DNA from: a virus | IMG/VR virus record: IMGVR_UViG_3300013137_002967 | Span: 1 to 64,000 of that record | Direction: 5' to 3' (one strand) | DNA: 64,000 nt | Shown here: positions 1 through 64,000 of the stretch, piece by piece | Layout of the letters: the number at the start of each line of letters is the position of its first letter | Numbering within the stretch: the first letter of the stretch is position 1 | Made by a program: the position numbers and the translations under genes | The notes under the pieces: generated by a model | Databases searched by the model: none | What the model was told of the DNA's origin: nothing | The model's input: only the letters and a program-made list of their open reading frames with translations

Positions 1-393
1 TTAATAATTTAAAACTCGAATACAGGTTTCATCGTAACCATAGGCTCTCAAATAGTTATTAATATAAGATATAATATTTTCACTACCAACAGGATTAAAC
101 GAATGAACATAAATTTGAGGAAGTGGTACATCAGTATTCATACTCAATTCAACTAAGAATTTAGCAGCATGAAATCCAGTTTTTTCTTTGATGTTATTAT
201 AATCAATGGTTTCACCACCATTAATAAGTTCTCTCATAGCACTATCATCAAGATCGTGATCTAATGAAATTAGTTCAATATTCTGTAAGCCAATTTCATT
301 AACTTTTTCAACAAATTTTTGATAAGTGCGAACTATGATCCAATCTTTTTCAGCTGGTATTCGACAATCGTCTAAATAAATTTTATATTTCAT
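1..393 (-). CDS. cyclic-phosphate processing receiver-like (cREC-type) protein
   Basis: 130-residue protein with the stop codon at the very edge of the window. An N-terminal YLDD segment near residues 6-9 and an SLDHDL segment near residues 43-48 fit the receiver-like domain family annotated as cyclic-phosphate processing (cREC_REC), found in phages and near RNA- or nucleotide-processing genes. The acidic residues on two strand ends look like a retained metal or phosphate site. The start overlaps the end of the upstream gene by 4 bases, so the two are probably translated together. The family assignment is from motif memory; the substrate is unknown. Confidence 0.6.
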   Translation of the reverse strand: MKYKIYLDDCRIPAEKDWIIVRTYQKFVEKVNEIGLQNIELISLDHDLDDSAMRELINGGETIDYNNIKEKTGFHAAKFLVELSMNTDVPLPQIYVHSFNPVGSENIISYINNYLRAYGYDETCIRVLNY

Positions 394-647
394 TCTATTT
401 CAGTTATTTTTCCATAAGTATTAACACACCATTTATAGGCAGCGTCAAATGAATCTCTTTCATCAAGATAGTCCCAATCTTCTATATATGCTTCATCACT
501 TTCATATGGATCGTGCCAAATAGTATAGATTTTCTTACCGGTTTTTTTCGGACCGTCCTTACTATATTTTACCTGATCAACTTCCTGTATGCACAATCCT
601 TCTTCTGTTGATTTATCAATCGAAAATTTCCATTCCTTAGTTTTCAT
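390..647 (-). CDS. small protein of unknown function (85 aa)
   Basis: No family recognised. It is charged and rich in acidic and aromatic residues (a WHDPYESDEAYIEDWDY stretch near the middle), suggesting a small globular cytosolic protein. The stop overlaps the next start by 4 bases. A Bacteroidota-type -7 element lies 27-34 bases upstream of the start, so this gene probably begins a two-gene transcript. Confidence 0.7.
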   Translation of the reverse strand: MKTKEWKFSIDKSTEEGLCIQEVDQVKYSKDGPKKTGKKIYTIWHDPYESDEAYIEDWDYLDERDSFDAAYKWCVNTYGKITEIE

Positions 648-673
648 ATAATTAGTTTATTAAAGTTAATATA

Positions 674-681
674 CAAATATA
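674..681 (-). promoter_or_regulatory. TAnnTTTG -7 promoter element
   Basis: Leftward strand reads TATATTTG, 27 bases upstream of the 390-647 gene. It sits directly after the terminator of the preceding gene, so it would restart transcription. No convincing TTTG -33 box was seen. Confidence 0.55.
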
Positions 682-683
682 AT

Positions 684-710
684 AAAAAATGAGGAAATTT
701 CCTCATTTTT
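684..710 (-). terminator. rho-independent terminator
   Basis: Near-perfect palindrome with 13-base arms followed by a T run on the leftward strand. It overlaps the stop codon of the 703-906 gene. Confidence 0.65.
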
Positions 711-906
711 GTCTTCTTATTTTTTCAATATTGTCTAATTTTTTACTTCTTACTTCTTTTAGTTCCATATAGAATATAGTAAGTGTTACATATCCATCTA
801 CTTGAGTCTGCTCAGTATGTATTATTTCATACTTACCTGAGTTTAACCAGTTGTTCACCTCACCTTCAAGATCTGTTTTATAGATAGTTATAACTTTACA
901 TTTCAT
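703..906 (-). CDS. small protein of unknown function (67 aa)
   Basis: No family recognised. An initial KVITIYKTD strand, then a segment resembling a short alpha/beta fold, then a basic tail (RSKKLDNIEKIRRQK) that could bind nucleic acid. The stop codon lies in a terminator hairpin, so it is the last gene of its transcript. Confidence 0.6.
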   Translation of the reverse strand: MKCKVITIYKTDLEGEVNNWLNSGKYEIIHTEQTQVDGYVTLTIFYMELKEVRSKKLDNIEKIRRQK

Positions 907-962
907 ACCAGACTATATTTTTATCTCTATATATTATAGTATAGTAGTTCAAGTAAAGTTTT

Positions 963-1466
963 TTATTCTAACTTATAATTTAAAATAGTTTCTATTAATT
1001 TATTATAGAAATCATCTAAATTATTTTGTATCTCTAATCCAGGTCTTGCTAATTTTGTTTGAATAATAACATTATTTTTTCTTTGATAATCTGAATGACA
1101 ACCAACTACAAGAGTCTTATTAATTTTATCTTGTGGATAATGTAACGGCCAAGAATGCCATCTTATATATGAGCCATATTCAAATAATGTTATGGGGTTT
1201 AGTGAGCCATATGAAAACCAGAAACCAATAATATCAGATTTATTCAATTTATCATATTCCCATCTAACTTGAGGATCCTCCTCTGGAATCTCTTCACACC
1301 TTGGACTAAAAACAATAACATCCTTATATTGAAGTCTTTCATCATTTAAGAATCTATCACACAAATCTTTTTGCCAATTTGGACAATTACTAATGCCACC
1401 TGCGAGAAAAATTTTAATAATATCTAGTCTAGATTCATTTGCTGGTGATTGTACTATTTCTACCAT
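963..1466 (-). CDS. nucleoside 2-deoxyribosyltransferase-like protein
   Basis: 167 residues. The early strand followed by FLAGGI (near residues 20-25) and the later VFSPR strand match the nucleoside 2-deoxyribosyltransferase-like fold, which binds nucleosides or nucleotides and is used in phages for base exchange or nucleotide salvage. The segment WFSYGSLNPITLFEYG fits the usual position of the catalytic Glu (FEYG). Nearby nucleotide genes (two HAD nucleotidases) agree with a nucleotide role. It could instead be a non-catalytic ligand-binding relative. Confidence 0.65.
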   Translation of the reverse strand: MVEIVQSPANESRLDIIKIFLAGGISNCPNWQKDLCDRFLNDERLQYKDVIVFSPRCEEIPEEDPQVRWEYDKLNKSDIIGFWFSYGSLNPITLFEYGSYIRWHSWPLHYPQDKINKTLVVGCHSDYQRKNNVIIQTKLARPGLEIQNNLDDFYNKLIETILNYKLE

Positions 1467-1557
1467 ACTCTATTTTTTATTAATATAGAAAAAATATATT
1501 GTTTAGTTTTTTAATTTGAATTAAGTATTTATAATATATAAATAAAAAAGATTAAAA

Positions 1558-1719
1558 ATGGAAATTAAAATACAACTAGATAAAAATCTTTCCGATGATA
1601 TTATTGGAGTAGAAGTATCAGAAGATAGCAATCCAGATGTAGTCGTTGGAAAAATAATATCATATAATGCTGAAACTGGAATTGCAATTTGTGAATTAAA
1701 TAAAAAAGACGATGAATAA
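1558..1719 (+). CDS. small protein of unknown function (53 aa)
   Basis: An ORF of 53 codons beginning MEIKIQLDKN and ending NKKDDE, with good coding character. A TATA-rich promoter-like segment lies about 25 bases upstream and a terminator hairpin overlaps its stop, so it looks like a complete one-gene transcript. No family recognised; strand-rich, possibly a small beta barrel. Confidence 0.6.
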   Translation: MEIKIQLDKNLSDDIIGVEVSEDSNPDVVVGKIISYNAETGIAICELNKKDDE

Positions 1720-1731
1720 TCATCGTCTTTT
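1705..1731. terminator. bidirectional rho-independent terminator
   Basis: An 11-bp stem with a 4-base loop flanked by A and T runs. It lies between the convergent genes 1558-1719 and 1752-2390 and could serve both. Confidence 0.7.
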
Positions 1732-1751
1732 CTAATATTTTTAAATATTAA

Positions 1752-2390
1752 TTATTCTTCTTCGTCTTCATCCTCATCAAATTCAAAGACACCTTCATCT
1801 TCATCATCATCTTCATCTTCATCATCTTCATCATCTTCATCTTCTTCATCTTCTTCATCTTCTTCATCTTCATCGTCTAATTCAAAGACATCTTCCTCAT
1901 CATCGAATTCATCTTCTATTTCTATAATATCTTTACCCATCTCAAGATCTTGAATCATTTCCATAAGATTGTTTAATCCTTCTTCTGGAAATTCTGGCAA
2001 ATTAATAACTTCTTCAATCCAACCAATCCAATCACCATCGGTTTTCTCATCAATTAGATCAGTAGTATCTGAATCTATAAAGCCTTGCTGCTCCATTTCT
2101 AATAAATTTTCTCTGAGGTTATTGATGAAATGATCAATAACATCTTCATCTGCATCTTGTATAAATTCTTTTATTTTCTCAATCATAGTATCAGTATCCA
2201 TACCGAATTTAGGTTGCATTAAAGTATTATTTAAAGATTCATCATCAGTTTTACCTGCTGGAATTATTTCTGTGACTCCTTCTTTTAAAACATCAAGTCC
2301 AGTTTCCGTTCTTTTAGTTTTCTTTGCTTCGTCAGCCTTCCAATTATTTTTGAAATCTTCAAAGCCAAGTAAATTTTCTAATTTTTTCAT
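1752..2390 (-). CDS. protein with poly-Asp/Glu tail, possible internal virion protein
   Basis: 212 residues. The N-terminus MKKLENLLGFEDF resembles, imperfectly, the short tag shared by a dozen other proteins here. The middle is helical and acidic. The last ~45 residues are almost only Asp and Glu, encoded by a repetitive GAT/GAA tract. Poly-acidic tails are typical of DNA-mimic, scaffold or histone-binding proteins; function here is inferred, not shown. A TATATACT-type promoter lies upstream, divergent from that of the C39 peptidase gene. Confidence 0.6.
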   Translation of the reverse strand: MKKLENLLGFEDFKNNWKADEAKKTKRTETGLDVLKEGVTEIIPAGKTDDESLNNTLMQPKFGMDTDTMIEKIKEFIQDADEDVIDHFINNLRENLLEMEQQGFIDSDTTDLIDEKTDGDWIGWIEEVINLPEFPEEGLNNLMEMIQDLEMGKDIIEIEDEFDDEEDVFELDDEDEEDEEDEEDEDDEDDEDEDDDEDEGVFEFDEDEDEEE

Positions 2391-2415
2391 TTTCTAAATT
2401 ATTTTTATCAATAAA

Positions 2416-2425
2416 GTATATATTA
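2416..2425 (-). promoter_or_regulatory. TATATACT-type promoter for the poly-acidic protein
   Basis: Leftward AT-rich element reading TAATATATACT about 26 bases before the start codon, back to back with the rightward copy at 2446. Confidence 0.4.
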
Positions 2426-2445
2426 AAATAATATATTAATTTTTT

Positions 2446-2455
2446 ATATATACTT
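2446..2455 (+). promoter_or_regulatory. TATATACT-type promoter of the tagged-protein operon
   Basis: The 14-mer TTTTTATATATACT beginning at 2441 recurs identically at 35571 upstream of another tagged gene. Spacing to the start is about 25 bases. Confidence 0.45.
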
Positions 2456-2479
2456 AAAAATATAAAGTATCTAAAAAAC

Positions 2480-3073
2480 GTGAAAAGTTATAAATACTTC
2501 TTATTAGAAAACCTTACACCAAAAGTTAAATTGGAATTTCCAGACCTTCGTCAGTTTTTTAATTACGATTGTGGTGTTACCGCTATGCAACAAGTTCTCA
2601 TATATTATGGTGTTGAAAAAAGAGAAGATGAACTAATAAAATTACTTGATGCAAAAAGAACAAGTATTGAAGAACACGGTACTAAACTTGCTAAAATGGT
2701 AGAAGTTGCTAAATATTTTGGTTTAGAAGCTGAAGTAGTTAGAAACATATCGATTAAACAATTAAAGAAATATATTGATGAAGGTATTCCACCAATTATT
2801 TTAATGCAAGCATGGCGTGATTATTCAGTTGATAATTTGGACTGGAAAAAAGATTATAAGGATGGTCACTATGTTGTAGCTATTGGATATAATGATAATT
2901 GTATATTTTTTGAAGATCCTGCATCAGTCACCAGAACATATTTAACTTTTGAAGAACTTGAAGAAAGATGGCACGATGTTGATGATAATAATAAAACTAA
3001 GAATAACCACGTTGCTGTTATTATAAAAGGTGAGAAAAAATTTAAAAGCAATTTAATAATCCATATGGATTAG
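2480..3073 (+). CDS. C39-like cysteine peptidase with N-terminal capsid-targeting-like tag
   Basis: 197 residues, GTG start chosen because it restores the tag MKSYKYFLLEN and follows the promoter at 2446. Papain-fold C39-type layout: Cys31 in DCGVTAMQQ, His130 in DGHYVVAIGY, Asp146 in FEDPAS. Family members cleave after double-Gly leaders or other peptide bonds. LLE at residues 8-10 fits the (L/I)-x-E cleavage rule of T4-type prohead protease. First gene of a rightward operon of tagged proteins. Packaging into the capsid is inferred; the peptidase call is strong, its substrate unknown. Confidence 0.8.
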   Translation: MKSYKYFLLENLTPKVKLEFPDLRQFFNYDCGVTAMQQVLIYYGVEKREDELIKLLDAKRTSIEEHGTKLAKMVEVAKYFGLEAEVVRNISIKQLKKYIDEGIPPIILMQAWRDYSVDNLDWKKDYKDGHYVVAIGYNDNCIFFEDPASVTRTYLTFEELEERWHDVDDNNKTKNNHVAVIIKGEKKFKSNLIIHMD

Positions 3074-3078
3074 TAATT

Positions 3079-3510
3079 ATGATAACAAAATTTAAAATAT
3101 TTGAAGGTATATATGATTCAATTATAAATAAATGTGATTCCTATATTTTAATAAATGGAGATTATGAATCCGTGATAAAAACTCTTAAATTAATCAATAA
3201 GAATAATATAAATAAAATATTTGGTAATGCTTTGCTAATAACTATTTTAGATGATTTGAAACTTTTGATCGCTAAATTGGAAGAAGAAGCCTATTATTTA
3301 TCAGATAAAGTAATAGGTATTTTCTTAATACACATACCTTATTATGTACATAAAAGTCTAAAATATATACAGATTAGAAAAGAAATACAAAAACATAAAT
3401 TAATAGATAAACATTCAGAAAAATTCACAGGTGAATTAAAATTCATAAATGGTGAACCTTTCCTGGATACTTTAATAAAAGATGTAAAAAATATAATATA
3501 TAAAAAATGA
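3079..3510 (+). CDS. tagged protein of unknown function (143 aa)
   Basis: No known family. The N-terminus MITKFKIFEG matches the shared tag, with IFE fitting the prohead protease rule. The body is helical and Lys/Ile-rich, with a hydrophobic stretch near residues 80-95 (VIGIFLIHIPYYV) that could touch a membrane. Starts 5 bases after the C39 gene and overlaps the next gene by 4 bases (ATGA), so it is co-translated in the operon. Confidence 0.65.
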   Translation: MITKFKIFEGIYDSIINKCDSYILINGDYESVIKTLKLINKNNINKIFGNALLITILDDLKLLIAKLEEEAYYLSDKVIGIFLIHIPYYVHKSLKYIQIRKEIQKHKLIDKHSEKFTGELKFINGEPFLDTLIKDVKNIIYKK

Positions 3511-3947
3511 AACATATAGAATCTATCAATGAATGGTTTAAGAGGAAGGATGATAAACTTGATAATTTTATTAAGGATTTAATTAAAATTATTAAAGAAG
3601 AAAATTTATTCATTGGTTTTCAGGGATACATAAATAAGGAATATTTCTATCAACCTTATAGCGGCACTTTTAGTATTATTTTTGAAGATAAGAAATATAC
3701 ATTTACTGTTAATTATAAAAACAAATGTGAATTATCTATTTATGGATATCCCCCGGCAAATGTGCAAATAAGAGGTAACTGGTATTTAGAAAATAATGTT
3801 AGTATACCACTTAAATATTATAATGCTATTGGAAAAATATATAAGGATAGAAAAAAAGAAGAAGAAAAAAAACAACAAAAAAATGCTATTAATAAATTGC
3901 CTGATATTTCAGATGTAGGTAGAGCAGCAAAAAAATATAATTTATAA
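3507..3947 (+). CDS. tagged protein of unknown function (146 aa)
   Basis: N-terminus MKHIESINEW carries the tag; INE fits the cleavage rule. A beta-rich central part (residues 35-100) is followed by a Lys/Glu-rich coiled segment near residues 110-125. No family recognised. ATGA overlap with the previous gene, 2-base gap to the next. Confidence 0.65.
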   Translation: MKHIESINEWFKRKDDKLDNFIKDLIKIIKEENLFIGFQGYINKEYFYQPYSGTFSIIFEDKKYTFTVNYKNKCELSIYGYPPANVQIRGNWYLENNVSIPLKYYNAIGKIYKDRKKEEEKKQQKNAINKLPDISDVGRAAKKYNL

Positions 3948-3949
3948 GA

Positions 3950-4450
3950 ATGAAAAATTTTGAACAATTTTTAAATGAGAAATTTGATAACATTAATAAT
4001 GATTTGATTAATGAAATTAGAGAATATCTACTAACTAATTATCCAAGTGATTGGTGGAATAATGAATTCTCAAATAGGGTGTATGATTACATCGGTACTG
4101 ATGATGTTGTTGGTAGTGGAGATGAAGATGATGAATCTACCTGGGAATATGAAAACGAAGAAGAAGCTTATCAAAGTTTATGTACTGGCGGTGCAGTAGA
4201 ATATGATTTATTAGGCGAAATAAGAGAAGATATTAGAGAACATTTTCATTTATCTGATGAAGAGTATGATATAAACGATATTGGTGATATTGTAGAAGAT
4301 CATATGTGTAAAATGTGTGATTGGTATGATCATATGATATTTGGTGAAAATGCTGGTGATTTTTTAGGAATAAAAAAAGGTCTTAATAAGCATGGTAATA
4401 ATTGGTGGAATAATTTACCTAATGAAACAGATGATGGAATTAAATTATGA
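3950..4450 (+). CDS. tagged acidic protein of unknown function (166 aa)
   Basis: The N-terminus MKNFEQFLNE is the closest match in this window to the T4 internal-protein tag (MKTYQEFIAE in T4), with LNE as the putative cleavage site. The body is strongly acidic with Trp-containing segments (DWWNNE near residue 31 and a similar one at the C-terminus), suggesting two related motifs. A CKMCDWYDH segment could bind metal. Overlaps the next gene by 4 bases. Confidence 0.65.
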   Translation: MKNFEQFLNEKFDNINNDLINEIREYLLTNYPSDWWNNEFSNRVYDYIGTDDVVGSGDEDDESTWEYENEEEAYQSLCTGGAVEYDLLGEIREDIREHFHLSDEEYDINDIGDIVEDHMCKMCDWYDHMIFGENAGDFLGIKKGLNKHGNNWWNNLPNETDDGIKL

Positions 4451-4749
4451 AATATTTAAAACAATATGAACAAGTACAACCAGCAAAAGTTTGGTTAGTA
4501 AAAATCGACCAATATTTTGAAGTATCATTAAGAAAAATTGATATGGATGAAAATGAAATAAAAAGATGGTTATATAATTTTACTAATAATGTATCGAAAC
4601 CAAAAACAGATGAAATATTAGTAATGTTAAGTCGTTTCGGCGGTTATTCTTGGGATGATGTACCACCTAAATTTGAAGAAGTTATACTCACACCAAAAGA
4701 AAAAGAACAATATGACTTAGAAATAAATGCTAAAAAATATAATTTATGA
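4447..4749 (+). CDS. tagged protein of unknown function (100 aa)
   Basis: The tag MKYLKQYEQ is present, but the residue two before Glu is Gln, not Leu/Ile, so cleavage is less certain. Its end (NAKKYNL) matches the end of the protein encoded at 3507-3947 (AAKKYNL), hinting at a shared C-terminal signal or common origin. ATGA overlaps on both sides. Confidence 0.6.
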   Translation: MKYLKQYEQVQPAKVWLVKIDQYFEVSLRKIDMDENEIKRWLYNFTNNVSKPKTDEILVMLSRFGGYSWDDVPPKFEEVILTPKEKEQYDLEINAKKYNL

Positions 4750-5363
4750 AATATTTGAGACTATATGAACAATTTACAAATAATATAACAATCAGTATAG
4801 ACATAGATGGAACTATATCTAATTTTACTGAGGCATATAACTATACGTTTAAAAAATATTTTCCAGATAAAGAAACATTTATAGCTGATGATTGGTATTG
4901 GTATCGTAAAATGGATTATAATGGTGAAGATCCTGATAAGTGGTTTAAAGCCAAAAAAGCAGAAACTTTTGAATATGCTAAACCTTATCCGAATGCTGTA
5001 ACTACGGTTAATAATATTTATGATTTTATTAAAAATTATGGATATAAACTCGATATCGTTACTAATCAAGTTACACAAGAATCTAAAGATGCTGCGATAG
5101 TATGGCTAAAAAATTATGGGTTTAAATATGATAACATAATTTTTGTTGATTCAGCCAAAGATAAATGGAAATATGCCGATATAATGGTTGATGATGCTGA
5201 TAAAGTTATTGGAAATAAACCTCTTAGTAAAGTATCAATTAAAGTTGAACAATTATGGAATACAAATGTTGAAGGTGATTTTAATATACCTAATATAGAA
5301 TCATTGAATATAAATATTATAAAACAGGCTATTGAAAAACTTAAAAGTATTAAGCTCAGATGA
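4746..5363 (+). CDS. tagged HAD-family 5'(3')-deoxyribonucleotidase-like protein
   Basis: 205 residues. After the tag MKYLRLYEQ comes a HAD phosphatase of the NT5C type: DIDGT with catalytic Asp19 and Asp21, the DIVTNQ strand carrying the second motif, and a WKYADIMVDD segment carrying Lys and the metal-binding Asp pair. Expected reaction is dephosphorylation of deoxynucleoside monophosphates. A paralogue follows at 5427-6044. LYE fits the prohead protease rule, so the enzyme may travel in the capsid. Overlaps 4447-4749 by 4 bases. Confidence 0.8.
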   Translation: MKYLRLYEQFTNNITISIDIDGTISNFTEAYNYTFKKYFPDKETFIADDWYWYRKMDYNGEDPDKWFKAKKAETFEYAKPYPNAVTTVNNIYDFIKNYGYKLDIVTNQVTQESKDAAIVWLKNYGFKYDNIIFVDSAKDKWKYADIMVDDADKVIGNKPLSKVSIKVEQLWNTNVEGDFNIPNIESLNINIIKQAIEKLKSIKLR

Positions 5364-5404
5364 AATATTTACATTATTTTGAAAAACGACCAGAAGATAT
5401 ATAA
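5360..5404 (+). pseudogene. tag-only ORF, remnant of a tagged gene
   Basis: Fourteen codons (MKYLHYFEKRPEDI) starting in an ATGA overlap with the nucleotidase stop. It contains only the tag and then stops. It most likely marks a third tagged gene whose body was lost during the duplication that made the HAD pair; a functional mini-peptide cannot be excluded. Confidence 0.5.
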
Positions 5405-5426
5405 TTTATAAAAATAATATGATAAA

Positions 5427-6044
5427 ATGAAACGAATAAAACTATTTGAAAATTTTGATGAAAATATGATCATAAAAGTAGGTATAGATATAGATGGTAC
5501 CATTAATAATATGGTTGATGCTTATAATGAACTATACCAAAAGTATTTTCCGAATAATAAAGTGTATAAAGCTGATATTTGGGATTGGTATCAGCAAATG
5601 GAATACGATGGTGAAAATCCAAAGGAATGGTTTGAAAGTCACAAAGCAGAGGTCTTTGAAACTTGTAAACCTTATCCAGGTGCAGTAAATACTATCAGTA
5701 AAATTTATGATTATGTTAAAAGTCAAGGCTATGATTTATACATAGTTACAAATCAACCAACACCTGAAGCTAAAGTTGCAGCACAAATATGGCTAGATGA
5801 AAATGGATTTCAATATGATAAAGTATTTTTTGCTGAACAATCAGCAGGAAAATGGAAGTATGCTGATATAATGATAGATGATGGTATCAAAGTTTTAAAT
5901 GGTAAACCTGATGATAAAGTATCTATTAAAGTATCACATCCTTGGAATGATAAATGTCATAGTGATTTTTTAATTCATAATATAACTGAATTAACTGTGG
6001 ATTTAATCAAAGAAGCTATTGAAAAATTCATAGAAAAAAATTAA
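5427..6044 (+). CDS. tagged HAD-family 5'(3')-deoxyribonucleotidase-like protein, second copy
   Basis: 205 residues, a clear paralogue of the 4746-5363 product with the same length. Tag MKRIKLFEN with LFE as putative cleavage site. Catalytic DIDGT at Asp21/Asp23, LYIVTNQ, and WKYADIMIDD are all kept, so both copies should be active. The divergence between the copies suggests an old duplication and perhaps different substrates. Confidence 0.8.
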   Translation: MKRIKLFENFDENMIIKVGIDIDGTINNMVDAYNELYQKYFPNNKVYKADIWDWYQQMEYDGENPKEWFESHKAEVFETCKPYPGAVNTISKIYDYVKSQGYDLYIVTNQPTPEAKVAAQIWLDENGFQYDKVFFAEQSAGKWKYADIMIDDGIKVLNGKPDDKVSIKVSHPWNDKCHSDFLIHNITELTVDLIKEAIEKFIEKN

Positions 6045-6070
6045 CCGGAAAGAAAAAAATTAACCGGAAA
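6033..6070. repeat. 19-bp perfect tandem duplication
   Basis: Two adjacent identical 19-base units (6033-6051, 6052-6070) each containing ATTAACCGG; the first contains the stop codon of the second HAD gene. Probably replication slippage at the gene end. Confidence 0.85.
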
Positions 6071-6140
6071 TATAAACATTTAAATTTTAAAACCATATAA
6101 AATTTATCTTTGTTTATTTTGAAGATTGGTGGTCAGCCCC

Positions 6141-6173
6141 AAAACGGTAAGTGAAATATTCACTTACCGTTTT
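6141..6173 (+). terminator. rho-independent terminator
   Basis: A 15-bp stem with a 3-base loop followed by seven T on the rightward strand. Ends the tagged-protein operon; it also faces the end of the leftward tRNA array, where its T run is weaker. Confidence 0.85.
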
Positions 6174-6177
6174 TTTG

Positions 6178-6250
6178 TACCTCCACCCAGATTCGAACTG
6201 GGATATCAAGAGCCTAAATCTTGCGCGACTGCCGATTACGCCATGGAGGC
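6178..6250 (-). tRNA. tRNA with Leu anticodon UAG, short variable loop
   Basis: Cloverleaf on the leftward strand: 7-bp acceptor stem, 3-bp D stem, anticodon stem CAAGA/TCTTG with loop TTTAGGC (anticodon UAG, codon CUA), T arm CCCAG/CTGGG with TTCGAAT, discriminator A. The D arm resembles bacterial tRNA-Leu, but the variable region is only four bases, whereas bacterial tRNA-Leu normally has a long variable arm. CCA is not encoded. Confidence 0.85.
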
Positions 6251-6255
6251 TTATG

Positions 6256-6329
6256 TGCTCCTACCCAGATTCGAACTGGGACTATTCTACTTTTGAGATA
6301 GACGACTCTGCCAATTGGCCTATAGGAGC
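6256..6329 (-). tRNA. tRNA with Leu anticodon CAA, short variable loop
   Basis: Perfect 7-bp acceptor stem (GCTCCTA/TAGGAGC), anticodon stem TCTAT/GTAGA, loop CTCAAAA identical to that of typical tRNA-Leu(CAA) reading UUG, canonical T arm, discriminator A. The variable loop is five bases, so it is class I in shape. Lies five bases from the next tRNA gene. Confidence 0.85.
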
Positions 6330-6338
6330 ATTATTATG

Positions 6339-6412
6339 TAGACCACATCAGATTCGAACTGATACTTTAACGATCTTAAATCGTTTGCCGCTGCCAATTG
6401 GGCTAGTGGTCC
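6339..6412 (-). tRNA. tRNA with Leu anticodon UAA, short variable loop
   Basis: Acceptor GGACCAC/GTGGTCT, D stem GCC/GGC, anticodon stem AACGA/TCGTT with loop TTTAAGA (UAA, codon UUA), T arm ATCAG/CTGAT with TTCGAAT, discriminator A. Five-base variable loop. Duplicates the decoding of the class II tRNA-Leu(UAA) at 6502-6586. Confidence 0.85.
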
Positions 6413-6418
6413 ATTTTG

Positions 6419-6494
6419 TACCCTTGGTGGGAATCGAACCCACAGAAAGTCTTGGTTCTTAGCCAAGCGGATATGCCTATTCTCCTACAAGGGC
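6419..6494 (-). tRNA. tRNA with Leu anticodon AAG
   Basis: Acceptor GCCCTTG/CAAGGGT, D stem GGA/TCC, anticodon stem CTTGG/CCAAG with loop CTAAGAA (AAG, codon CUU), T arm GTGGG/CCCAC with TTCGATT, discriminator A. A34 is rare in bacterial tRNAs for leucine. The variable region is seven bases, between class I and class II. Confidence 0.75.
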
Positions 6495-6501
6495 ATTTTT
6501 G

Positions 6502-6586
6502 TAGTCCTGGAGAGACTCGAACTCTCAATCCTCAAAGGGCATTAGTTCTTAAGACTAACGTGTATCGCCATTTCCACCACAGGACC
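6502..6586 (-). tRNA. tRNA-Leu(UAA), canonical class II
   Basis: 85 bases with acceptor GGTCCTG/CAGGACT, class II D arm, anticodon stem TTAGT/ACTAA with loop CTTAAGA, a ~15-base variable arm, T arm GAGAG/CTCTC with TTCGAGT, discriminator A. First tRNA of the array in the direction of transcription and the only one with normal tRNA-Leu architecture. Confidence 0.9.
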
Positions 6587-6608
6587 ATAGTTGAAAGAAC
6601 TATAAAAT

Positions 6609-6640
6609 AAAAAAACCTCAGTTTTTGACTGAGGTTTTTA
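6609..6640 (-). terminator. terminator/attenuator hairpin upstream of the tRNA array
   Basis: Stem ACCTCAGT/ACTGAGGT followed by seven T on the leftward strand, lying between the promoter at 6780 and the first tRNA gene. Its first arm plus loop (CTCAGTCAA) is perfectly complementary over 9 bases to TTGACTGAG in the leader at 6689-6681, so a competing antiterminator pairing is possible. Confidence 0.6.
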
Positions 6641-6663
6641 TTAATTGTGTATATAATTGATAT

Positions 6664-6743
6664 TACAATAGCATAAATCGCTCAGTCAACTTGTTGCATA
6701 ACAAGAGGTTTAAGAGCAGTACTAGGTTCATTATGTTATTGTA
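6664..6743 (-). ncRNA. structured leader RNA
   Basis: A 13-bp long-range stem (6664-6676 with 6731-6743, one G-T pair) encloses a second stem GCTC/GAGC (6680-6683 with 6714-6717) and an inner 6-bp hairpin CTTGTT/AACAAG (6690-6705). It lies downstream of a TAnnTTTG promoter element and upstream of the terminator at 6609-6640, so it is probably transcribed leftward. Not a recognisable tRNA. Function unknown; a tRNA-array leader or small RNA are the two readings. Confidence 0.45.
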
Positions 6744-6779
6744 GTTTTTCATTTCGTTTTTAGTTATTCTTATATGATG

Positions 6780-6787
6780 CAAATATA
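6780..6787 (-). promoter_or_regulatory. TAnnTTTG -7 element of the tRNA/leader transcript
   Basis: Reads TATATTTG leftward, inside the widely repeated context TTATTATATTTG. The only promoter-like element seen between the tRNA array and gene 6925-7389. The rest of 6788-6924 is AT-rich with no gene seen. Confidence 0.5.
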
Positions 6788-6924
6788 ATAAAGTTTTTTC
6801 TTTTTTCTATATATTCTTAAAAAAATATTATTTTTTTCTATTTTAATCCGAATTTTAGAGTTTTAATTGTTTCTACAAAAATAAGAAATTATTTTGAAAT
6901 AAAAAATTATTTCAAAAATTTATT

Positions 6925-7389
6925 TTAAGGACATCCGCAATCTTCATCTTTTTTTAACTTGTTTCCAGATGAATCACTTTCTTCATCTTTGTCGTTTCCT
7001 TCTATTATTTGATCAATTAAATCAATATAAATGACATAATCACTATAATCTGCATCATAGCAAATTTTATCTTCAGTACATTTATTGTAAATATAGTTTT
7101 TGACGTACAAATAGATATCATCAAAATTCTGATACTCATCTAGATCATTAGGTATTCTTAAGCCATACTCTAAAGGATCTTTACTGTGATAATTATCTGT
7201 ATCATCCATAAAATATTTCGAATGTAATTCAAATATAATATCTTCAGCTGTCAAATTGAAGATATTCTGGTCTCTGATCTTTAAAAAGTCGATTATGATA
7301 TAACCACTATGTCTTTGCTTATAACAATAAAATGTATTATTAATGTCTTTGATATATAATTCTAGTCCTATCATGCTTATTTTATACAA
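6925..7389 (-). CDS. protein of unknown function (154 aa)
   Basis: No family recognised. Mixed alpha/beta body rich in Tyr, Asp and Ile. The hydrophilic tail (residues ~128-154) ends in EDCGCP, a C-terminal Cys pair that may bind metal or be lipidated or cross-linked. Divergent from the methyltransferase gene with a 38-base spacer. Confidence 0.65.
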   Translation of the reverse strand: MYKISMIGLELYIKDINNTFYCYKQRHSGYIIIDFLKIRDQNIFNLTAEDIIFELHSKYFMDDTDNYHSKDPLEYGLRIPNDLDEYQNFDDIYLYVKNYIYNKCTEDKICYDADYSDYVIYIDLIDQIIEGNDKDEESDSSGNKLKKDEDCGCP

Positions 7390-7427
7390 AATGAAAACTT
7401 TTGTTTATATTTTAGATAAAATAATCT

Positions 7428-8219
7428 ATGGGTAAAATTCAGAATGATAAATACTATACATCTAGAGAATTAGCAAAGTATTGTATAAATAAAACTTTTG
7501 AGGTCATAGATGAAAAAAATGTTTCAGATATTATAGAACCAAGTGCAGGAAATGGTTCATTTTCAGATCAATTATTTTTTTGTTCTGCTTATGATATTGA
7601 ACCAGAATCAAAAAATATAATTCAACAAGATTTTTTACAATTAGATATACAGTATAAAAAAGGTAGATTGATTATAGGTAATCCACCTTATGGCGCTAAA
7701 ATGCAATTAGCTGCAAAATTTTTCAAAAAGTCAGTAGAAATAGGAGATTATGTTTCTTTTATATTGCCTATTTCTCAATTAGATAATATTATTACTTTAT
7801 ATGAATTTGATTTAATTTATAGTGAGGATCTTGGATTAAAAAATTATTCTGATGTCAAATTACATTGCTGTTTAAATATTTATAAAAGACCAGAAGGTGG
7901 ATTAAATTTAAAACCAAAATTCGAAATGAAAGATATTACCATTGTTAGAGATGCTAAAAAAGGCTACGATCAAATTGAAGATGATATAAGAATGGTTTAC
8001 TGGGGGTCTGGAAGTGCTGGAAAAATATTAAATAGAAATGATAAAAGATATGCTGGTGAATATAAAATTAAAATTCACAATGATGGTCTTAGAGAAAAAA
8101 TTATTCAGATTTTATCTAATGTTGATTGGAAAAAAGAATTAAAAGCAATAGCAATGCTTAGAATTAAGCAATATCATATATATAATCTTTTAAAAAGGGA
8201 AATTCCAGGTATTATGTGA
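7428..8219 (+). CDS. N6-adenine DNA methyltransferase
   Basis: 263 residues. S-adenosylmethionine motif I EPSAGNGSF (residues 37-45) and catalytic motif IV NPPY (85-88) define an amino-methyltransferase acting on adenine in DNA. The short target region after residue 150 has no recognised specificity domain. No restriction endonuclease gene is adjacent, so it is an orphan enzyme probably protecting phage DNA from host restriction. The stop is one base from the convergent Cys-rich gene. Confidence 0.85.
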   Translation: MGKIQNDKYYTSRELAKYCINKTFEVIDEKNVSDIIEPSAGNGSFSDQLFFCSAYDIEPESKNIIQQDFLQLDIQYKKGRLIIGNPPYGAKMQLAAKFFKKSVEIGDYVSFILPISQLDNIITLYEFDLIYSEDLGLKNYSDVKLHCCLNIYKRPEGGLNLKPKFEMKDITIVRDAKKGYDQIEDDIRMVYWGSGSAGKILNRNDKRYAGEYKIKIHNDGLREKIIQILSNVDWKKELKAIAMLRIKQYHIYNLLKREIPGIM

Positions 8220-8220
8220 A

Positions 8221-8391
8221 CTACTTTTCTTTTCCGCATTCACATTTACCTTCTTCACACTTACATTCTTCACAATCACAGTCTTCACATTTTTTACCGC
8301 ATTTATCGCAACATTTTTCTTCTTTTTGGTAATTTTTATCACCTTTACCACATTCAAAAAGAAATGTTTCAAAAGTTTTGATTCTTTTCAT
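8221..8391 (-). CDS. tagged Cys-rich mini-protein (56 aa)
   Basis: MKRIKTFETFLFE is a good copy of the shared tag with LFE as putative cleavage site. The remaining ~43 residues hold eleven Cys in CC, CxxC and CxC arrangements with many Lys and Glu. This pattern suggests metal binding (metallothionein- or zinc-finger-like) or extensive disulfides. A TATATATA element lies at 8411-8419. A competing reading frame covers the same bases but has low-complexity composition and lacks the tag. Packaging into the virion is inferred. Confidence 0.65.
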   Translation of the reverse strand: MKRIKTFETFLFECGKGDKNYQKEEKCCDKCGKKCEDCDCEECKCEEGKCECGKEK

Positions 8392-8438
8392 ATACAAAAA
8401 TTAATTTTCAGTATATATAAAAATTTTAAAAACATTTT

Positions 8439-8552
8439 TTATTCGAATGTAACTGGCTCGTAATCCATTGAATCAATGTCGCCAACCTGAATTAACTGAG
8501 ATAATAGCATGTCAATATCAAAAACATCAAATTCTCAAATATGTGCATCCAT
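8439..8552 (-). pseudogene. small ORF with an in-frame UGA at codon 6
   Basis: Frame reads MDAHI, TGA (8537-8535), then EFDVFDIDMLLSQLIQVGDI and further acidic sequence to a TAA. The downstream part looks coding. It may be a broken gene, a readthrough gene, or begin at the internal Met (DIDM). The rest of the gap to 8678 holds only a doubtful 22-codon ORF (8621-8689) behind an AAGGAG. Confidence 0.35.
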
Positions 8553-8678
8553 AATTATAAATTTTAAAAGGTTAAAAATCAAATTTTTTTATTAATATAG
8601 AAGGAGATAAGAAATTATAAATGAACTTTTTAATTGGATATTTAGCAATAAACATACCTAAAATAGGAATAAAGTTTT

Positions 8679-9113
8679 TCATTGAATAGGTATTTTATTA
8701 ATTCTTGTTAAATGTCTACCACCATCAAATTCTGTTTCTAGAAAGATTTTCACAATTTTTATTGCATCATCAGTTGATATAAACCTAGCAGGTAATGCGC
8801 ACATATTAGCATCATTATGTTTTCTAGCTAATGATGCAATTTCTTTTTGCCAACAAAGAGCAGAACGAATTTTTGGATATTTATTAACTACCATATTAAT
8901 TCCGTTACCACTACCACATAAACTAATACCGAAATCGAAATCACCTTCTGATAATCGCTTTGCTAATGGGTGTGCAAAATCTGGATAATCACAACTATCA
9001 GTTGAATAACAACCAAAATCAGTTATTGCATATTCATCATCAAGTAACCACTTAATTAAATTTTGCTTGGTTTCAAACCCTGCATGATCTGAGGCTATAC
9101 CTATTTTAATCAT
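8679..9113 (-). CDS. rpiB: ribose 5-phosphate isomerase B
   Basis: 144 residues, full length for the RpiB/LacA family. Asp9-His10 in SDHAG, catalytic Cys66 in CGSGNGINM, and the HNDAN loop are all present. It interconverts ribulose 5-phosphate and ribose 5-phosphate, feeding PRPP and hence purine, pyridine and tRNA-related synthesis; this fits the NAPRT, PurA and nucleotide genes elsewhere. The 4-base overlap with the upstream gene indicates coupled translation. Rare in phages, so probably host-derived. Confidence 0.92.
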   Translation of the reverse strand: MIKIGIASDHAGFETKQNLIKWLLDDEYAITDFGCYSTDSCDYPDFAHPLAKRLSEGDFDFGISLCGSGNGINMVVNKYPKIRSALCWQKEIASLARKHNDANMCALPARFISTDDAIKIVKIFLETEFDGGRHLTRINKIPIQ

Positions 9114-9634
9114 AATTGAGACTTATTTACTATTTTTAATTTAACACTTCTTAGAAGTTGATTAATATTGAATTTATCTGTTTCATAATTCACTGTTCTT
9201 TTTTTTAAAAAACTTAGTTCATTATTTTTAAGTAAAAAAACAGTATCTGAAGAATATACATCTACTCCGTAAAAATTAGTATTACTGGTTAGATTTATAA
9301 TTATAATATTCTTATCTCTAATTTTTGATGCAAGACTTCTAATCTGATTATCAATTTTTTTACGATACATCATTCTTTGAATGGGATCGGGATCATTACT
9401 TATTTCATCATATGTGAGAAATTTCATCAATATTATTGAATTATCTTCTATATCATCATCTAGATCCACTGTAGACAATCTATCTACACCAGAGAAGCAA
9501 TTAATAATTTTATAATCCTTTTTCAAATCTTTTAATATAAAATTGATAAATTGCTCTGATTTAATATCGTGTATAAAAGTTACCATCTTTCCTTTACAAC
9601 GAATTACTGAATTATATATGATATCATATTTCAT
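9110..9634 (-). CDS. protein of unknown function, possible ATPase-fold remnant
   Basis: 174 residues from the internal ATG (MKYDIIYNS), preferred because it leaves a 7-base gap after the upstream gene; an in-frame ATG 24 bases earlier would overlap it. Strand patterns (IILMKFL, IIIINLTSN, SDTVFLLKN) resemble the later half of RecA-like ATPases, but there is no Walker A motif. No confident family. Confidence 0.55.
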   Translation of the reverse strand: MKYDIIYNSVIRCKGKMVTFIHDIKSEQFINFILKDLKKDYKIINCFSGVDRLSTVDLDDDIEDNSIILMKFLTYDEISNDPDPIQRMMYRKKIDNQIRSLASKIRDKNIIIINLTSNTNFYGVDVYSSDTVFLLKNNELSFLKKRTVNYETDKFNINQLLRSVKLKIVNKSQL

Positions 9635-9641
9635 ATTTACA

Positions 9642-9989
9642 TTATTCCTTATATCCAATAAATTTCAAAAAATCATCTGTTGGTTTTACTTTATGTGTTA
9701 AAACATAATGACTAGCAAAATCACCAGGCCAACTATAATTATCTAATTGATACTCACAACATCCTAAAATTTCTTCAGTGATTCTACTATATGAAAATCC
9801 TCTGTAAAGTACTTTTTGTGCAATTTTTTCTTTTTTGATAATAAGATTATAAATAATATTAGCTTCTTTTTCTGATAATACATTTGATACAGGCATAGGA
9901 TATTTAGGATAATGTTCAGAATACCAATAACCTTCTATTTTTATACTTTCTTCTGTTTTCATGTTGTTATTTTTATATTTCCAAATCAT
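9642..9989 (-). CDS. protein of unknown function (115 aa)
   Basis: No family recognised. Contains two Tyr/Trp-rich segments and a conserved-looking end (SHYVLTHKVKPTDDFLKFIG). Overlaps the end region of the upstream lysozyme-like gene by 17 bases, so it belongs to the same leftward operon. Confidence 0.6.
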   Translation of the reverse strand: MIWKYKNNNMKTEESIKIEGYWYSEHYPKYPMPVSNVLSEKEANIIYNLIIKKEKIAQKVLYRGFSYSRITEEILGCCEYQLDNYSWPGDFASHYVLTHKVKPTDDFLKFIGYKE

Positions 9990-10836
9990 AATTACCTAAT
10001 ATTAAAAATCTTGTTGCATCTTTACCACTTCCATCTTTTGGTACTTTTTTACCATTACTATATAAAAATTCTTTAACTGGTTCTGGTCCAACATTGTGAG
10101 CCATAGCAATTATACCTGATTCTGTAATTGCCCATCCATTAAGAAATGTACCGTCAAATTTTTTGATTTCATCTTTTAGATAAACATATAAAATATCTAC
10201 CCATAGTCTCATAGCGGCTTCTTGTAATTCAGGATTACTTTTCCATTTTTCCCAACTAATATTATCAAGATTGATAGATTTTCTTGCACTCTCACCCATC
10301 TGATATTTACCCCAATACTGACTACCTTCTCTTCTAGCTTCATAAGGATTTTCCCAACCATTAGATTCTATTCCATGTAAATTTTCCTTCCACATTTCAT
10401 AATCTTTTGATGCATCCTTTAAATGAAAAATTATAAAATTTGCATCTTTATTTAGTATTTTCTTATAATTTACAATGTTTATAGAATCTTTGTGTATATC
10501 TCCGGTTGAGGGTATATAGACCGGATATTGAGAATAATTGGGCTTTGAAATTTTCTTAATATTAATATCAATACCAAAAGTCAATAACAAAACTATCGCT
10601 ATAATCGCTATACCTATTAAAAGAATAAATAATTTAAGAGTATATTTAGAAAATAGACGTAGAAAGAATAGTTTATCGTATTGGAAAAAATATTTAATCT
10701 TTCTAGGAATTAGATTTTTTTGATATTTAATTGTAGCCTGAAGCAATTCATCAGATATTTCAACATCATGTTTTAATGATGGATCTAAATGATAATCGTT
10801 CTTATCGTGTAAAATTTTATTTAGATTTTTCCACAT
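9973..10836 (-). CDS. membrane-anchored lysozyme/transglycosylase-like protein
   Basis: 287 residues from ATG 10836, chosen because a TATATAATT element lies just upstream, inside a longer ORF that opens at 10884. A basic N-terminal region is followed by one membrane segment (ILLIGIAIIAIVLLLTFG). The outer part contains an E-S-N-G-W...YEARREGSQYWGKYQMG stretch, the catalytic Glu and G-x-YQ layout of the soluble lytic transglycosylase fold. It probably acts on peptidoglycan from the inner membrane, for lysis or entry. Activity is inferred from the fold motif. Confidence 0.65.
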   Translation of the reverse strand: MWKNLNKILHDKNDYHLDPSLKHDVEISDELLQATIKYQKNLIPRKIKYFFQYDKLFFLRLFSKYTLKLFILLIGIAIIAIVLLLTFGIDINIKKISKPNYSQYPVYIPSTGDIHKDSINIVNYKKILNKDANFIIFHLKDASKDYEMWKENLHGIESNGWENPYEARREGSQYWGKYQMGESARKSINLDNISWEKWKSNPELQEAAMRLWVDILYVYLKDEIKKFDGTFLNGWAITESGIIAMAHNVGPEPVKEFLYSNGKKVPKDGSGKDATRFLILGNYDLEI

Positions 10837-10967
10837 CTTTTTTATAATTATATAGTAATTTAGTTTCCTTAATAAAAAAATCAAAAATTAGAAGCAAACC
10901 AGAATTCTAAATTTTTTATTTCTTTCAATTTTATTTTTAACAACTTGAATTTGAAGTATTTCCATTA

Positions 10968-10975
10968 CAAATATA
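10968..10975 (-). promoter_or_regulatory. TAnnTTTG -7 element
   Basis: Leftward TATATTTG about 130 bases before the lysozyme-like gene; the gap 10885-10990 has no other feature. Confidence 0.35.
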
Positions 10976-10990
10976 CGGAAAATATTTCAT

Positions 10991-11818
10991 TTAAATACTA
11001 TCATTCTCTAAATATTTTTTATATTCGAGTAATCCTCTTTCTAAGTTATATTCTGGTTTCCATCCAGGTAACCATAATTTAGAGTCAGATTTAGTATTAA
11101 ATTGATAGCCTTTTGGAATCATATTTTTATTATGATATGAATATGGTATTTTCATTATTTTCATTATATCTTCATAGGTTCTAGATTCTCCACTACCAAC
11201 ATCATAATATTTTCTATAATATAATTTTCTATAATATGTATAAGCATAGATATTTGCACTTACAACATCATCAACATATATAAAATCTCTTTTAGGTTCA
11301 CCTGGAAAAAGTTTAACTTCTTCATTATTTTTATACCTTAAGAACATTTGATATGCAATAGATGCCATATTTCCTTTATGATCCTCGCCAGGTCCATAGA
11401 CATTGAAATATCTCAAATTAATACCTGAGTGTAAAGAAACATAATTTTCGCCTGCGTATTTACTCCAGCCATAAAGATTACTAGGATATTGATTATTGAT
11501 GCCATAATTTGCTGCGGATGAAGAATATATTAATGGTATATCATATATTTTACTCCAAGATGTTATTACTTTGGTTGATTCGTAATTTCGCAACATCATA
11601 TAATTCACATCGTTCTCAAGTGTATTAGAGCAAGCACCTACATGAAAAATGACATTTGGCATAAAATCATATAACATTTTTTTTAACTTATCTATCCAAT
11701 TGGAATCATCAAAATAACTTTCGTCTATACCCAACAATAAGTTATTATCGTTAGAAAGTGCATTATATAATCTTTTACCTATAAATCCTTTATATCCTGT
11801 TATAACAATTTTATTCAT
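10991..11818 (-). CDS. NAD-dependent epimerase/dehydratase, HldD/RfaD-like
   Basis: 275 residues. Rossmann motif GYKGFIG (residues 8-14), catalytic YGWSK, and the RYFNVYGPGEDHKGNMAS and DFIYVDDVV segments typical of ADP-L-glycero-D-manno-heptose 6-epimerase and close relatives. These act on nucleotide sugars for lipopolysaccharide or surface glycans. In a phage it could alter host surface sugars to block superinfection or supply sugars for glycosylation. Exact substrate cannot be read from the sequence. Confidence 0.82.
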   Translation of the reverse strand: MNKIVITGYKGFIGKRLYNALSNDNNLLLGIDESYFDDSNWIDKLKKMLYDFMPNVIFHVGACSNTLENDVNYMMLRNYESTKVITSWSKIYDIPLIYSSSAANYGINNQYPSNLYGWSKYAGENYVSLHSGINLRYFNVYGPGEDHKGNMASIAYQMFLRYKNNEEVKLFPGEPKRDFIYVDDVVSANIYAYTYYRKLYYRKYYDVGSGESRTYEDIMKIMKIPYSYHNKNMIPKGYQFNTKSDSKLWLPGWKPEYNLERGLLEYKKYLENDSI

Positions 11819-11860
11819 ATCTTCTTTTTAATGAAAATAATTATAAAAGTTTAAAAATAA

Positions 11861-11887
11861 AAAAAGAGAAGCTTTAAGCTTCTCTTT
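11861..11887 (-). terminator. rho-independent terminator
   Basis: A strong hairpin of AGAGAAGC/GCTTCTCT flanked by A and T runs, overlapping the stop of the 11874-12398 gene. Confidence 0.8.
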
Positions 11888-12398
11888 TTTTATTACCTAA
11901 TTTATCAAGTTTAATTTTTCTTAAATATTTTGTTACATCGTCTGGTAAACTATTTTCTCTTTCTATCCATTTTCTATTTCGAATTCTATCATCTGAATGA
12001 TCATAACAGTCTTTACATATTGTAGAAATCCAGCCCTGAGTATATCCAACATTTTCAGTAGACCCGCAAAATTCGCAAGTATTAGCAGACATATGCTCAG
12101 CTAAATTGATCATTCCTTCAATATACTCATCACCTCCATTAAAATAAAAAGATAAAGTTCCGAATTTTTCTTTAACCTGAGTTGCTACAACTTGAGGTAT
12201 TTTTTCATCCTCTCTTCTATATTTATTATTAATATCAATATAGCTTTGTATGGAATAACAAAGTTGATCTATCAACCAAAACCAGCCGTCACTATGCTCA
12301 AATCCCCAACAAAGTGCTGTTTCCATAGGATTTCCATATCTATTTATGAAAATTTTCGGATATTTTTGAACCAGATAATTGTCTAATTTTTCTTGCAT
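11874..12398 (-). CDS. phage protein with zinc ribbon (174 aa)
   Basis: The segment CWGFEHSDGWFWLIDQLC belongs to a family I associate with many phages, without known function. Near residues 113-135 a CEFCG ... CKDC pair forms a likely zinc ribbon. The start overlaps the end of the homing endonuclease gene by 16 bases, so the endonuclease has inserted just upstream of it. Confidence 0.65.
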   Translation of the reverse strand: MQEKLDNYLVQKYPKIFINRYGNPMETALCWGFEHSDGWFWLIDQLCYSIQSYIDINNKYRREDEKIPQVVATQVKEKFGTLSFYFNGGDEYIEGMINLAEHMSANTCEFCGSTENVGYTQGWISTICKDCYDHSDDRIRNRKWIERENSLPDDVTKYLRKIKLDKLGNKKREA

Positions 12399-13126
12399 AA
12401 TTTACAATTTTTACCGTGTGATTTTATATAATTCGGTTTTGTGAATTCTTTATTACAATATTCACATTTAATTTTAATTTTATCATTCTCTCTTTTCATT
12501 TCAGATATTTTCTTACGAACTTCTTCATTTTTAGATGGATTGTTTTCACCAATTATATCAGTTCTATCGTAATGTTTACCTGTATTTTTCTCTCTACATT
12601 TTTGTTTTATTGATTCCGCTCTTTCCGTTCCATACTTATCAATATATGTTATGTTTAATAATTTTTCTGATAATTTTCTTTTAGTTTCATCACTATGATG
12701 CCAACCGCATCCTCTTGAAGATTTTCCTTTTTTTGATTCACTCATTTTTTTTCTACTTTCATCAGAATGAGTTCTTCCAGACCAATTATTAAAAATCCAA
12801 CCATGAGATTTATCACTGAGTTTTTTTCTTATATTTTCCTTGTTAGGATTATTTGTAAAATTATCACCACCAAAATTTCCAATACAAATATTATATCCAT
12901 TAGGGTATAAACAATTTTCATTGGTAATCCAGTATATTTCAGATTCGTTTAATTCTTCTTGATTTTCACATGGTTGTAAAATTTCTTTTTTAAAATTTTC
13001 TACTCCATATTTTTTTATCGCTAATTTAAGAATTTTACCGGAACCTAAATAATTTATATCATTTCCTTTTTCTTGTCCAATATAAATTTTATTATTTATT
13101 AAATTTGTTGTTTTATAAACATGCAT
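12383..13126 (-). CDS. free-standing GIY-YIG homing endonuclease
   Basis: 247 residues. N-terminal GIY-YIG domain (VYKTTNLINNKIYIG, residues 3-17), then NUMOD3-type DNA-binding repeats (GRTHSDESRKKMSESKKG and HHSDETKRKLSE), then a C-terminal zinc finger (CEYC ... CKLC). Such genes cut homologous phage DNA and spread their own coding region. It sits between two small-gene groups with no sign of an intron. A TATATA element lies just before the start. Confidence 0.88.
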   Translation of the reverse strand: MHVYKTTNLINNKIYIGQEKGNDINYLGSGKILKLAIKKYGVENFKKEILQPCENQEELNESEIYWITNENCLYPNGYNICIGNFGGDNFTNNPNKENIRKKLSDKSHGWIFNNWSGRTHSDESRKKMSESKKGKSSRGCGWHHSDETKRKLSEKLLNITYIDKYGTERAESIKQKCREKNTGKHYDRTDIIGENNPSKNEEVRKKISEMKRENDKIKIKCEYCNKEFTKPNYIKSHGKNCKLCKKN

Positions 13127-13164
13127 ATACTATATATAAAAAAAATCATCCTCCGGAATCTCCT

Positions 13165-13359
13165 TTATAAATTACTTTCTTCATAAATTTGATAATCGAA
13201 ATACCAAGGTGATAATTTTTCATCGTTTTCTATTTTCATCATTTCTTCTGCTGAACTTTTAGCAAGTTCGTACGAATCATAAGAAATTAAAAATCTATTT
13301 GAATCATGTTCTACAAAAGGATCTCTATGAGTATTTCTCCAAATAATTATATAACTCAT
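13165..13359 (-). CDS. small protein of unknown function (64 aa)
   Basis: No family recognised. Aromatic-rich with an end WYFDYQIYEESNL. Its start overlaps the upstream gene's stop by 4 bases. Confidence 0.6.
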   Translation of the reverse strand: MSYIIIWRNTHRDPFVEHDSNRFLISYDSYELAKSSAEEMMKIENDEKLSPWYFDYQIYEESNL

Positions 13360-13661
13360 AATACTACTTTAATAATTTCAAAATTATCTGATGATCTCCA
13401 AAAATCTTCATCATCAACTTTCACAACATCGTTTAGTTTAATTGCAATATTTTCCCAATCTTTCCAATCACTATTATTCAGTAGCCAATCAACACCTTCA
13501 TAACTATCATTCATAACATATTTGACTTCATTTTGATATTCTTGACTATCTTTAGTATATCCATCAACTTCAATTGCATAATGATTAGCACGATTTTCAG
13601 CAACATCTTTCAAAGGAATTAAATATTGTCCTCTAGGAGTATTACATTTAATTGCTCTCAT
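13356..13661 (-). CDS. protein of unknown function (101 aa)
   Basis: No family recognised. Acidic C-terminal half with a DWLLNNSDWKDWENIAIKLND segment. Lies one base downstream of clpP and overlaps the next small gene, so it is probably in the clpP transcript. Confidence 0.6.
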   Translation of the reverse strand: MRAIKCNTPRGQYLIPLKDVAENRANHYAIEVDGYTKDSQEYQNEVKYVMNDSYEGVDWLLNNSDWKDWENIAIKLNDVVKVDDEDFWRSSDNFEIIKVVL

Positions 13662-13662
13662 A

Positions 13663-14346
13663 TTATTTTTTCTGTTTAATTAACACATCATCAATCATTC
13701 CGTAAGACTTTGCTTCTTCTGATGTCATCCAATAATCTCTATCACCATCTTTTTCAATTTTAGAGAATTCCTGACCAGAATGTTCAGCAATAATCTGATA
13801 TAATTCAGTTTTCAAAATTTGAATTTCTTTAGCTACGATCTGAATATCAGATGACATACCCTCAGCACCAACTGAAGGTTGATGAATCATCACTCTTGAG
13901 TGTTTCAGAGCGGTTCTTTTACCTTTAGTACCAGCACATAGAAGAACAGCACCCATAGACGCTGCCATACCAGTACAGATGGTTGCAATATCAGGACTTA
14001 CGTATTGCATGGTATCATAAATACCAAGACCTGCATAAACTCCTCCACCAGGGCTATTTAGATAAATTTGAATATCTTTTTCTTTATCAATAGATTCAAG
14101 AAAAAGAAGTTGAGCTTGAATAATGTTTGAAACATAATCATTAATACCAGTACCAAGGAAAATAATACGATCCATCATTAACCTTGAAAATACGTCCATC
14201 TGTGCGACATTAAGCTGTCGTTCTTCAATGATTGTTGGATTAATGTAATTATCTTTAATATAACCATTTGCAATGCTTTGATAATTATGCAATGCTAGAG
14301 AACTAATACCAAGATGTTTGGTAGCATACTTTTCGAATTCATTCAT
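13663..14346 (-). CDS. clpP: ATP-dependent Clp protease proteolytic subunit
   Basis: 227 residues, slightly longer than the usual ~200 because of a ~25-residue N-terminal extension. Catalytic Ser130 in GMAASMGA, His155 in MIHQPS and Asp200 in the KDGDRDYWM segment are intact. ClpP forms a chambered serine protease fed by Clp ATPases; this window also encodes a ClpC-type ATPase and ClpS at 58.7-62.7 kb. The region is visibly less AT-rich than its neighbours, hinting at a recent host origin. Preceded by a TAnnTTTG promoter. Confidence 0.95.
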   Translation of the reverse strand: MNEFEKYATKHLGISSLALHNYQSIANGYIKDNYINPTIIEERQLNVAQMDVFSRLMMDRIIFLGTGINDYVSNIIQAQLLFLESIDKEKDIQIYLNSPGGGVYAGLGIYDTMQYVSPDIATICTGMAASMGAVLLCAGTKGKRTALKHSRVMIHQPSVGAEGMSSDIQIVAKEIQILKTELYQIIAEHSGQEFSKIEKDGDRDYWMTSEEAKSYGMIDDVLIKQKK

Positions 14347-14382
14347 AAATTTTATTATTTTAAATGTTTAATTTTTATATAA

Positions 14383-14390
14383 CAAATATA
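14383..14390 (-). promoter_or_regulatory. TAnnTTTG -7 element of clpP
   Basis: Leftward TATATTTG, 37 bases before the clpP start, preceded by another TTTG 7 bases further upstream. Confidence 0.55.
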
Positions 14391-14433
14391 ACAAAAACTT
14401 TTCATTCTACAAGAACCTAAGTTCCTCTTTTTG

Positions 14434-14763
14434 TTATTCAGCATCTTCCTCTAAAATTTCTTCTTCTTCATCCTGAAGTTTTTCCATCATCAAATCTTTC
14501 AATTTGCGCATCCTGTCATCCGAAAAAAGAGTTTTAACTTTTTCATCATCAATAGGATATGAAATTTCTTCGTCTAATACATGAAAAAGATAATCAATTG
14601 ATAATTCCGTATCAACTTTGTCGCACAAGAAATCGATAAGATTTACCTTTTCGGTTTCATCAAGTTCAAAAATTTTCCTCTCTTTCATCTGAACTAAAAC
14701 CTCTTTTTGTTCATCAATAGAAAGATTGTCTACATTGCCTGTCAAAATTTCACTAATATTCAT
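14434..14763 (-). CDS. acidic protein of unknown function (109 aa)
   Basis: No family recognised. Helical, strongly acidic, ending in a run of Asp and Glu. A TAnnTTTG element at 14847-14854 lies 84 bases upstream. Its position just ahead of clpP may reflect shared regulation, but this is only positional. Confidence 0.6.
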   Translation of the reverse strand: MNISEILTGNVDNLSIDEQKEVLVQMKERKIFELDETEKVNLIDFLCDKVDTELSIDYLFHVLDEEISYPIDDEKVKTLFSDDRMRKLKDLMMEKLQDEEEEILEEDAE

Positions 14764-14883
14764 ATTATTGTGTTATTAAATTATTACTATTATTTAGTAT
14801 ATTAAAAAATTTACAAAGTTTAACAAATCAATTAAAAATATTTATACAAATATAATAAATATTTTTAATAAACAAAAAAAATT

Positions 14884-15123
14884 TTAATAATTTTCATCAT
14901 CATCATCAAAACCATAATCAGATTCATCATCATCGAAGTCGTATTCATTGTGATCTATAACTTCATCGACACTTATCTCGACAACTTCAATATCATCTTC
15001 ATACATAAGACTATCATCATCTAAAATTTTTTGAGATAAATCCTCTGCAAATCTGTTAATTTTATCTAAGCCAGATTTAGTTGCTTCTACTGAAAAACTC
15101 ATTGTAATAGTATATTCTTTCAT
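14884..15123 (-). CDS. acidic small protein (79 aa)
   Basis: N-terminal beta-alpha segment (YTITMSFSVEATKSGLDKIN) and an Asp-rich tail. No family recognised. The tail resembles, in composition only, that of the 1752-2390 product. Confidence 0.6.
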   Translation of the reverse strand: MKEYTITMSFSVEATKSGLDKINRFAEDLSQKILDDDSLMYEDDIEVVEISVDEVIDHNEYDFDDDESDYGFDDDDENY

Positions 15124-15177
15124 ATTTTAAATTTTAATTTGTTTTCTGAAGTATATAAAAATTATAAGAAAAGTTTA

Positions 15178-15426
15178 TTAAACATGATTCCCGGATCCCG
15201 AATCAATTTTTTCGATTATAATTTTTACGATTCTATGTGGTGGAAAATATTCAATAATATTAGAGTTCTGACTAGAGTTCTGACTAGAGTTCTGATCTTC
15301 TTTCATAACACCATTTGTACCTAAACTTATAATATCTCTTTTAAGTTCATAATCTATCTGGTATTCTGTTGTTTTGGTTATTACTTCACCATTATCAAGA
15401 ATGATCACTATATTTTGTTGTTTCAT
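15178..15426 (-). CDS. protein with SSQN repeat (82 aa)
   Basis: Small beta-type protein of unknown family (NIVIILDNGEVITKT near the start, RIVKIIIEKI near the end). The middle holds three QNS units encoded by a 12-bp tandem repeat, probably a flexible, length-variable linker. Confidence 0.55.
   Translation of the reverse strand: MKQQNIVIILDNGEVITKTTEYQIDYELKRDIISLGTNGVMKEDQNSSQNSSQNSNIIEYFPPHRIVKIIIEKIDSGSGNHV
15262..15295. repeat. 12-bp tandem repeat, about 2.8 copies
   Basis: Unit AGAGTTCTGACT repeated perfectly within the 15178-15426 gene; copy-number changes would keep the frame. Confidence 0.9.
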
Positions 15427-15484
15427 AAAAATGTTTTTATTTTATATAGAATTATAATTTAATTGTTGAATTTTTCTCCTAATA

Positions 15485-16162
15485 TTATGATAAAAGTTCT
15501 ATTTTTCCTTTCAGAATATCTTTCCACCTACAACTTTTACCTGTAATATGATCTATTACAATATCATCACGAAGTCTATAAGTTCTTCTTTTTGTAACTC
15601 TTCCACTTTCACCTATTTGATCATTTCTAAGATTTTTAATTTCTTCATATCTTTTCTTCTCTTCAATAGATTTAAGTTTATCGGTTAAGATTTTCCATGC
15701 TCTAATTTCATTTTTATATTGATCCCTGGTCTCTTGACTTTTAACCTGAATACCTGTTGGTATGTGTGTTAATTGTACACAACTAGAAGTTTTATTCACA
15801 TTTTGTCCACCCGGACCAGAACTTCTAATATAGCTTTTGACAACTTCATTTTTATTCAATTTAAATTCAGATTTCTTCTCTGAATTCATTATTGCAACCG
15901 TTATGAAACTAGTTTGAATTCTATTATATTTTTCTGTTGGTGGAACTCTCACAAAGCAGTGTGAACCGCTTTCATTTGAGTAGTATTTTGACACTTTCTT
16001 ACCAGTAATTCATATATAAGAATTACTTTCACCGGTTTCTACTTTATAAGTAAAATTATTATTTCGGCAAGATTTAGTATAAATTTCAGTTAAGTCTTTG
16101 ACTAGTAATTTAGAATCATTACCACCTTCTGAAGCCCGAATTTCGATTATTATTGTTTCCAT
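15485..16162 (-). CDS. RF1-like peptide chain release factor with in-frame UGA
   Basis: Read from ATG 16162 the frame begins METIIIEIRASEGGNDS, a clear class I release factor start of domain 2, and reaches TGA at codon 51 (16012-16010). The same frame then continues ITGKKVSKYYSNESG, colinear with the conserved ISG...ESG region, so no frameshift is needed. Downstream are a PxT-type recognition motif (RVPPTE, PPT at 74-76, RF1-like, so UAA/UAG) and the GGQ catalytic motif (118-120). Domain 1 is absent; total 225 codons. Possibilities are readthrough, pseudogene or sequencing error. The portion after the UGA could also start at GTG 15994. Confidence 0.75.
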
Positions 16163-16311
16163 ATTTAGATAGATTTATTTTTTAAAATAAGTATTTATTT
16201 TGTTAATTCAATAGTTGTTATTGATAACAAAAATATCTAACTCAATAAACCATATCTAAAAATGTTTTTCATGATAGCATATATATAAAATATTGATTAA
16301 TTTGTTTTTTA

Positions 16312-16319
16312 CAAAAATA
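16312..16319 (-). promoter_or_regulatory. TAnnTTTG -7 element upstream of the release factor
   Basis: Leftward TATTTTTG, followed by a ~150-base untranslated AT-rich leader (16163-16311) in which no gene was seen. Confidence 0.3.
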
Positions 16320-16324
16320 CAATT

Positions 16325-18169
16325 TTATTCTTTCTTAAAAAAATATTTATCTAAAATTTTATTCAGTGTTTCTTCTTTAAATGGTTTAGTAATATAGTCT
16401 ATACAACCAGACTTCATTGCTAAATCTTTTTCTGTACTAAATGAATATGCGCTTTGTGCTACTATTGGAACATTTTTTATTTCTAAAATTTCAGGCACCA
16501 CTTCATACCCTAGTTTATCTGGTAATCTCATATCCATTAGTACCAATTTGATTTTATCTTTATAGAGCTTGAATTTATAAATTGCTTGTTTAGCATTTTC
16601 AGCATGAACGATAGAAATCTTTTTATTGGATAATATAACATTTAAATACAGAAATATATCCTCATTATCTTCAACAACTAGAACTAAATTTTCATCTTTT
16701 TGCATTTCTTCTAATGAAATTTTAATAGGCTTATATGGAATAGTAAAATAAAATGTCGAACCTTCTTCCATTTTAGATTCTACCCAGATTTTTCCACCCA
16801 TCATTTCTACGTGAGATTTAGAGATAGAAAGTCCAAGACCTGTACCTCCATATTTTTTAGATAAGCCTTCTTCTGCTTGACGAAATCTTTCAAAAATAAC
16901 TTCTAATTTATCTTCTGAAATACCAATACCTGAATCGCTAACATAAAATTGTAAGAATCCATCAACTAAGTCATATCCAATCTGTATATTTCCTTTGTGT
17001 GTAAATTTAATCGCATTGGTCATTAGATTAGTTAATATTTGTCTTAATTTGGACTCATCTGTTATAATAGTAGATTCATCATCAGTAAGAGTGGTATACA
17101 CAAATAAATTTTTATTATTATTAGGTGGCTTATTTAATGATACTTCTCTAATTACATCATTAACGCACACTTCAGAATTATATAATTCTACTTGTCCTAT
17201 TTCTATCTTTGATATATCTAAAACATCATTAATTATATCTAGTAAATGATTACCACTTGAATTAATTATAGATGTATATTTATTTTTTTCGGATTCAGTC
17301 AACTCTTTATTCATTATGAAATGAGAAAATCCAATTAGACTATTAAGAGGCGTTCTAATTTCGTGACTCATATTAGCGAGAAATGTAGTTTTTAGTTTAT
17401 CAGATTTTTCAGCCTTTTCTTTTGCATCTATTAATTCTTTTTCGACTTTTTTTCTTTCTGTTATATCAATACCGAACGAAACGAGTCCGATTACGTCAGA
17501 TTTACTATTATAGAGATTATTACTTTGCCATAATATGTCTCTAGTACCTCCATTTTTTGTAAAAATCGGATTTTCAAAAATTTTATCTTTACTATTATCT
17601 TTTAATTGACGATTAAATTCTTCCCACACATAAGGTATTTTATCAATAGGTGTCATAGTATCAAACCAGTTTTTACCTATTATTTCATCTTTAGTGTAGC
17701 CCGTTGTCTTTTCTGCAGCCTTATTAAAAATATTAACTATACCTTTTGTATCAACGCCTATTACAATCGCATTTGATGTTTCAATTAAATTTTCAGAGAA
17801 ATTTTTGGCATCCAAAAGTTCTGTTTCTATAATTTTTTTATCTGTGATATCTCTTATTATACCCATCACATAGGGTTTATTTTTAAGTATAAGAGTTGAA
17901 AGTGATATTAAGCCGGTGATTATATCATTTTTACCGTAAAATGATGTTTCATAATTTTCTATAAATTCTTTATCTTTAAAAAACTCTGATATTATTTCTA
18001 TATCTTTGTTATTAACCCAAAAATCTTCTGTTTTTAATTCATTTTTATCAGTAATAATACGTTTAAACGTCTCATTTGTTTCAATGATCTGTCCTTTTTC
18101 ATCAGCAATATAAATTGCTTCCGGTAAACTATTGAATAGGATTTTATACTTAATTTCAAGATTCTCCAC
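16325..18169 (-). CDS. soluble hybrid histidine kinase (PAS-PAS-HisKA-HATPase-REC)
   Basis: 614 residues with no membrane segment. Two PAS domains (about 8-115 and 125-240), HisKA with His269 in MSHEIRTPLNS, a HATPase domain with DSGIGIS and GGTGLGLS motifs, and a C-terminal receiver (about 488-612) with the phospho-accepting Asp in VLMDMRLP and Lys in TKPF. It should sense a cytoplasmic ligand or redox state and signal by phosphorelay. No partner regulator is adjacent; the 166-residue gene just upstream may be a partner. Very unusual cargo for a phage. Confidence 0.9.
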   Translation of the reverse strand: MENLEIKYKILFNSLPEAIYIADEKGQIIETNETFKRIITDKNELKTEDFWVNNKDIEIISEFFKDKEFIENYETSFYGKNDIITGLISLSTLILKNKPYVMGIIRDITDKKIIETELLDAKNFSENLIETSNAIVIGVDTKGIVNIFNKAAEKTTGYTKDEIIGKNWFDTMTPIDKIPYVWEEFNRQLKDNSKDKIFENPIFTKNGGTRDILWQSNNLYNSKSDVIGLVSFGIDITERKKVEKELIDAKEKAEKSDKLKTTFLANMSHEIRTPLNSLIGFSHFIMNKELTESEKNKYTSIINSSGNHLLDIINDVLDISKIEIGQVELYNSEVCVNDVIREVSLNKPPNNNKNLFVYTTLTDDESTIITDESKLRQILTNLMTNAIKFTHKGNIQIGYDLVDGFLQFYVSDSGIGISEDKLEVIFERFRQAEEGLSKKYGGTGLGLSISKSHVEMMGGKIWVESKMEEGSTFYFTIPYKPIKISLEEMQKDENLVLVVEDNEDIFLYLNVILSNKKISIVHAENAKQAIYKFKLYKDKIKLVLMDMRLPDKLGYEVVPEILEIKNVPIVAQSAYSFSTEKDLAMKSGCIDYITKPFKEETLNKILDKYFFKKE

Positions 18170-18186
18170 AATAAAAAAAGATTTTC

Positions 18187-18199
18187 TTATATATTAAAT
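18187..18199 (-). promoter_or_regulatory. TTTAATATATA-type promoter of the hybrid kinase
   Basis: Leftward ATTTAATATATAAGA about 20 bases before the start; the core ATTTAATATATA recurs at 26956, 28268 and 44157. Confidence 0.45.
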
Positions 18200-18204
18200 A
18201 TAAA

Positions 18205-18705
18205 TTAATTTTTTTTATCGTGATTCAAAGAATTTAATAATTTTTCAAGTTCTTTTGCAGTATCTATTGCAACATATATAAGTGTTATAACTTCAATCTT
18301 ATCTTGCTGAGTAAATGACACATTTACCAAAATTTCTTTAGCATATAAATCATTTATGATATGTTGAAGTCTGTCTATCTCATTTAATGTTTTTTCTCTT
18401 TCTTCATTTCTTTGCGTCATACTTTTACTTATCTCAAGTAAAAATTCTCTATTTCCTTTAATAAATAAAAAGAAAAATATATCATATTTTATATTTAATA
18501 TCTTATATTTAAACCAATCTCTACTGAGGAATCTAATTTTCTTATTAGAATATTTGATAAGTAATGTAGAAATAATATTCGCATAATATACGAATAAACT
18601 TTCAAATTCTTCATAATCCAACGAGGATAAATATTTTATGAATCCTCTACGGAACTTGTAATTGAGGCTTTTTTTTAGAATTATATTTAAACTATGAGTA
18701 ATCAT
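18205..18705 (-). CDS. helical protein of unknown function (166 aa)
   Basis: No family recognised. Basic, helical N-terminal half; a coiled-coil-like segment (MTQRNEEREKTLNEIDRLQ) near residues 95-115; then a hydrophobic helix. Sits 35 bases upstream of the hybrid kinase in the same direction, so the two may work together. Confidence 0.6.
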   Translation of the reverse strand: MITHSLNIILKKSLNYKFRRGFIKYLSSLDYEEFESLFVYYANIISTLLIKYSNKKIRFLSRDWFKYKILNIKYDIFFFLFIKGNREFLLEISKSMTQRNEEREKTLNEIDRLQHIINDLYAKEILVNVSFTQQDKIEVITLIYVAIDTAKELEKLLNSLNHDKKN

Positions 18706-18800
18706 ACAATTATATAATTTTTTTTATAATTAAATATATATTAATACTTTGAGTGTTAATTTGATTCTACTTTAAAGATACATATTTATTTTAAAATAAA

Positions 18801-18832
18801 AAAAGCGGATGAAAGATTTCATCCGCTTTTTT
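18801..18832 (-). terminator. rho-independent terminator of the TPM/LemA operon
   Basis: 14-bp stem around GCGGATGAAA/TTTCATCCGC with flanking A and T runs, just downstream of lemA. Confidence 0.85.
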
Positions 18833-18847
18833 GAAAGATATATTGAG

Positions 18848-19456
18848 TTAGGATTTCCCACCCGTATTAAAATTTACTACTGGTGCTTTTTTTGCGCCTT
18901 CTTCAGCTTCAAAATAAGGTTTAGCATCAAATCCGAAGATATTTGCAATAATCACCTTCGGAAACTGCCTTCTAGATGTGTTATACTTCTGAGCAACCTC
19001 GTTGTACTTCTTCCTTTCAACAGCAATTCTATTTTCAGTTCCTTCTAACTGAGCCTGAAGATCCATGAAATTCTGATTAGCTTTTAATTCTGGATATTTT
19101 TCTACTACGACCATTAATTTACCAAGAGCCTGTGAAAGTCCACCTTGATTCTCCTGAAAAGATTTAATCTGTTCAGGTGTGAGATTTTCAGCATTAATAT
19201 TCATTGAAGTGGCTTTTGCACGTGCTTCAATAACCTCTGTTAATGTTGATTTTTCAAAATCCGCATAACCCTGAACGGTGTTTACTAAATTGGGAATAAG
19301 ATCTGTCCTTCTCTGATAGACATTTTCGACATTCCCCCAAGCTGCGGTTACTGGTTCCTGTTGACTAACCAGCGAATTATAAGAGGAAATGGCCCAACTT
19401 ACTCCAAAAAACAATGCTAAACCAAATGCGATAGCTACAATCCAACCTGTTTTCAT
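18848..19456 (-). CDS. lemA: LemA family protein
   Basis: 202 residues, normal length. N-terminal membrane anchor (WIVAIAFGLALFFGVSWAI) followed by the typical LemA sequence: YNSLV, AWGNVENVYQRRTDLIPNLVNTV, and the final YNTSRRQFP. Exposed to the periplasm as a helical bundle; the family's function is not settled. Paired here with a TPM-domain gene as on Bacteroidota chromosomes. Clearly less AT-rich than surrounding phage genes, suggesting recent capture from a host. Confidence 0.93.
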   Translation of the reverse strand: MKTGWIVAIAFGLALFFGVSWAISSYNSLVSQQEPVTAAWGNVENVYQRRTDLIPNLVNTVQGYADFEKSTLTEVIEARAKATSMNINAENLTPEQIKSFQENQGGLSQALGKLMVVVEKYPELKANQNFMDLQAQLEGTENRIAVERKKYNEVAQKYNTSRRQFPKVIIANIFGFDAKPYFEAEEGAKKAPVVNFNTGGKS

Positions 19457-19496
19457 AATTTTTAATTTTAATTTGAATATTTGTTATTATTAATTT

Positions 19497-19751
19497 TTAT
19501 AAAAGTTTACTATTTATTTTTTTTAGTTTTTGTTTTCTTAATATAATTTCTTCTTCTTTTTCATCCACTACTTTGAAATTATTCCAGAAATATTCATAAT
19601 AATCATCATTAAATCTGATCAAACCTTTATTAGACTTCACATCAACACTAATATGTGTATTCAAGGTATGATGATTCCAAAAACCAGAATAACTATACAA
19701 TTTATTGTGAGTAAAATTCTTATTAGATTTACCAATATAAAGTAATTTCAT
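19497..19751 (-). CDS. small protein between TPM and LemA genes (84 aa)
   Basis: No family recognised. Starts MKLLYIGKSNKNFTHNKLYSY, a beta-rich stretch seen in short phage proteins, and ends Lys-rich. AT-rich like phage genes, unlike its two neighbours, so it appears to be a phage gene inserted into a host-derived pair. Confidence 0.6.
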   Translation of the reverse strand: MKLLYIGKSNKNFTHNKLYSYSGFWNHHTLNTHISVDVKSNKGLIRFNDDYYEYFWNNFKVVDEKEEEIILRKQKLKKINSKLL

Positions 19752-19754
19752 ATC

Positions 19755-20474
19755 TTACCATCTTGAGCTTGAACCACCACCACCAAATTTTCCACCTCCA
19801 AATCCACCACCTTTACCACCTTTACTACCAAGGACAATATAAAGAAGGAATAGAGCACCATCAGGCCAAACTACTAATAGAATAAGCCAACCAACAATAA
19901 TAAGTACCCAAACATACCAAGGTACATTTTTAATCATCCAAGCAAGAATACTTTCATCTTTTTTACTTTCTTTAATTAATTCTTCATTATGTTCTTCTGA
20001 ATAACCTTCTTTACCAATTCTTTCTTTACACGCATTTATAAAACTTACAATACCTTCATAATAATTGTTCATTGATAAATACTTGTTAGCAATACTATCT
20101 CCTGTGTGTTTAAGCCATCCATCAGGTAGATATCCTTCTAATCCATAACCAGTCTGAGAACGTAGAATTTTTTTATTCTTAGATAAGATTATCAAAAGTC
20201 CATTATCTACACCTTTTTTACCTACGCCCCAAGTTTCAGCCGTCTTCTGTGCCAAATCAAAAATATCACCGTCATAATCAGGTATAGTTAGTACAGCTAT
20301 TTCAATAGTTGTCTCTAACTCATAATCTGTCAACATTTTTGTTAATTCAGAATGTTGAGCTGGTGTAAATGCTTTTTCATAATCAGAAACATATCCCAAA
20401 TTTTTTGGAATCTCCTGACTAAATGTAAAATAACTTAATAGAAGCGAAGTAACAATAAGGAGAAGTTTTTTCAT
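19755..20474 (-). CDS. TPM-domain membrane protein
   Basis: 239 residues. Signal peptide (MKKLLLIVTSLLLSYFTFSQ), a TPM domain of about residues 25-145 (VSDYEKAFTPAQ, IEIAVLTIPDYDG, GVDNGLLIILSKNKKILRSQTGYGLEG), a membrane helix near 188-215, and a Gly/Ser-rich tail (GGGFGGGKFGGGG). Homologues next to LemA occur widely; proposed roles include membrane or secreted protein quality control. First gene of a three-gene operon behind a TAnnTTTG element. Confidence 0.9.
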   Translation of the reverse strand: MKKLLLIVTSLLLSYFTFSQEIPKNLGYVSDYEKAFTPAQHSELTKMLTDYELETTIEIAVLTIPDYDGDIFDLAQKTAETWGVGKKGVDNGLLIILSKNKKILRSQTGYGLEGYLPDGWLKHTGDSIANKYLSMNNYYEGIVSFINACKERIGKEGYSEEHNEELIKESKKDESILAWMIKNVPWYVWVLIIVGWLILLVVWPDGALFLLYIVLGSKGGKGGGFGGGKFGGGGSSSRW

Positions 20475-20494
20475 AGTTGTTGTTTTTATGAATA

Positions 20495-20502
20495 CAAAGA
20501 TA
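20495..20502 (-). promoter_or_regulatory. TAnnTTTG -7 element of the TPM/LemA operon
   Basis: Leftward TATCTTTG, 21 bases before the TPM gene start. Confidence 0.55.
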
Positions 20503-20521
20503 GTGAAAAAAAAATTAATTT

Positions 20522-21091
20522 TTACAATTCAGTATTAAAAAAATGTTGAAAATCTTTTACACTCTCATAATTCTCTGTTTTTGATATTAAATAGTAATCA
20601 CCGTTATCACATGATATAGCATAGTATGTAGATTTACCATTATTATTCCAACCGGAGATAAATATTGTTATTTTACCATCAAAACTTTTATTTGCTAGTA
20701 CATTAACTTTATCATGAATTCTATTATAATAGGATTCTAATTCAGTACAATATTTAGTTTTTAAATCTTTTTCATTTTTCTGTTGTTTAGCATGTTTATC
20801 AAAAAATTCCTTAGCATACATCAAAGTTTTATAAACATTTATACCGAATTTAGGCTTGGTTGACGTCCTTCTTCTTTGAAGATTTTTAACGTATATACTA
20901 GATGAATATTTAATTATATGATAATTTTTATCATTATAGAATGAATTAGTTGGATTTTCAAAATACATTTTAACATGATATTTAAAATTTTCACATTCAT
21001 ATTCCCATACTAATCTTCCATAACCATCAGGTTGAATTTGTATTTTCTTTTTCTTTAGATATTCTATTAAATATTTTTTAGTAGTTTCCAT
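20522..21091 (-). CDS. protein of unknown function (189 aa)
   Basis: No family recognised. Central basic segment LQRRRTSTKPKFG and a C-terminal strand-rich part (ITIFISGWNNNGKSTYYAI). It shares features with the upstream 214-residue protein (an RRRT segment; both about FxIG/Y), suggesting the two are distant paralogues. Its start overlaps the upstream stop by 14 bases. Confidence 0.6.
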   Translation of the reverse strand: METTKKYLIEYLKKKKIQIQPDGYGRLVWEYECENFKYHVKMYFENPTNSFYNDKNYHIIKYSSSIYVKNLQRRRTSTKPKFGINVYKTLMYAKEFFDKHAKQQKNEKDLKTKYCTELESYYNRIHDKVNVLANKSFDGKITIFISGWNNNGKSTYYAISCDNGDYYLISKTENYESVKDFQHFFNTEL

Positions 21092-21722
21092 TTAGCAGTT
21101 CAATTTTTTTAAGTTTTTCACTTCTGATTATTTTAGAAATATTTTTAGAAACATAGTTTTCCTCTTTTCTATCGATTTTTAATCTATTATTCATTGCTGA
21201 ATAATTAAAATGAAACATTACAGAAAACTCTTTATCTATGTTAACACTAGTTACGATATTGAAAATCGGATTATCTTTAATTAGACCCAAATCATATCCA
21301 TATCCTGTTCTTCTTCTGTAAGTATCAGAAAGATTTATATCGAAATGAATTTTATCAAAATCTATTTCTAAATTATGATTAATTTTAAAATAAGATAATA
21401 TCAATTGCTTGATTTTATTGGTGACTTCATCTGTTTTTAAAATCAAATTATTTATTTTATTGATATTTTTTACTAATAGTCCAAATTTGGATAAAATTCT
21501 TTTTTTATCAGCTTTATCTCTGATAAACCCAATATTAATTTTTCCTATCTTAAAAAAATTAGGTTGATGAGAAAAGATAATTTTATTGAAAAGATAATTT
21601 ATACTAATATGATATCTATTACTACCAATAGTGTAGTAAATAGTATATTCATTAATATATTCAAAATGAGAATTTGAATATTTTTTGGATGATTTTAATG
21701 TATTAATATAATAATTATCCAT
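21078..21722 (-). CDS. protein of unknown function (214 aa)
   Basis: No family recognised. Basic, Ile/Asn-rich, with a YRRRTGYGYDLG segment comparable to the RRRTSTKPKFG segment in the neighbouring 189-residue protein. Directly adjacent to the 89-residue gene (no gap), so three genes form one leftward operon. Confidence 0.6.
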   Translation of the reverse strand: MDNYYINTLKSSKKYSNSHFEYINEYTIYYTIGSNRYHISINYLFNKIIFSHQPNFFKIGKINIGFIRDKADKKRILSKFGLLVKNINKINNLILKTDEVTNKIKQLILSYFKINHNLEIDFDKIHFDINLSDTYRRRTGYGYDLGLIKDNPIFNIVTSVNIDKEFSVMFHFNYSAMNNRLKIDRKEENYVSKNISKIIRSEKLKKIELLNGNY

Positions 21723-21992
21723 TTATCTTCTCCATTCGTAAATTGAATTCTTTGTCTTAAATTTAATTTTTTCTTCTGTTTCTTCAATAATTTCAAGGAC
21801 TTCAGTAGTTAACCAATAATCTTGATTACTATAGCTTCTTGCTGTTACAGAACCAACTAACATATGACAACCCACAATTGGTTTATCTCCGACAACTTTA
21901 TAACTATTACCATCAAATTTAATAGCCTCTGAACGTGCGCCACCTTCCATAAAAGCTAATTGTCCTTCAATTTCTTTGAGTAATGTTGGCAT
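21723..21992 (-). CDS. protein of unknown function (89 aa)
   Basis: Beta-rich small protein (VGDKPIVGCHMLVGSVTARSY in the middle), reminiscent of small phage proteins of unknown role. First gene of its operon; TAnnTTTG element 29 bases upstream. Confidence 0.6.
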   Translation of the reverse strand: MPTLLKEIEGQLAFMEGGARSEAIKFDGNSYKVVGDKPIVGCHMLVGSVTARSYSNQDYWLTTEVLEIIEETEEKIKFKTKNSIYEWRR

Positions 21993-22020
21993 AAATTTTA
22001 TTATGTTTATTTAATTTCTA

Positions 22021-22028
22021 CAAATATA
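22021..22028 (-). promoter_or_regulatory. TAnnTTTG -7 element
   Basis: Leftward TATATTTG ahead of the three-gene operon 20522-21992. Confidence 0.5.
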
Positions 22029-22113
22029 ATTGATCTTTTTGAAATATCAAAATATTTTTTAGAAAAATTACACTTTATTATATTTATATATAATAGAAAA
22101 GATTAAAAATTAA

Positions 22114-22272
22114 ATGAATAGATCTGAATTTAAGACATTAAAAATTAATCCAGAGATACATAAAAAACTCAAAATTTATTGTGAGAAAAATGGATTGAAG
22201 CTCAACATATGGGCCGAAAGAGAATTATTAAAAATAATCAGTAGAATAAATGAAAAAGAAGTGGACATATGA
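22114..22272 (+). CDS. small ribbon-helix-helix-like protein (52 aa)
   Basis: MNRSEFKTLKINPEIHKKLK and the following helices fit the ribbon-helix-helix DNA-binding pattern. It overlaps the start of the GIY-YIG gene by 23 bases and shares its TATATA promoter, so it may regulate that gene. Confidence 0.55.
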   Translation: MNRSEFKTLKINPEIHKKLKIYCEKNGLKLNIWAERELLKIISRINEKEVDI

Positions 22273-23449
22273 GAAATGTAAAGAAGAAATTTCCCAATAT
22301 AAAACAATATCTGAGTTTAAAAATAAATGGATATATAAAGTTATTTTAAAAAATGAATGGAAAAATTTACTAGATAATTTTTATAAAATAAAAATTGGAG
22401 GTTGGTCTTACGAAGAATGTAAAAATATATCTTCCAAATATTTAAAATGTTCAGATTTGTGCAAAGATTATCCTATGATTTACAAAATTATAAAAAATAA
22501 TAAGTGGGAAGAATTGTTGGAACATATGACATTTAAATATTGGACATATGATAGATGTTTGAAAGAATCATTAAAATATGAATTCAAGTCTGATTTTAAA
22601 TCAAAATCTTCAACTGCATATAACTCAATAATAAAAAATAAATGGATTGATATCATCGAGAATATGAGTAATAAAATTATGTATTGGACATATGATAAAT
22701 GTAAAGATTATTCTAAAGAGTTTGATAATATCAAAGATTATACAAAAAAATATCCAGGAGCAATTGATTCAATTTATAAACATAAATGGTTCGATATAAT
22801 TGAACCTATGAGAAAAGTTAAACCACGTGGCTATTGGACATATGAGAAATGTAAAGAGGTATCTGAAAAATACTATAATATTTCTGATTTTAGAAAAAAG
22901 AATGGTGGTGCTTATTATAATATAAGCAAGAATAATTGGTTTGAATTATTTAATCATATGAAAAAATTACCAACATTTTATAAAAGATTAATTTATGTTT
23001 ATGAATTTTCAGATAAATCATGTTATATTGGATTAACTTGTAATATAAATAGACGAAATAAGCAACACCTGAAAGATATTAAAAGTTCTGTTTATAGATA
23101 TATAAATAACAAAAAAATATATCCAATTTTGATTATAAAAAGTGATTATATTGATATTAAAGATGCTGTGAATTTGGAAAAAACTGAATTGATGTTATAT
23201 AAAAACAATGGTTGGAATATATTAAACAAAAATAAAACAGGTTCAATAGGTATGACCAAACTTTATTGGACCAAAGATAAATGTTTATCTGAAATACATA
23301 AATATAAAACACATTCTGAATTTAGAAAAAAATCACCTGGCGCATATAACTCAGCATTTAAAAATGGTTGGCTATATGAGTTACTAGAGAATAATATTGA
23401 TGGCTATATTAAAAGGACAAAAAACAATTCTACTCAGAAATCATATTAA
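22250..23449 (+). CDS. GIY-YIG endonuclease embedded in WTYEKCK repeats
   Basis: 399 residues. A GIY-YIG core (LIYVYEFSDKSCYIGLT, about residues 244-260) is flanked by five ~45-residue repeats on the N side and one on the C side, each beginning W[ST][YK][ED][KR]C and containing a K-P-GAYNS-like turn. The repeats are probably DNA-binding modules that set a long recognition site. Free-standing; converges on and overlaps the 3' end of the ligase gene by 20 bases. Confidence 0.85.
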   Translation: MKKKWTYEKCKEEISQYKTISEFKNKWIYKVILKNEWKNLLDNFYKIKIGGWSYEECKNISSKYLKCSDLCKDYPMIYKIIKNNKWEELLEHMTFKYWTYDRCLKESLKYEFKSDFKSKSSTAYNSIIKNKWIDIIENMSNKIMYWTYDKCKDYSKEFDNIKDYTKKYPGAIDSIYKHKWFDIIEPMRKVKPRGYWTYEKCKEVSEKYYNISDFRKKNGGAYYNISKNNWFELFNHMKKLPTFYKRLIYVYEFSDKSCYIGLTCNINRRNKQHLKDIKSSVYRYINNKKIYPILIIKSDYIDIKDAVNLEKTELMLYKNNGWNILNKNKTGSIGMTKLYWTKDKCLSEIHKYKTHSEFRKKSPGAYNSAFKNGWLYELLENNIDGYIKRTKNNSTQKSY

Positions 23450-25448
23450 TAAAATCTTCCACAGATATTATTTTAATACCTAGTGATTTAGCTTTTATCA
23501 TTTTTGATGAATTACTATCAATATCTTTACATACTAAATGTGTTGTGTTTTTTGTAATGGAACTACCTACTTGTGCACCATTTTCAATTAAGAATTTTTC
23601 TTCATTTTTCATTCTAATTCCCGTAAAAACAAAAATCAATCCTGTCAAATCAATTTTTTTCATGTTATTATCATTATTTACAATTACTTCACTTTTAATT
23701 TTTTCTTCATTTGAAATTTTAATATTCAATTCTGACATAAAATTACTGAAACAAACAATACCATCAACAAAAGCTTCTGATGTTTTAGTTGACATTCCTT
23801 TGATTGTATTCAGTTTTTCTACAATTTCTCTGCGAAAATCCAAGTAGGAAAGAATATGAGAAATTGAAGCTAAATCCATATTTTCAATCGCTTTCTTGAA
23901 TGTTCCAAAATGAACACCATCACTAGTATTTTTAATACCATCAACAATCATTTTAAGTTTTCTTGAACCAATATTCTCAAAACAACCAGATGCATGTCCA
24001 ATAACATCAAAAGTTGCACTTTTAATTTTATTCTCAAATTCATTCAAAATTTTGGTTGCGGAAAGATTACCCATACCTTCAAGTTTCTGAATATCATTAG
24101 CACTCATTGATAAGATTTTACCAACGGTATCATAACCTGCATCATAGAATTTCTTAATTGTTTTCTCTGCAAATCCTTCAATATTAAACCGAACAAAGAA
24201 GAATGCTAATTTTTTGAAAGAAATTTCACAACAATCATCATTATTACAAACCAGATCAACTTCGTTTTCATTCCATTCAAGTGTTGAACCGCAACTAGGA
24301 CAAGTAGTTGGAAGTTCCAATTTACCAGATTTTACAACACCAATAATCTTCGGTATAACCCCACCTGATCGGATCACTCTTAAGATAGAACCTTCACCAA
24401 TTTGGTTATCTGCAATAAATTTAGCATTATAACCAGTTACTCTTGAAATAGTAACACCTTCAACATTAAAAGGTTCAAGAAGAACAACAGGTTTAATAGC
24501 TTTTGTTTTACTCAAATTCCATTCAATACCTACAAATGCTGGTTCGTTAATTTCAGACCAATCTGGATTTTTAAATGCTCTTGCATAGGCTGGATTGTTA
24601 TTTCTTTCACGACCTAGACTTTTTCTCAATTCTTTATCATCAATATCAAGAACAAGTCCATCAATATCATATTCTTTACCCCATTCAGAAAACAAATTAT
24701 TCAGTTCTTCAACATTTAAACGATCTGCACGGAAGATTTTATAAGGAACTTTTCCAAAATTATCCGAAATGAAATCAAGCTGTTCAGATTTATTTTTTGT
24801 AAAATCTTCACTTGCAAAACCATAACGAACATGATTTGCATATCTCAAATCATCAGAAATTGTATCTGAATTTTTAAGTCCAGCAATCATATTACGAGCA
24901 TTCTTAAACGCTTCTCCACTTTCTCTATAAAAAGTGCGACTTGCAAAAACTGATTTGGGAATAATCATTTCACCGATGGTGAAAATCTGGACTTTTTTGG
25001 CTTTATCACCAAGTTTTTTATAATGCTCATGAACCGTTTCACCTTCAATACCATCACCTCTTGACCAGGCAAGACCATTATATTCATCTTTGAGAATAGA
25101 AATACCATCATACTTTGCAGTACAGACAAGAACGGTTGAAAGTGGTAATCCTTTATTAATAAGCCACTTATGAATTTCTTCAATTGAACTTTCTTTATCC
25201 AGAGAGAACATTGGATATTTAAGAAGTTCTTTTCTATTTGAATTAACTTCAACTACTTCAATTACACCTGATTTGAAGAGTTCATTATTCGGATCAACAA
25301 ACCTAAAAGTTTCGATCAATTTATCGTATTCTTTATCTGAAATCAAAGGATTACCATCACGATATGCCTTATTGAATTTCTTAATTTCATTAGAAACAAT
25401 TTCCAATTCGTTATTGTTTAGTGCAGTATAGATTTCTGAAATCGTCAT
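23430..25448 (-). CDS. ligA: NAD-dependent DNA ligase
   Basis: 672 residues, full length. Adenylation lysine Lys112 in AKYDGIS, nucleotidyltransferase motifs (GLVLDIDD; RNNNPAYARAFK), OB fold, four-Cys zinc finger (CPSCG ... CNNDDC), helix-hairpin-helix region, and a C-terminal BRCT domain. Joins nicks using NAD+ as adenylate donor, unlike the ATP-dependent ligases of T4, which ties phage replication directly to the NAD pool. Preceded by a TAnnTTTG promoter. Confidence 0.96.
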   Translation of the reverse strand: MTISEIYTALNNNELEIVSNEIKKFNKAYRDGNPLISDKEYDKLIETFRFVDPNNELFKSGVIEVVEVNSNRKELLKYPMFSLDKESSIEEIHKWLINKGLPLSTVLVCTAKYDGISILKDEYNGLAWSRGDGIEGETVHEHYKKLGDKAKKVQIFTIGEMIIPKSVFASRTFYRESGEAFKNARNMIAGLKNSDTISDDLRYANHVRYGFASEDFTKNKSEQLDFISDNFGKVPYKIFRADRLNVEELNNLFSEWGKEYDIDGLVLDIDDKELRKSLGRERNNNPAYARAFKNPDWSEINEPAFVGIEWNLSKTKAIKPVVLLEPFNVEGVTISRVTGYNAKFIADNQIGEGSILRVIRSGGVIPKIIGVVKSGKLELPTTCPSCGSTLEWNENEVDLVCNNDDCCEISFKKLAFFFVRFNIEGFAEKTIKKFYDAGYDTVGKILSMSANDIQKLEGMGNLSATKILNEFENKIKSATFDVIGHASGCFENIGSRKLKMIVDGIKNTSDGVHFGTFKKAIENMDLASISHILSYLDFRREIVEKLNTIKGMSTKTSEAFVDGIVCFSNFMSELNIKISNEEKIKSEVIVNNDNNMKKIDLTGLIFVFTGIRMKNEEKFLIENGAQVGSSITKNTTHLVCKDIDSNSSKMIKAKSLGIKIISVEDFINMISE

Positions 25449-25468
25449 AATTTTATTTTTTAATAATA

Positions 25469-25476
25469 CAAATTTA
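25469..25476 (-). promoter_or_regulatory. TAnnTTTG -7 element of ligA
   Basis: Leftward TAAATTTG, 21 bases before the ligase start. Confidence 0.5.
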
Positions 25477-25492
25477 AGGAAATAATTCTACA

Positions 25493-25711
25493 TTACCTAA
25501 AAATAAGTTCACTTTCTTTACAAACTACCGATAAAGTTTTTTCTTCATTAATTACTTTATAGTAATTAACTCCACCGACATTATATCTACTTAAAACAAT
25601 ACCGTTTTTAATAGTGTTGCTTTTTGTACATAACACTAGATCATTCGGATGAAATCTGAAATGATTAATATTTCTTTCTGTGGTATTGAATATTTTTCTT
25701 TTACCTAACAT
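25493..25711 (-). CDS. small protein of unknown function (72 aa)
   Basis: Small beta-rich protein (FHPNDLVLCTKSNTIKNG) that may be an SH3-like or KOW-like barrel, as is the upstream gene with which it overlaps by 11 bases. No confident family. Confidence 0.55.
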   Translation of the reverse strand: MLGKRKIFNTTERNINHFRFHPNDLVLCTKSNTIKNGIVLSRYNVGGVNYYKVINEEKTLSVVCKESELIFR

Positions 25712-26024
25712 TATCTAAGTTTTTTAGTTTTTTCATTCTTACATAATTTTCAATAATTTTAAAATCAATTGCATCAAGAAAATTATAATTTAATAAAGTA
25801 CTTGGTTCGGTATAATAATCCCATCCATCTTCCCAATCTTTCAATTTAACATTTCTTACTTCACTAACATCTAAATATTTACAATCTGGTAAAAGATAGT
25901 ATATGCAATTATTTGCAATGTTTACTAGTATAATTTTTTCACCGATATAGCTACTATCACCTGTAATTGATGTTCGTTGAATACGAGTTATAATATCACC
26001 TATTTTAAATTGCTGTATTTTCAT
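25701..26024 (-). CDS. small barrel-like protein of unknown function (107 aa)
   Basis: FKIGDIITRIQRT and the following strands resemble small phage SH3-like barrel proteins. Behind a TAnnTTTG element (26046-26053, leftward TATCTTTG). No function can be assigned. Confidence 0.55.
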   Translation of the reverse strand: MKIQQFKIGDIITRIQRTSITGDSSYIGEKIILVNIANNCIYYLLPDCKYLDVSEVRNVKLKDWEDGWDYYTEPSTLLNYNFLDAIDFKIIENYVRMKKLKNLDNVR

Positions 26025-26084
26025 GAGAATTTATTTACTATCTTGCAAAGATAGTAAATAATTTTTAAAATGTCAAAAATTTAG

Positions 26085-26942
26085 TTAAATTTTAGTTTTA
26101 ACTCCACCTTTAATTTTAGGATCTGAAGTATCAAAAACATAGAAGTTTTCTGGGAAATCTAACGATTTTTCCATTCCCATAAATAATTCTTTTGCAGCTT
26201 TTGAAAAATTAATATCATCGTCTGAGAAACCTACTTTTAATGGAAGTTTTGTTCTTTTAGCAAAATTTCTTACAAAATTGACAAATTTATTGATAGCATC
26301 TTGTTTACCTTGGTTTAGTTTTGGTCCAGCTGGACTATAACCAAATTCACTTTGAAAAGCTTTTGAAAACATTCCGATAAAGTAGCATTCGTTTAAATAT
26401 TGAGTTATTAAATCATCTGTCTGAATATTAAACATTTGGTTGAAATTAATCAAATTTTGTTTCATTTCTTCCTGCTCTTCTGGTGTTAATACATTTTCTA
26501 TAATATATCTAACTGCACTACGAAGAGTTGATGGTTCATGTCCTCTTGTAGTTACAATTGCAAATAATCTACCGTCTTTAAGAGTTTTAATAAATTGATC
26601 CCAAGATGGTCCAAATTTTTTATCCTTTATTGTATTTTTAACATCTTCAAGAAATGCATTCTCACCTCTTGGACCAAAATCTCTAAATTCTATAAATGAA
26701 TAATTTATATCACCTTTCCATTCAGCATTATCCATATAATTGGTTGGATATTTTTTTCTTATTTGTGCAAATTCACTAGGATATATGTCAACATTTACCC
26801 ATTTACCATTTTCAAAATGTTGAAAATGTAATGGTGTTTCCATAATAAGTATATTGTCATCCCAATCAAAAATTGAATAAACCAACTCTTGAACATTAAC
26901 ATATTCAAATAAAAAATCTTTCCATTTTCTAATTCTTTTCAT
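26085..26942 (-). CDS. tagged HAD-superfamily-like protein (285 aa)
   Basis: Tag MKRIRKWKDFLFEY with LFE as putative cleavage site. HAD-like motifs follow: FDWDDNIL (residues 24-31), AIVTTRGHEPS near 130, and GFSDDDINFSKAA near 243 in the position of the acidic motif IV. Large insertion between motifs. A phosphatase or phosphotransferase role is likely but the substrate is unknown. Own TTTAATATATA promoter 17 bases upstream, shared in type with virion genes. Confidence 0.7.
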   Translation of the reverse strand: MKRIRKWKDFLFEYVNVQELVYSIFDWDDNILIMETPLHFQHFENGKWVNVDIYPSEFAQIRKKYPTNYMDNAEWKGDINYSFIEFRDFGPRGENAFLEDVKNTIKDKKFGPSWDQFIKTLKDGRLFAIVTTRGHEPSTLRSAVRYIIENVLTPEEQEEMKQNLINFNQMFNIQTDDLITQYLNECYFIGMFSKAFQSEFGYSPAGPKLNQGKQDAINKFVNFVRNFAKRTKLPLKVGFSDDDINFSKAAKELFMGMEKSLDFPENFYVFDTSDPKIKGGVKTKI

Positions 26943-26955
26943 CTGAGAATTTTTC

Positions 26956-26968
26956 TATTATATATTAA
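26956..26968 (-). promoter_or_regulatory. TTTAATATATA-type promoter
   Basis: Leftward ATTTAATATATAAT ahead of the tagged HAD gene. Confidence 0.45.
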
Positions 26969-26970
26969 AT

Positions 26971-27858
26971 TTATAAAATAATATTATTGGTGAATCCTGT
27001 TGTTAAATTTTCACCATCAAATACTAAGTTAATATTTATATCATACGGATTATAAGTATATTTATAATACACTCTGATAACATTATTTAAACTTTCAGGT
27101 ATATAGACATAGTTATTACAACGGCAATAATTTTCGTAGGTCCATACTTTTGTTAAATTGAATCTATCGCTAACCAAATCTAAAGAATTGAAATCTATTA
27201 AATTTTCTTTACAATAATCATTCACTGGCATTAAAGAAACTAAGCCAACATTTTGTATATTGATTGAATCAGCAAATTCTAAATATTTATATACTTCTTC
27301 TTTAGAATCTATATAACATTTGGTTAGATTACAAGTTAAATTTATAAGATTTTTATCTTGGCTACTAGATTGAATTTCTTTTATTTCTTCACTTGAAATA
27401 GAATTAAAGCCTAAAATTTGATTGTTAATTTCATCTATATAATGATGTCTGCTTAATGAAATACTATCAATTTCGTTAAAAACTTCTTCATCAGCTTTAA
27501 GTTTATTTAAATTTAATCCATTAGAGTTTAAAACAAAAGCTGTGTCTGGATAATATTCTCTAGTTAAAAGAATATTTTTTCTAAATTGTTCATAATTTAG
27601 TGTTGGTTCACCACCTGTAAAAGCAAATTTTTTAACTCTTACTTTATCTTTGACTTCATTTAGAATTGATAGATATTTATCATAATTAAAAGGAGATGCA
27701 TCATTATAAAATTCACAAAATTTACATTTTGCATTACAACCTTTAGAACGAACATAAATGTTTACATAGGGATCAATTGGTTCTGGCTCATAATTGTAAA
27801 ATTTGCAATAATGAGATCTTACTGGAATTTGTTTTCCAAATAATTCAATATAATTCAT
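26971..27858 (-). CDS. radical SAM enzyme next to GCGS-repeat protein
   Basis: 295 residues. The 4Fe-4S motif CNAKCKFC sits near residues 40-47, followed by the SAM-binding GGEP (AFTGGEPTL). A C-terminal CRC pair could add a second metal site, but no clear SPASM domain is visible. It begins 11 bases after the gene for a Cys-repeat peptide, so it may modify that protein (sulfur-to-carbon cross-link or other RiPP-type change); a QueE/activase-like role is the alternative. Enzyme class is sure, substrate is not. Confidence 0.85.
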   Translation of the reverse strand: MNYIELFGKQIPVRSHYCKFYNYEPEPIDPYVNIYVRSKGCNAKCKFCEFYNDASPFNYDKYLSILNEVKDKVRVKKFAFTGGEPTLNYEQFRKNILLTREYYPDTAFVLNSNGLNLNKLKADEEVFNEIDSISLSRHHYIDEINNQILGFNSISSEEIKEIQSSSQDKNLINLTCNLTKCYIDSKEEVYKYLEFADSINIQNVGLVSLMPVNDYCKENLIDFNSLDLVSDRFNLTKVWTYENYCRCNNYVYIPESLNNVIRVYYKYTYNPYDININLVFDGENLTTGFTNNIIL

Positions 27859-27869
27859 ATATTAAAAGA

Positions 27870-28253
27870 TTAACAACCTGTATTAGAACTACTACCGCAA
27901 CCTGAATAACTAGATGATCTTTTGACTGGTTTGCTAGGTGTACTTCCACATCCAACATTCCTACTTACACTACCACAACCAAAATCTATATTATCTTTAC
28001 TTGAAAGAAAAGATGGAAGTTTCGGTTTACTAGTTTTTTCAACAGCTATATCATTCTCCTTAAAGAATTTATTAACAACCTTAGTTGAAACTTCACCTTG
28101 CTCTTTAAGGAATTCAACTTGTTCTTTGAATTTAACTTTAGCTATTTTTTTAGATGTATATTTTTTTAAATAGAAAGAATAGAGATTAGTTAAAAGTGCT
28201 ATCTCATTACTACTACTTTCATTTATTTTCATAAATTCTCCAAAATTTTCCAT
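27870..28253 (-). CDS. tagged protein with GCGS repeats, possible modified peptide precursor
   Basis: 127 residues: tag-like N-terminus MENFGEFMKINESS (INE fits the cleavage rule), a helical Lys-rich middle (about 15-85), then a Ser/Gly/Cys-rich tail with FGCGS, VGCGS, SGCGS and a final TGC. The layout leader, helix, Cys repeat core resembles radical-SAM-modified peptide precursors, and a radical SAM gene follows 11 bases downstream. It could instead be a metal-binding virion protein. Own TTTAATATATA promoter. Confidence 0.6.
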   Translation of the reverse strand: MENFGEFMKINESSSNEIALLTNLYSFYLKKYTSKKIAKVKFKEQVEFLKEQGEVSTKVVNKFFKENDIAVEKTSKPKLPSFLSSKDNIDFGCGSVSRNVGCGSTPSKPVKRSSSYSGCGSSSNTGC

Positions 28254-28267
28254 ATGAGTTTTTTCTT

Positions 28268-28280
28268 TTATATATTAAAT
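28268..28280 (-). promoter_or_regulatory. TTTAATATATA-type promoter
   Basis: Leftward ATTTAATATATAA, 15 bases before the GCGS-repeat gene and overlapping the 3' end of nadR. Confidence 0.45.
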
Positions 28281-29246
28281 ATTAAAAGTAGTTTTTACAA
28301 TATTAATTGCTTTATTCGTTCTTTCATTCCAATCTGAACCTGAAACTCTATGACAGATTATATTATTTTTCTTAAAGAAATCTAAATAATAATTTTGTAA
28401 TCTATCACGTTCTTCTTTTGGTAATCTTGTACCATCTTGAATATAAGGTGCATCATTATCCAAGAATAAATACAAATCAAATTTATTTGTATCTTCAATC
28501 CATTTATCAAAAGTTATATCCCTATTAAATAGAAATTTCGCATAAATTTTTGTAGTAATTGCATCTGTATCACTAAACAGAATTTGATTTGAAGTTTGTC
28601 TTTTTTCACTTATATCTTTTGCGTGTAAATAAGCAATATCAAATAAATTTTGAAACTTACAATCCATTGTTTTATTTACAACAACTCTACCCCATTCTTG
28701 TACATAATTAGTTATAAAATATTTTGCTAATCTTTTTGTTAGAGTTGATTTTCCTGTTGATTCAGTACCAATTATGGCGACTTTCTTAACAAAATAAGGT
28801 TTTACATAATCCGGTAGATAAATCCAATATTTGAACGGATTTTCACGAATTAAAGTACCAGAAACTGGCATTATATCTCTATCAATATTATATGGAATAT
28901 GTTCAATACCAAGGATTTCAGCGACATAATCACCATATTTTTCTGATGAAAATATAATATCAAAATCTAATATAGATTTCAGATATTCAGCCCAAACTTT
29001 TGATACTTCCCAATCAGATTCGGAAGAAGATGGTAAATCAACATCTGTAAATTTCAATTCAACATTTTCATATTTTTCTACAAGTTTAGATAACCACCAC
29101 AACCTTGTTACACCTGGAATATCTTCATCTTTATTTACACAAAGTAAAACATATAATTTATCACATCTTTTAGATGCGAAATCTATTAATGCGTTGTGAC
29201 CCAGATGTAAAGGAAAAAATTTACCTAATACTAGTCCTGTTTTCAT
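28275..29246 (-). CDS. nadR: NadR-type NMN adenylyltransferase / nicotinamide riboside kinase
   Basis: 323 residues. Nucleotidyltransferase domain with HLGH (His14, His17) and the SGTLIR segment (129-134), then a P-loop kinase domain GTESTGKST (160-168) with the expected WGR and D-x-D features. It converts imported nicotinamide riboside to NMN and NMN to NAD+. No helix-turn-helix repressor domain, as in Bacteroidota NadR. Fourth gene of the TonB receptor-PnuC operon; start overlaps the previous gene by 26 bases. Confidence 0.93.
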   Translation of the reverse strand: MKTGLVLGKFFPLHLGHNALIDFASKRCDKLYVLLCVNKDEDIPGVTRLWWLSKLVEKYENVELKFTDVDLPSSSESDWEVSKVWAEYLKSILDFDIIFSSEKYGDYVAEILGIEHIPYNIDRDIMPVSGTLIRENPFKYWIYLPDYVKPYFVKKVAIIGTESTGKSTLTKRLAKYFITNYVQEWGRVVVNKTMDCKFQNLFDIAYLHAKDISEKRQTSNQILFSDTDAITTKIYAKFLFNRDITFDKWIEDTNKFDLYLFLDNDAPYIQDGTRLPKEERDRLQNYYLDFFKKNNIICHRVSGSDWNERTNKAINIVKTTFNI

Positions 29247-29505
29247 TTTTTATACTTTCTATGTATTCTTTACCAGCAGGATCTCCAAAAACAACATTAT
29301 TTAATGCTATCCTAAATTCATCTACTAATAAATCAACAACATTTTGTTTGAATTCATTATGTTCAATACCAAAATATTCGTAATTATCAATACTTTCTAA
29401 CCAATGATTGGTTGAAAATTTATATTGATAATGACAAATAAATTCTTTTAAATCTGTTCTTTCGATGTTGAAAGATAGTTTTTTTTTAATTTCAATTTCT
29501 TTCAT
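29221..29505 (-). CDS. small protein within the NAD-uptake operon (94 aa)
   Basis: No family recognised. Acidic with aromatic residues and the segment FGDPAGKEYIESIKNENR at its end. Overlaps pnuC by 4 bases and nadR by 26, so it is firmly in the operon; a role in regulating or stabilising the pathway is only positional inference. Confidence 0.6.
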   Translation of the reverse strand: MKEIEIKKKLSFNIERTDLKEFICHYQYKFSTNHWLESIDNYEYFGIEHNEFKQNVVDLLVDEFRIALNNVVFGDPAGKEYIESIKNENRTSIR

Positions 29506-30047
29506 ATTATTTTACTCCATTTTTTTAAGGCTACCAAATCCATAATTATAAATATAATTGCTTGTCCAGCAATTAGATAAAATCCTAAAGAAGAATATAA
29601 AATTAGAGATATTATATTTACCGACATCCAGACATACCAACTTTCAATTTTCTTTAATGATAATAATATTGTTCCAATGATTGAGAGAACAAAAATTGAC
29701 ATGTCTAAATATGGATAAGGATCTGATACATTAGGTATGTAATTTATAAGTGAGCCACATGTTATTATAGAAACTATTGATATTAAAAATATAGATATTC
29801 TTTTTAGCCATGTTAAGTTACTGATTTGTTTTATATCTTCCTTATTCCATTTTAACCATCCATTTATGCTAACAAATATTAAAATTATTTGAAGTGCGGC
29901 ATTGGCATAGGTTTGAGTATTAAAATAGATAATTCCAAATAGAATACTAGATACAATACCAACAATCCATGTCCATTTGTTTACTTTCATAGCAAAGTAA
30001 ACAGAAAGAAAATATGCTATAACACCGAATATTTCAAGATATTTCAT
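29502..30047 (-). CDS. pnuC: PnuC-type nicotinamide riboside transporter
   Basis: 181 residues with about seven membrane segments. Typical PnuC features: an early VNKWTWIVGIVSSILFGIIY, a WLKWN segment after the third helix, and WYVWMSVNIISLILYSS later. Moves nicotinamide riboside across the inner membrane, where NadR phosphorylates it. ATGA overlap with the TonB receptor gene. Confidence 0.92.
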   Translation of the reverse strand: MKYLEIFGVIAYFLSVYFAMKVNKWTWIVGIVSSILFGIIYFNTQTYANAALQIILIFVSINGWLKWNKEDIKQISNLTWLKRISIFLISIVSIITCGSLINYIPNVSDPYPYLDMSIFVLSIIGTILLSLKKIESWYVWMSVNIISLILYSSLGFYLIAGQAIIFIIMDLVALKKWSKII

Positions 30048-32065
30048 AAATTAAATTTAAGATTCACAAAATAATTAGTGCCTGATTGTCTAAAATATAA
30101 AGGTGTTCCATCAAATGCCATTAATCCATTAGTGTATATGTCTTTATTTGTGATATTGTTAATGAATAAATTTAATTCTATTCTTCTGGTTAATAACATT
30201 TTAAAATTTAGATTTAGAATAAAGAAATCATCTAATTTATATTGATTTGTGAGATCGATATAGGATTCGCTTTGATATCTACTGTTTAAACAAATAGTAA
30301 CTCTTTTAAATTTATAAAGAATATCTTGATTAATAATTATATTTGGTGTTAGAACTGGATTAAATTCATTTTCACCTACTTTTATTTTATTATAAGAAAA
30401 AGATGAATTATTGATTAATTCTAATTTTCCAATCTTATATTTTATATCAGATTCCAATCCAGATCTGAAACTATTATCTACATTGGTATGTAAGAGAAGT
30501 CCTGTTGGTCCAAAATACCCATTCAAAGTGATTTCATCTTTGAATTTCATGTAATAATAATTAATATTTAAAATTAAATTAGTTCCTAAATATCTAATAC
30601 CTAACTCATTATCTAATACAGATTCTGTTTTCATATTATTATAAATGCCTATTCCTAAAGAATCAGCATATAAATTATCCATTCCCATAAAAATATCATT
30701 TCTAGTTGGCTCACGATGAGTTTGACCTATACTATAGTAGAATATTAATTTATTAAAACTTTTTTCAATACCAATGGTTGGATTAAAGAAATTCCAATTA
30801 AATTGATTTATATTCACATCACCTTTATATGTAAAATTTGAAAATCTATATTGATAATCCTGGAATAAATTAAATCCTTTAAAATTATAAATCATTTTAA
30901 AGAATGCTGTAGCTTCACTTCTATAACCGGTATTAAAATATTCATAATCATAATTTATAGAATTTAATGAATGATACTTATTTATATCTATCCAAGTTTG
31001 TCCATTATGTTTTCTTGAATATGTTTGAGCATTAATTCCACTATAAATAGTTACATTATTATAACGATAGATATAATTTGTATAAAAACCAAGTGTATTA
31101 GACTTTAAATTATATTTATCAATACTACCAAAATTATTATCTGAAACATGTGACCAGTTGATTGGGTCATATTGATAAGTGTAACTACCATCTAAATAAT
31201 TATAATAAATAGCTGAGTTTAGATTAGATTTACTATTGATTTGATAATTATGGTGAAATTGTAAACGAAATTGTGTAAAAACATCGTGTTCATTGTCAGT
31301 ACAAGAATTATATTTAGGATTTAATTTTAATTGTTCTTTTGTAGAACCGAGCCAGGATAATTCGTTCTTTTGATTACCAATAAATGCAATTAATTTGAAT
31401 GTATTTTTCTTATATTTATTCTGAGTGGCAAAGAAAAATGATTTTGATTTATTTCCTGAATGGTCTCTATAGCCATCTGATGATATTGAGCTTAAACGAC
31501 CATAAAAATGATTTGTGCCTAATCCAATTGAATATTTTTTTGAATTGAAAGAACCTAAGCCTGCATCTAATTCAATACTTCTTCTTGGATCTAATGATTC
31601 AAAATTTAAACTACCTGCAAAATTAGCAATTCCATTTTTTGACATACCTACACCTCGTTGTATTTGAATCATCTTAATAGATTGTAGAAAATCTGGGTAA
31701 TTAGAAAAATAGCAACCTTGATCCTCAGGTTCATTTAAAGGAACACCATTTAATGTCATGTTAATTCGTGTCTGATCAATACCTCTTAATCTTAGATAAG
31801 AGTAACCCCAACTACTACCTGCATCTGAGTAAGAGGTTATAGATGATGTATTGGCTAGAATTTGTGATGGTTCTTGACCAAAATTTTTATAAGATAAATC
31901 TTTTTCTGTTAGATTTTTAAATGTAATTGGAATATTATTAGTTGCTTGATATGGTAAACTAGCAACTACTTCAACTTGTTTAATTTTAATAGTGTCTTTA
32001 TCTAGATTTTGAGAATATAAATTTAATCCCAGAATAGAGATAAACAATAGTAAATACCTTTTCAT
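30044..32065 (-). CDS. TonB-dependent outer-membrane receptor
   Basis: 673 residues, complete. Signal peptide (MKRYLLLFISILGLNLYSQ), TonB box-like IKQVEVVAS, plug domain (YLRLRGIDQTRINMTLNGVPLNEPEDQG, with the LRLRG and NGVPLN hallmarks), then a 22-strand-type barrel ending in a hydrophobic C-terminus (NLKFNL). Co-operonic with pnuC and nadR, so the likely ligand is a pyridine nucleotide precursor. A receptor gene of this kind is extraordinary in a phage. Host-type promoter just upstream. Confidence 0.93.
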   Translation of the reverse strand: MKRYLLLFISILGLNLYSQNLDKDTIKIKQVEVVASLPYQATNNIPITFKNLTEKDLSYKNFGQEPSQILANTSSITSYSDAGSSWGYSYLRLRGIDQTRINMTLNGVPLNEPEDQGCYFSNYPDFLQSIKMIQIQRGVGMSKNGIANFAGSLNFESLDPRRSIELDAGLGSFNSKKYSIGLGTNHFYGRLSSISSDGYRDHSGNKSKSFFFATQNKYKKNTFKLIAFIGNQKNELSWLGSTKEQLKLNPKYNSCTDNEHDVFTQFRLQFHHNYQINSKSNLNSAIYYNYLDGSYTYQYDPINWSHVSDNNFGSIDKYNLKSNTLGFYTNYIYRYNNVTIYSGINAQTYSRKHNGQTWIDINKYHSLNSINYDYEYFNTGYRSEATAFFKMIYNFKGFNLFQDYQYRFSNFTYKGDVNINQFNWNFFNPTIGIEKSFNKLIFYYSIGQTHREPTRNDIFMGMDNLYADSLGIGIYNNMKTESVLDNELGIRYLGTNLILNINYYYMKFKDEITLNGYFGPTGLLLHTNVDNSFRSGLESDIKYKIGKLELINNSSFSYNKIKVGENEFNPVLTPNIIINQDILYKFKRVTICLNSRYQSESYIDLTNQYKLDDFFILNLNFKMLLTRRIELNLFINNITNKDIYTNGLMAFDGTPLYFRQSGTNYFVNLKFNL

Positions 32066-32088
32066 AAAAATTGATTTTAGTTAATGTG

Positions 32089-32096
32089 CAAATTTA
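32089..32096 (-). promoter_or_regulatory. TAnnTTTG -7 element of the NAD-uptake operon
   Basis: Leftward TAAATTTG, 24 bases before the receptor start codon. Confidence 0.5.
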
Positions 32097-32107
32097 GCAA
32101 AAATATA

Positions 32108-32401
32108 TTAAACGGAATCTAATTTTTGTAATTTTTCTTTTCTTTCTTCTTTTATGGATTTACCAAAATCTTCACACCAAATTGGAGTTTTTTCACCCAT
32201 AAAAGCATCTGCTACATTATAATAAAAATATTCAGTAGCATCTTCTTCATTTTCAATGTCTTTCATGAGAATTCCTATACATTTAGAAACAGAATATATT
32301 AATCTCAAAGAAGATGGTTCTACACCAATAACAGCATCATTAAAACCATCAGCAATTAAAAATTCTTCATCTGGGAAATTTTCTAAGATTTTGTCAAGCA
32401 T
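32108..32401 (-). CDS. conserved phage protein, DGFNDAVIG type (97 aa)
   Basis: Start at ATG 32401 (MLDKILENFPDEEF), one base after the upstream stop; a longer in-frame ORF to 32470 overlaps the neighbour and has unlikely sequence. FLIADGFNDAVIGVE, RLIYSVSKCI and FMGEKTPIW form a pattern I recognise from many phages, without known function. Confidence 0.7.
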   Translation of the reverse strand: MLDKILENFPDEEFLIADGFNDAVIGVEPSSLRLIYSVSKCIGILMKDIENEEDATEYFYYNVADAFMGEKTPIWCEDFGKSIKEERKEKLQKLDSV

Positions 32402-32402
32402 A

Positions 32403-32630
32403 TTATTTTTCGGTCTCGTGACCGCATTTACTACAAGCATAAAAATCTTTATACATACCTGGACATACAATCATATATTCATGTTCACAACTATCTTGTA
32501 TATCTTCTATTTGTTGTTCTATTCTACGTTGTTCGGCTTTACAATCATTTAAATCATTTACTAATGAAATTATTCTTTCATTATCATGTCCTTCATATTC
32601 TTTTTCGTGATTATAAGTAATTTTTTTCAT
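32403..32630 (-). CDS. small zinc-ribbon-like protein (75 aa)
   Basis: Coiled-coil-like N-terminal half (LVNDLNDCKAEQRRIEQQIED) followed by CEHEY ... CPGMYKDFYACSKCGHE, which looks like a zinc ribbon. Part of a leftward cluster with the deformylase gene. Confidence 0.6.
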   Translation of the reverse strand: MKKITYNHEKEYEGHDNERIISLVNDLNDCKAEQRRIEQQIEDIQDSCEHEYMIVCPGMYKDFYACSKCGHETEK

Positions 32631-32637
32631 AGATTTT

Positions 32638-32844
32638 TTATCTTATAGTATTAGCGATACTATTAATTTTATCTGAGATTTCTTTTACAAAAGCATCATT
32701 TTCTTTTTTTGTGTCAAAAGTATTTATCTTTGTATTATACTTATCAACTAATTCGTTGATTTCTTTTACTTTTTCGTTGTTAGTTGGATCTTCGTACGTA
32801 CCAAAATAACCTCTCTTACCTTGTTGTAAATAATATTCTTTCAT
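32638..32844 (-). CDS. small helical protein (68 aa)
   Basis: No family recognised. N-terminal YYLQQGKRGYFGTYEDP, then a long amphipathic helix. Two bases downstream of the deformylase gene. Confidence 0.55.
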   Translation of the reverse strand: MKEYYLQQGKRGYFGTYEDPTNNEKVKEINELVDKYNTKINTFDTKKENDAFVKEISDKINSIANTIR

Positions 32845-32846
32845 TT

Positions 32847-33290
32847 TTAATCTATTATTAGTTTACCTTTTAAATGATCATATTCGTGTTGAATAATAAT
32901 AGCTAGTAAGTCTTTGTGTTCGACTAATCTAAGAACCCAATTTCTATCAAAATATCTAATTTGAATTTTTTCTTTTCTATTAACAGGAAATTGCATATCA
33001 GGAAAACTTAAACAACCTTCTACAACTTGTAAAGATAGACCCTCCAATAAAATTTCAGGATTGATGAATGTTTCTCTAAATCCGTTAAAATTAACAATAA
33101 ATAGATTAAGATTATGTCCAACTTGTGGAGCGGCTAAACCTACTGCTTTTGGATGTAAATCCAATGTTTCAAACATATCATTTATTAATTGTTGTAAAAA
33201 AGTATTCTCTTTTTTGACATCAATATTTTTAGATCTTAATTTACTGGAATTTGTTTCACCATATTTTATGATATCCAATTCCATCATCAT
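32847..33290 (-). CDS. def: peptide deformylase
   Basis: 147 residues, shorter than most bacterial enzymes but with all three motifs: GLAAPQVG, EGCLSFP (Cys metal ligand) and QHEYDHLKG (HExxH metal ligands and catalytic Glu). Removes the N-formyl group from new proteins. Known in other phages, where short forms are active. The start could be any of three consecutive Met codons. Overlaps the upstream gene by 4 bases. Confidence 0.95.
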   Translation of the reverse strand: MMMELDIIKYGETNSSKLRSKNIDVKKENTFLQQLINDMFETLDLHPKAVGLAAPQVGHNLNLFIVNFNGFRETFINPEILLEGLSLQVVEGCLSFPDMQFPVNRKEKIQIRYFDRNWVLRLVEHKDLLAIIIQHEYDHLKGKLIID

Positions 33291-33502
33291 TTATCTTTTT
33301 TTGATTTTTTCTTGGATTTAGATGGCTCTTTTTCTTCATTTTTTTCTTCCTTGGTCTGTTTCTCAACTTTATAAAAGTCTTTATATTCTGCTCTTGAGCA
33401 GTATTTCCAACCTTCGCCTAAAAGTCTTCTAATAAGAAGAAGTTCTTGAACATTTCCCTCTGGCATTTTTTTGAAATCATCACCTTTTCTCAAAATTTTC
33501 AT
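33287..33502 (-). CDS. small basic-tailed protein (71 aa)
   Basis: A GNVQELLLIRRLLGEGWKYCSRAEYKDFYK core followed by a Lys/Glu tail (KSKKKSKKDK). The core looks like a small phage DNA- or RNA-associated protein; no family name. ATGA overlap with the deformylase gene. Confidence 0.6.
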   Translation of the reverse strand: MKILRKGDDFKKMPEGNVQELLLIRRLLGEGWKYCSRAEYKDFYKVEKQTKEEKNEEKEPSKSKKKSKKDK

Positions 33503-33535
33503 TTTTGCGTCTTTATTTTTAATTTATATAATTTT

Positions 33536-34045
33536 TTATAACTCAAGTTTTTTAATTTTTTTTAATTTTAAAGCTCTAATTTCCCTTTTAGAGAATAATT
33601 TGAACTTTGTTTGAAGAATGATATGAGAAAAAATTCTATCTTCCATTAATTCTTCTTTTTGTTCTATTGTAAAGGTTTTTAAAAGTTCTTTTAATTCCAT
33701 TTTTTCACTTTTAGTGAAATAAAAACCATCTTTATGATCATATGAAAGTTCAGTTAATACCCCGTAAATAGGCTCTTTATAAATATTGTAACCTTTAATT
33801 GGTAAGAGTTTTTTTATTGGTTCATCAAATTTTTTTGATACATAGAAAATAAAAGATGATAACATTTCTTTTAGAAAATCTATACCAACATATTCACCCA
33901 ACGATCTACTAGATGTATATTCGTTGAACCATTCTGTTGGATCAATATTTAACTTCAGACAAATTTTATCTATTTCTTTTATCTGTTTATTAGTCTTCTT
34001 ACTAATCCAACTATCAAATACATTTCTAAAAGTTTCCATCTTCAA
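33536..34045 (-). CDS. protein of unknown function (169 aa)
   Basis: Helical, Lys/Glu-rich protein with no recognised family. LGEYVGIDFLKEMLSSFIFYV lies in the middle and a basic KREIRALKLKKIKKLEL tail at the end. Upstream region to 34249 has no convincing gene. Confidence 0.55.
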   Translation of the reverse strand: MKMETFRNVFDSWISKKTNKQIKEIDKICLKLNIDPTEWFNEYTSSRSLGEYVGIDFLKEMLSSFIFYVSKKFDEPIKKLLPIKGYNIYKEPIYGVLTELSYDHKDGFYFTKSEKMELKELLKTFTIEQKEELMEDRIFSHIILQTKFKLFSKREIRALKLKKIKKLEL

Positions 34046-34249
34046 TTTTTTTTAATTTTCTATATCTCAGTTCACTTATAGTAAAAAATAATCTTTAATA
34101 ATGAAGAGAAGAAATGCCGAAAAAGAGGATCTGCATACTCGGTAGCGACTTTGCAAACTTTTCTGTCAATATAGTTTCTTCTGAAACCAACATTTCTTAC
34201 TTTGTCACAAAGATAATAAATGAAAATTAAAAAACAAATTTTAAAATGA

Positions 34250-34350
34250 AAAAAGGGCATCTCCCGATGCCCTTTTCAACAGCCACTAGAACAATTAGTT
34301 ACTGGCCTTAAAAAATACCGAATCGTTACGAGTGCTCTCATACTAAATTT
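34250..34350 (-). ncRNA. candidate small RNA ending in a terminator
   Basis: Less AT-rich segment with an imperfect GCCA/TGGC hairpin (about 34283-34310), ending in a strong terminator (stem GGGCATC/GATGCCC, 34251-34276, six T on the leftward strand). The palindromic TTAATATATATTAA at 34362-34376 could promote it leftward and gene 34394 rightward. A 21-codon ORF on the opposite strand overlaps the terminator and is probably chance. Confidence 0.4.
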
Positions 34351-34361
34351 GATTTGATTTT

Positions 34362-34376
34362 TTTAATATATATTAA
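34362..34376. promoter_or_regulatory. palindromic TTAATATATATTAA promoter
   Basis: Symmetric version of the TATATA-type element, 18 bases before the tagged gene at 34394. Confidence 0.4.
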
Positions 34377-34393
34377 AAAAATAATATAATTTT

Positions 34394-34771
34394 ATGAAAA
34401 ATATTAGAAATTTTAACGAATTTGATCTTATAAAAGAAAATATTCTAGATGATGATGATGATGAAAATAAGTGGGAAGTTAGAATAAATGGTAAAACAGA
34501 TTCTTATTGGGAATATAAACACGATGCTATTGATGCAATTGTAGAAATTTTAGATACACAAGGTGATGAAGCTGGATTAGATGGTTACGAAGATCCAGAA
34601 GAAGAGTATGAAATGTCAACAGGTGAAATTTGTGATATGTTGAGTGATTTAGATGAATCTGATTTTTATGATAAACTTGAAGAACTTATAGAATTTGTCG
34701 GATACGAAGAAGATATTAAATTAATTAATATCGCTGACGAAGATGAAATAGAATTCTTAGATGAAGATTAA
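34394..34771 (+). CDS. tagged acidic protein (125 aa)
   Basis: N-terminus MKNIRNFNEFDLIKEN carries the tag; IKE fits the cleavage rule. The rest is strongly acidic, with a run of Asp after the tag and a segment WEVRINGKTDSYWEYKHDAIDAI that may be a small alpha/beta domain. No family recognised. Convergent with the TIGR02757 gene, one base apart. Confidence 0.65.
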   Translation: MKNIRNFNEFDLIKENILDDDDDENKWEVRINGKTDSYWEYKHDAIDAIVEILDTQGDEAGLDGYEDPEEEYEMSTGEICDMLSDLDESDFYDKLEELIEFVGYEEDIKLINIADEDEIEFLDED

Positions 34772-34772
34772 A

Positions 34773-35486
34773 CTATAAATCTAAGCTAAATAAAGCTAAA
34801 TCATATTTGATAGGATCTACAGGATCTAATTGACGTAAATGACTGGTAATTTCAACAACAGATTTCCAGTCATTTTGCTTTCTGGTGATAAATCCTAATT
34901 CTCTTGAAATGTTACCTACATGAACATCTAAAGGAATATAAAGATTTGCGGGATCTATTTTTTTCCAAATACCTAAATCTACATTATCTTTTCTTACCAT
35001 CCATCTCAAAAAGAAATTTAATCTTTTAGCAGCAGAATTTTTATCTATATTGGATATGTGTCTTTCTGATCTCTTTTCGTGTGGTAAACTAAAAAATATA
35101 TTCCAAAAATCTATTAAACTTTCTTCAATGTTATTTGAAAATAGAAGTTCTAATCCGCCATTATTATAAATATGCTGTAGTGTATTAAGATAATATATCA
35201 TATCAATATCATTAATTGTTCGATGAACAAAACCTTTTATGTTAGAAAAATCACCTTTCATTAAAAAATAATAAGGAAGATTATTCATTCTTCTCATTAA
35301 ATCATTTGCTTTATTTATAATAATTTCTCTTTTACCAAATGCTAAAATAGAAGTAAGAAACGCAGATATTTCAATATCATCTTTCTTTAAGAATCTACGT
35401 GGAATCTGTATTGGATCCTTCATAACAAAACTAATAGAATTATTATGATTATATGCTTCATCCAGTTTATCTTTGAGAGATCTCAT
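34773..35486 (-). CDS. TIGR02757 / DUF2400 family protein
   Basis: 237 residues. The C-terminal pattern FFLRWMVRKDNVDLGIWKKI, then YIPLDVHVG, LGFITRKQNDWK and LDPVDPIKYDLALF, matches the TIGR02757 family common in Bacteroidota, with a fold related to DNA glycosylases (helix-hairpin-helix). Biochemical role unknown; a DNA repair function is a fold-based inference. Confidence 0.85.
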   Translation of the reverse strand: MRSLKDKLDEAYNHNNSISFVMKDPIQIPRRFLKKDDIEISAFLTSILAFGKREIIINKANDLMRRMNNLPYYFLMKGDFSNIKGFVHRTINDIDMIYYLNTLQHIYNNGGLELLFSNNIEESLIDFWNIFFSLPHEKRSERHISNIDKNSAAKRLNFFLRWMVRKDNVDLGIWKKIDPANLYIPLDVHVGNISRELGFITRKQNDWKSVVEITSHLRQLDPVDPIKYDLALFSLDL

Positions 35487-35574
35487 TAATCTTTTTTATT
35501 TTTTGTTTTCTTTGATTGTAAATATCTGCATCTAAAATAATTTGAATTTTTTGCTTTATTTCATTTTAAATTTT

Positions 35575-35584
35575 TATATATACT
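35575..35584 (+). promoter_or_regulatory. TATATACT-type promoter
   Basis: Same 14-mer as at 2441 (TTTTTATATATACT), 15 bases before the tagged gene. Confidence 0.45.
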
Positions 35585-35598
35585 AAAAAATAAGAAAA

Positions 35599-36216
35599 TT
35601 GATGAGACATATAAAATTATTTGAATCAGAAAAAAACTACAAAGTTTTAGCAACTAATGATTCCTATTATAGTTGGGAATATGATAATAGTCATGCTCAC
35701 GCTGCGATACTTTTAGATGAAAGTGATAATTCTCTATATTTGAAAATTACCAATACACATGTAAAAACTGGATTAGGTGCTGGTACTTTCCCAAAACCAG
35801 GTGAATTTGTTAGAATTGGAGATTTAAATAAAGCTAATTTAGCAATGGTTAGAGAATTATTAAAGAAACATCAATATGAACAAAGTAAATTTAAGAGATT
35901 TTGGGAAGATGAAGAAGGTAATAAAATGTCTCTAACTGATTTATTGAAAGAACTTAAACCACAAAAAACACCTTTAAAACATATTAAGCCTATTACATCA
36001 TTTGAAGAGGTGCCAATAACTAAAAATATAGAATTAGTAAAATATTCTGATCGTGCTTATGCTCTTTTTGGTGAAGGTACAAGAAATATTAAAGATGATT
36101 TAATTGCATTAGGTTGTAGATATAATAAATTTTTGACAGATCCTTCAACAGGTCAAAAAAGGCCAGGTTGGATATTCCCAACAAGCAAATTAGATAAAAT
36201 AAAAGAATTATTATGA
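35599..36216 (+). CDS. tagged protein with C-terminal IFPxSK domain (205 aa)
   Basis: Tag MMRHIKLFES with LFE as putative cleavage site. The last ~60 residues (RAYALFGEGTRNIKDDL, LGCRYNKFL, RPGWIFPTSKLDKI) form a small domain I associate with phage and mobile-element proteins of Bacteroidota, often at protein C-termini. The N-terminal region (about 10-110) is unrecognised. The stop overlaps the next gene by 4 bases. Confidence 0.65.
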   Translation: MMRHIKLFESEKNYKVLATNDSYYSWEYDNSHAHAAILLDESDNSLYLKITNTHVKTGLGAGTFPKPGEFVRIGDLNKANLAMVRELLKKHQYEQSKFKRFWEDEEGNKMSLTDLLKELKPQKTPLKHIKPITSFEEVPITKNIELVKYSDRAYALFGEGTRNIKDDLIALGCRYNKFLTDPSTGQKRPGWIFPTSKLDKIKELL

Positions 36217-36434
36217 AAAATGGTGATATAATCAAATATAAATACGGTAGTGAAACTAATCAAGAATTCGTTGTTATTATTTCAGTCGAAACTATGAATG
36301 GTATTATAATATTTGATAATATAATTGGTGGTGCTGTTGGAGATACCACAATAGGTTATAGTTTAGATGATTATGAACAAACGACTTATATAGAATTTGC
36401 CAATTTTCTAAAATATAATAATATTAATATTTAA
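36213..36434 (+). CDS. small barrel-like protein (73 aa)
   Basis: MKNGDIIKYKYGSETNQEFVVIIS resembles small phage barrel proteins. ATGA overlap with the tagged gene. Followed by a terminator. Confidence 0.6.
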   Translation: MKNGDIIKYKYGSETNQEFVVIISVETMNGIIIFDNIIGGAVGDTTIGYSLDDYEQTTYIEFANFLKYNNINI

Positions 36435-36440
36435 AAAAGA

Positions 36441-36469
36441 AAAAGCCTCTATTTTAAGAGGCTTTTTTT
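36441..36469 (+). terminator. rho-independent terminator
   Basis: Stem AAAAGCCTCT/AGAGGCTTTT with a T run, between convergent 36213-36434 and purA. Confidence 0.85.
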
Positions 36470-36491
36470 AGTAGACAGACAGAGGAAAAGT

Positions 36492-37667
36492 TTAATACCT
36501 TTCATATAAATCATATCTTTCAACACCAGTTGAAACTATTGTAATTTTAATTCCAACTTCTTTTTCAATAAATAGTATAAATTCTTCTAACGGTACTTTA
36601 TTATCTTTTGTGTTCCAGCCTTTGAATTTTTTATAGATAGGTTTTGGATCTTTAATATAGATAGTATTATCAAAATTGTAGTATGAATACTCTTCTGATT
36701 CATCTAACGCATTATATCCTATGCAAATTTTTACTTCATCAAAGTCATTCAAAACATCTGCTTTTGTCATTATAAGTTCCGTCACACCATTTATCATACA
36801 GGCGTATTTCAGGGCTGGAATATCTAACCAGCCACATCTTCTAGCTCTACCTGTTGTAGCACCATACTCACTACCTATGTCACGAATTTTTTCTCCAATT
36901 TTACCTTTAATTTCAGTTGCAAAAGGTCCATTACCTACTCTAGTCATGTAAGCCTTGAAAACACCATATACTTTTCTGATATTTTGATGAGAAACACCAA
37001 GTCCGGTCATAACTCCACCAATAGTAGAATTTGAACTACTTACATATGGATAAGTACCAAAATCAATATCTAGAAGTGTTCCTTGTGCACCTTCAGCAAG
37101 AATTTCCAAATTCTTATCATTTAGAAAATACTCTACACTAGAAATTTTTAAGGATGTTAAATATTCAAGAGATTCTTTAAAATCTTTTATATCGTTACTG
37201 ATACCTAGTGATTCTATATAATCTTCATTAATATCACAAATTCTGAGACCTGTTCTTTCAACTTTACTTTTATAACAAGGACCTATTCCTTTACCGGTTG
37301 TTCCTATTTTTAGCTTTTTTTCTTTTTCTTTATCTTCAAATATATGATAAGGTGTAACTAAATGTGCATACTTTGATATATAAAGATTACTCTTAACATC
37401 TATACCGTCTTTTTCTAAATTTTCAATTTCTTCTTTCAAAGTAATTGGATTAACTACAACACCATTACCTATAATACATTTCTTACCATAGAAAATACCA
37501 GATGGTATCAGATGCAATACATAATTTTTATTATTATGAAATATGGAATGTCCAGCATTTGCACCACCATTAAATCTAGCTACCGAATCATAATTAGAGG
37601 CAATGTAGTCTATTATTTTTCCTTTTCCTTCATCGCCAAATTGAATACCCATTAAAACATCTATCAT
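36492..37667 (-). CDS. purA: adenylosuccinate synthetase
   Basis: 391 residues, about 35 fewer than cellular enzymes. GIQFGDEGKGK with catalytic Asp12 and His40 in NAGHSI, the IMP-loop TTGKGIGPCYKSK with VERTGLR, and a GVFKAYMTRVGNGPF segment. Converts IMP, Asp and GTP to adenylosuccinate on the way to AMP. Phage PurZ enzymes (making 2-aminoadenine) lack the catalytic Asp, which is kept here, so ordinary PurA is favoured. It would boost adenine supply for an AT-rich genome. Confidence 0.93.
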   Translation of the reverse strand: MIDVLMGIQFGDEGKGKIIDYIASNYDSVARFNGGANAGHSIFHNNKNYVLHLIPSGIFYGKKCIIGNGVVVNPITLKEEIENLEKDGIDVKSNLYISKYAHLVTPYHIFEDKEKEKKLKIGTTGKGIGPCYKSKVERTGLRICDINEDYIESLGISNDIKDFKESLEYLTSLKISSVEYFLNDKNLEILAEGAQGTLLDIDFGTYPYVSSSNSTIGGVMTGLGVSHQNIRKVYGVFKAYMTRVGNGPFATEIKGKIGEKIRDIGSEYGATTGRARRCGWLDIPALKYACMINGVTELIMTKADVLNDFDEVKICIGYNALDESEEYSYYNFDNTIYIKDPKPIYKKFKGWNTKDNKVPLEEFILFIEKEVGIKITIVSTGVERYDLYERY

Positions 37668-37763
37668 GATATAAAATTATTTTTAATACAGGTTTTATAT
37701 ATAATAAAAATATCTAAGTTTTTAATATTAAAAAATAATATATACTAAAAAAGTAAAAGTATA

Positions 37764-37826
37764 ATGTTGGATATGCAACAGCTGAAACAACATTATCAGC
37801 AGGTTAAAAATAAATCGTTAGTATGA
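37764..37826 (+). CDS. 20-codon leader ORF
   Basis: Reads MLDMQQLKQHYQQVKNKSLV, behind a TATATACT element (37738-37746), with its stop overlapping the start of the large virion gene by 4 bases (ATGA). May couple or tune translation of the downstream gene; could be a chance frame. Confidence 0.35.
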   Translation: MLDMQQLKQHYQQVKNKSLV

Positions 37827-39754
37827 TTAGCTCAAATAGAAATTTAGAAGTTCCAATGCTTTTATGGGATTGGAATGCTTCTAAATGGATCAATTTTAAA
37901 TTAAAAATAGGAGTTTATCAAAATATATTTACATTTTTTAATGATAATAGTATTTCCTTTGTAACATCCATACCTTTAGATTATTCTAAAATACCGAAGG
38001 AATTATACGGAAATGGTATGTGTAAAAATCTATTAGAATATGTTGATAGAAATAATAATGACTTGATAGTTAAATTCTTAAATTATTTTATTGTTTCTTT
38101 GTTACAAATAAAAAATACAAATGGAAATAAATTAAATTACAATTTTTCGGAATCATCATCTTGGAAAGACTCTACTTTTGAAGTTTACGATAATTTTACA
38201 CCACTAAAAAATACAGAAGTTATATCTGAACCTAAAATCATATTGACACAACCCAAGCCTAAATTTAAGAATAAGCCTAAATCTAGACCTACTGTGTCTA
38301 CAATAACAACAACGGAAAAAATAGTTGTGACTACTTCTACAACATTAACACCACCAGCATTTATAAGAAATGCTCCAATAGAAGAAAATGAAATGATATT
38401 TTGGAATTGGAGTGCTTCAAAGTGGATTAATTGTAAAATTAGAGTTAGTGTATATGAGAATATATTAACATTTTTAAATATTAATAATATGAGTTATGTT
38501 GCCGAAATGCAGATAGACTTTAGCAAGATACCAGATAATTTGCGAGGTAGTGGTAGTAGCAAAAATTTAATAACATATCTTGATAATAATATTAGAAATA
38601 ATTCTTTGATAGTTAAATTTTTAAATTATTTTATAATATCAATATTACAAATTCAGTATAATAATGGAAATAAGATAAATTTAAAAATCTCAGAATCTTA
38701 TAACTGGAAAAACTCATCAATAGAGGTATTAGGTGGATTTTTTATACCAACTTCAGAATCAACTGATATTATTAGTATAGTTACACCTCTAACAACACTT
38801 CCACCAGTTTCTTCTCTAACTACTACCACTACAACTAAATTGAAAGTAACTACTACAACCACATTACCACAAATAATAACCACAACTACAACTACAATAA
38901 AAGTTAAGCCATCCGAAAATTTACCTATGATGTTGTGGAATTGGAATTCGTCCGGATGGAATAATTTTAGTTGTACTGTTGGTGTATATAATAATTTTCT
39001 TGATTTTCTAGCAAAAAATAATATCTATTACATTGCTGAAATGCTAATAGATTTCAATAACGTTCCAGAAGAATTAAGAGGTAGTGGTAATAGTAAAAAT
39101 TTAATAATGTATCTCAACAACAATGTTAAGAATAATTCATTAATTATGAGTTTTTTAAATTATTTTATAGATTCTCTGGCAAAAATTAAACATGCATCAG
39201 GAAATAAAATAAGTTTTAATTTTGTAGATGCATTCTGGAAAAATGCAACATTTGAAGTTTATAGTGGCTATGCACCACAAAGAGTTATTAAAGAATCTAC
39301 TATACTTGTGCCTAAATTTAAACCAGCACCAATCGCACCAAGAATAAAAGCACCAATCTTATCTATACCGAAATCTATTAATTCAACAACTACAACCACC
39401 TTAATAACCAAGAAAGAGAAAACACAAACCGTTGTACCTGAGGTAAGACCTATTATGGTACCAAAAGTTGTTACCACAATAACTACAAGAATTGAAGAGA
39501 CAACCACCACAACTACAACACTTGCAAATTGTAAAAATATAAGATTAAAATTTAATGCATTTAATAGCAGGAACGCATGTTTCGCATTAGATAGTGAATA
39601 TTGTATTGATACTGATGAATTTATTTATGCTAGTGTGATATATTATGTTGGTACTAGTTGTACATCATTTGCACAAAATGGTTTTTATAGTGATGGTGTT
39701 TATTGCAGAGAATGGAATGGTGTGACTTTATCCGAACCAATTTTATGTGAATAA
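37823..39754 (+). CDS. virion surface-type protein with three repeat domains and Thr-rich linkers
   Basis: 643 residues. Three copies of a ~120-residue domain begin near residues 10, 190 and 370, each with a W-[DN]-W-[NS]-[AS]-S-x-W start, an I-P-x-x-L-x-G-x-G segment and an [IV]-x-[KS]-FLNYFI helix. They are joined by Pro/Lys/Thr-rich linkers with runs of Thr. A different Cys-containing domain (CKNIRLKF ... SEPILCE, about 569-643) ends the protein. No signal peptide. Likely a fibre, decoration or adhesion protein; linkers are candidates for glycosylation. Confidence 0.65.
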   Translation: MISSNRNLEVPMLLWDWNASKWINFKLKIGVYQNIFTFFNDNSISFVTSIPLDYSKIPKELYGNGMCKNLLEYVDRNNNDLIVKFLNYFIVSLLQIKNTNGNKLNYNFSESSSWKDSTFEVYDNFTPLKNTEVISEPKIILTQPKPKFKNKPKSRPTVSTITTTEKIVVTTSTTLTPPAFIRNAPIEENEMIFWNWSASKWINCKIRVSVYENILTFLNINNMSYVAEMQIDFSKIPDNLRGSGSSKNLITYLDNNIRNNSLIVKFLNYFIISILQIQYNNGNKINLKISESYNWKNSSIEVLGGFFIPTSESTDIISIVTPLTTLPPVSSLTTTTTTKLKVTTTTTLPQIITTTTTTIKVKPSENLPMMLWNWNSSGWNNFSCTVGVYNNFLDFLAKNNIYYIAEMLIDFNNVPEELRGSGNSKNLIMYLNNNVKNNSLIMSFLNYFIDSLAKIKHASGNKISFNFVDAFWKNATFEVYSGYAPQRVIKESTILVPKFKPAPIAPRIKAPILSIPKSINSTTTTTLITKKEKTQTVVPEVRPIMVPKVVTTITTRIEETTTTTTTLANCKNIRLKFNAFNSRNACFALDSEYCIDTDEFIYASVIYYVGTSCTSFAQNGFYSDGVYCREWNGVTLSEPILCE

Positions 39755-39812
39755 TTGATCATTATTTTTCATTTATTATTTTTTATATATAGAAAAAAAT
39801 AATAATATAATA

Positions 39813-40304
39813 ATGATTGTTTCTGATTTTGAAGATGGAGTACCAGCAAAATTTTGGTATTCTTCCTATTGGATAAATTTTAAATTAAAATTAGGCCAAT
39901 ATGACAATTTTCTTACCTTTTTAGAGATTCACCAACTCTCATTTTTAGCTGAGATGGAACTAGATTTTTCTACAATTCCCACATCTTTACATGGTCAAGG
40001 CACAAGTGAAAATTTATTACAATATATTGCTAATAATACTAGCAATAGTAGTTTAATACTAAATTTTATTAATTACTTTATCTTAACAATCGTGGATTTT
40101 AGATATAGTACTGGTAAAAAATTAAAATATTCCTTTGGTAGTTGTTCAACTTGGCAAGATTGTGCAATTGATATCAAAAGTTCATATTCACCAACCACAA
40201 GCACCACTACAACGACTCTTGCACCTACAACTACATTATCTCCAACTACAACACCAATGGCACCTCTTTTCATGGAGGTCTTTGGACAATTATATAATTT
40301 CTAA
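39813..40304 (+). CDS. virion surface-type protein, fourth repeat domain
   Basis: 163 residues: one copy of the same domain (FWYSSYWINFKLKLGQYDNFLTFL at the start, SLILNFINYFI later) followed by a Thr-rich tail (TTTTTLAPTTTLSPTTTP) and a short hydrophobic end. Its own TATATA element lies at 39784-39791. Paralogue of the 37823-39754 domains. Confidence 0.65.
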   Translation: MIVSDFEDGVPAKFWYSSYWINFKLKLGQYDNFLTFLEIHQLSFLAEMELDFSTIPTSLHGQGTSENLLQYIANNTSNSSLILNFINYFILTIVDFRYSTGKKLKYSFGSCSTWQDCAIDIKSSYSPTTSTTTTTLAPTTTLSPTTTPMAPLFMEVFGQLYNF

Positions 40305-40307
40305 TAA

Positions 40308-41811
<1,504 letters not shown>

Positions 41812-41824
41812 ATTATTTAATTTA

Positions 41825-42502
41825 TTATATTTTAACACTTTCTTGATCAACATCTTCTTGATGTGCATCATTCTTTATTTTTCCTAAAGTTTTTAACTTT
41901 AAATATCTGAAATTGAAAGACGCATCAATAATATCTAGCTGTGCTTGTTTTGATGTTTTTTTGGTTTCTTTTAGAAAATTATAGTTATCTCTACAAACAT
42001 TGACATTATATTCAAGACTTTTAATAGTCTTTATAAAATCATCATTAAGATATTCTGAATCATTAAACATATCAACAATAGATTTTATATTTGACGATAG
42101 TATTTTATTTGATTCATTAAAATCATTTTCAGCTTTATCGATGTGATATTTAGATACAATATTATCTATTGAATAGTAATATCTATTTCTATGATGAAAA
42201 ATTTTATTTTTTATTTCCGGATCTAAATTTTCTTTCAATTCTTTACCTAAAGGTAACAAAATTTTATCACTATGTATTTCAAATGATACATCTGAAGATA
42301 AATCACTTTCAGTAATTTGAGAAATTTGTTTTTCTAGTGATTTAATATTTTTTCTTTTAGATACTTTAGATAAGTCCTGTGTGAACATAAACCAGGAACC
42401 ACCATTATACCAATTATAATTGGTATAATTATAATAGTAAATTCCTAAAATTGGATGAACCAATCTAATTGCATATTCTCTTATTAATTTAACTCTTGGC
42501 AT
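41825..42502 (-). CDS. protein of unknown function (225 aa)
   Basis: No family recognised. N-terminal region rich in Tyr and Trp (YYYNYTNYNWYNGGSWFMF), then helical with coiled-coil tendency. 13 bases ahead of the PPIase gene. Confidence 0.6.
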   Translation of the reverse strand: MPRVKLIREYAIRLVHPILGIYYYNYTNYNWYNGGSWFMFTQDLSKVSKRKNIKSLEKQISQITESDLSSDVSFEIHSDKILLPLGKELKENLDPEIKNKIFHHRNRYYYSIDNIVSKYHIDKAENDFNESNKILSSNIKSIVDMFNDSEYLNDDFIKTIKSLEYNVNVCRDNYNFLKETKKTSKQAQLDIIDASFNFRYLKLKTLGKIKNDAHQEDVDQESVKI

Positions 42503-42556
42503 TTTCTATTTCATTTTTAATTTACTCTTGAATTAAGTCTTTAAATTCTTCACTAT

Positions 42557-43312
42557 TCATATAGATAATGTATAAAAATCTTCTTTCGTATTTAGTATAT
42601 CACAAAAAACTACACTTGTTGAATCATTCTTTTTAAAAATTTTAATCTCATCAGTAGCTGTGTGTCCAACAATCTGATGCATATTTTTTAATGGCTTTTT
42701 AGACATTAATTGTTTATCACACCATAAAGGTCCACCAACCCTTTTATTACCATCACGATACCAATCTACATCAAATAAACAAGGTATTCTATGAAGAAAT
42801 GCTTCATTAAGTTGTTCAGCAACAGACATGTTTTCCATATTCATATCTTTTATTACTTTTGTAAAAACAAAATGATACCATCCGAAGTGAACACCCGCAT
42901 GTGAAAAGAGATAATTTTTGTACTGGTATGCTAATTGAAATTTTTCAACATTTCTATTAAATATTTCAAAAAGATCATAATGAGCCTCAGTTCTAAATCC
43001 TCTGATTGGTATTTCACCTTTTATCCAAGGCAGATTTCTCCAATATTCCACATCATGATTACCCCAAAGTAAAACAACATTATCAGGATATAAAGTTTTA
43101 AATCTAATTAATTCTAATAGATTTTCTCTTATCGTAATATTAGTTTCGGTAAAAGAATCGACGTAATCGCCAAGGAATATATATTTATTTTGTTCAGGTA
43201 TAAATGTACCAAAGCCTGCTGCATCAGGTTCAGCGCTTAAAAGAAATCCAATATCAGCAAATTTTTTCCAGCAAGTACGGCCGTGAATATCTCCAATTGT
43301 CAGAATTTTCAT
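42557..43312 (-). CDS. PPP-family metallophosphatase
   Basis: 251 residues. All calcineurin-like motifs are present: GDIHG (residues 7-11), GDYVD, GNHD, SHAGVH and GHT. Similar in layout to lambda-type serine/threonine phosphatases. Possible targets are phosphoproteins or nucleotides such as Ap4A. TAnnTTTG element (43329-43336) 17 bases upstream. Confidence 0.88.
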   Translation of the reverse strand: MKILTIGDIHGRTCWKKFADIGFLLSAEPDAAGFGTFIPEQNKYIFLGDYVDSFTETNITIRENLLELIRFKTLYPDNVVLLWGNHDVEYWRNLPWIKGEIPIRGFRTEAHYDLFEIFNRNVEKFQLAYQYKNYLFSHAGVHFGWYHFVFTKVIKDMNMENMSVAEQLNEAFLHRIPCLFDVDWYRDGNKRVGGPLWCDKQLMSKKPLKNMHQIVGHTATDEIKIFKKNDSTSVVFCDILNTKEDFYTLSI

Positions 43313-43328
43313 AATTTTTATATTTTCA

Positions 43329-43336
43329 CAAATATA
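43329..43336 (-). promoter_or_regulatory. TAnnTTTG -7 element of the phosphatase
   Basis: Leftward TATATTTG; lies between the phosphatase and the homing endonuclease genes. Confidence 0.5.
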
Positions 43337-43340
43337 AAGA

Positions 43341-44141
43341 TTATTCTTTATATTTCCAAATTTTATCTGGATAATCTCTACATTTTTTTGTTTTACCGAT
43401 AAGTATATTATTCATAGTATAGTATTTAATTTTGAGGACTGATGAAGCCTCTTTAGCATTATTATATTCTTTAACTAATATACCATTTTCATATTCTTCA
43501 ATTGGTTTATTTATTATAATTATTTCATTTTTTATAGAATTAATTTTCATTCTATAATTTTCATTATAATAATAAAATCTAAAATTTCGTATGTGTGTTA
43601 GTTTATTTTTAAGACATGCTGTAATATTGCTTCTATTTATTTTTAATTTTTTAGATGCTTCTTTTATACCTTTTATTACTTCTAAGAAATTGCCATCTAT
43701 ATCATAAACTATTATCTTTTTTTTAGTTTTTTCAATTGCAATTTCACTATTTACTCGTTTTTGACCTTTTTTAAAATTTCCGCTATTAGGAATTTTACTA
43801 CATTCACTTATTTTTCTCTTGGTTTCTCCACTATGTTTAAATCCTATTGGTAAACCATCTCCACCATTTGTTGAATTTGTTAAATTACATTTTTCTTTAA
43901 AATACGATATCCAATAAATTTCTCTTTCAGTTAATGTTTCTTCGTCACAAATTTCTATTGATTTAATTAAAGGTTTTAACCCAACTTTTTTAAGTGATGT
44001 AATCCAACATGTTTTATGTGTTAAATGTTTATCTCTGTAATGTGTTGATAATCTTTTAGATAATGGCATTATCGTTTTTCCAATGTATCGTATTTCATTA
44101 GTGATAGGATCAACTAATGAATAAATTTGAGCAATTCTCAT
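43341..44141 (-). CDS. free-standing GIY-YIG homing endonuclease with NUMOD repeats
   Basis: 266 residues. GIY-YIG core IYSLVDPITNEIRYIGKT (6-23), a catalytic-type Arg and Glu further on, a NUMOD3-like GFKHSGETKRKISE, and two IENR1/NUMOD1-type modules (VYDIDGNFLEVIKGIKEAS and a second around EYENGILVKEYNNAKEAS). ATTTAATATATAGA promoter at 44157-44170. Different architecture from the other two GIY-YIG enzymes here, so independently acquired. Confidence 0.88.
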   Translation of the reverse strand: MRIAQIYSLVDPITNEIRYIGKTIMPLSKRLSTHYRDKHLTHKTCWITSLKKVGLKPLIKSIEICDEETLTEREIYWISYFKEKCNLTNSTNGGDGLPIGFKHSGETKRKISECSKIPNSGNFKKGQKRVNSEIAIEKTKKKIIVYDIDGNFLEVIKGIKEASKKLKINRSNITACLKNKLTHIRNFRFYYYNENYRMKINSIKNEIIIINKPIEEYENGILVKEYNNAKEASSVLKIKYYTMNNILIGKTKKCRDYPDKIWKYKE

Positions 44142-44201
44142 ATATAGATTTTTATTCTATATATTAAATTTTAATTTACCGAAAAAGATATAATTCTCGT
44201 A

Positions 44202-44444
44202 CTATTTCTTTTGAGTTGATTTAAATATTTTATAGGCATCGATGTAGTGATATCCGAATTTAGAGTTTTCGTAATCTTCTTGCTTTATTATCTTTTTAAC
44301 TTCAGTTAAAGCATCATCGTATTTATAATACAGATTATTATCTATATTTTTCCACGAATAAAATCCAAAGAATGTTGATTTAAGATACTCTATTGTGTAC
44401 TCTTTCTTCCCGCCTTTCTTCTCTAAAATTCTATAGTGTTTCAT
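44202..44444 (-). CDS. small protein of unknown function (80 aa)
   Basis: Basic, aromatic protein (YTIEYLKSTFFGFYSWKNID) with no recognised family. Behind a TATATA element at 44449-44457. Confidence 0.55.
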   Translation of the reverse strand: MKHYRILEKKGGKKEYTIEYLKSTFFGFYSWKNIDNNLYYKYDDALTEVKKIIKQEDYENSKFGYHYIDAYKIFKSTQKK

Positions 44445-44476
44445 ATTTATATATTATAGAGAAATTAGAATTATGT

Positions 44477-44734
44477 TTAAAATTTTTCAATTATTCTATT
44501 ATCTTTTTTAAATCTTACCGTATCACCAATCTTAAGTGATTTAGTTATTGCTTTTGTGGTTGTTGAGTTAGAAAGAGTAAAAATTTGATTATTACCATCT
44601 CTAAGTATTACTGAATTTGTGCTACTATCAATTGCTACAACTATTATAGGCGGTTTTCTATTGTTTATTCTATAATTAGAATTATAATTACAACTAAACA
44701 TAAAAAGTAATATAATTATTAAAAATTTCTTCAC
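44477..44734 (-). CDS. predicted lipoprotein (85 aa)
   Basis: Signal sequence with lipobox (LLFMFSC, Cys15), then a small beta domain (IIVVAIDSSTNSVILRDGNNQIFTL ... GDTVRFKK). Would be lipid-anchored in the host envelope after expression; small phage lipoproteins often block superinfection. That role is inference. Confidence 0.7.
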   Translation of the reverse strand: MKKFLIIILLFMFSCNYNSNYRINNRKPPIIVVAIDSSTNSVILRDGNNQIFTLSNSTTTKAITKSLKIGDTVRFKKDNRIIEKF

Positions 44735-44821
44735 AATAGTTTTTTTATTTATATATTATTTTTTGATTTTGATAAATTTTTAGAAAACTTAGAAATAAAA
44801 TATTTATATATAACTTCAATT

Positions 44822-44896
44822 ATGAAAAGTAGAAGACAACATATAAATTTTGGTACATATTCTTCAGCGATTAAAAATCGGCAGAGGTGTAAGTGA
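44822..44896 (+). CDS. 24-codon ORF on a short transcript
   Basis: Reads MKSRRQHINFGTYSSAIKNR and four more residues, basic. It has a TATATATAA element 10-15 bases upstream and a terminator at 44915-44942, so it defines a ~120-base transcript that may equally be a non-coding RNA. Confidence 0.35.
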   Translation: MKSRRQHINFGTYSSAIKNRQRCK

Positions 44897-44914
44897 TATT
44901 TTTTATAATTCATG

Positions 44915-44942
44915 AGCCACCTACCTAGTATGTGGCTTTTTT
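44915..44942 (+). terminator. rho-independent terminator
   Basis: AGCCAC/GTGGCT stem followed by a T run, upstream of the RNase H-fold gene. Confidence 0.7.
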
Positions 44943-44969
44943 ATTTTAATCTAAAAACAATTAATAAAT

Positions 44970-45524
44970 ATGGACAAAATGGAAAATTTAGAATGGAGAA
45001 AATTCAATGGTGAAATAATTCCAAACATTAATGAGTATGTTTTGAATTATGTTAAAAATATTGATAAAAATGCTAAAGTTATGGTTGGATGTGACTCTAG
45101 TTACAATGGTAGTAAATATGCTATTACGGTAGTATTCTATAATGAAAGAATCAGAAGAGGTGCTCACGTTGTATATGCGTCATTCCATTTACCAAGAAAT
45201 AAGGATGTTTTTTCTAAATTGTGGAATGAGGCTGTTTTTGTTCATAAAGTTGCTGAATCTTTGGATGATACTTTGAGAAAGGCACATTATTTTTATAAAT
45301 TTGAAAGAAATTATTATGATAATTCGGTACCAGAAAAATTAGTTGAAATTCATGTTGACTTAAATGCAAATAAATCAACTAGAAACGGATCAAAATTTTC
45401 TAATAATAAATCTAATAAAATTTATAACGAAGTTATGGGATGGTTATGTGGTGAAAGATATAAAGTTATGGGGAAGCCTTATTCTTATTCTAGTAGCACA
45501 GTTGCGGATAGATTGAGTAAATAA
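44970..45524 (+). CDS. RNase H-fold protein, DUF458/YkuK-like
   Basis: 184 residues. KVMVGCDSSYNGSKYAI with an early catalytic-type Asp, a central Glu-containing helix, and VEIHVDLNANKSTRNGSKFSNN near the end match the predicted RNase H-like YkuK/DUF458 family. Possible nuclease acting on RNA:DNA hybrids or junctions. Two Met codons near the start; the first is used. Confidence 0.75.
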   Translation: MDKMENLEWRKFNGEIIPNINEYVLNYVKNIDKNAKVMVGCDSSYNGSKYAITVVFYNERIRRGAHVVYASFHLPRNKDVFSKLWNEAVFVHKVAESLDDTLRKAHYFYKFERNYYDNSVPEKLVEIHVDLNANKSTRNGSKFSNNKSNKIYNEVMGWLCGERYKVMGKPYSYSSSTVADRLSK

Positions 45525-45670
45525 TATCGGATGGTATTCTCATTGTGAAAGTTTTATCTTTTTTCTTCATGTTGTATTTACTTTTTAAGTATATGAACTA
45601 CAAAATATCATTTTTCGTAAGAAACCATTTAAAAACTTTTATATATAAGTTAGAGTTTTGGAAGAATAAT

Positions 45671-45919
45671 ATGACTGAAAATACTATTGATTTTAAGTAT
45701 ATACACGTAATTATAAAAAGTCTGATAGAAAGATTGTATAATTTTTTTATTGGGCTTTCATCTTTTAAAAATATACTAAACATATTGTATAATGAACTAT
45801 ATAATCCCGAGGAGCCTGAACTACCGGATGTACCATCTTTACCCGAGAATATTATAGTCATTAACAATTTTGTTTTGTTAGATGGTGATCATAAAATTTA
45901 TGCGGGAGATTCGGGTTGA
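45671..45919 (+). CDS. protein of unknown function (82 aa)
   Basis: Start at ATG 45671 because a TATATATAA element lies 25 bases upstream; the frame is open back to 45545. Helical N-terminal part, a Pro/Glu-rich middle (PEEPELPDVPSLPE) and an end FVLLDGDHKIYAGDSG. The stop runs into a structured RNA region. Confidence 0.45.
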   Translation: MTENTIDFKYIHVIIKSLIERLYNFFIGLSSFKNILNILYNELYNPEEPELPDVPSLPENIIVINNFVLLDGDHKIYAGDSG

Positions 45920-45987
45920 AGTCCCGACCTAAGATAACAAGGTTATCTTTTAATGGTGTGTGGAAGCTATCTTCCTCCACTATCGGA
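45911..45987 (+). ncRNA. structured 3' RNA, three hairpins
   Basis: Hairpins TCGGG/CCCGA (45911-45927, 7-base loop), AAGATAAC/GTTATCTT (45931-45949) and a GGAAG/CTTCC hairpin (45961-45976), followed by a terminator. The first overlaps the end of the preceding gene. It resembles no RNA family I can name. Confidence 0.4.
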
Positions 45988-45988
45988 A

Positions 45989-46015
45989 AAGCCACAATTT
46001 ATTGTGGCTTTTTTA
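45989..46015 (+). terminator. rho-independent terminator
   Basis: AAGCCACAA/TTGTGGCTT stem with a T run, convergent with the gp62-like gene. Confidence 0.85.
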
Positions 46016-46420
46016 TTCTTTTTTGAATTTTTTAATTCTCTTAATATCCTCTTTCATTTTATCATTAAAATAATGACGTAAAAAAGTTATATCATTATCT
46101 GTAAAAGAATAATAATCCTTTATTAATCTAATATCATCATTACTGATATCAGATTTTTCTTTTGTTTTTTGCTTAGATTGCCACCACCATTGAGGAACGC
46201 CATTAATTGTTTTATAAAATAATTGATACCACACATCTATAGCAGATGCCTTATTAATATTCTTATTATTAAAAAATTGTGCTTGTTTTAGATACTTGAA
46301 AGCAAATTTCCTATTAAGTACGAAGAAATTGTTTTCTTTTTCCTCATCTGATACAAATTTATATTTACTCTTATCTTTAAATATAATATTTGCTAATGTT
46401 ATAAAATCTACTCTTGCCAT
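46013..46420 (-). CDS. T4 gp62-like clamp-loader small subunit (tentative)
   Basis: 135 residues. The pattern FFVLNRKFAFKYLKQAQFFN followed by IDVWYQLFYKTI and a W-rich W-W-Q-S-K segment recalls clamp-loader small subunits of T4-like and cyanobacterial phages (a V-NR-L-S ... W/KW-K layout). That protein works with gp44 to load the sliding clamp. Basic C-terminal tail. Overlaps the hybrid kinase gene by 13 bases. The call rests on motif memory and should be treated as tentative. Confidence 0.5.
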   Translation of the reverse strand: MARVDFITLANIIFKDKSKYKFVSDEEKENNFFVLNRKFAFKYLKQAQFFNNKNINKASAIDVWYQLFYKTINGVPQWWWQSKQKTKEKSDISNDDIRLIKDYYSFTDNDITFLRHYFNDKMKEDIKRIKKFKKE

Positions 46421-47895
46421 ATTTCATTTAATATATGTAGTAATTTTTCTTTATTTATAGGTCTTTTAAGATAATAATCTAAATATTTAGACTGATTTTT
46501 AGACATTGTTCTAGAAATAATTATACAATTATTAATTTTTTTTAGATGTTTAATCAGGTTATTAAAATCCTTATCAATAAGATTCAAATCTAAAAATATT
46601 AGATCAATTTTATCTTTTTGTTCTTTATAAATTCTGATTGCATCTTCAGAATTATAAGTTGAAACAATATTAATTTGTAAAGATTTTAGAAACATACCTA
46701 ATAGTGAGTAATTAACAGGAAGTTCATCAACAATTAAAACCGTTTTATTAATAAAGCTTATTCTATTTCTATCCTTTGAGTTTTCAGATTCTTGTTTTTC
46801 TTCTAATGATAATTTAATAAAAAAAGTTGTTCCTTTACCAACAGTGGATTCCAGATAGATTTCTCCACCTAAAAGATCAACAATTCTTTTAGATATTGAT
46901 AATCCTAAACCGACACCTTTATATTTTTTTGTACTGGAACTATCATATTGCCAAAATCTATCAAATACATACTTAAATTTATTTTCCTCTATACCTATAC
47001 CGGTATCTTCAATTTTAAATATTATAGATTGCTCAGATGTACTAAATGAGATTTTAATGTAACCTCTATCTGTAAATTTAATAGAGTTACTTATAATATT
47101 ATAAAGAATTTGCTTCAATCTTAGATAATCTGATATAATCTTTTTATCATCATTTTTAATAAATTCCAATTTAACAAAATCTAGATTTTTCTTATAGTTT
47201 ACATCTTCAAATATATCATACAATTCATCAAATAGATCATGTATCGAAAAATTTTCATATAATATATCAAATTCATTACTTTCTAATCTCGAATAATCCA
47301 ATATATTATTTAATAATTCTTCTAAGTGTTTAGCGTTAGAATTAATAGATTTTAAAAATCTTTCAAGATGATCCATATTTTGTCCACTTAATAGTATGTC
47401 TGAGAAACCTATAATTGCATTCATAGGTGTTTTTAGTTCGTGTGAAACATTGGATAAGAATGTGGATTTTATGGAATTACTTTCATTCAATTGTTGTTTT
47501 AATTGTTCTATTTCGTTTTCAATTTTTTTATTTTTTGTTATATCGTAAAAATTCAATATTAAATATTTAATATTAGATTGTTCATCTAATACAGGAGTAA
47601 TCATCATTTTAAAAAATCTATTATAGTTTTTGATTTCACCTATAACTTCCTTACCTGTGAACATAGATTCTAACATCAATTTTCTAACTTCCTCGTAATC
47701 TTCTTTATTTAGTAATTCAGATAATTTTTTATTTCTAAAATCTTCTTTTAGATATTTATCATGTTCAGAATTATAATATAATATTGTACCATCTATCTGT
47801 ACAACAACAGTATTAATTTTCACATCAGCATCCTTAAGAAATTTGTTACTAACATTTAACAACAAATCTGTACCGTTAATATTAATTATTTCCAT
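46408..47895 (-). CDS. soluble hybrid histidine kinase (PAS-HisKA-HATPase-REC)
   Basis: 495 residues, no membrane segment. One PAS domain (about 20-120), coiled linker, HisKA with His152 in VSHELKTPMNA, HATPase with DTGIGIE and GVGLGLS motifs, and a diverged receiver with Asp in IFLDLNL and Lys in YLKRPI but VDELPVN in place of the usual acidic pair. Lies between thymidine kinase and the gp62-like gene with overlaps of 14 and 13 bases, so it is expressed with replication genes. Distinct from the 614-residue kinase. Confidence 0.88.
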   Translation of the reverse strand: MEIININGTDLLLNVSNKFLKDADVKINTVVVQIDGTILYYNSEHDKYLKEDFRNKKLSELLNKEDYEEVRKLMLESMFTGKEVIGEIKNYNRFFKMMITPVLDEQSNIKYLILNFYDITKNKKIENEIEQLKQQLNESNSIKSTFLSNVSHELKTPMNAIIGFSDILLSGQNMDHLERFLKSINSNAKHLEELLNNILDYSRLESNEFDILYENFSIHDLFDELYDIFEDVNYKKNLDFVKLEFIKNDDKKIISDYLRLKQILYNIISNSIKFTDRGYIKISFSTSEQSIIFKIEDTGIGIEENKFKYVFDRFWQYDSSSTKKYKGVGLGLSISKRIVDLLGGEIYLESTVGKGTTFFIKLSLEEKQESENSKDRNRISFINKTVLIVDELPVNYSLLGMFLKSLQINIVSTYNSEDAIRIYKEQKDKIDLIFLDLNLIDKDFNNLIKHLKKINNCIIISRTMSKNQSKYLDYYLKRPINKEKLLHILNEIWQE

Positions 47896-48475
47896 TCTTA
47901 TTAATTTTTCCTTCTTTCCAGTGTTTTCTACATAACGATATGTAAGACTCGTTACCTCCGATTAGTATTTGTTCGCCACTACGAATTATAGTTCCATCAA
48001 CTATTCTAGCGTTTACCGTTGCTTTTTTTCCACACCAACAAATAGATTTAATTTCCTCTATATTATCAGCCATACTTAATAAGTATGATGAGCCTTCAAA
48101 TGGTTCATTTTTGTAGTCTGCTTTTAAGCCATAACACATCACAGGTGTATTATATACATCAACAATATCTGATAGCTGTTCAACATGATGTTTTCTTAAA
48201 AATTGTGATTCATCCACCAGTACACAATTGATATTCTTTTGTTGTTTTTCTATCAAAAAAATATTAATAATATTTGTATTATCAAATATTGGTATCGCAT
48301 CCATTTCTACACCTACTCTAGATTTTATTTTATTTTTTATACCTTCCCTATTATCCAACGCAGAAGTAAAAAGTAATATTTGTTGACCTCTTTCTAAATA
48401 ATTATACGCGACCCTTATTATTTCAAGTGTTTTACCACCTCCCATAGTACCATACTTAAAATATAATTTTGCCAT
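47882..48475 (-). CDS. tdk: thymidine kinase
   Basis: 197 residues, type II thymidine kinase. Walker A GTMGGGKT (9-16), Walker B VDESQF, and the zinc-binding CWCG ... LCRKHW. Phosphorylates thymidine to dTMP for DNA synthesis. First gene of an overlapping leftward operon with the hybrid kinase and gp62-like genes. Confidence 0.95.
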   Translation of the reverse strand: MAKLYFKYGTMGGGKTLEIIRVAYNYLERGQQILLFTSALDNREGIKNKIKSRVGVEMDAIPIFDNTNIINIFLIEKQQKNINCVLVDESQFLRKHHVEQLSDIVDVYNTPVMCYGLKADYKNEPFEGSSYLLSMADNIEEIKSICWCGKKATVNARIVDGTIIRSGEQILIGGNESYISLCRKHWKEGKINKNGNN

Positions 48476-48727
48476 TTTATTTATATTATGATATTATATA
48501 AAAGTTTTATTAACAATTTTTTTTCAAAAAATATAAAATATTTTATTAATAACTATATTTCAATTATTTATAAAATGTTTATACTTAATAAGTTAACTAT
48601 TTTTATAATTCTTAAAGAGAAAAAAATAATATATACTTATGGTGAAAAATAATATTAGTTATATAATTTCTTTTTTTAATAAAATGGCTATATGCCAAAA
48701 TTTCACAAAAAATAAAACCTTAATTTT

Positions 48728-48943
48728 ATGGAAAAGATCAGAAAAGCAGACAAGAAGTTGTCTTGGAAATTGGTTTGGGATGCTGATACAAAAGATGTAT
48801 TATTTCTTAAACGAATTGAAGGTGAATTCGAAACAGTTAATGAACTTTTCGAAACAAAAAATCAAAATGATTTATATGATAAAATAAATGAATTGGGTCT
48901 AAAGTATGATCCATCCATTCAAGAAGAAGAAGAGTGGATATAA
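48728..48943 (+). CDS. small acidic protein of unknown function (71 aa)
   Basis: MEKIRKADKKLSWKLVWDADTK start, acidic end. Compact alpha/beta appearance; no family recognised. The preceding 250 bases (48476-48727) are very AT-rich, with a TATATACT element near 48631 and no convincing gene. Confidence 0.6.
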   Translation: MEKIRKADKKLSWKLVWDADTKDVLFLKRIEGEFETVNELFETKNQNDLYDKINELGLKYDPSIQEEEEWI

Positions 48944-48948
48944 AAACA

Positions 48949-48977
48949 AAAAAGCCTGATTTTCATCAGGCTTTTTT
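48949..48977. terminator. bidirectional terminator
   Basis: AAAAAGCCTGAT/ATCAGGCTTTTT stem with 4-base loop, between convergent genes. Confidence 0.85.
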
Positions 48978-49262
48978 CATGACATCCGGGCTCATGTTTA
49001 AGTGTTCTTTATTTTTAATTGCTTTTTTTAATAGAAATTTTATAAGATCATTAAATTTAACTTTCTTTTCTTTACATAATTCAGCACTTTCCTTGAGTGT
49101 ATCTTTATCTACATCCAGTAAAATTAAATTTTCACCATTGGAATAAGAATCTATAAATGTTCTAATAACCTCACTCATAGTCTTACCTTTATTCTCACAT
49201 ACTTGTTGAAATTTAGAATATTCCTCATCCTTTATTCTTAATTTCAAGACCGAATCTTTCAT
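48966..49262 (-). CDS. ribbon-helix-helix-like DNA-binding protein (98 aa)
   Basis: KLRIKDEEYSKFQQVCENKGKTMSEVIRTFID fits a ribbon-helix-helix repressor. A second, related segment follows (about 50-90: LDVDKDTLKESAELCKEKKV, then FNDLIKFLLKKAI), so the protein may hold two such units in one chain. Probable transcription regulator. Confidence 0.7.
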   Translation of the reverse strand: MKDSVLKLRIKDEEYSKFQQVCENKGKTMSEVIRTFIDSYSNGENLILLDVDKDTLKESAELCKEKKVKFNDLIKFLLKKAIKNKEHLNMSPDVMKKA

Positions 49263-49337
49263 ATATAAGTTTTCTTTGATATATAATTATTTCTAAAATA
49301 TATTAGAAAATGCAAAAAAAGTTTAATATATACCAAT

Positions 49338-49784
49338 ATGAAAATTATTAAATCATTCGAATCCTGGAATAATAATATTATTGACAATTCGTTGTTCAAA
49401 AGCGGAAAAGCTAAATATAATCCTCATGTAGTTAATAATACAATACAATATAAGACTGACAATAATCCACCTTATTATTTTGCAGAAATTACCAGAAAAG
49501 GTGATAAATTCATTTGTAAAATTTACAAGAAAAAGAAAAATGGTGATGAAATTAGATTGAGAAATAAACTCAAAAAAGAATTGAAATTAGCACATAATTA
49601 TGTAAGAGAGTTTATTAATCAAAGACTCAAAAAAGATAAATTAAAAAAATCAAATAAAAAATCTGAGGAAACTGAAAGAATAATCAGGGAAGAACCAAGA
49701 GTTCAAAGAGAACCACAATTTATTTCTCAGAAACCTATTGCACCTCCTCTTCCATCGAGAAGAATAATTATAAGAAGATTTTAG
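49338..49784 (+). CDS. tagged basic protein (148 aa)
   Basis: N-terminus MKIIKSFESWNN resembles the tag, though Ser, not Leu/Ile, precedes x-E by two. The body is Lys/Arg-rich with a KKLKKSNKKSEE segment and a Pro-rich end (PIAPPLPSRRIIIRRF). Strong basic charge fits DNA binding inside a capsid. Promoter TTTAATATATACC at 49322-49334. Confidence 0.6.
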   Translation: MKIIKSFESWNNNIIDNSLFKSGKAKYNPHVVNNTIQYKTDNNPPYYFAEITRKGDKFICKIYKKKKNGDEIRLRNKLKKELKLAHNYVREFINQRLKKDKLKKSNKKSEETERIIREEPRVQREPQFISQKPIAPPLPSRRIIIRRF

Positions 49785-50032
49785 TTATATCTGATATATT
49801 CTTTATCCAAAACCTCAACTACTTCTGGAAATGTTGCGATTAACTGACTTAAATATATTTCAGTACTAACACCGCCTGAGTATGCTAAAACTCTGTATTT
49901 GTTTTTGGATCTTTCTACTTGTAGTATTAATCTTCCATCACCACTTCGGCTCTTAACATTACCTGAAAATACAGTTTCCCATCTATTCTTTGCGGTAATC
50001 TTTTTAATTGTTTTTAAAACTTTATCAATCAT
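49781..50032 (-). CDS. small protein of unknown function (83 aa)
   Basis: Basic start, then a beta-rich segment (GRLILQVERSKNKYRVLAYSG). No family recognised. Convergent with the tagged basic protein gene, 4-base overlap. Confidence 0.55.
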   Translation of the reverse strand: MIDKVLKTIKKITAKNRWETVFSGNVKSRSGDGRLILQVERSKNKYRVLAYSGGVSTEIYLSQLIATFPEVVEVLDKEYIRYN

Positions 50033-50074
50033 AATGCTATTTTTTAATTTTATTCTATTACTATTACAGTGTAA

Positions 50075-50992
50075 TTAAAACACTAAACTTGCTTTAGTTT
50101 CCCACTTACTATAAACCTTACAGTTTTCTCTCAAAATCAAATATTTATAAGTGTCCTTTTCAATATTTTCAGACATACAGTCATCGTCCACTACAACTGA
50201 CATTTCTTTAATATCATAAATACTAGGACCAAAAGGAAGAATACCCAAAAATTTTCCAATATTTTTTACATACTCTATAAGTTTATTGTAAAAGCTTTTT
50301 GATGCATTTTCTTCAATCCATTCATCAATTTCACTATTAGATTCTGATTTGTAGAGTTTTCTGAAAGTAACCTGATCAGCACCTAACTCTGAGCACTTAT
50401 TAATTACTTCTTCAACTGTATATTTATCATAATCATTAACAAGATTCAAAGAAAGCCGTAAATTAAAATCATATTTTTTAACTAATCTAATAATATCGAA
50501 CAAATTGAACTTTAGAGTTTCATGACAACCAATTAATTCCAAATTTCTTTCATTATCAAAAATATTAGAAATAGACAAAGAAATTGTAGTTACACCAATT
50601 TGTCTCAAATGTGCAATATTTTCTTCATCAAGCAAAACACCAGTTGTCTGAATTTCAATGCTTTTGAAAGGTGTTAGAAGTGTAGAATTAACTTCAGCAA
50701 AAAAATCAAGAAAATCAGGATTCTGAATTGGTTCACCGGTTCCTGTTAAAATAATAACGTTACAACCGTTGTCACGTGCATACTGCAATCGGTTAAAATA
50801 ATTTCTAAATTCAATACTCTCATAAATCTTACGATATGATGTGATTGGTAGTTTTTTCTCTTTCCATTCTTTGACCACTGAATTAATATTATCACAATAA
50901 GGATTTGTATGTGTTCTACTCACACAGAATTTACACTTATTCACACATTTATTTTTGGTCGGAACTACGATTGATAAACTCTGAATTTTCAT
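50075..50992 (-). CDS. radical SAM protein (305 aa)
   Basis: 4Fe-4S motif CVNKCKFC near residues 16-23, then LTGTGEP for SAM binding, and a TIM-barrel-like succession of strands (IEIQTTGVLL, ISLSISN, LRLSLNLV). C-terminal Cys residues are few. No neighbouring substrate gene is apparent, and the sequence differs from the radical SAM enzyme at 26971-27858. Behind a TAnnTTTG promoter (51019-51026). Confidence 0.85.
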   Translation of the reverse strand: MKIQSLSIVVPTKNKCVNKCKFCVSRTHTNPYCDNINSVVKEWKEKKLPITSYRKIYESIEFRNYFNRLQYARDNGCNVIILTGTGEPIQNPDFLDFFAEVNSTLLTPFKSIEIQTTGVLLDEENIAHLRQIGVTTISLSISNIFDNERNLELIGCHETLKFNLFDIIRLVKKYDFNLRLSLNLVNDYDKYTVEEVINKCSELGADQVTFRKLYKSESNSEIDEWIEENASKSFYNKLIEYVKNIGKFLGILPFGPSIYDIKEMSVVVDDDCMSENIEKDTYKYLILRENCKVYSKWETKASLVF

Positions 50993-51018
50993 TGTTTTTC
51001 TTTTTTATTTTATCTTCA

Positions 51019-51026
51019 CAAAGATA
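51019..51026 (-). promoter_or_regulatory. TAnnTTTG -7 element of the radical SAM gene
   Basis: Leftward TATCTTTG, 27 bases before the start; divergent from the nusG-like gene. Confidence 0.5.
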
Positions 51027-51075
51027 CTAAAAACTTTTCATAAAAAAATAGATATAATAAATAAAAACATTATTT

Positions 51076-51570
51076 ATGAAATGGTATGTTATAAGGGTAG
51101 CAACTGGTAAAGAAAAGAAGACCAAAGAATTAATAGAAAGTACATTAGTTGATATGAATATAGTTTTTAATTTAGTAATACCAACAGAAAAGACTATACA
51201 AATTAGAAAAGGTAAAAAAGTCTATGTTGATAAAACTTATTTTCCAGGATATATTTTTATAGAATGTGAATCTACAAGTGAAATAGAAGGTCTTATCAAG
51301 CATGTAAATGGTGTATCATCTATATTAAAAAATCCATTGACACCAGTTGAAATAAATAGATTTTTAATCAAGAGTGATGTGGTAGAAAATAAAGAACCTA
51401 TACTTTATTTAAATCAAAAAGTTAGAATCATAGACGGACCCTTTAATTCATTCATAGGTACGATTACTAAAATAGATAACAATTCACAAAAAATTAAAGT
51501 AAGTATTCAGCTTTTTGAACGAGAAATTTTATTAGATTTAACTTTTTCTCAAATAACAGGAATTGCATAA
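51076..51570 (+). CDS. NusG-like transcription elongation/antitermination factor
   Basis: 164 residues. NGN domain (MKWYVIRVATGKEKK at the start, TYFPGYIFIEC, VNGVSSILKNP) followed by a KOW domain (VRIIDGPFNSFIGTITKID). NusG paralogues bind RNA polymerase and the ribosome to promote elongation; a phage copy could redirect host polymerase to phage operons. The hairpin-rich leaders in this window are possible targets, as inference. Confidence 0.93.
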   Translation: MKWYVIRVATGKEKKTKELIESTLVDMNIVFNLVIPTEKTIQIRKGKKVYVDKTYFPGYIFIECESTSEIEGLIKHVNGVSSILKNPLTPVEINRFLIKSDVVENKEPILYLNQKVRIIDGPFNSFIGTITKIDNNSQKIKVSIQLFEREILLDLTFSQITGIA

Positions 51571-51590
51571 TTCTTGTTTTTATTGAATAA

Positions 51591-51618
51591 AAAAAAGAGC
51601 CTTTCGGCTCTTTTTTTT
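51591..51618. terminator. bidirectional terminator
   Basis: GAGCC/GGCTC stem with A and T runs on both sides between the nusG-like and S1-like genes. Confidence 0.85.
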
Positions 51619-52816
51619 ATTCTTCAGATGTTGTGTCTACTGAGTCTTCTGTTTTCTCATCTTTCCTAGCCTTTTCCTTAAAATCCGCAAAACTAAGATA
51701 AATTCTTCTATCATCTCTAATTAAGGATAGCACCTTAACCTTAAGTTCATCGCCAATATTAAGTTTTTTATTATATCTATTGATATAACTAGTCTGTATC
51801 AATCCAGTTGTTTCTTCGTCTAATTGAATTAATGCCCCAAAATTTTTAATATCCTTAATTTTACAATCTAGCACCTTACCAACTTTAATAACATCCCATA
51901 ATGATTCTTTAAGAATTTGCGTTAAGATGATTTTATTACCCTTAATGATTTCTTTTACATAAAAATCGATTGCCATACCTGGTAGTATTTGATCCCATTT
52001 GTCGTGCCATGCTGAATTAACATTGGCTTTGTGTATCATACCTGTTAAGCAATTTGGTCCATCTGAAGTTGCACTAAACTGAACAAAAACTCCAAAAGGT
52101 GTAGTACCTGTAACTTCACCACGGTAAACTTGACCTAACTTAATTTTCTTAATTTCTTCTGGAATCAATGTCTGTAAATATTTTCTTCTTGAAACTACAT
52201 AGACACCTTTCTCTTGCTGTAGTGTCTCTAACATTACTTCAAATGTGTCTCCCATAATAGAATTCGCATCAGATAATTTATTAACATCAGCAAGTGTGTT
52301 TGGCATGAATGCTTCTATAGTGATATTATCCATATGAATATCCATCATATATCCAGCTGGAATCATCTCTTTGACTGACGAGGTAAGAGGAAGATTATTA
52401 TCAAAATAAAATTTCATCTTATTGTGAACATTTTGTTTGATAAGTTCGGTGATAGATCCTTTAATAATATAAGGATTATCACTAATATCAGTGATTAAAA
52501 CATCTATTTCCGAACCTACTTCTAGATCGGCAGACACATTCATTTTCTTTGGTTTATCAACATAGATATAGTCTTTATGTCCGAAATCCACCAAGATTTC
52601 TTTCTCATTAATACGAGAAATTGTACCTCTGATTACATCATTGAGGTGAACTTCTCTAAAATTAACAAATGATTTTTCAATTTCATAATACATTTCTAAA
52701 TATTCTTCAGGAACATCTTTAGAACTTTTGATTTTTCTAATTTTATTATTAGATAAAAAAGGAAACGGATCTGGGAGTTTTGCTATATTAACTCCATCAA
52801 TTAATTCGTTATTCAT
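51617..52816 (-). CDS. ribosomal protein S1-like RNA-binding protein
   Basis: 399 residues with at least three S1 domains: about 57-120 (DVIRGTISRINEKEILVDFG), 228-305 (GQVYRGEVTGTTPFGVFVQF ... ILTQ) and 318-385 (KVLDCKIKDIKNFGALIQL ... RIYLSFADF); a diverged fourth may lie at 120-220. Cellular S1 in Bacteroidota has six. Likely favours phage mRNA on the ribosome, which fits the lack of Shine-Dalgarno sites. Acidic Ser/Thr tail. Confidence 0.88.
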   Translation of the reverse strand: MNNELIDGVNIAKLPDPFPFLSNNKIRKIKSSKDVPEEYLEMYYEIEKSFVNFREVHLNDVIRGTISRINEKEILVDFGHKDYIYVDKPKKMNVSADLEVGSEIDVLITDISDNPYIIKGSITELIKQNVHNKMKFYFDNNLPLTSSVKEMIPAGYMMDIHMDNITIEAFMPNTLADVNKLSDANSIMGDTFEVMLETLQQEKGVYVVSRRKYLQTLIPEEIKKIKLGQVYRGEVTGTTPFGVFVQFSATSDGPNCLTGMIHKANVNSAWHDKWDQILPGMAIDFYVKEIIKGNKIILTQILKESLWDVIKVGKVLDCKIKDIKNFGALIQLDEETTGLIQTSYINRYNKKLNIGDELKVKVLSLIRDDRRIYLSFADFKEKARKDEKTEDSVDTTSEE

Positions 52817-52909
52817 AATATAATAATTTAAGGTTTAATTAACTTTTTTTCAAGATTTATAGGATATATAGGTACACTAAAAGTAAAAGTTTACTTTTAA
52901 AAAATTTTT

Positions 52910-53551
52910 TTATAAATCATTCTGTTTTCTTTTGGTAGGTAAAACTTCTGATGAGTGATCCCATGTCTGTGAGTGAAATATGTTATCTTTATCATATTCT
53001 GGATTATCCGTTAGATCCCAATATACGTCCATAAAATTATATTTAAATGTTAATGAAAAAGTTTGTTCCTGAACATTAATAGATTGGTATGCTAATCTTA
53101 TTTCTGATAAGTTTTTTAATAGTGCGGATCTGAAAACAACAGAATATAAAAAATCACCATCTTTATCTAGAATAAATAATTGTAACCAAGGTAAATAATA
53201 TTTTCTAGTGTTATTATAGTATTCAGCGAATATTTGTTGAGTCATAAAATAATTAGCATGTGAATCTACACTTCTTAGGGTTATATCTAATGAATTTGAA
53301 TAGGTATCATATATGTTTGTGGCAGGTTTATATTCTATTTTTTTACCAAATTTATGTATTTGTTCAGAACCTTCATATGTAATACTAGGAAAAACTATTT
53401 CTTTTATAGTTGAGTTTATATAAGCAATTGGATCTGTGTAAGGTATCCAGTTTTTATCCATATATTTTTTTAATCTATCATCAACTTCCTTCGCAATAAA
53501 ATCTGTAGGAAATTGGAAAAGAAATTGGTTACTTTGTGAATTTATTCTCAT
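52910..53551 (-). CDS. putative virion structural protein, tail-associated
   Basis: 213 residues. The FPTDFIAKEVDDRLKKYM start and SITYEGSEQIHKFGKKIEY segment suggest a T4-like tail or baseplate subunit, and its neighbours are structural. No definite family. TATATATA promoter at 53568-53576. Confidence 0.5.
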   Translation of the reverse strand: MRINSQSNQFLFQFPTDFIAKEVDDRLKKYMDKNWIPYTDPIAYINSTIKEIVFPSITYEGSEQIHKFGKKIEYKPATNIYDTYSNSLDITLRSVDSHANYFMTQQIFAEYYNNTRKYYLPWLQLFILDKDGDFLYSVVFRSALLKNLSEIRLAYQSINVQEQTFSLTFKYNFMDVYWDLTDNPEYDKDNIFHSQTWDHSSEVLPTKRKQNDL

Positions 53552-53585
53552 AATTTATTATTTTCTTTATATATAAAAACTATAC

Positions 53586-53888
53586 TTAAACACCAATATT
53601 TGTATTATTTATTATATTTTGTATTACAGTATTACTTTCAAAGTTTTCAATTGAACTTTCATTATATATAATACCTTCATTTTTGAATCTTTTTAATGGT
53701 AAGACATCAACTTTATTTATATATGGATTTTTTAATAATTCTCTATATTGATCCTCAGATATTTCAGATGCTATTATTAGATTATCTTTCATAAATACTA
53801 TAGTTCCACCACTTTGAATAATTAGATCTTTAATTTCGTTACTATAATTTAGATTCTTAAAAACTGAGCTTTGTGTAGAAGTTGCCAT
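53586..53888 (-). CDS. propeptide/I9-like domain protein (100 aa)
   Basis: The stretch IQSGGTIVFMKDNLIIASEISEDQY with NPYINKVDVLPLKRF closely parallels the N-terminus of the adjacent 405-residue Ig-like protein. The fold looks like an inhibitor-I9 or subtilisin-propeptide type ferredoxin-like domain. It may be a stand-alone partner or assembly unit for the larger virion protein. Confidence 0.55.
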   Translation of the reverse strand: MATSTQSSVFKNLNYSNEIKDLIIQSGGTIVFMKDNLIIASEISEDQYRELLKNPYINKVDVLPLKRFKNEGIIYNESSIENFESNTVIQNIINNTNIGV

Positions 53889-53902
53889 TTATTTTATTAT
53901 TT

Positions 53903-55120
53903 TTAAATACTATAAGTTGTAATAGTTAAATCTTTTGTACTTGTTCCATATGGACTTGTGGCTTTTATTTTTAGATAATATACACCATCATAAATAGGTA
54001 TACCACTAATGGTATCTACACCGAATTGTAAACCTTCTGGTAATATACCAATTATATTATATGTTACACCAGATACCGGTGAAGATGTTACGGTATACGT
54101 GAAATTGTAATATTGATAACATGAAGCCTGTCCTAAACTAGTAATAACTGGAACTTCACCAGATTCTATTTTTAATATTTTTGAATCGGAACTTGCAGCA
54201 TTAGAAACTGTTATTGTTAAGTTATAAGTTACAGCCGATAAAAATACACCACTTATGACATTATTGATTAAAGTTAATTCAGCAGGTAAGCCTGTAACGC
54301 TATATGTTTTTGGTGGTGTTCCTGTTGATTCAATTGTATATGAAAATAAAGTACCTATTTTACTATAAACCTCTAAATTTGTATTTGTAATTTTAATCGG
54401 ATTTAGAATATTTAGAGTTAGATTTGTGGAATAAGAACCATAATTATTTGAAACTTTAAGTACTATATTGTAAATACCTTCATCACTTGTCATACCACTC
54501 AAAGTTGTACCATTTTTAATAAATAAATTACCCTGATAATTATTAGGCTTAATAATTTCAAATGTTAAAGGTGCTGTTCCACTAGCAAGTAATTCATAAT
54601 TAAACCAACTATTTGTCAATGCTGAGATTGATAAAATTTCATTTGTAATAACTGGTGGTGTACTCGTTAAAGTTACACCAGATGAAATATTGTTTTGTAT
54701 ATTTTGAAAATTTGTTTTTCTTGATTTTCCAGAGAGTCCATCAATACCACTGGTTGTTCCAGTATAAGTTATACCTGTATTTACAATAATACTACCATTC
54801 AATATACCATCTGTACCACCATTAATATTGTACGTAGATAATGTTGAAATATCTAGTTGATCTATTAAATTCAAATCTACTTCTCCGTATTTTTTTAATG
54901 GTAAGTCCTCAATATAATCTATATTTGGACTGATTTGCAATTGATTATATAATTCTTCACTAATCTCCGATGCTATAATAATATTATTATAAGAATAAAG
55001 AACGGTACCACCATTTTGATTTATCTCATTTCTAATATCAGAATTATATCTTAATATACTTTCCGATGCATTAATAAGTTGAATTAATTCATCTATGTTA
55101 GATGTTGTTGTTCCTGTCAT
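53903..55120 (-). CDS. Ig-like (He_PIG type) virion protein
   Basis: 405 residues. N-terminal I9-like domain (NGGTVLYSYNNIIIASEISEE, then IDYIEDLPLKKYG), then three tandem beta-sandwich units of about 75-80 residues, each with an (A/G)-T-x-P-x-T(F/Y) strand and a G-x-Y-x-(I/L)-x-(I/V)-x-(A/V)-(S/T)-N ending, as in putative Ig (PF05345-type) domains. Probably an exposed tail or capsid protein that binds cell-surface sugars. Overlaps the 604-residue gene by 4 bases. Confidence 0.7.
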   Translation of the reverse strand: MTGTTTSNIDELIQLINASESILRYNSDIRNEINQNGGTVLYSYNNIIIASEISEELYNQLQISPNIDYIEDLPLKKYGEVDLNLIDQLDISTLSTYNINGGTDGILNGSIIVNTGITYTGTTSGIDGLSGKSRKTNFQNIQNNISSGVTLTSTPPVITNEILSISALTNSWFNYELLASGTAPLTFEIIKPNNYQGNLFIKNGTTLSGMTSDEGIYNIVLKVSNNYGSYSTNLTLNILNPIKITNTNLEVYSKIGTLFSYTIESTGTPPKTYSVTGLPAELTLINNVISGVFLSAVTYNLTITVSNAASSDSKILKIESGEVPVITSLGQASCYQYYNFTYTVTSSPVSGVTYNIIGILPEGLQFGVDTISGIPIYDGVYYLKIKATSPYGTSTKDLTITTYSI

Positions 55121-56931
55121 ACTGATGTGTTTTTATATTTAGTGTAGATAATAACTGTTCTACCTGCTTTTGGCCATTCAGATGTAGTTGTTTGAACTGT
55201 AGTTGCCGGTGAACCTGGAGAAGACACCACATTACTAATAGTTGAACTTGGTGTAGAGACATTATTATCAACAAAACTAATATCCTCGAAAAATGAAAAT
55301 GTACCAGAGTATAATAATGTTTTAACCTTGTTAGATAATATAGTTAGATAGAAATTTGTATAACCTTTATCATATATTTTCTTTAATACATCTATGTCAT
55401 TTTCAACAATTTTAAAATTAACAATACCATGCTGATAATCATTATCTGCTTCTCTATAAATAGATTTTTCTATTGATTCTGTATCAGATTTAAAAGTTAG
55501 CAATAATTCTGAATTATTGAGAACATTTGATAAATCATACTGCTCTAACTGATTAGCTAATCCTGAATTAGTTTCAGGGATTTTTGCCATTCTAAACTGA
55601 ATAATATTGTCAAATGGTGTTATAACAATATTTAATAGACCCATACCTTTATAATCCACAGTTGATGTTGGACTATTAACTATTATCTTTCCTACTTCTA
55701 CTAATTGTGGTGAATTAACTTTAATAATTTCTGTCATTAGATTACCTGAAAAATAGTCTTTACCTAATACTATTTCATCTGGTTTTGCATTGTATATTTT
55801 AAGATTATTTAAATTTGATATGTTTAAGCTTAATAATTTTTTACCATATTTCTGAACATTGTTATCTAATCCAATAGACGTGTATCTAGATATAGTACTC
55901 ATATCAACTAAATCTATAACTCTCATTTCAACTCTTATTGCAGCAGTAGTATTAGTGAAAGTTAAAATAGGTCTATAAAGAATTTTTTTTGTAAAATCAT
56001 CATTCACACCTCCGGTCAAAACCACAGTTTGCATATTTGTTTGTATATTTTCTTCATATAAATATATATCATACTCAATTCTAACTCTACGACCTTTATT
56101 TTCAACTTCTCTAATAAAATTATCTAAATTTTCGTTGGATTCACCATATGTTCCATAAATTTCAAAGAAATCGCCTTCAGTTGATTCTTCTATCACAACA
56201 GCCAGTGTATTATATTCTGGTGATTTTGCAAAAGAGGTTCTATACGTATCAGAAGCATAATAATAAGTATTACCTAATACAACTTCTTTTGCGTTTAGAT
56301 ATTGAAAATCAACAAATATTGGTGAATTTTGGCTTAATCCTTCACCGTTAGTTAAATTGTAATTGATACTATTTTCCCATACTGTATTTCCAGTTTGAGA
56401 AACATATCTTTGATTTGATACATAGTCAATAGAAGTTATTTCAAATTGATAATACTTACCCCATTCTTGTTCATCATAGATAAAAGGTATTGCGAGATTT
56501 GTTAAACCTGAACTTGTAGTTGATGTAGCATCAAAGAAAATATTAGATAATTCGTAGATATTTAAGTTATAGAAGCCATATGTAAAAATTTTTAAATATA
56601 AACCCACATATCCATCAAATACAAAATTATAAGATGTTGGTAGATATATTTTGACTATATCATAAGGTATTGGTGATGTATTATAATCTTGCTCTTGTAA
56701 AAAATTATATTTTGACGGACTCACTTGAGTATATTTTCTGAGAACTGGATCTAATTGGAATAGATTATTAGTTATATTATTGTTGTTAGAGGTTGAAAGA
56801 AAACTTCTTTTTTTATTCTCATTTAAATTGGTTATAACTTTATAATTCTCTGTTATGTAATGCTCATTATCAAATGTCCATTCCATTAGAACATTTGTAT
56901 TTAACTTTATAAACTTCGACGATCTTGCCAT
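55117..56931 (-). CDS. large virion structural protein (604 aa)
   Basis: Beta-rich, Tyr/Asn-rich protein with no family I can name. The start MARSSKFIKLNTNVLMEWTFD and later strand repeats suggest a tail or baseplate component. The C-terminal part has a Ser/Thr/Pro-rich linker (SSPGSPATTVQTTTSEWP). TATATATA promoter at 56951-56959 and an ATGA overlap with the Ig-like gene place it in the virion operon. Confidence 0.55.
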   Translation of the reverse strand: MARSSKFIKLNTNVLMEWTFDNEHYITENYKVITNLNENKKRSFLSTSNNNNITNNLFQLDPVLRKYTQVSPSKYNFLQEQDYNTSPIPYDIVKIYLPTSYNFVFDGYVGLYLKIFTYGFYNLNIYELSNIFFDATSTTSSGLTNLAIPFIYDEQEWGKYYQFEITSIDYVSNQRYVSQTGNTVWENSINYNLTNGEGLSQNSPIFVDFQYLNAKEVVLGNTYYYASDTYRTSFAKSPEYNTLAVVIEESTEGDFFEIYGTYGESNENLDNFIREVENKGRRVRIEYDIYLYEENIQTNMQTVVLTGGVNDDFTKKILYRPILTFTNTTAAIRVEMRVIDLVDMSTISRYTSIGLDNNVQKYGKKLLSLNISNLNNLKIYNAKPDEIVLGKDYFSGNLMTEIIKVNSPQLVEVGKIIVNSPTSTVDYKGMGLLNIVITPFDNIIQFRMAKIPETNSGLANQLEQYDLSNVLNNSELLLTFKSDTESIEKSIYREADNDYQHGIVNFKIVENDIDVLKKIYDKGYTNFYLTILSNKVKTLLYSGTFSFFEDISFVDNNVSTPSSTISNVVSSPGSPATTVQTTTSEWPKAGRTVIIYTKYKNTSV

Positions 56932-57014
56932 TATCTTTTATTTCTTTTTTCTATATATAAAAAATGAAACTTTATCTAATAAAAAATATAAAAATTAAAA
57001 AATAATTATTTATT

Positions 57015-57539
57015 ATGAATAATAATATAAGTTTTCCACCTGGATCACCTTGGCCTGGTGTAACAACAACTGGTTCACCTTGGTTAACAATAACACCAGA
57101 TATAACAACAATTAATTCACCTTGGTTAACAATAACACCAAATAAATATACACTTGAAAATTTATTCTATTACATTGAATTTGAATGTGATAATAAATCA
57201 TTATTAAATTCAAGTATTGTAGGCATCAGAAGAAAAAAGTTTATTTTTAATTGTAATTATGTTGGAAACAGAATTCAACCTTATGAATATATAATGAATT
57301 TGATAGATGATAAGAAACTATTCTCTGTTAATGTTACCGTAAGTGATATATTAACAATCTCTTATGTTAATGTTAGATTTACTGAGATAGAAAATAATTT
57401 AAATTTTAACGGTAATTGTAATTTTAGTGAACTTAAAGTTAGATTTAGATGTGAAAAAATATTATATAAAAATCATAAATTATCCAATAAAGAATTAAGA
57501 GCAGATAAGATAAAAAAAATAAATGAAAATGTAGAATGA
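57015..57539 (+). CDS. protein with N-terminal SPWLTITP repeats (174 aa)
   Basis: Residues 6-45 hold repeats of S-P-W-[LP]-[TG]-[IV]-T with Pro and Thr, including two copies of SPWLTITP, then a globular beta domain (FYYIEFECDNKSLLN onward). The repeat could be an attachment arm on the virion. No family recognised. Overlaps the P-loop kinase gene by 4 bases. Confidence 0.55.
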   Translation: MNNNISFPPGSPWPGVTTTGSPWLTITPDITTINSPWLTITPNKYTLENLFYYIEFECDNKSLLNSSIVGIRRKKFIFNCNYVGNRIQPYEYIMNLIDDKKLFSVNVTVSDILTISYVNVRFTEIENNLNFNGNCNFSELKVRFRCEKILYKNHKLSNKELRADKIKKINENVE

Positions 57540-58051
57540 AAATAGTAGTAGTTAATGGTTCAGCAAGAAGTGGTAAAGATAATTTTGTAAATTATTTCAA
57601 AAAACACTATAATAGTAAGTGTTTTAATTGGTCCACGATAGACAAAGTAAAAAGAGTCTCAAGAAGAAATTTTGGTTGGAATGGTAGAAAAACTGATGAG
57701 GCAAGATTATTCCTATCTGAATTAAAAAGAATTTGGACAGAATTCAATAATGGTCCATTTGAAGATATGGTTAACAAGATCACTAGACATTACACCAAAT
57801 TAGATAAAAAGGATAAGCAAAATGTAATATATTTTATTCATTGTAGAGAACCACATGAAATTCAAAAATTTGTAGATAAATATGAAGATAAGTGTATTAC
57901 ATTACTCTTAAAAAGAGATGATAGGGATGTACCTAATAATGAATCTGATAAAAATGTTGCCAATTTCAATTATGATCATATTATCAACAATATTGGTGAT
58001 AAAAAGCAATTAGAAAAAGAAGCAATAGAATTTATTAATAAAATAAAATAA
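57536..58051 (+). CDS. P-loop nucleotide kinase, dNMP kinase-like
   Basis: 171 residues. Walker A GSARSGKD (8-15) in VVNGSARSGKDNFVNYF, later LLLKRDDRD lid-like segment and a final HIINN. Resembles the deoxynucleoside monophosphate kinase / adenylate kinase group used by T4-like phages, but could be another P-loop kinase. Confidence 0.7.
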   Translation: MKIVVVNGSARSGKDNFVNYFKKHYNSKCFNWSTIDKVKRVSRRNFGWNGRKTDEARLFLSELKRIWTEFNNGPFEDMVNKITRHYTKLDKKDKQNVIYFIHCREPHEIQKFVDKYEDKCITLLLKRDDRDVPNNESDKNVANFNYDHIINNIGDKKQLEKEAIEFINKIK

Positions 58052-58055
58052 AAAT

Positions 58056-58283
58056 ATGCAAGAATTAATATTTAATACTACACAAAAAACAATAGAGATA
58101 AAAAAAGATTATCAAGGTGATAAAATTTATCACTTTAATAATATATCTACTGTTAAATATTTAGAAGGTTTTTACGAAGTTATTCAAGAATCTGATGAAA
58201 TTGATGAAAAAACAGGAAAGCCTAAAAAATATCCCATATTCAGATTACCAATATCTAATACAAATATGAGAATAATAAAATGA
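58056..58283 (+). CDS. small protein of unknown function (75 aa)
   Basis: Strand-rich (FNTTQKTIEIKKDYQGDKIY) small protein with no family. ATGA overlap with the following membrane peptide gene. Confidence 0.6.
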   Translation: MQELIFNTTQKTIEIKKDYQGDKIYHFNNISTVKYLEGFYEVIQESDEIDEKTGKPKKYPIFRLPISNTNMRIIK

Positions 58284-58387
58284 TAAAAATTATAATTAGC
58301 TTATATATTGTAATAGTATGTTTATCTGTAGTGATGGCGACACTCACACTATTAAATGTCATTAAAAGAAAAAAAATAAGAGCTTAA
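58280..58387 (+). CDS. single-span membrane peptide (35 aa)
   Basis: MIKIIISLYIVIVCLSVVMA and the following residues form one membrane helix with a basic end (KRKKIRA). Translation-coupled by ATGA overlap. Small phage membrane peptides often act in lysis or superinfection control; role not shown. Confidence 0.55.
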   Translation: MIKIIISLYIVIVCLSVVMATLTLLNVIKRKKIRA

Positions 58388-58402
58388 AAGCTCTATTTTT
58401 TT
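58379..58402 (+). terminator. rho-independent terminator
   Basis: AGAGCTT/AAGCTCT stem followed by a T run. Confidence 0.75.
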
Positions 58403-58577
58403 AATCAATCTCCAAGTCCTGTTTATAAAGTTTATTCTTACCCTTTCTAGAATAATCTTTTAGAGTTTTATGCTTTTTATTTTTAGCATACCAACCTGTG
58501 CTATTCTCAATTTCAGCATCACGACTACCTCTGCGAATAGCTTTCAAATAATCAATATTTACTTTAGAATCTTTCAT
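58401..58577 (-). CDS. small basic protein (58 aa)
   Basis: MKDSKVNIDYLKAIRRGSRD start and a Lys-rich end with HKTLKDYSRKGKNK, similar in character to small basic Bacteroidota proteins of unknown role. TAnnTTTG element at 58596-58603, 19 bases upstream. Confidence 0.6.
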   Translation of the reverse strand: MKDSKVNIDYLKAIRRGSRDAEIENSTGWYAKNKKHKTLKDYSRKGKNKLYKQDLEID

Positions 58578-58595
58578 ACGTTTTATATATTTTTA

Positions 58596-58603
58596 CAAAT
58601 ATA
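58596..58603 (-). promoter_or_regulatory. TAnnTTTG -7 element
   Basis: Leftward TATATTTG ahead of the 58-residue gene, immediately after the Clp ATPase terminator. Confidence 0.5.
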
Positions 58604-58616
58604 ATACTTTAAAATA

Positions 58617-58646
58617 AAAAAAGTCTCATTTCTGAGACTTTTTTTA
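58617..58646 (-). terminator. rho-independent terminator of the Clp operon
   Basis: AAGTCTCA/TGAGACTT stem with A/T runs, 15 bases past the Clp ATPase stop. Confidence 0.85.
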
Positions 58647-58660
58647 TTTTAAATTTATTT

Positions 58661-61600
58661 TTATTTAGCCGGTGTCTCGCTTAATTCGGTTTCGATTCCT
58701 TTATCTTTTGAAGTCAATTTCACAATTTTAACATCATTAGAAGTTTTATCGTATCTTATTGATATTCTATCACCAACTTTAAGTTCTTCATTAATAATTG
58801 CATCTGTGATTTTATCTTCAATATATTTCTGAATTGCTCTTTTTAATGGTCTTGCACCATAATCGGGATCGTAACCTTTTTCAAATAAAAAGTCTTTTAG
58901 AGAGGTTGTGATTGTAATTTCATATCCAATATCTTTCAACCTCTGAATAGTAGATTTAACTTCAACATCTACGATGGTACCAATATTATCTTTTGTTAAA
59001 GAATTAAACATTATAACTTCGTCAATACGATTCATAAACTCAGGATTGAAGATTTTTTTCAATTCTTTTTCAATAACACTATTTTTATCAGACTGAGAAA
59101 CATCAGTCTTGAAACCAATACCAGTTCCAAAATCTTTAAGTTTTCTGGATCCGGCATTTGATGTCATAATAATAATAGTGTTTTTAAAGTCAACTCTACG
59201 ACCATAACTATCAGTTAGTACACCATCATCAAGAAGCTGAAGAAGAATGTTATAAACGTCAGGATGTGCTTTCTCAATTTCATCAAGAAGGATAATTGAA
59301 TAAGGTTTACGTCTTACTGCTTCAGTTAATTCACCACCATCTTCATAACCAACGTATCCAGGAGGTGCTCCAACTAACCTAGAAACTGTATGTTTCTCCA
59401 TATATTCACTCATATCAATTCTAATCATTGAATCTTCTGATCCAAAAAGTTCCTTCGCAAGAACTTTGGCAAGGTATGTGTTATGAGTCACAGTAAAATC
59501 ACCTAATAAATATAAATGGTTTCCATCAATTTCGAATCCATAATAGTCATCAACTCCAATATATTCCACATCAAATCCTGTCAACATTACGTTCTTTTTT
59601 TGTTTTCTTGCTGTAGATTGCTTTTTACTTAAAATAATATTAAGATCACTTAAATCTCCACATATATTAATAGAGTAATATATATCTCCGTTTACTATTT
59701 TTGGTGTTTTTGACGCTCTATATCCAAGACTTCTAGATAAAAATAGAATTTGATCCGCTAATTTATCATATTTGGTTGATATCAAATAACAATTATGATG
59801 ATGATACCCATCACTATCAATAAGTCCAGCTAAAACTGCTTTTCTAACAGAAGAATCATTATATAAGTAATCATCAGGAATAAATTTGCTATTAGTAATA
59901 TCTTTCTCTTTATATTTCTTCATTAAATTATATTCTCTGAAAGTTGTCATTAAATTATTATTATGATACTCTCCTTTAATATTACCCGTTAAAACGTATG
60001 TATTGGATTTATTGTTTTCTAATTCGTCAACTCTAACATTAAGATTCCAATCTCTAGCTATTTTGTATATATAATCTACTACTTCAGAATCTGCTGTAGT
60101 TATCCCACAATTATGACTATTACCATCACCTAACCATAATCCCATAAAATATGGATCTATTTTAACCATTTTTGATGGAAACTCAACATTAGTTCTCCAT
60201 AATTTATGAATGTGCTTGAACCATTTACTCTTTTCTAGATATTCATTTAGTGGTATATTTACCGTTTCATATGAGCCTGTTTTTTTAAGTGAGAGAATAT
60301 GCGGATTATTACAAACGAATGAATCTCCACCGTTTAATGGATTTATTCGATACATCTTATCTTTACCTCTTGCTAAAGAAATCACTGTTCTTGGTGTAGA
60401 ATCATCACCCATTAATAAATCTCCTGGTAATACATCTTCAACATTTTTAATACTACCATCAAACATTAATATTTTTGTTCCTTTACCGTGACATTTCCCC
60501 ACACCTGTAGGACCCAAGAAAATAAATGAACCAACAGGTCTTTTTGGATCTTTAATACCGATCCTTGCTCTTTTAACTGCTCGTACAAGTTTATCTACAG
60601 CATCATCCTGTCCGATAACAATACCTTTAACTTTACTAGACATAACTTTTAATTTAGTATTTTCATCAGATGATACATTATCTACTGGAATTTTTGTCAT
60701 TAATGCGATAACCTCTGTCACATCATCTTTGGATACAATATCTCTAACTTTAGAAATTTCAGCTTTCCAGATTTCTTTTTCTGAATTTAACTGTTTTGTC
60801 AATTCCTTTTCAAGATCTCTTTTCTCAGCCGCCATTTCAAATTTTTGCTCATTTACATATGATTCTTTCTCGGTTTTTATTTTTTTAATTTTCTTTTCAA
60901 GATCCTGAATTTTTTTAGGTGTTTCAATGTTCTTATTAACATGAACTTTTGAACCTGCCTCATCCATAGCGTCGATTGCCTTATCTGGTAGATGTTTTTC
61001 TGACATATATTTATCAGTTAATTCTACACAATATTTCAGTGCTTCATCGGTATAGGTAACATTATGATAATCTTCATATCTCTCTTTTAGATTTTTAAGA
61101 ATTTCTAATGTTTCAGATTTTGAATTGGGATCTACATCTACCTTCTGAAATCTACGTTCAAGAGCTGCGTCTTTTTCAATATATTTACGATACTCTTCAA
61201 GTGTTGTCGCACCAATACACCTAAAAAATCCTCTAGATAATGCTGGTTTCAACATATTAGCAGCATCAAGAGAACCCTGAGCAGATCCTGCACCAATAAT
61301 TGTGTGAATTTCATCAATAAATAGAATAATGTTATGATTTTCTTCCATTTCTTTGATGATTCCTCTCATTCTTTGTTCAAATTCACCACGATATTTAGTA
61401 CCAGCAACCAAAGAACCCATATCAAGTGTGATAATTCTCTTATCTTTTAGATTTTCTGGTACTTTACCTTCAACAATTAATTGTGCAATACCTTCAACAA
61501 TTGCAGATTTACCTACACCTGGTTCACCTACCAAAACTGGATTATTCTTTTTTCTACGCGAAAGAATTTGTGAAATTCTTTTTATCTCAGTTTTTCTACC

Positions 61601-62206
61601 AACAACGGGATCTAAACTATTCTCTTTAGCTAGTTTTGTAAGATCTGTACCAAATTGATCAATTAATTTGGTTTTAGAATTCTTATTACCCTTAGCTTCG
61701 GGTTCGTTTACTGGTTCTTCCATTTCCATATTACCTTCTCCTTCTAATTCGTTACTAAAATCAACTTCTTCCTCCTCATTTCTAAGTTTTGCTTTGATAA
61801 GTTTAATAATTTCAGGATTTTTACTAAAAAGTTCCGTTACCAAATTAGTTTTATTTTCTAGTATTGCTGAGAATACGTGCTCAGCCTCAACTTCATCAGC
61901 ATTAATTTTTTCAGCAAATGAAATTGCATTTTTAAGAATTTTATCTGTTTCAGAATCAAGTGAAATTTTAGAATTACTTCTCAGTTTATTTATTCCAATC
62001 TGATACTGATAAGCTAGTGACCAATCATGTAAAGTTTGTTTTACATTTTCTACATTAAGAATATCCTCCAACAGAGAATAAATCTTTGGATCTTCGTTAA
62101 CTAGTGCTAAAAATAAATGTTCGGGTCTAATTGTATTAGACCCAATACCAATTGCAATTTGTTTACTACTTTTAATAGACTCTTCTACACTTTTTGATTG
62201 CTTCAT
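58661..62206 (-). CDS. clpC: ClpC-type AAA+ unfoldase with intein
   Basis: 1181 residues, of which 338 are an intein (572-909); the spliced protein would be 843 residues, normal for ClpC/ClpA. N-domain (1-145) with double Clp-N repeats, Walker A GEPGVGKS (227-234), Walker B FIDEIHT, a middle coiled-coil with a UVR-like segment ([17 protein letters not shown]), and the second AAA+ module split at GPTGVGK/T by the intein. C-terminal D2 domain intact. Partner of ClpP (13663) and ClpS (62451). Confidence 0.94.
59480..60493 (-). mobile_element. intein with LAGLIDADG homing endonuclease in Clp ATPase
   Basis: 338 codons from Cys572 ([13 protein letters not shown], splicing block A) to the terminal His-Asn (FTVTHN), with Thr as first residue of the C-extein. 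NNPHIL looks like block B. Two LAGLIDADG motifs ([10 protein letters not shown] and LAGLIDSDG) mark an intact-looking endonuclease. Inserted exactly between Lys and Thr of the second Walker A motif, so the ATPase is inactive until splicing. Confidence 0.93.
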
Positions 62207-62212
62207 AATTTA

Positions 62213-62449
62213 TTACTTTTTGTTAGAATATATATTTTTAATTTCTAATGAATCTTTCGATATACCAAAAATCATACCAATTACAAAGATAGGAAAAAAT
62301 ATAATAGATCCTATCCAAATATAAAAAATTCTAATAGAATTTAGAATTTTTATTACAGGTTTTGCCCAGTCTTTAAAAATATCTAAATCTGAATCTTTTA
62401 TTAAATTATTGTAAATATACAATAAATATTTGGCTATAAATCTTCTCAT
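62213..62449 (-). CDS. membrane protein between clpS and clpC (78 aa)
   Basis: One or two membrane segments (IFYIWIGSIIFFPIFVIGMIFGI), basic ends. No family recognised. Its place between clpS and clpC with 1- and 6-base gaps suggests it is expressed with them; it could anchor or adapt the protease at the membrane. Confidence 0.6.
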   Translation of the reverse strand: MRRFIAKYLLYIYNNLIKDSDLDIFKDWAKPVIKILNSIRIFYIWIGSIIFFPIFVIGMIFGISKDSLEIKNIYSNKK

Positions 62450-62450
62450 T

Positions 62451-62744
62451 TTATTCCTCGATTGATAATGTCAATCCTCTTTCTTCTAATATTTTTTTAA
62501 TTGGCATCAAAGATTCTTTTGAGCCAGTTTTGATGATATCTTTACCTTGAAGATGAACAGTCCAAGCTGTACTTTCAGCTCTTTCAAATGAAAATTTTAA
62601 ATATGTGATTAGACATATAATTACCCATTCAAATGAATTGTGATCATCATTCCATAAGATTAATTTAGATTCAGAACTAGAAGAGATTCCAGATTCTGCT
62701 AAAATTTCATCTAGAGTTTTCGTTTCAATTTTTGTGTCACTCAT
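62451..62744 (-). CDS. clpS: ClpS adaptor
   Basis: 97 residues. After a flexible N-terminal tail (about 28 residues) the ClpS core is clear: LILWNDDHNSFEWVI (with the NDD of the ligand pocket), the HLQGK loop and a final LTLSIEE. Delivers N-degron substrates and other targets to the Clp ATPase. Followed within two bases by the membrane protein gene and then clpC. Confidence 0.92.
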   Translation of the reverse strand: MSDTKIETKTLDEILAESGISSSSESKLILWNDDHNSFEWVIICLITYLKFSFERAESTAWTVHLQGKDIIKTGSKESLMPIKKILEERGLTLSIEE

Positions 62745-62760
62745 ACCTATTATATTATAA

Positions 62761-64000
62761 CTATTTATAAAGTTTATTTTTCTTTTCTTCGTGTTCCAAC
62801 TCTTTAATATATTCTTCTGTTTCTTTAACTAAACCAGAATAAAATAGACTATCAGGTCTTTTACTTAGTTCCACTTTATATTTTTCTAATGATTTTTCAA
62901 AAATAGAAATAGTATCGTTTAGATAATTGAAGAAATGAATATATTTCATAATTTCGACCATTTTTGGATCACCAATTGCCTTACTTGGAGTATCTGACAA
63001 TTTGACAACTGGAATACCATCAGCCATTGTCATTTTAATGACCATATTCATCGGATTACTTTTTGCATTGGGATTAGTCTTTTTCATAAAATCAGAAGTG
63101 AAATTAGTACCAATACCAAAAGAACAACGAATTTTATCTTTACAATATTCTTTCAATTTAATTGTAGTTTCTATATCTAGTGCATTGCTAAATACAATAA
63201 GTTTACTCATAGGATCAATTTTCATCTTTTTATAATGATCAACGATCTTATCAGTAAACACATATGGATCACCTGAATCATGCCTTACACCATCCCATAA
63301 TTTGGCTTTTTCTAAAGAAAAATCTCGAAGGAATGTATCAATACCAAAAGTATCAGGAAGCATAGTTCCTAATGTGCCTTTATAGGTTTTAGTCCACCTT
63401 TCCATAAATATCTTATTTGGATGATTCAGACTTTCTAGAGCAGCAACCGCACCAATTGCTTCGTGTGCGCAAGTTCCGAGCGCTTTAACATCATATTTCA
63501 TAGCTAAATAGCAATTGCTAGTACCAGCAAATCCGTTGTATTTTTTCATTTCTGAAACTACAATTTCCTGGGTTTCAAAATTGCGTCTACGACGAGTACC
63601 AAAATCTGTAAAAATACATTCAGCTTCACTTAAAGTTTTTGCTTTTGAATTTGCAAGAATTTCCTGACCTTTCATACTCCAATCAGTATCAATCATTCTA
63701 AAATAAACTTCTGAAATGATAGCCATTAGTGGTACCTCCCAAAGTATAGTTTCTCTCCATTTACCTTCGATTGAAATTTGTAACTCATTTTCAGAGTTGA
63801 GAACAATTTTCACTTGTTTAGAATTGAACCTATAAGCTGCTAAATATTGACGATATGCTACAGGAAGAAAATAAAGATTTTCTTTCATCCAATCATATTC
63901 TTCATCAGTAAGTTTTAATTTTGACATCAATTTAACTTGATGTTTGATTTCCTTTACTGCTTCAGCAGTAAATTTCATTGATTTATCACGATTACTAAAC
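62761..64000 (-). CDS. pncB: nicotinate phosphoribosyltransferase, partial at window edge
   Basis: The open frame continues past ATG 63978 to the window edge (FSNRDKSMKFTAEAV), and comparison with PncB shows about 45 N-terminal residues lie outside, so this is the C-terminal ~413 residues. GTCAHE with active-site His, WDGVRHDSGDP, FSNALD and FGIGTNFTSDF are the PncB hallmarks. Converts nicotinate and PRPP to NaMN, the entry to NAD synthesis. It would feed host NadD/NadE. Sits upstream of clpS in the same direction. Confidence 0.9.
   Translation of the reverse strand, partial: FSNRDKSMKFTAEAVKEIKHQVKLMSKLKLTDEEYDWMKENLYFLPVAYRQYLAAYRFNSKQVKIVLNSENELQISIEGKWRETILWEVPLMAIISEVYFRMIDTDWSMKGQEILANSKAKTLSEAECIFTDFGTRRRRNFETQEIVVSEMKKYNGFAGTSNCYLAMKYDVKALGTCAHEAIGAVAALESLNHPNKIFMERWTKTYKGTLGTMLPDTFGIDTFLRDFSLEKAKLWDGVRHDSGDPYVFTDKIVDHYKKMKIDPMSKLIVFSNALDIETTIKLKEYCKDKIRCSFGIGTNFTSDFMKKTNPNAKSNPMNMVIKMTMADGIPVVKLSDTPSKAIGDPKMVEIMKYIHFFNYLNDTISIFEKSLEKYKVELSKRPDSLFYSGLVKETEEYIKELEHEEKKNKLYK

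What the first reader, a model, noticed from the sequence alone, without database searches (positions are those of the whole stretch)
28275..32065. Phage-borne NAD precursor import and salvage operon with an outer-membrane receptor
TonB-dependent receptor, PnuC, a small protein and NadR overlap by 4-26 bases behind one Bacteroidota promoter. On bacterial chromosomes this set takes up nicotinamide riboside. NAPRT at 62761 and the NAD-consuming ligase at 23430 are in the same window. NAD salvage genes are known in phages as answers to NAD-depleting defences (Thoeris, CBASS and similar), but a TonB-dependent receptor in a phage is, to my knowledge, very rare. It could refill NAD from outside the cell and also change the host surface.
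Basis: partly seen in the sequence, partly recalled or inferred. Interest (0 to 1): 0.87.

Follow-up and report, generated by a model that had tools for sequence, protein, structure and literature searches.

The report
Megaphage operon importing NAD building blocks
A fragment of a giant phage that infects Bacteroidota carries a gene set predicted to pull an NAD precursor through both host membranes and turn it into NAD, and the same unusual set, including an outer-membrane receptor, recurs in several of the largest known phages.

Summary
Window 28275-32065(-) holds a TonB-dependent receptor (TBDR), PnuC, a 94-aa orphan and bifunctional NadR, overlapping by 4, 4 and 26 bases, behind a Bacteroidota-type -7 box. 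The 86-kb record is viral: 42 of 115 of its proteins have homologues in the 735-kb phage LR756501. The receptor is not a one-off. Relatives occur in LR756501/3 (735 kb), LR745206 (634 kb), LR756502 (642 kb), all 15 Lak Prevotella phages and 37 IMG/VR loci; 39 of 42 viral loci examined have NadR within 10 kb and 34 have PnuC. Bacteroidota chromosomes carry the same operon and are the likely source. Trees suggest several transfers; the Lak lineage has a different gene order and a distant NadR. The genes are under purifying selection, the receptor model is a complete plug-and-barrel nearest PqqU, and its plug motif is of the NadR-linked type, not the thiamin type. LR756501 adds NAPRT, NadE, PncA and its own TonB. 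Best reading: a cross-envelope NAD-precursor import and salvage line. Nicotinamide riboside is the likely, untested substrate. Counter-defence is plausible but unshown; a surface-change role has no support. Phage NAD salvage is known; the outer-membrane step and its recurrence in megaphages were not described in any paper found here.

The parts
30044..32065 (-). TonB-dependent outer-membrane receptor, 673 aa, signal sequence + plug + barrel
   Evidence: Pfam PF00593/PF07715; AF2 pLDDT 88.4, pTM 0.87; best solved match PqqU, TMq 0.80
29502..30047 (-). PnuC inner-membrane transporter, 181 aa, overlaps the TBDR by 4 bases
   Evidence: PF04973 7e-39; TIGR01528 72.9 bits, cutoff 42.45; profile matches solved PnuC 4qtn at 6e-31
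29221..29505 (-). 94-aa protein of unknown function, overlaps PnuC by 4 and NadR by 26 bases
   Evidence: no Pfam/PHROG match; no relative in the other loci or LR756501
28275..29246 (-). NadR: NMN adenylyltransferase + ribosylnicotinamide kinase, no DNA-binding domain
   Evidence: PHROG 3462 5e-74; GKFFPLHLGH, VSGTLIR, GTESTGKST and QDGTR motifs intact; solved NadR relatives
32089..32096 (-). Bacteroidota-type -7 promoter box TAAATTTG, 23 nt before the TBDR start codon
   Evidence: enrichment of the motif upstream of ORFs
62761..64000 (-). NAPRT (PncB type) of the same record, full ORF to record position 64101, own -7 box; associated salvage gene
   Evidence: TIGR01514 426 bits, cutoff 270; promoter
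23430..25448 (-). NAD-dependent DNA ligase (NAD consumer) with own -7 box

Best explanation
This is an NAD-precursor import and salvage operon of a Bacteroidota-infecting megaphage. Host RNA polymerase probably reads it from a Bacteroidota-type promoter early in infection (inferred). The TBDR inserts in the outer membrane and, energised by host ExbBD/TonB (inferred; LR756501 brings its own TonB), takes in a pyridine precursor, most likely nicotinamide riboside or a compound trimmed to it. PnuC carries nicotinamide riboside across the inner membrane; NadR phosphorylates it, which traps it, and adenylates the NMN to NAD. PncA and NAPRT elsewhere in the record form a second arm from nicotinamide through nicotinate to NaMN, finished by host or phage NadD/NadE. 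The purpose is to keep NAD available in the infected cell (NAD-dependent ligase, long replication of a very large genome), and possibly to outlast NAD-depleting immunity.
For: Gene identities and overlaps. Conservation: 39/42 viral TBDR loci have NadR and 34/42 have PnuC within 10 kb, though the receptors are only 29-49% identical to the window's. Full NAD island in LR756501: NAPRT, NadE, TBDR, PnuC, NadR, PncA within about 9 kb. At most one TBDR per record searched, complete 540-735 kb genomes included. Same operon on Bacteroidota chromosomes, e.g. Zobellia and Chitinophaga. Plug motif PLNEPEDQG-YFSNYPD shared with NadR-linked bacterial receptors and unlike thiamin-type ones; the PnuC tree agrees. 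dN/dS 0.03-0.36 in phage pairs. Intact NadR motifs. Complete TBDR model. TonB in LR756501. Viral status.
Against: No experiment: expression, membrane insertion and substrate are all inferred. No NAD riboswitch or other Rfam element in the operon. Six phages of one clade have TBDR + NadR, several with NAPRT, but no PnuC in the stretch held, so the substrate may differ there or PnuC may lie elsewhere. Window PnuC sits on a long branch. The record is an 86-kb fragment without a terminase, so its full NAD gene set is unknown.
Confidence: 0.8

Rival explanations
1. Primarily counter-defence: the operon refills NAD from outside the cell after host NADase immunity (Thoeris, TIR/Sir2 effectors) has emptied the pool, like the phage NARP pathways but with an external source. 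It shares the mechanism of the best explanation and differs in purpose.
For: Salvage genes in phages are widely read this way (PMC7824862; PMC9503650). Several independent acquisitions suit an arms race.
Against: No defence-linked gene or assay ties this operon to immunity; ordinary NAD demand (LigA, large genome) explains it equally well.
Confidence: 0.35
2. The TBDR imports something else (thiamin, NAD or NMN, nicotinamide, a sugar), and PnuC/NadR serve another source. The Mar_Mega_1 paper read a megaphage TBDR as SusC for carbohydrate uptake.
For: A sister receptor clade belongs to PnuT-thiamin pyrophosphokinase loci (L009). Published SusC reading (PMC9723777). TBDRs often take larger ligands, so NAD or NMN itself is possible.
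Against: 39/42 linkage to NadR across distant lineages, no TPK hit at any viral locus, plug motif and PnuC tree of the NadR-linked type.
Confidence: 0.15
3. The receptor is a surface decoy or superinfection-exclusion factor and is not a transporter.
For: TBDRs such as FhuA are common phage receptors (structures with phage proteins listed).
Against: The plug, not needed by a decoy, is the most conserved region among phage copies (0.62 against 0.43 for loops and turns); constant pairing with PnuC/NadR; low dN/dS.
Confidence: 0.04
4. Bacterial contamination or a chimeric assembly.
For: The window carries bacterial-looking genes (histidine kinases, LemA, RF-1) and no terminase.
Against: 42/115 proteins match the 735-kb phage LR756501; the same operon sits in complete phage genomes with terminases; base composition is even.
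Confidence: 0.02

Closest known systems
NadR-PnuC NAD salvage of jumbo phages (Vibrio phage KVP40, Caulobacter phage J4, Agrobacterium phage Atu_ph07)
   Same: PnuC and bifunctional NadR next to or near each other
   Different: None has a TBDR beside the pair in the stretches read; their hosts are Pseudomonadota, which have general porins (own knowledge)
Bacteroidota chromosomal TBDR-PnuC-NadR operon (Zobellia, Chitinophaga, Niastella)
   Same: Same gene order, 40-44% identical receptor, same plug motif
   Different: Phage copies form separate clades; the window copy has an extra 94-aa gene; NAPRT/PncA/NadE near some phage copies
TBDR-PnuT-thiamin pyrophosphokinase operon
   Same: Same architecture of receptor, Pnu transporter and trapping kinase; related receptor (L009)
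   Different: Kinase and plug motif differ; not found beside any viral copy
Phage NARP1/NARP2 NAD reconstitution
   Same: Phage-encoded NAD rebuilding
   Different: NARP1 works from NADase products inside the cell (PMC12774641 abstract); no import step; defence link shown there, not here
Mar_Mega_1 / LR745206 TonB-dependent receptor (PMC9723777)
   Same: A megaphage TBDR had been noticed
   Different: Read as SusC for sugar uptake; link to PnuC and NadR not made. In LR745206 the TBDR found here is followed directly by PnuC and NadR
PqqU/YncD (9c4o, 6v81)
   Same: Closest solved fold, TMq 0.80; importer of a small redox cofactor
   Different: 16% identity, different ligand

Membership tests
TonB-dependent transporter | signal sequence, N-terminal plug, C-terminal beta-barrel of about 22 strands | tested here: met
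   Pfam, AF2 model, Foldseek to PqqU/FhuA/FecA
TonB-dependent transporter | TonB-dependent transport of a ligand | not testable with these tools
   needs uptake assay; TonB found in LR756501, no ExbB/ExbD in 21 records
PnuC nicotinamide riboside transporter | family score over curated cutoff | tested here: met
   TIGR01528 72.9 bits, cutoff 42.45; alignment to 4qtn
PnuC nicotinamide riboside transporter | linkage to NadR and not to thiamin pyrophosphokinase | tested here: met
NadR (NMNAT + RNK) | GxFxPxHxGH, SGTxIR, Walker A of the kinase | tested here: met
   PHROG 3462 5e-74
NadR (NMNAT + RNK) | score over the NCBIfam TIGR01526 cutoff | tested here: not met
   215.5 bits, cutoff 341.15: a divergent member, so the enzyme name rests on motifs, PHROG and structure relatives
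Megaphage (Bacteroidota-infecting) | shared gene content with complete megaphages | tested here: met
   42/115 proteins match LR756501
Megaphage (Bacteroidota-infecting) | terminase/structural genes in the same record | tested here: inconclusive
   none in the 86-kb fragment for PF03237/PF04984; one PHROG virion structural match in the window
Counter-defence NAD pathway (NARP-like) | restores infection against NAD-depleting immunity | not testable with these tools
   experiment needed

The most novel reading that the evidence does not exclude
Megaphages of Bacteroidota have repeatedly captured or re-assembled a complete outside-to-NAD supply line (outer-membrane receptor, inner-membrane transporter, trapping kinase/adenylyltransferase, in one lineage even their own TonB) so that the infected cell can draw NAD precursors from its surroundings and outlast NAD-depleting immunity.
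Probability: 0.4. Interest if true: 0.9.

Novelty: new variant of a known kind. Interest (0 to 1): 0.78.

Why it matters
Phage NAD salvage has been seen as recycling inside the cell, with at most an inner-membrane transporter. Here phages appear to extend nutrient uptake through the outer membrane, a step that limits Bacteroidota, which rely on TBDRs more than on general porins (own knowledge). It recurs in several of the largest known phages, in lineages with different gene order and divergent NadR, so it looks like a selected solution. It gives testable predictions: infected cells should take up nicotinamide riboside, and external precursor should change the outcome of NAD-depleting defence. 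It also offers another reading of a published megaphage TBDR that had been taken for a sugar transporter.

Tried and rejected
Single-sequence scans of IMG/VR with the TBDR and PnuC found nothing usable; the alignment-based scan did. Rfam search of the operon: nothing. Thiamin-type substrate considered and judged unlikely. ExbB/ExbD sought in phage records: none. The phage sheath family was too divergent to be a useful hallmark. The 94-aa gene: no relatives. A replacement transporter in the PnuC-less clade was sought among TM-rich ORFs in the stretches held; no candidate next to TBDR/NadR. L009 (MT838261) and the other short fecal 'phage' records were not counted as phages: L009 is 50% GC and encodes a PnuT-TPK operon. 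Papers on Lak phages, huge phages and viral NAD systems were searched for TBDR/PnuC: none mentions the combination.

Full report
Observation. The four ORFs lie exactly where stated and overlap by 4, 4 and 26 bases. Family scans confirm TBDR, PnuC and NadR; the 94-aa protein between PnuC and NadR is an orphan. Upstream of the TBDR is a Bacteroidota-type -7 box, TAAATTTG at 32096-32089, with a weak -33 element. The motif is enriched in front of ORFs in this record (14 of 106, shuffled mean 2.2, maximum 8) and precedes the TBDR, LigA, NAPRT and PncA genes. The gene gaps on either side are short (NadR to the next gene 21 bases; 42 bases upstream of the TBDR), so a longer transcript cannot be excluded.

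Is it a phage? The window is part of an 86,112-base IMG/VR record. It has no terminase or sheath match, but 42 of its 115 predicted proteins have homologues in the complete 735-kb phage LR756501, including a 1,411-aa protein without any PHROG match. GC is even, 23-31%. The record is therefore best seen as a fragment of a related megaphage.

Spread. tblastn in 50,697 phage records finds the TBDR in 24: LR756501 and LR756503 (735 kb), LR745206 (634 kb), LR756502 (642 kb), 15 Lak Prevotella phages, and five short fecal fragments. One of these fragments (L009) encodes a thiamin operon and is probably bacterial. An alignment scan of IMG/VR gives 37 more loci. Of 42 viral loci (five from phage genomes, 37 from IMG/VR), 39 have NadR and 34 have PnuC within 10 kb; two of the three without NadR (L043, L047) carry only a partial TBDR at or near a contig end. 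Searched with the Pfam barrel model, 23 of 29 records show one TBDR match and none shows more; the other six have a TBDR that only the custom profile sees. A terminase is found in all five complete genomes searched and in five of the IMG/VR contigs. In the viral structure library only one clear TBDR appears, a marine phage protein labelled SusC.

Anatomy of the island. LR756501 has NAPRT, NadE, TBDR, a small protein, PnuC, NadR and PncA within about 9 kb and, about 40 kb away, a TonB with membrane segment, proline-rich stretch and TonB_C domain; ExbB/ExbD were not found in any of 21 records. The window's record has PncA at 66247-66930 and a PncB-type NAPRT at 62761-64101. Together these form two arms: nicotinamide riboside to NMN to NAD by NadR, and nicotinamide to nicotinate to NaMN by PncA and NAPRT (pathway from established knowledge of these enzymes).

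Origin. The same operon exists on Bacteroidota chromosomes (28 of 80 bacterial loci have a full-length NadR; e.g. Zobellia and Chitinophaga), with 40-44% identical receptors. In the TBDR tree phage copies form several clades interleaved with bacterial ones, and starred branches force at least four changes of label (quick tree, SH-aLRT only). The window groups with LR756501 in the TBDR (98*) and NadR (97/92*) trees. The Lak/rumen lineage has the order TBDR-NadR-PnuC and a NadR on a very long branch (100/100) with unresolved sister, which suggests independent assembly. Other phages (KVP40, J4, Atu_ph07, a Vibrio phage) have NadR and PnuC with no TBDR in the stretches read.

Function. NadR keeps its catalytic motifs and matches solved NadR. 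PnuC matches the solved nicotinamide riboside transporter, and viral PnuC of the window's kind falls with NadR-linked PnuC and apart from the thiamin type (weak deep support). The receptor model is confident (pLDDT 88.4, pTM 0.87) and closest to PqqU. The plug is the most conserved region among phage copies (mean 0.62 against 0.48 in strands and 0.43 in loops and turns), and its motif matches NadR-linked receptors, not thiamin-type ones. Pairs of phage copies give dN/dS of 0.03-0.36 wherever it could be computed. These are the marks of a working transporter. Substrate (nicotinamide riboside rather than NMN, NAD or nicotinamide), expression and benefit are inferred.

Literature. A megaphage TBDR was noticed before and read as SusC for carbohydrate uptake (PMC9723777); papers on Lak phages, huge phages and viral NAD systems do not mention TBDR with PnuC (PMC6784885, PMC8346664, PMC7162821, PMC7824862, PMC12363816, PMC9503650). 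Ten full-text searches of the held library found no description of the three-gene set in phages; subscription journals are mostly not held, and supplementary tables were not searched.

Verdict. A known pathway with an unusual added part, the outer-membrane step, in an unusual carrier. It is a new variant of phage NAD salvage. Import and salvage are well supported; counter-defence is an open and testable idea; surface alteration has no support.

Noticed in passing
window 26971-28253 (-): Radical-SAM protein next to a 127-aa protein ending in GCGS-type repeats, a RiPP-like pair directly downstream of NadR. Relatives of both lie near the operon in L006, the radical-SAM also in L005.
   Followed up: partly
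LR756501 470226-470459 (-), L137:20220-20960: The 735-kb phage encodes its own TonB (TM segment, proline-rich stretch, TonB_C); record G003 (that of L013) has a TonB_C match too.
   Followed up: partly
window 6177-6586 (-): Five tRNA-Leu genes in tandem.
   Followed up: no
window 58661-62206 (-): ClpA/B-like ATPase that appears interrupted by an intein with homing endonuclease (Hom_end_hint and Hom_end matches between its AAA parts).
   Followed up: no
window 16325-18169 (-) and 46408-47895 (-): Two histidine-kinase-type proteins, the first with PAS and response-regulator domains; both have homologues in LR756501.
   Followed up: no
window 36492-37667 (-): Adenylosuccinate synthetase, 66% identical to one in LR756501; a window protein matches the PHROG of 2-amino-type adenylosuccinate synthetases. 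Worth checking for modified DNA.
   Followed up: no
L009 (MT838261): A record labelled bacteriophage looks bacterial: TBDR, PnuT and thiamin pyrophosphokinase, 50% GC.
   Followed up: partly
L014, L020, L021, L022, L025, L036: A viral clade with TBDR + NadR (and often NAPRT, some with NadE and PncA) but no PnuC in the stretch held: the inner-membrane step is missing, different or elsewhere.
   Followed up: partly
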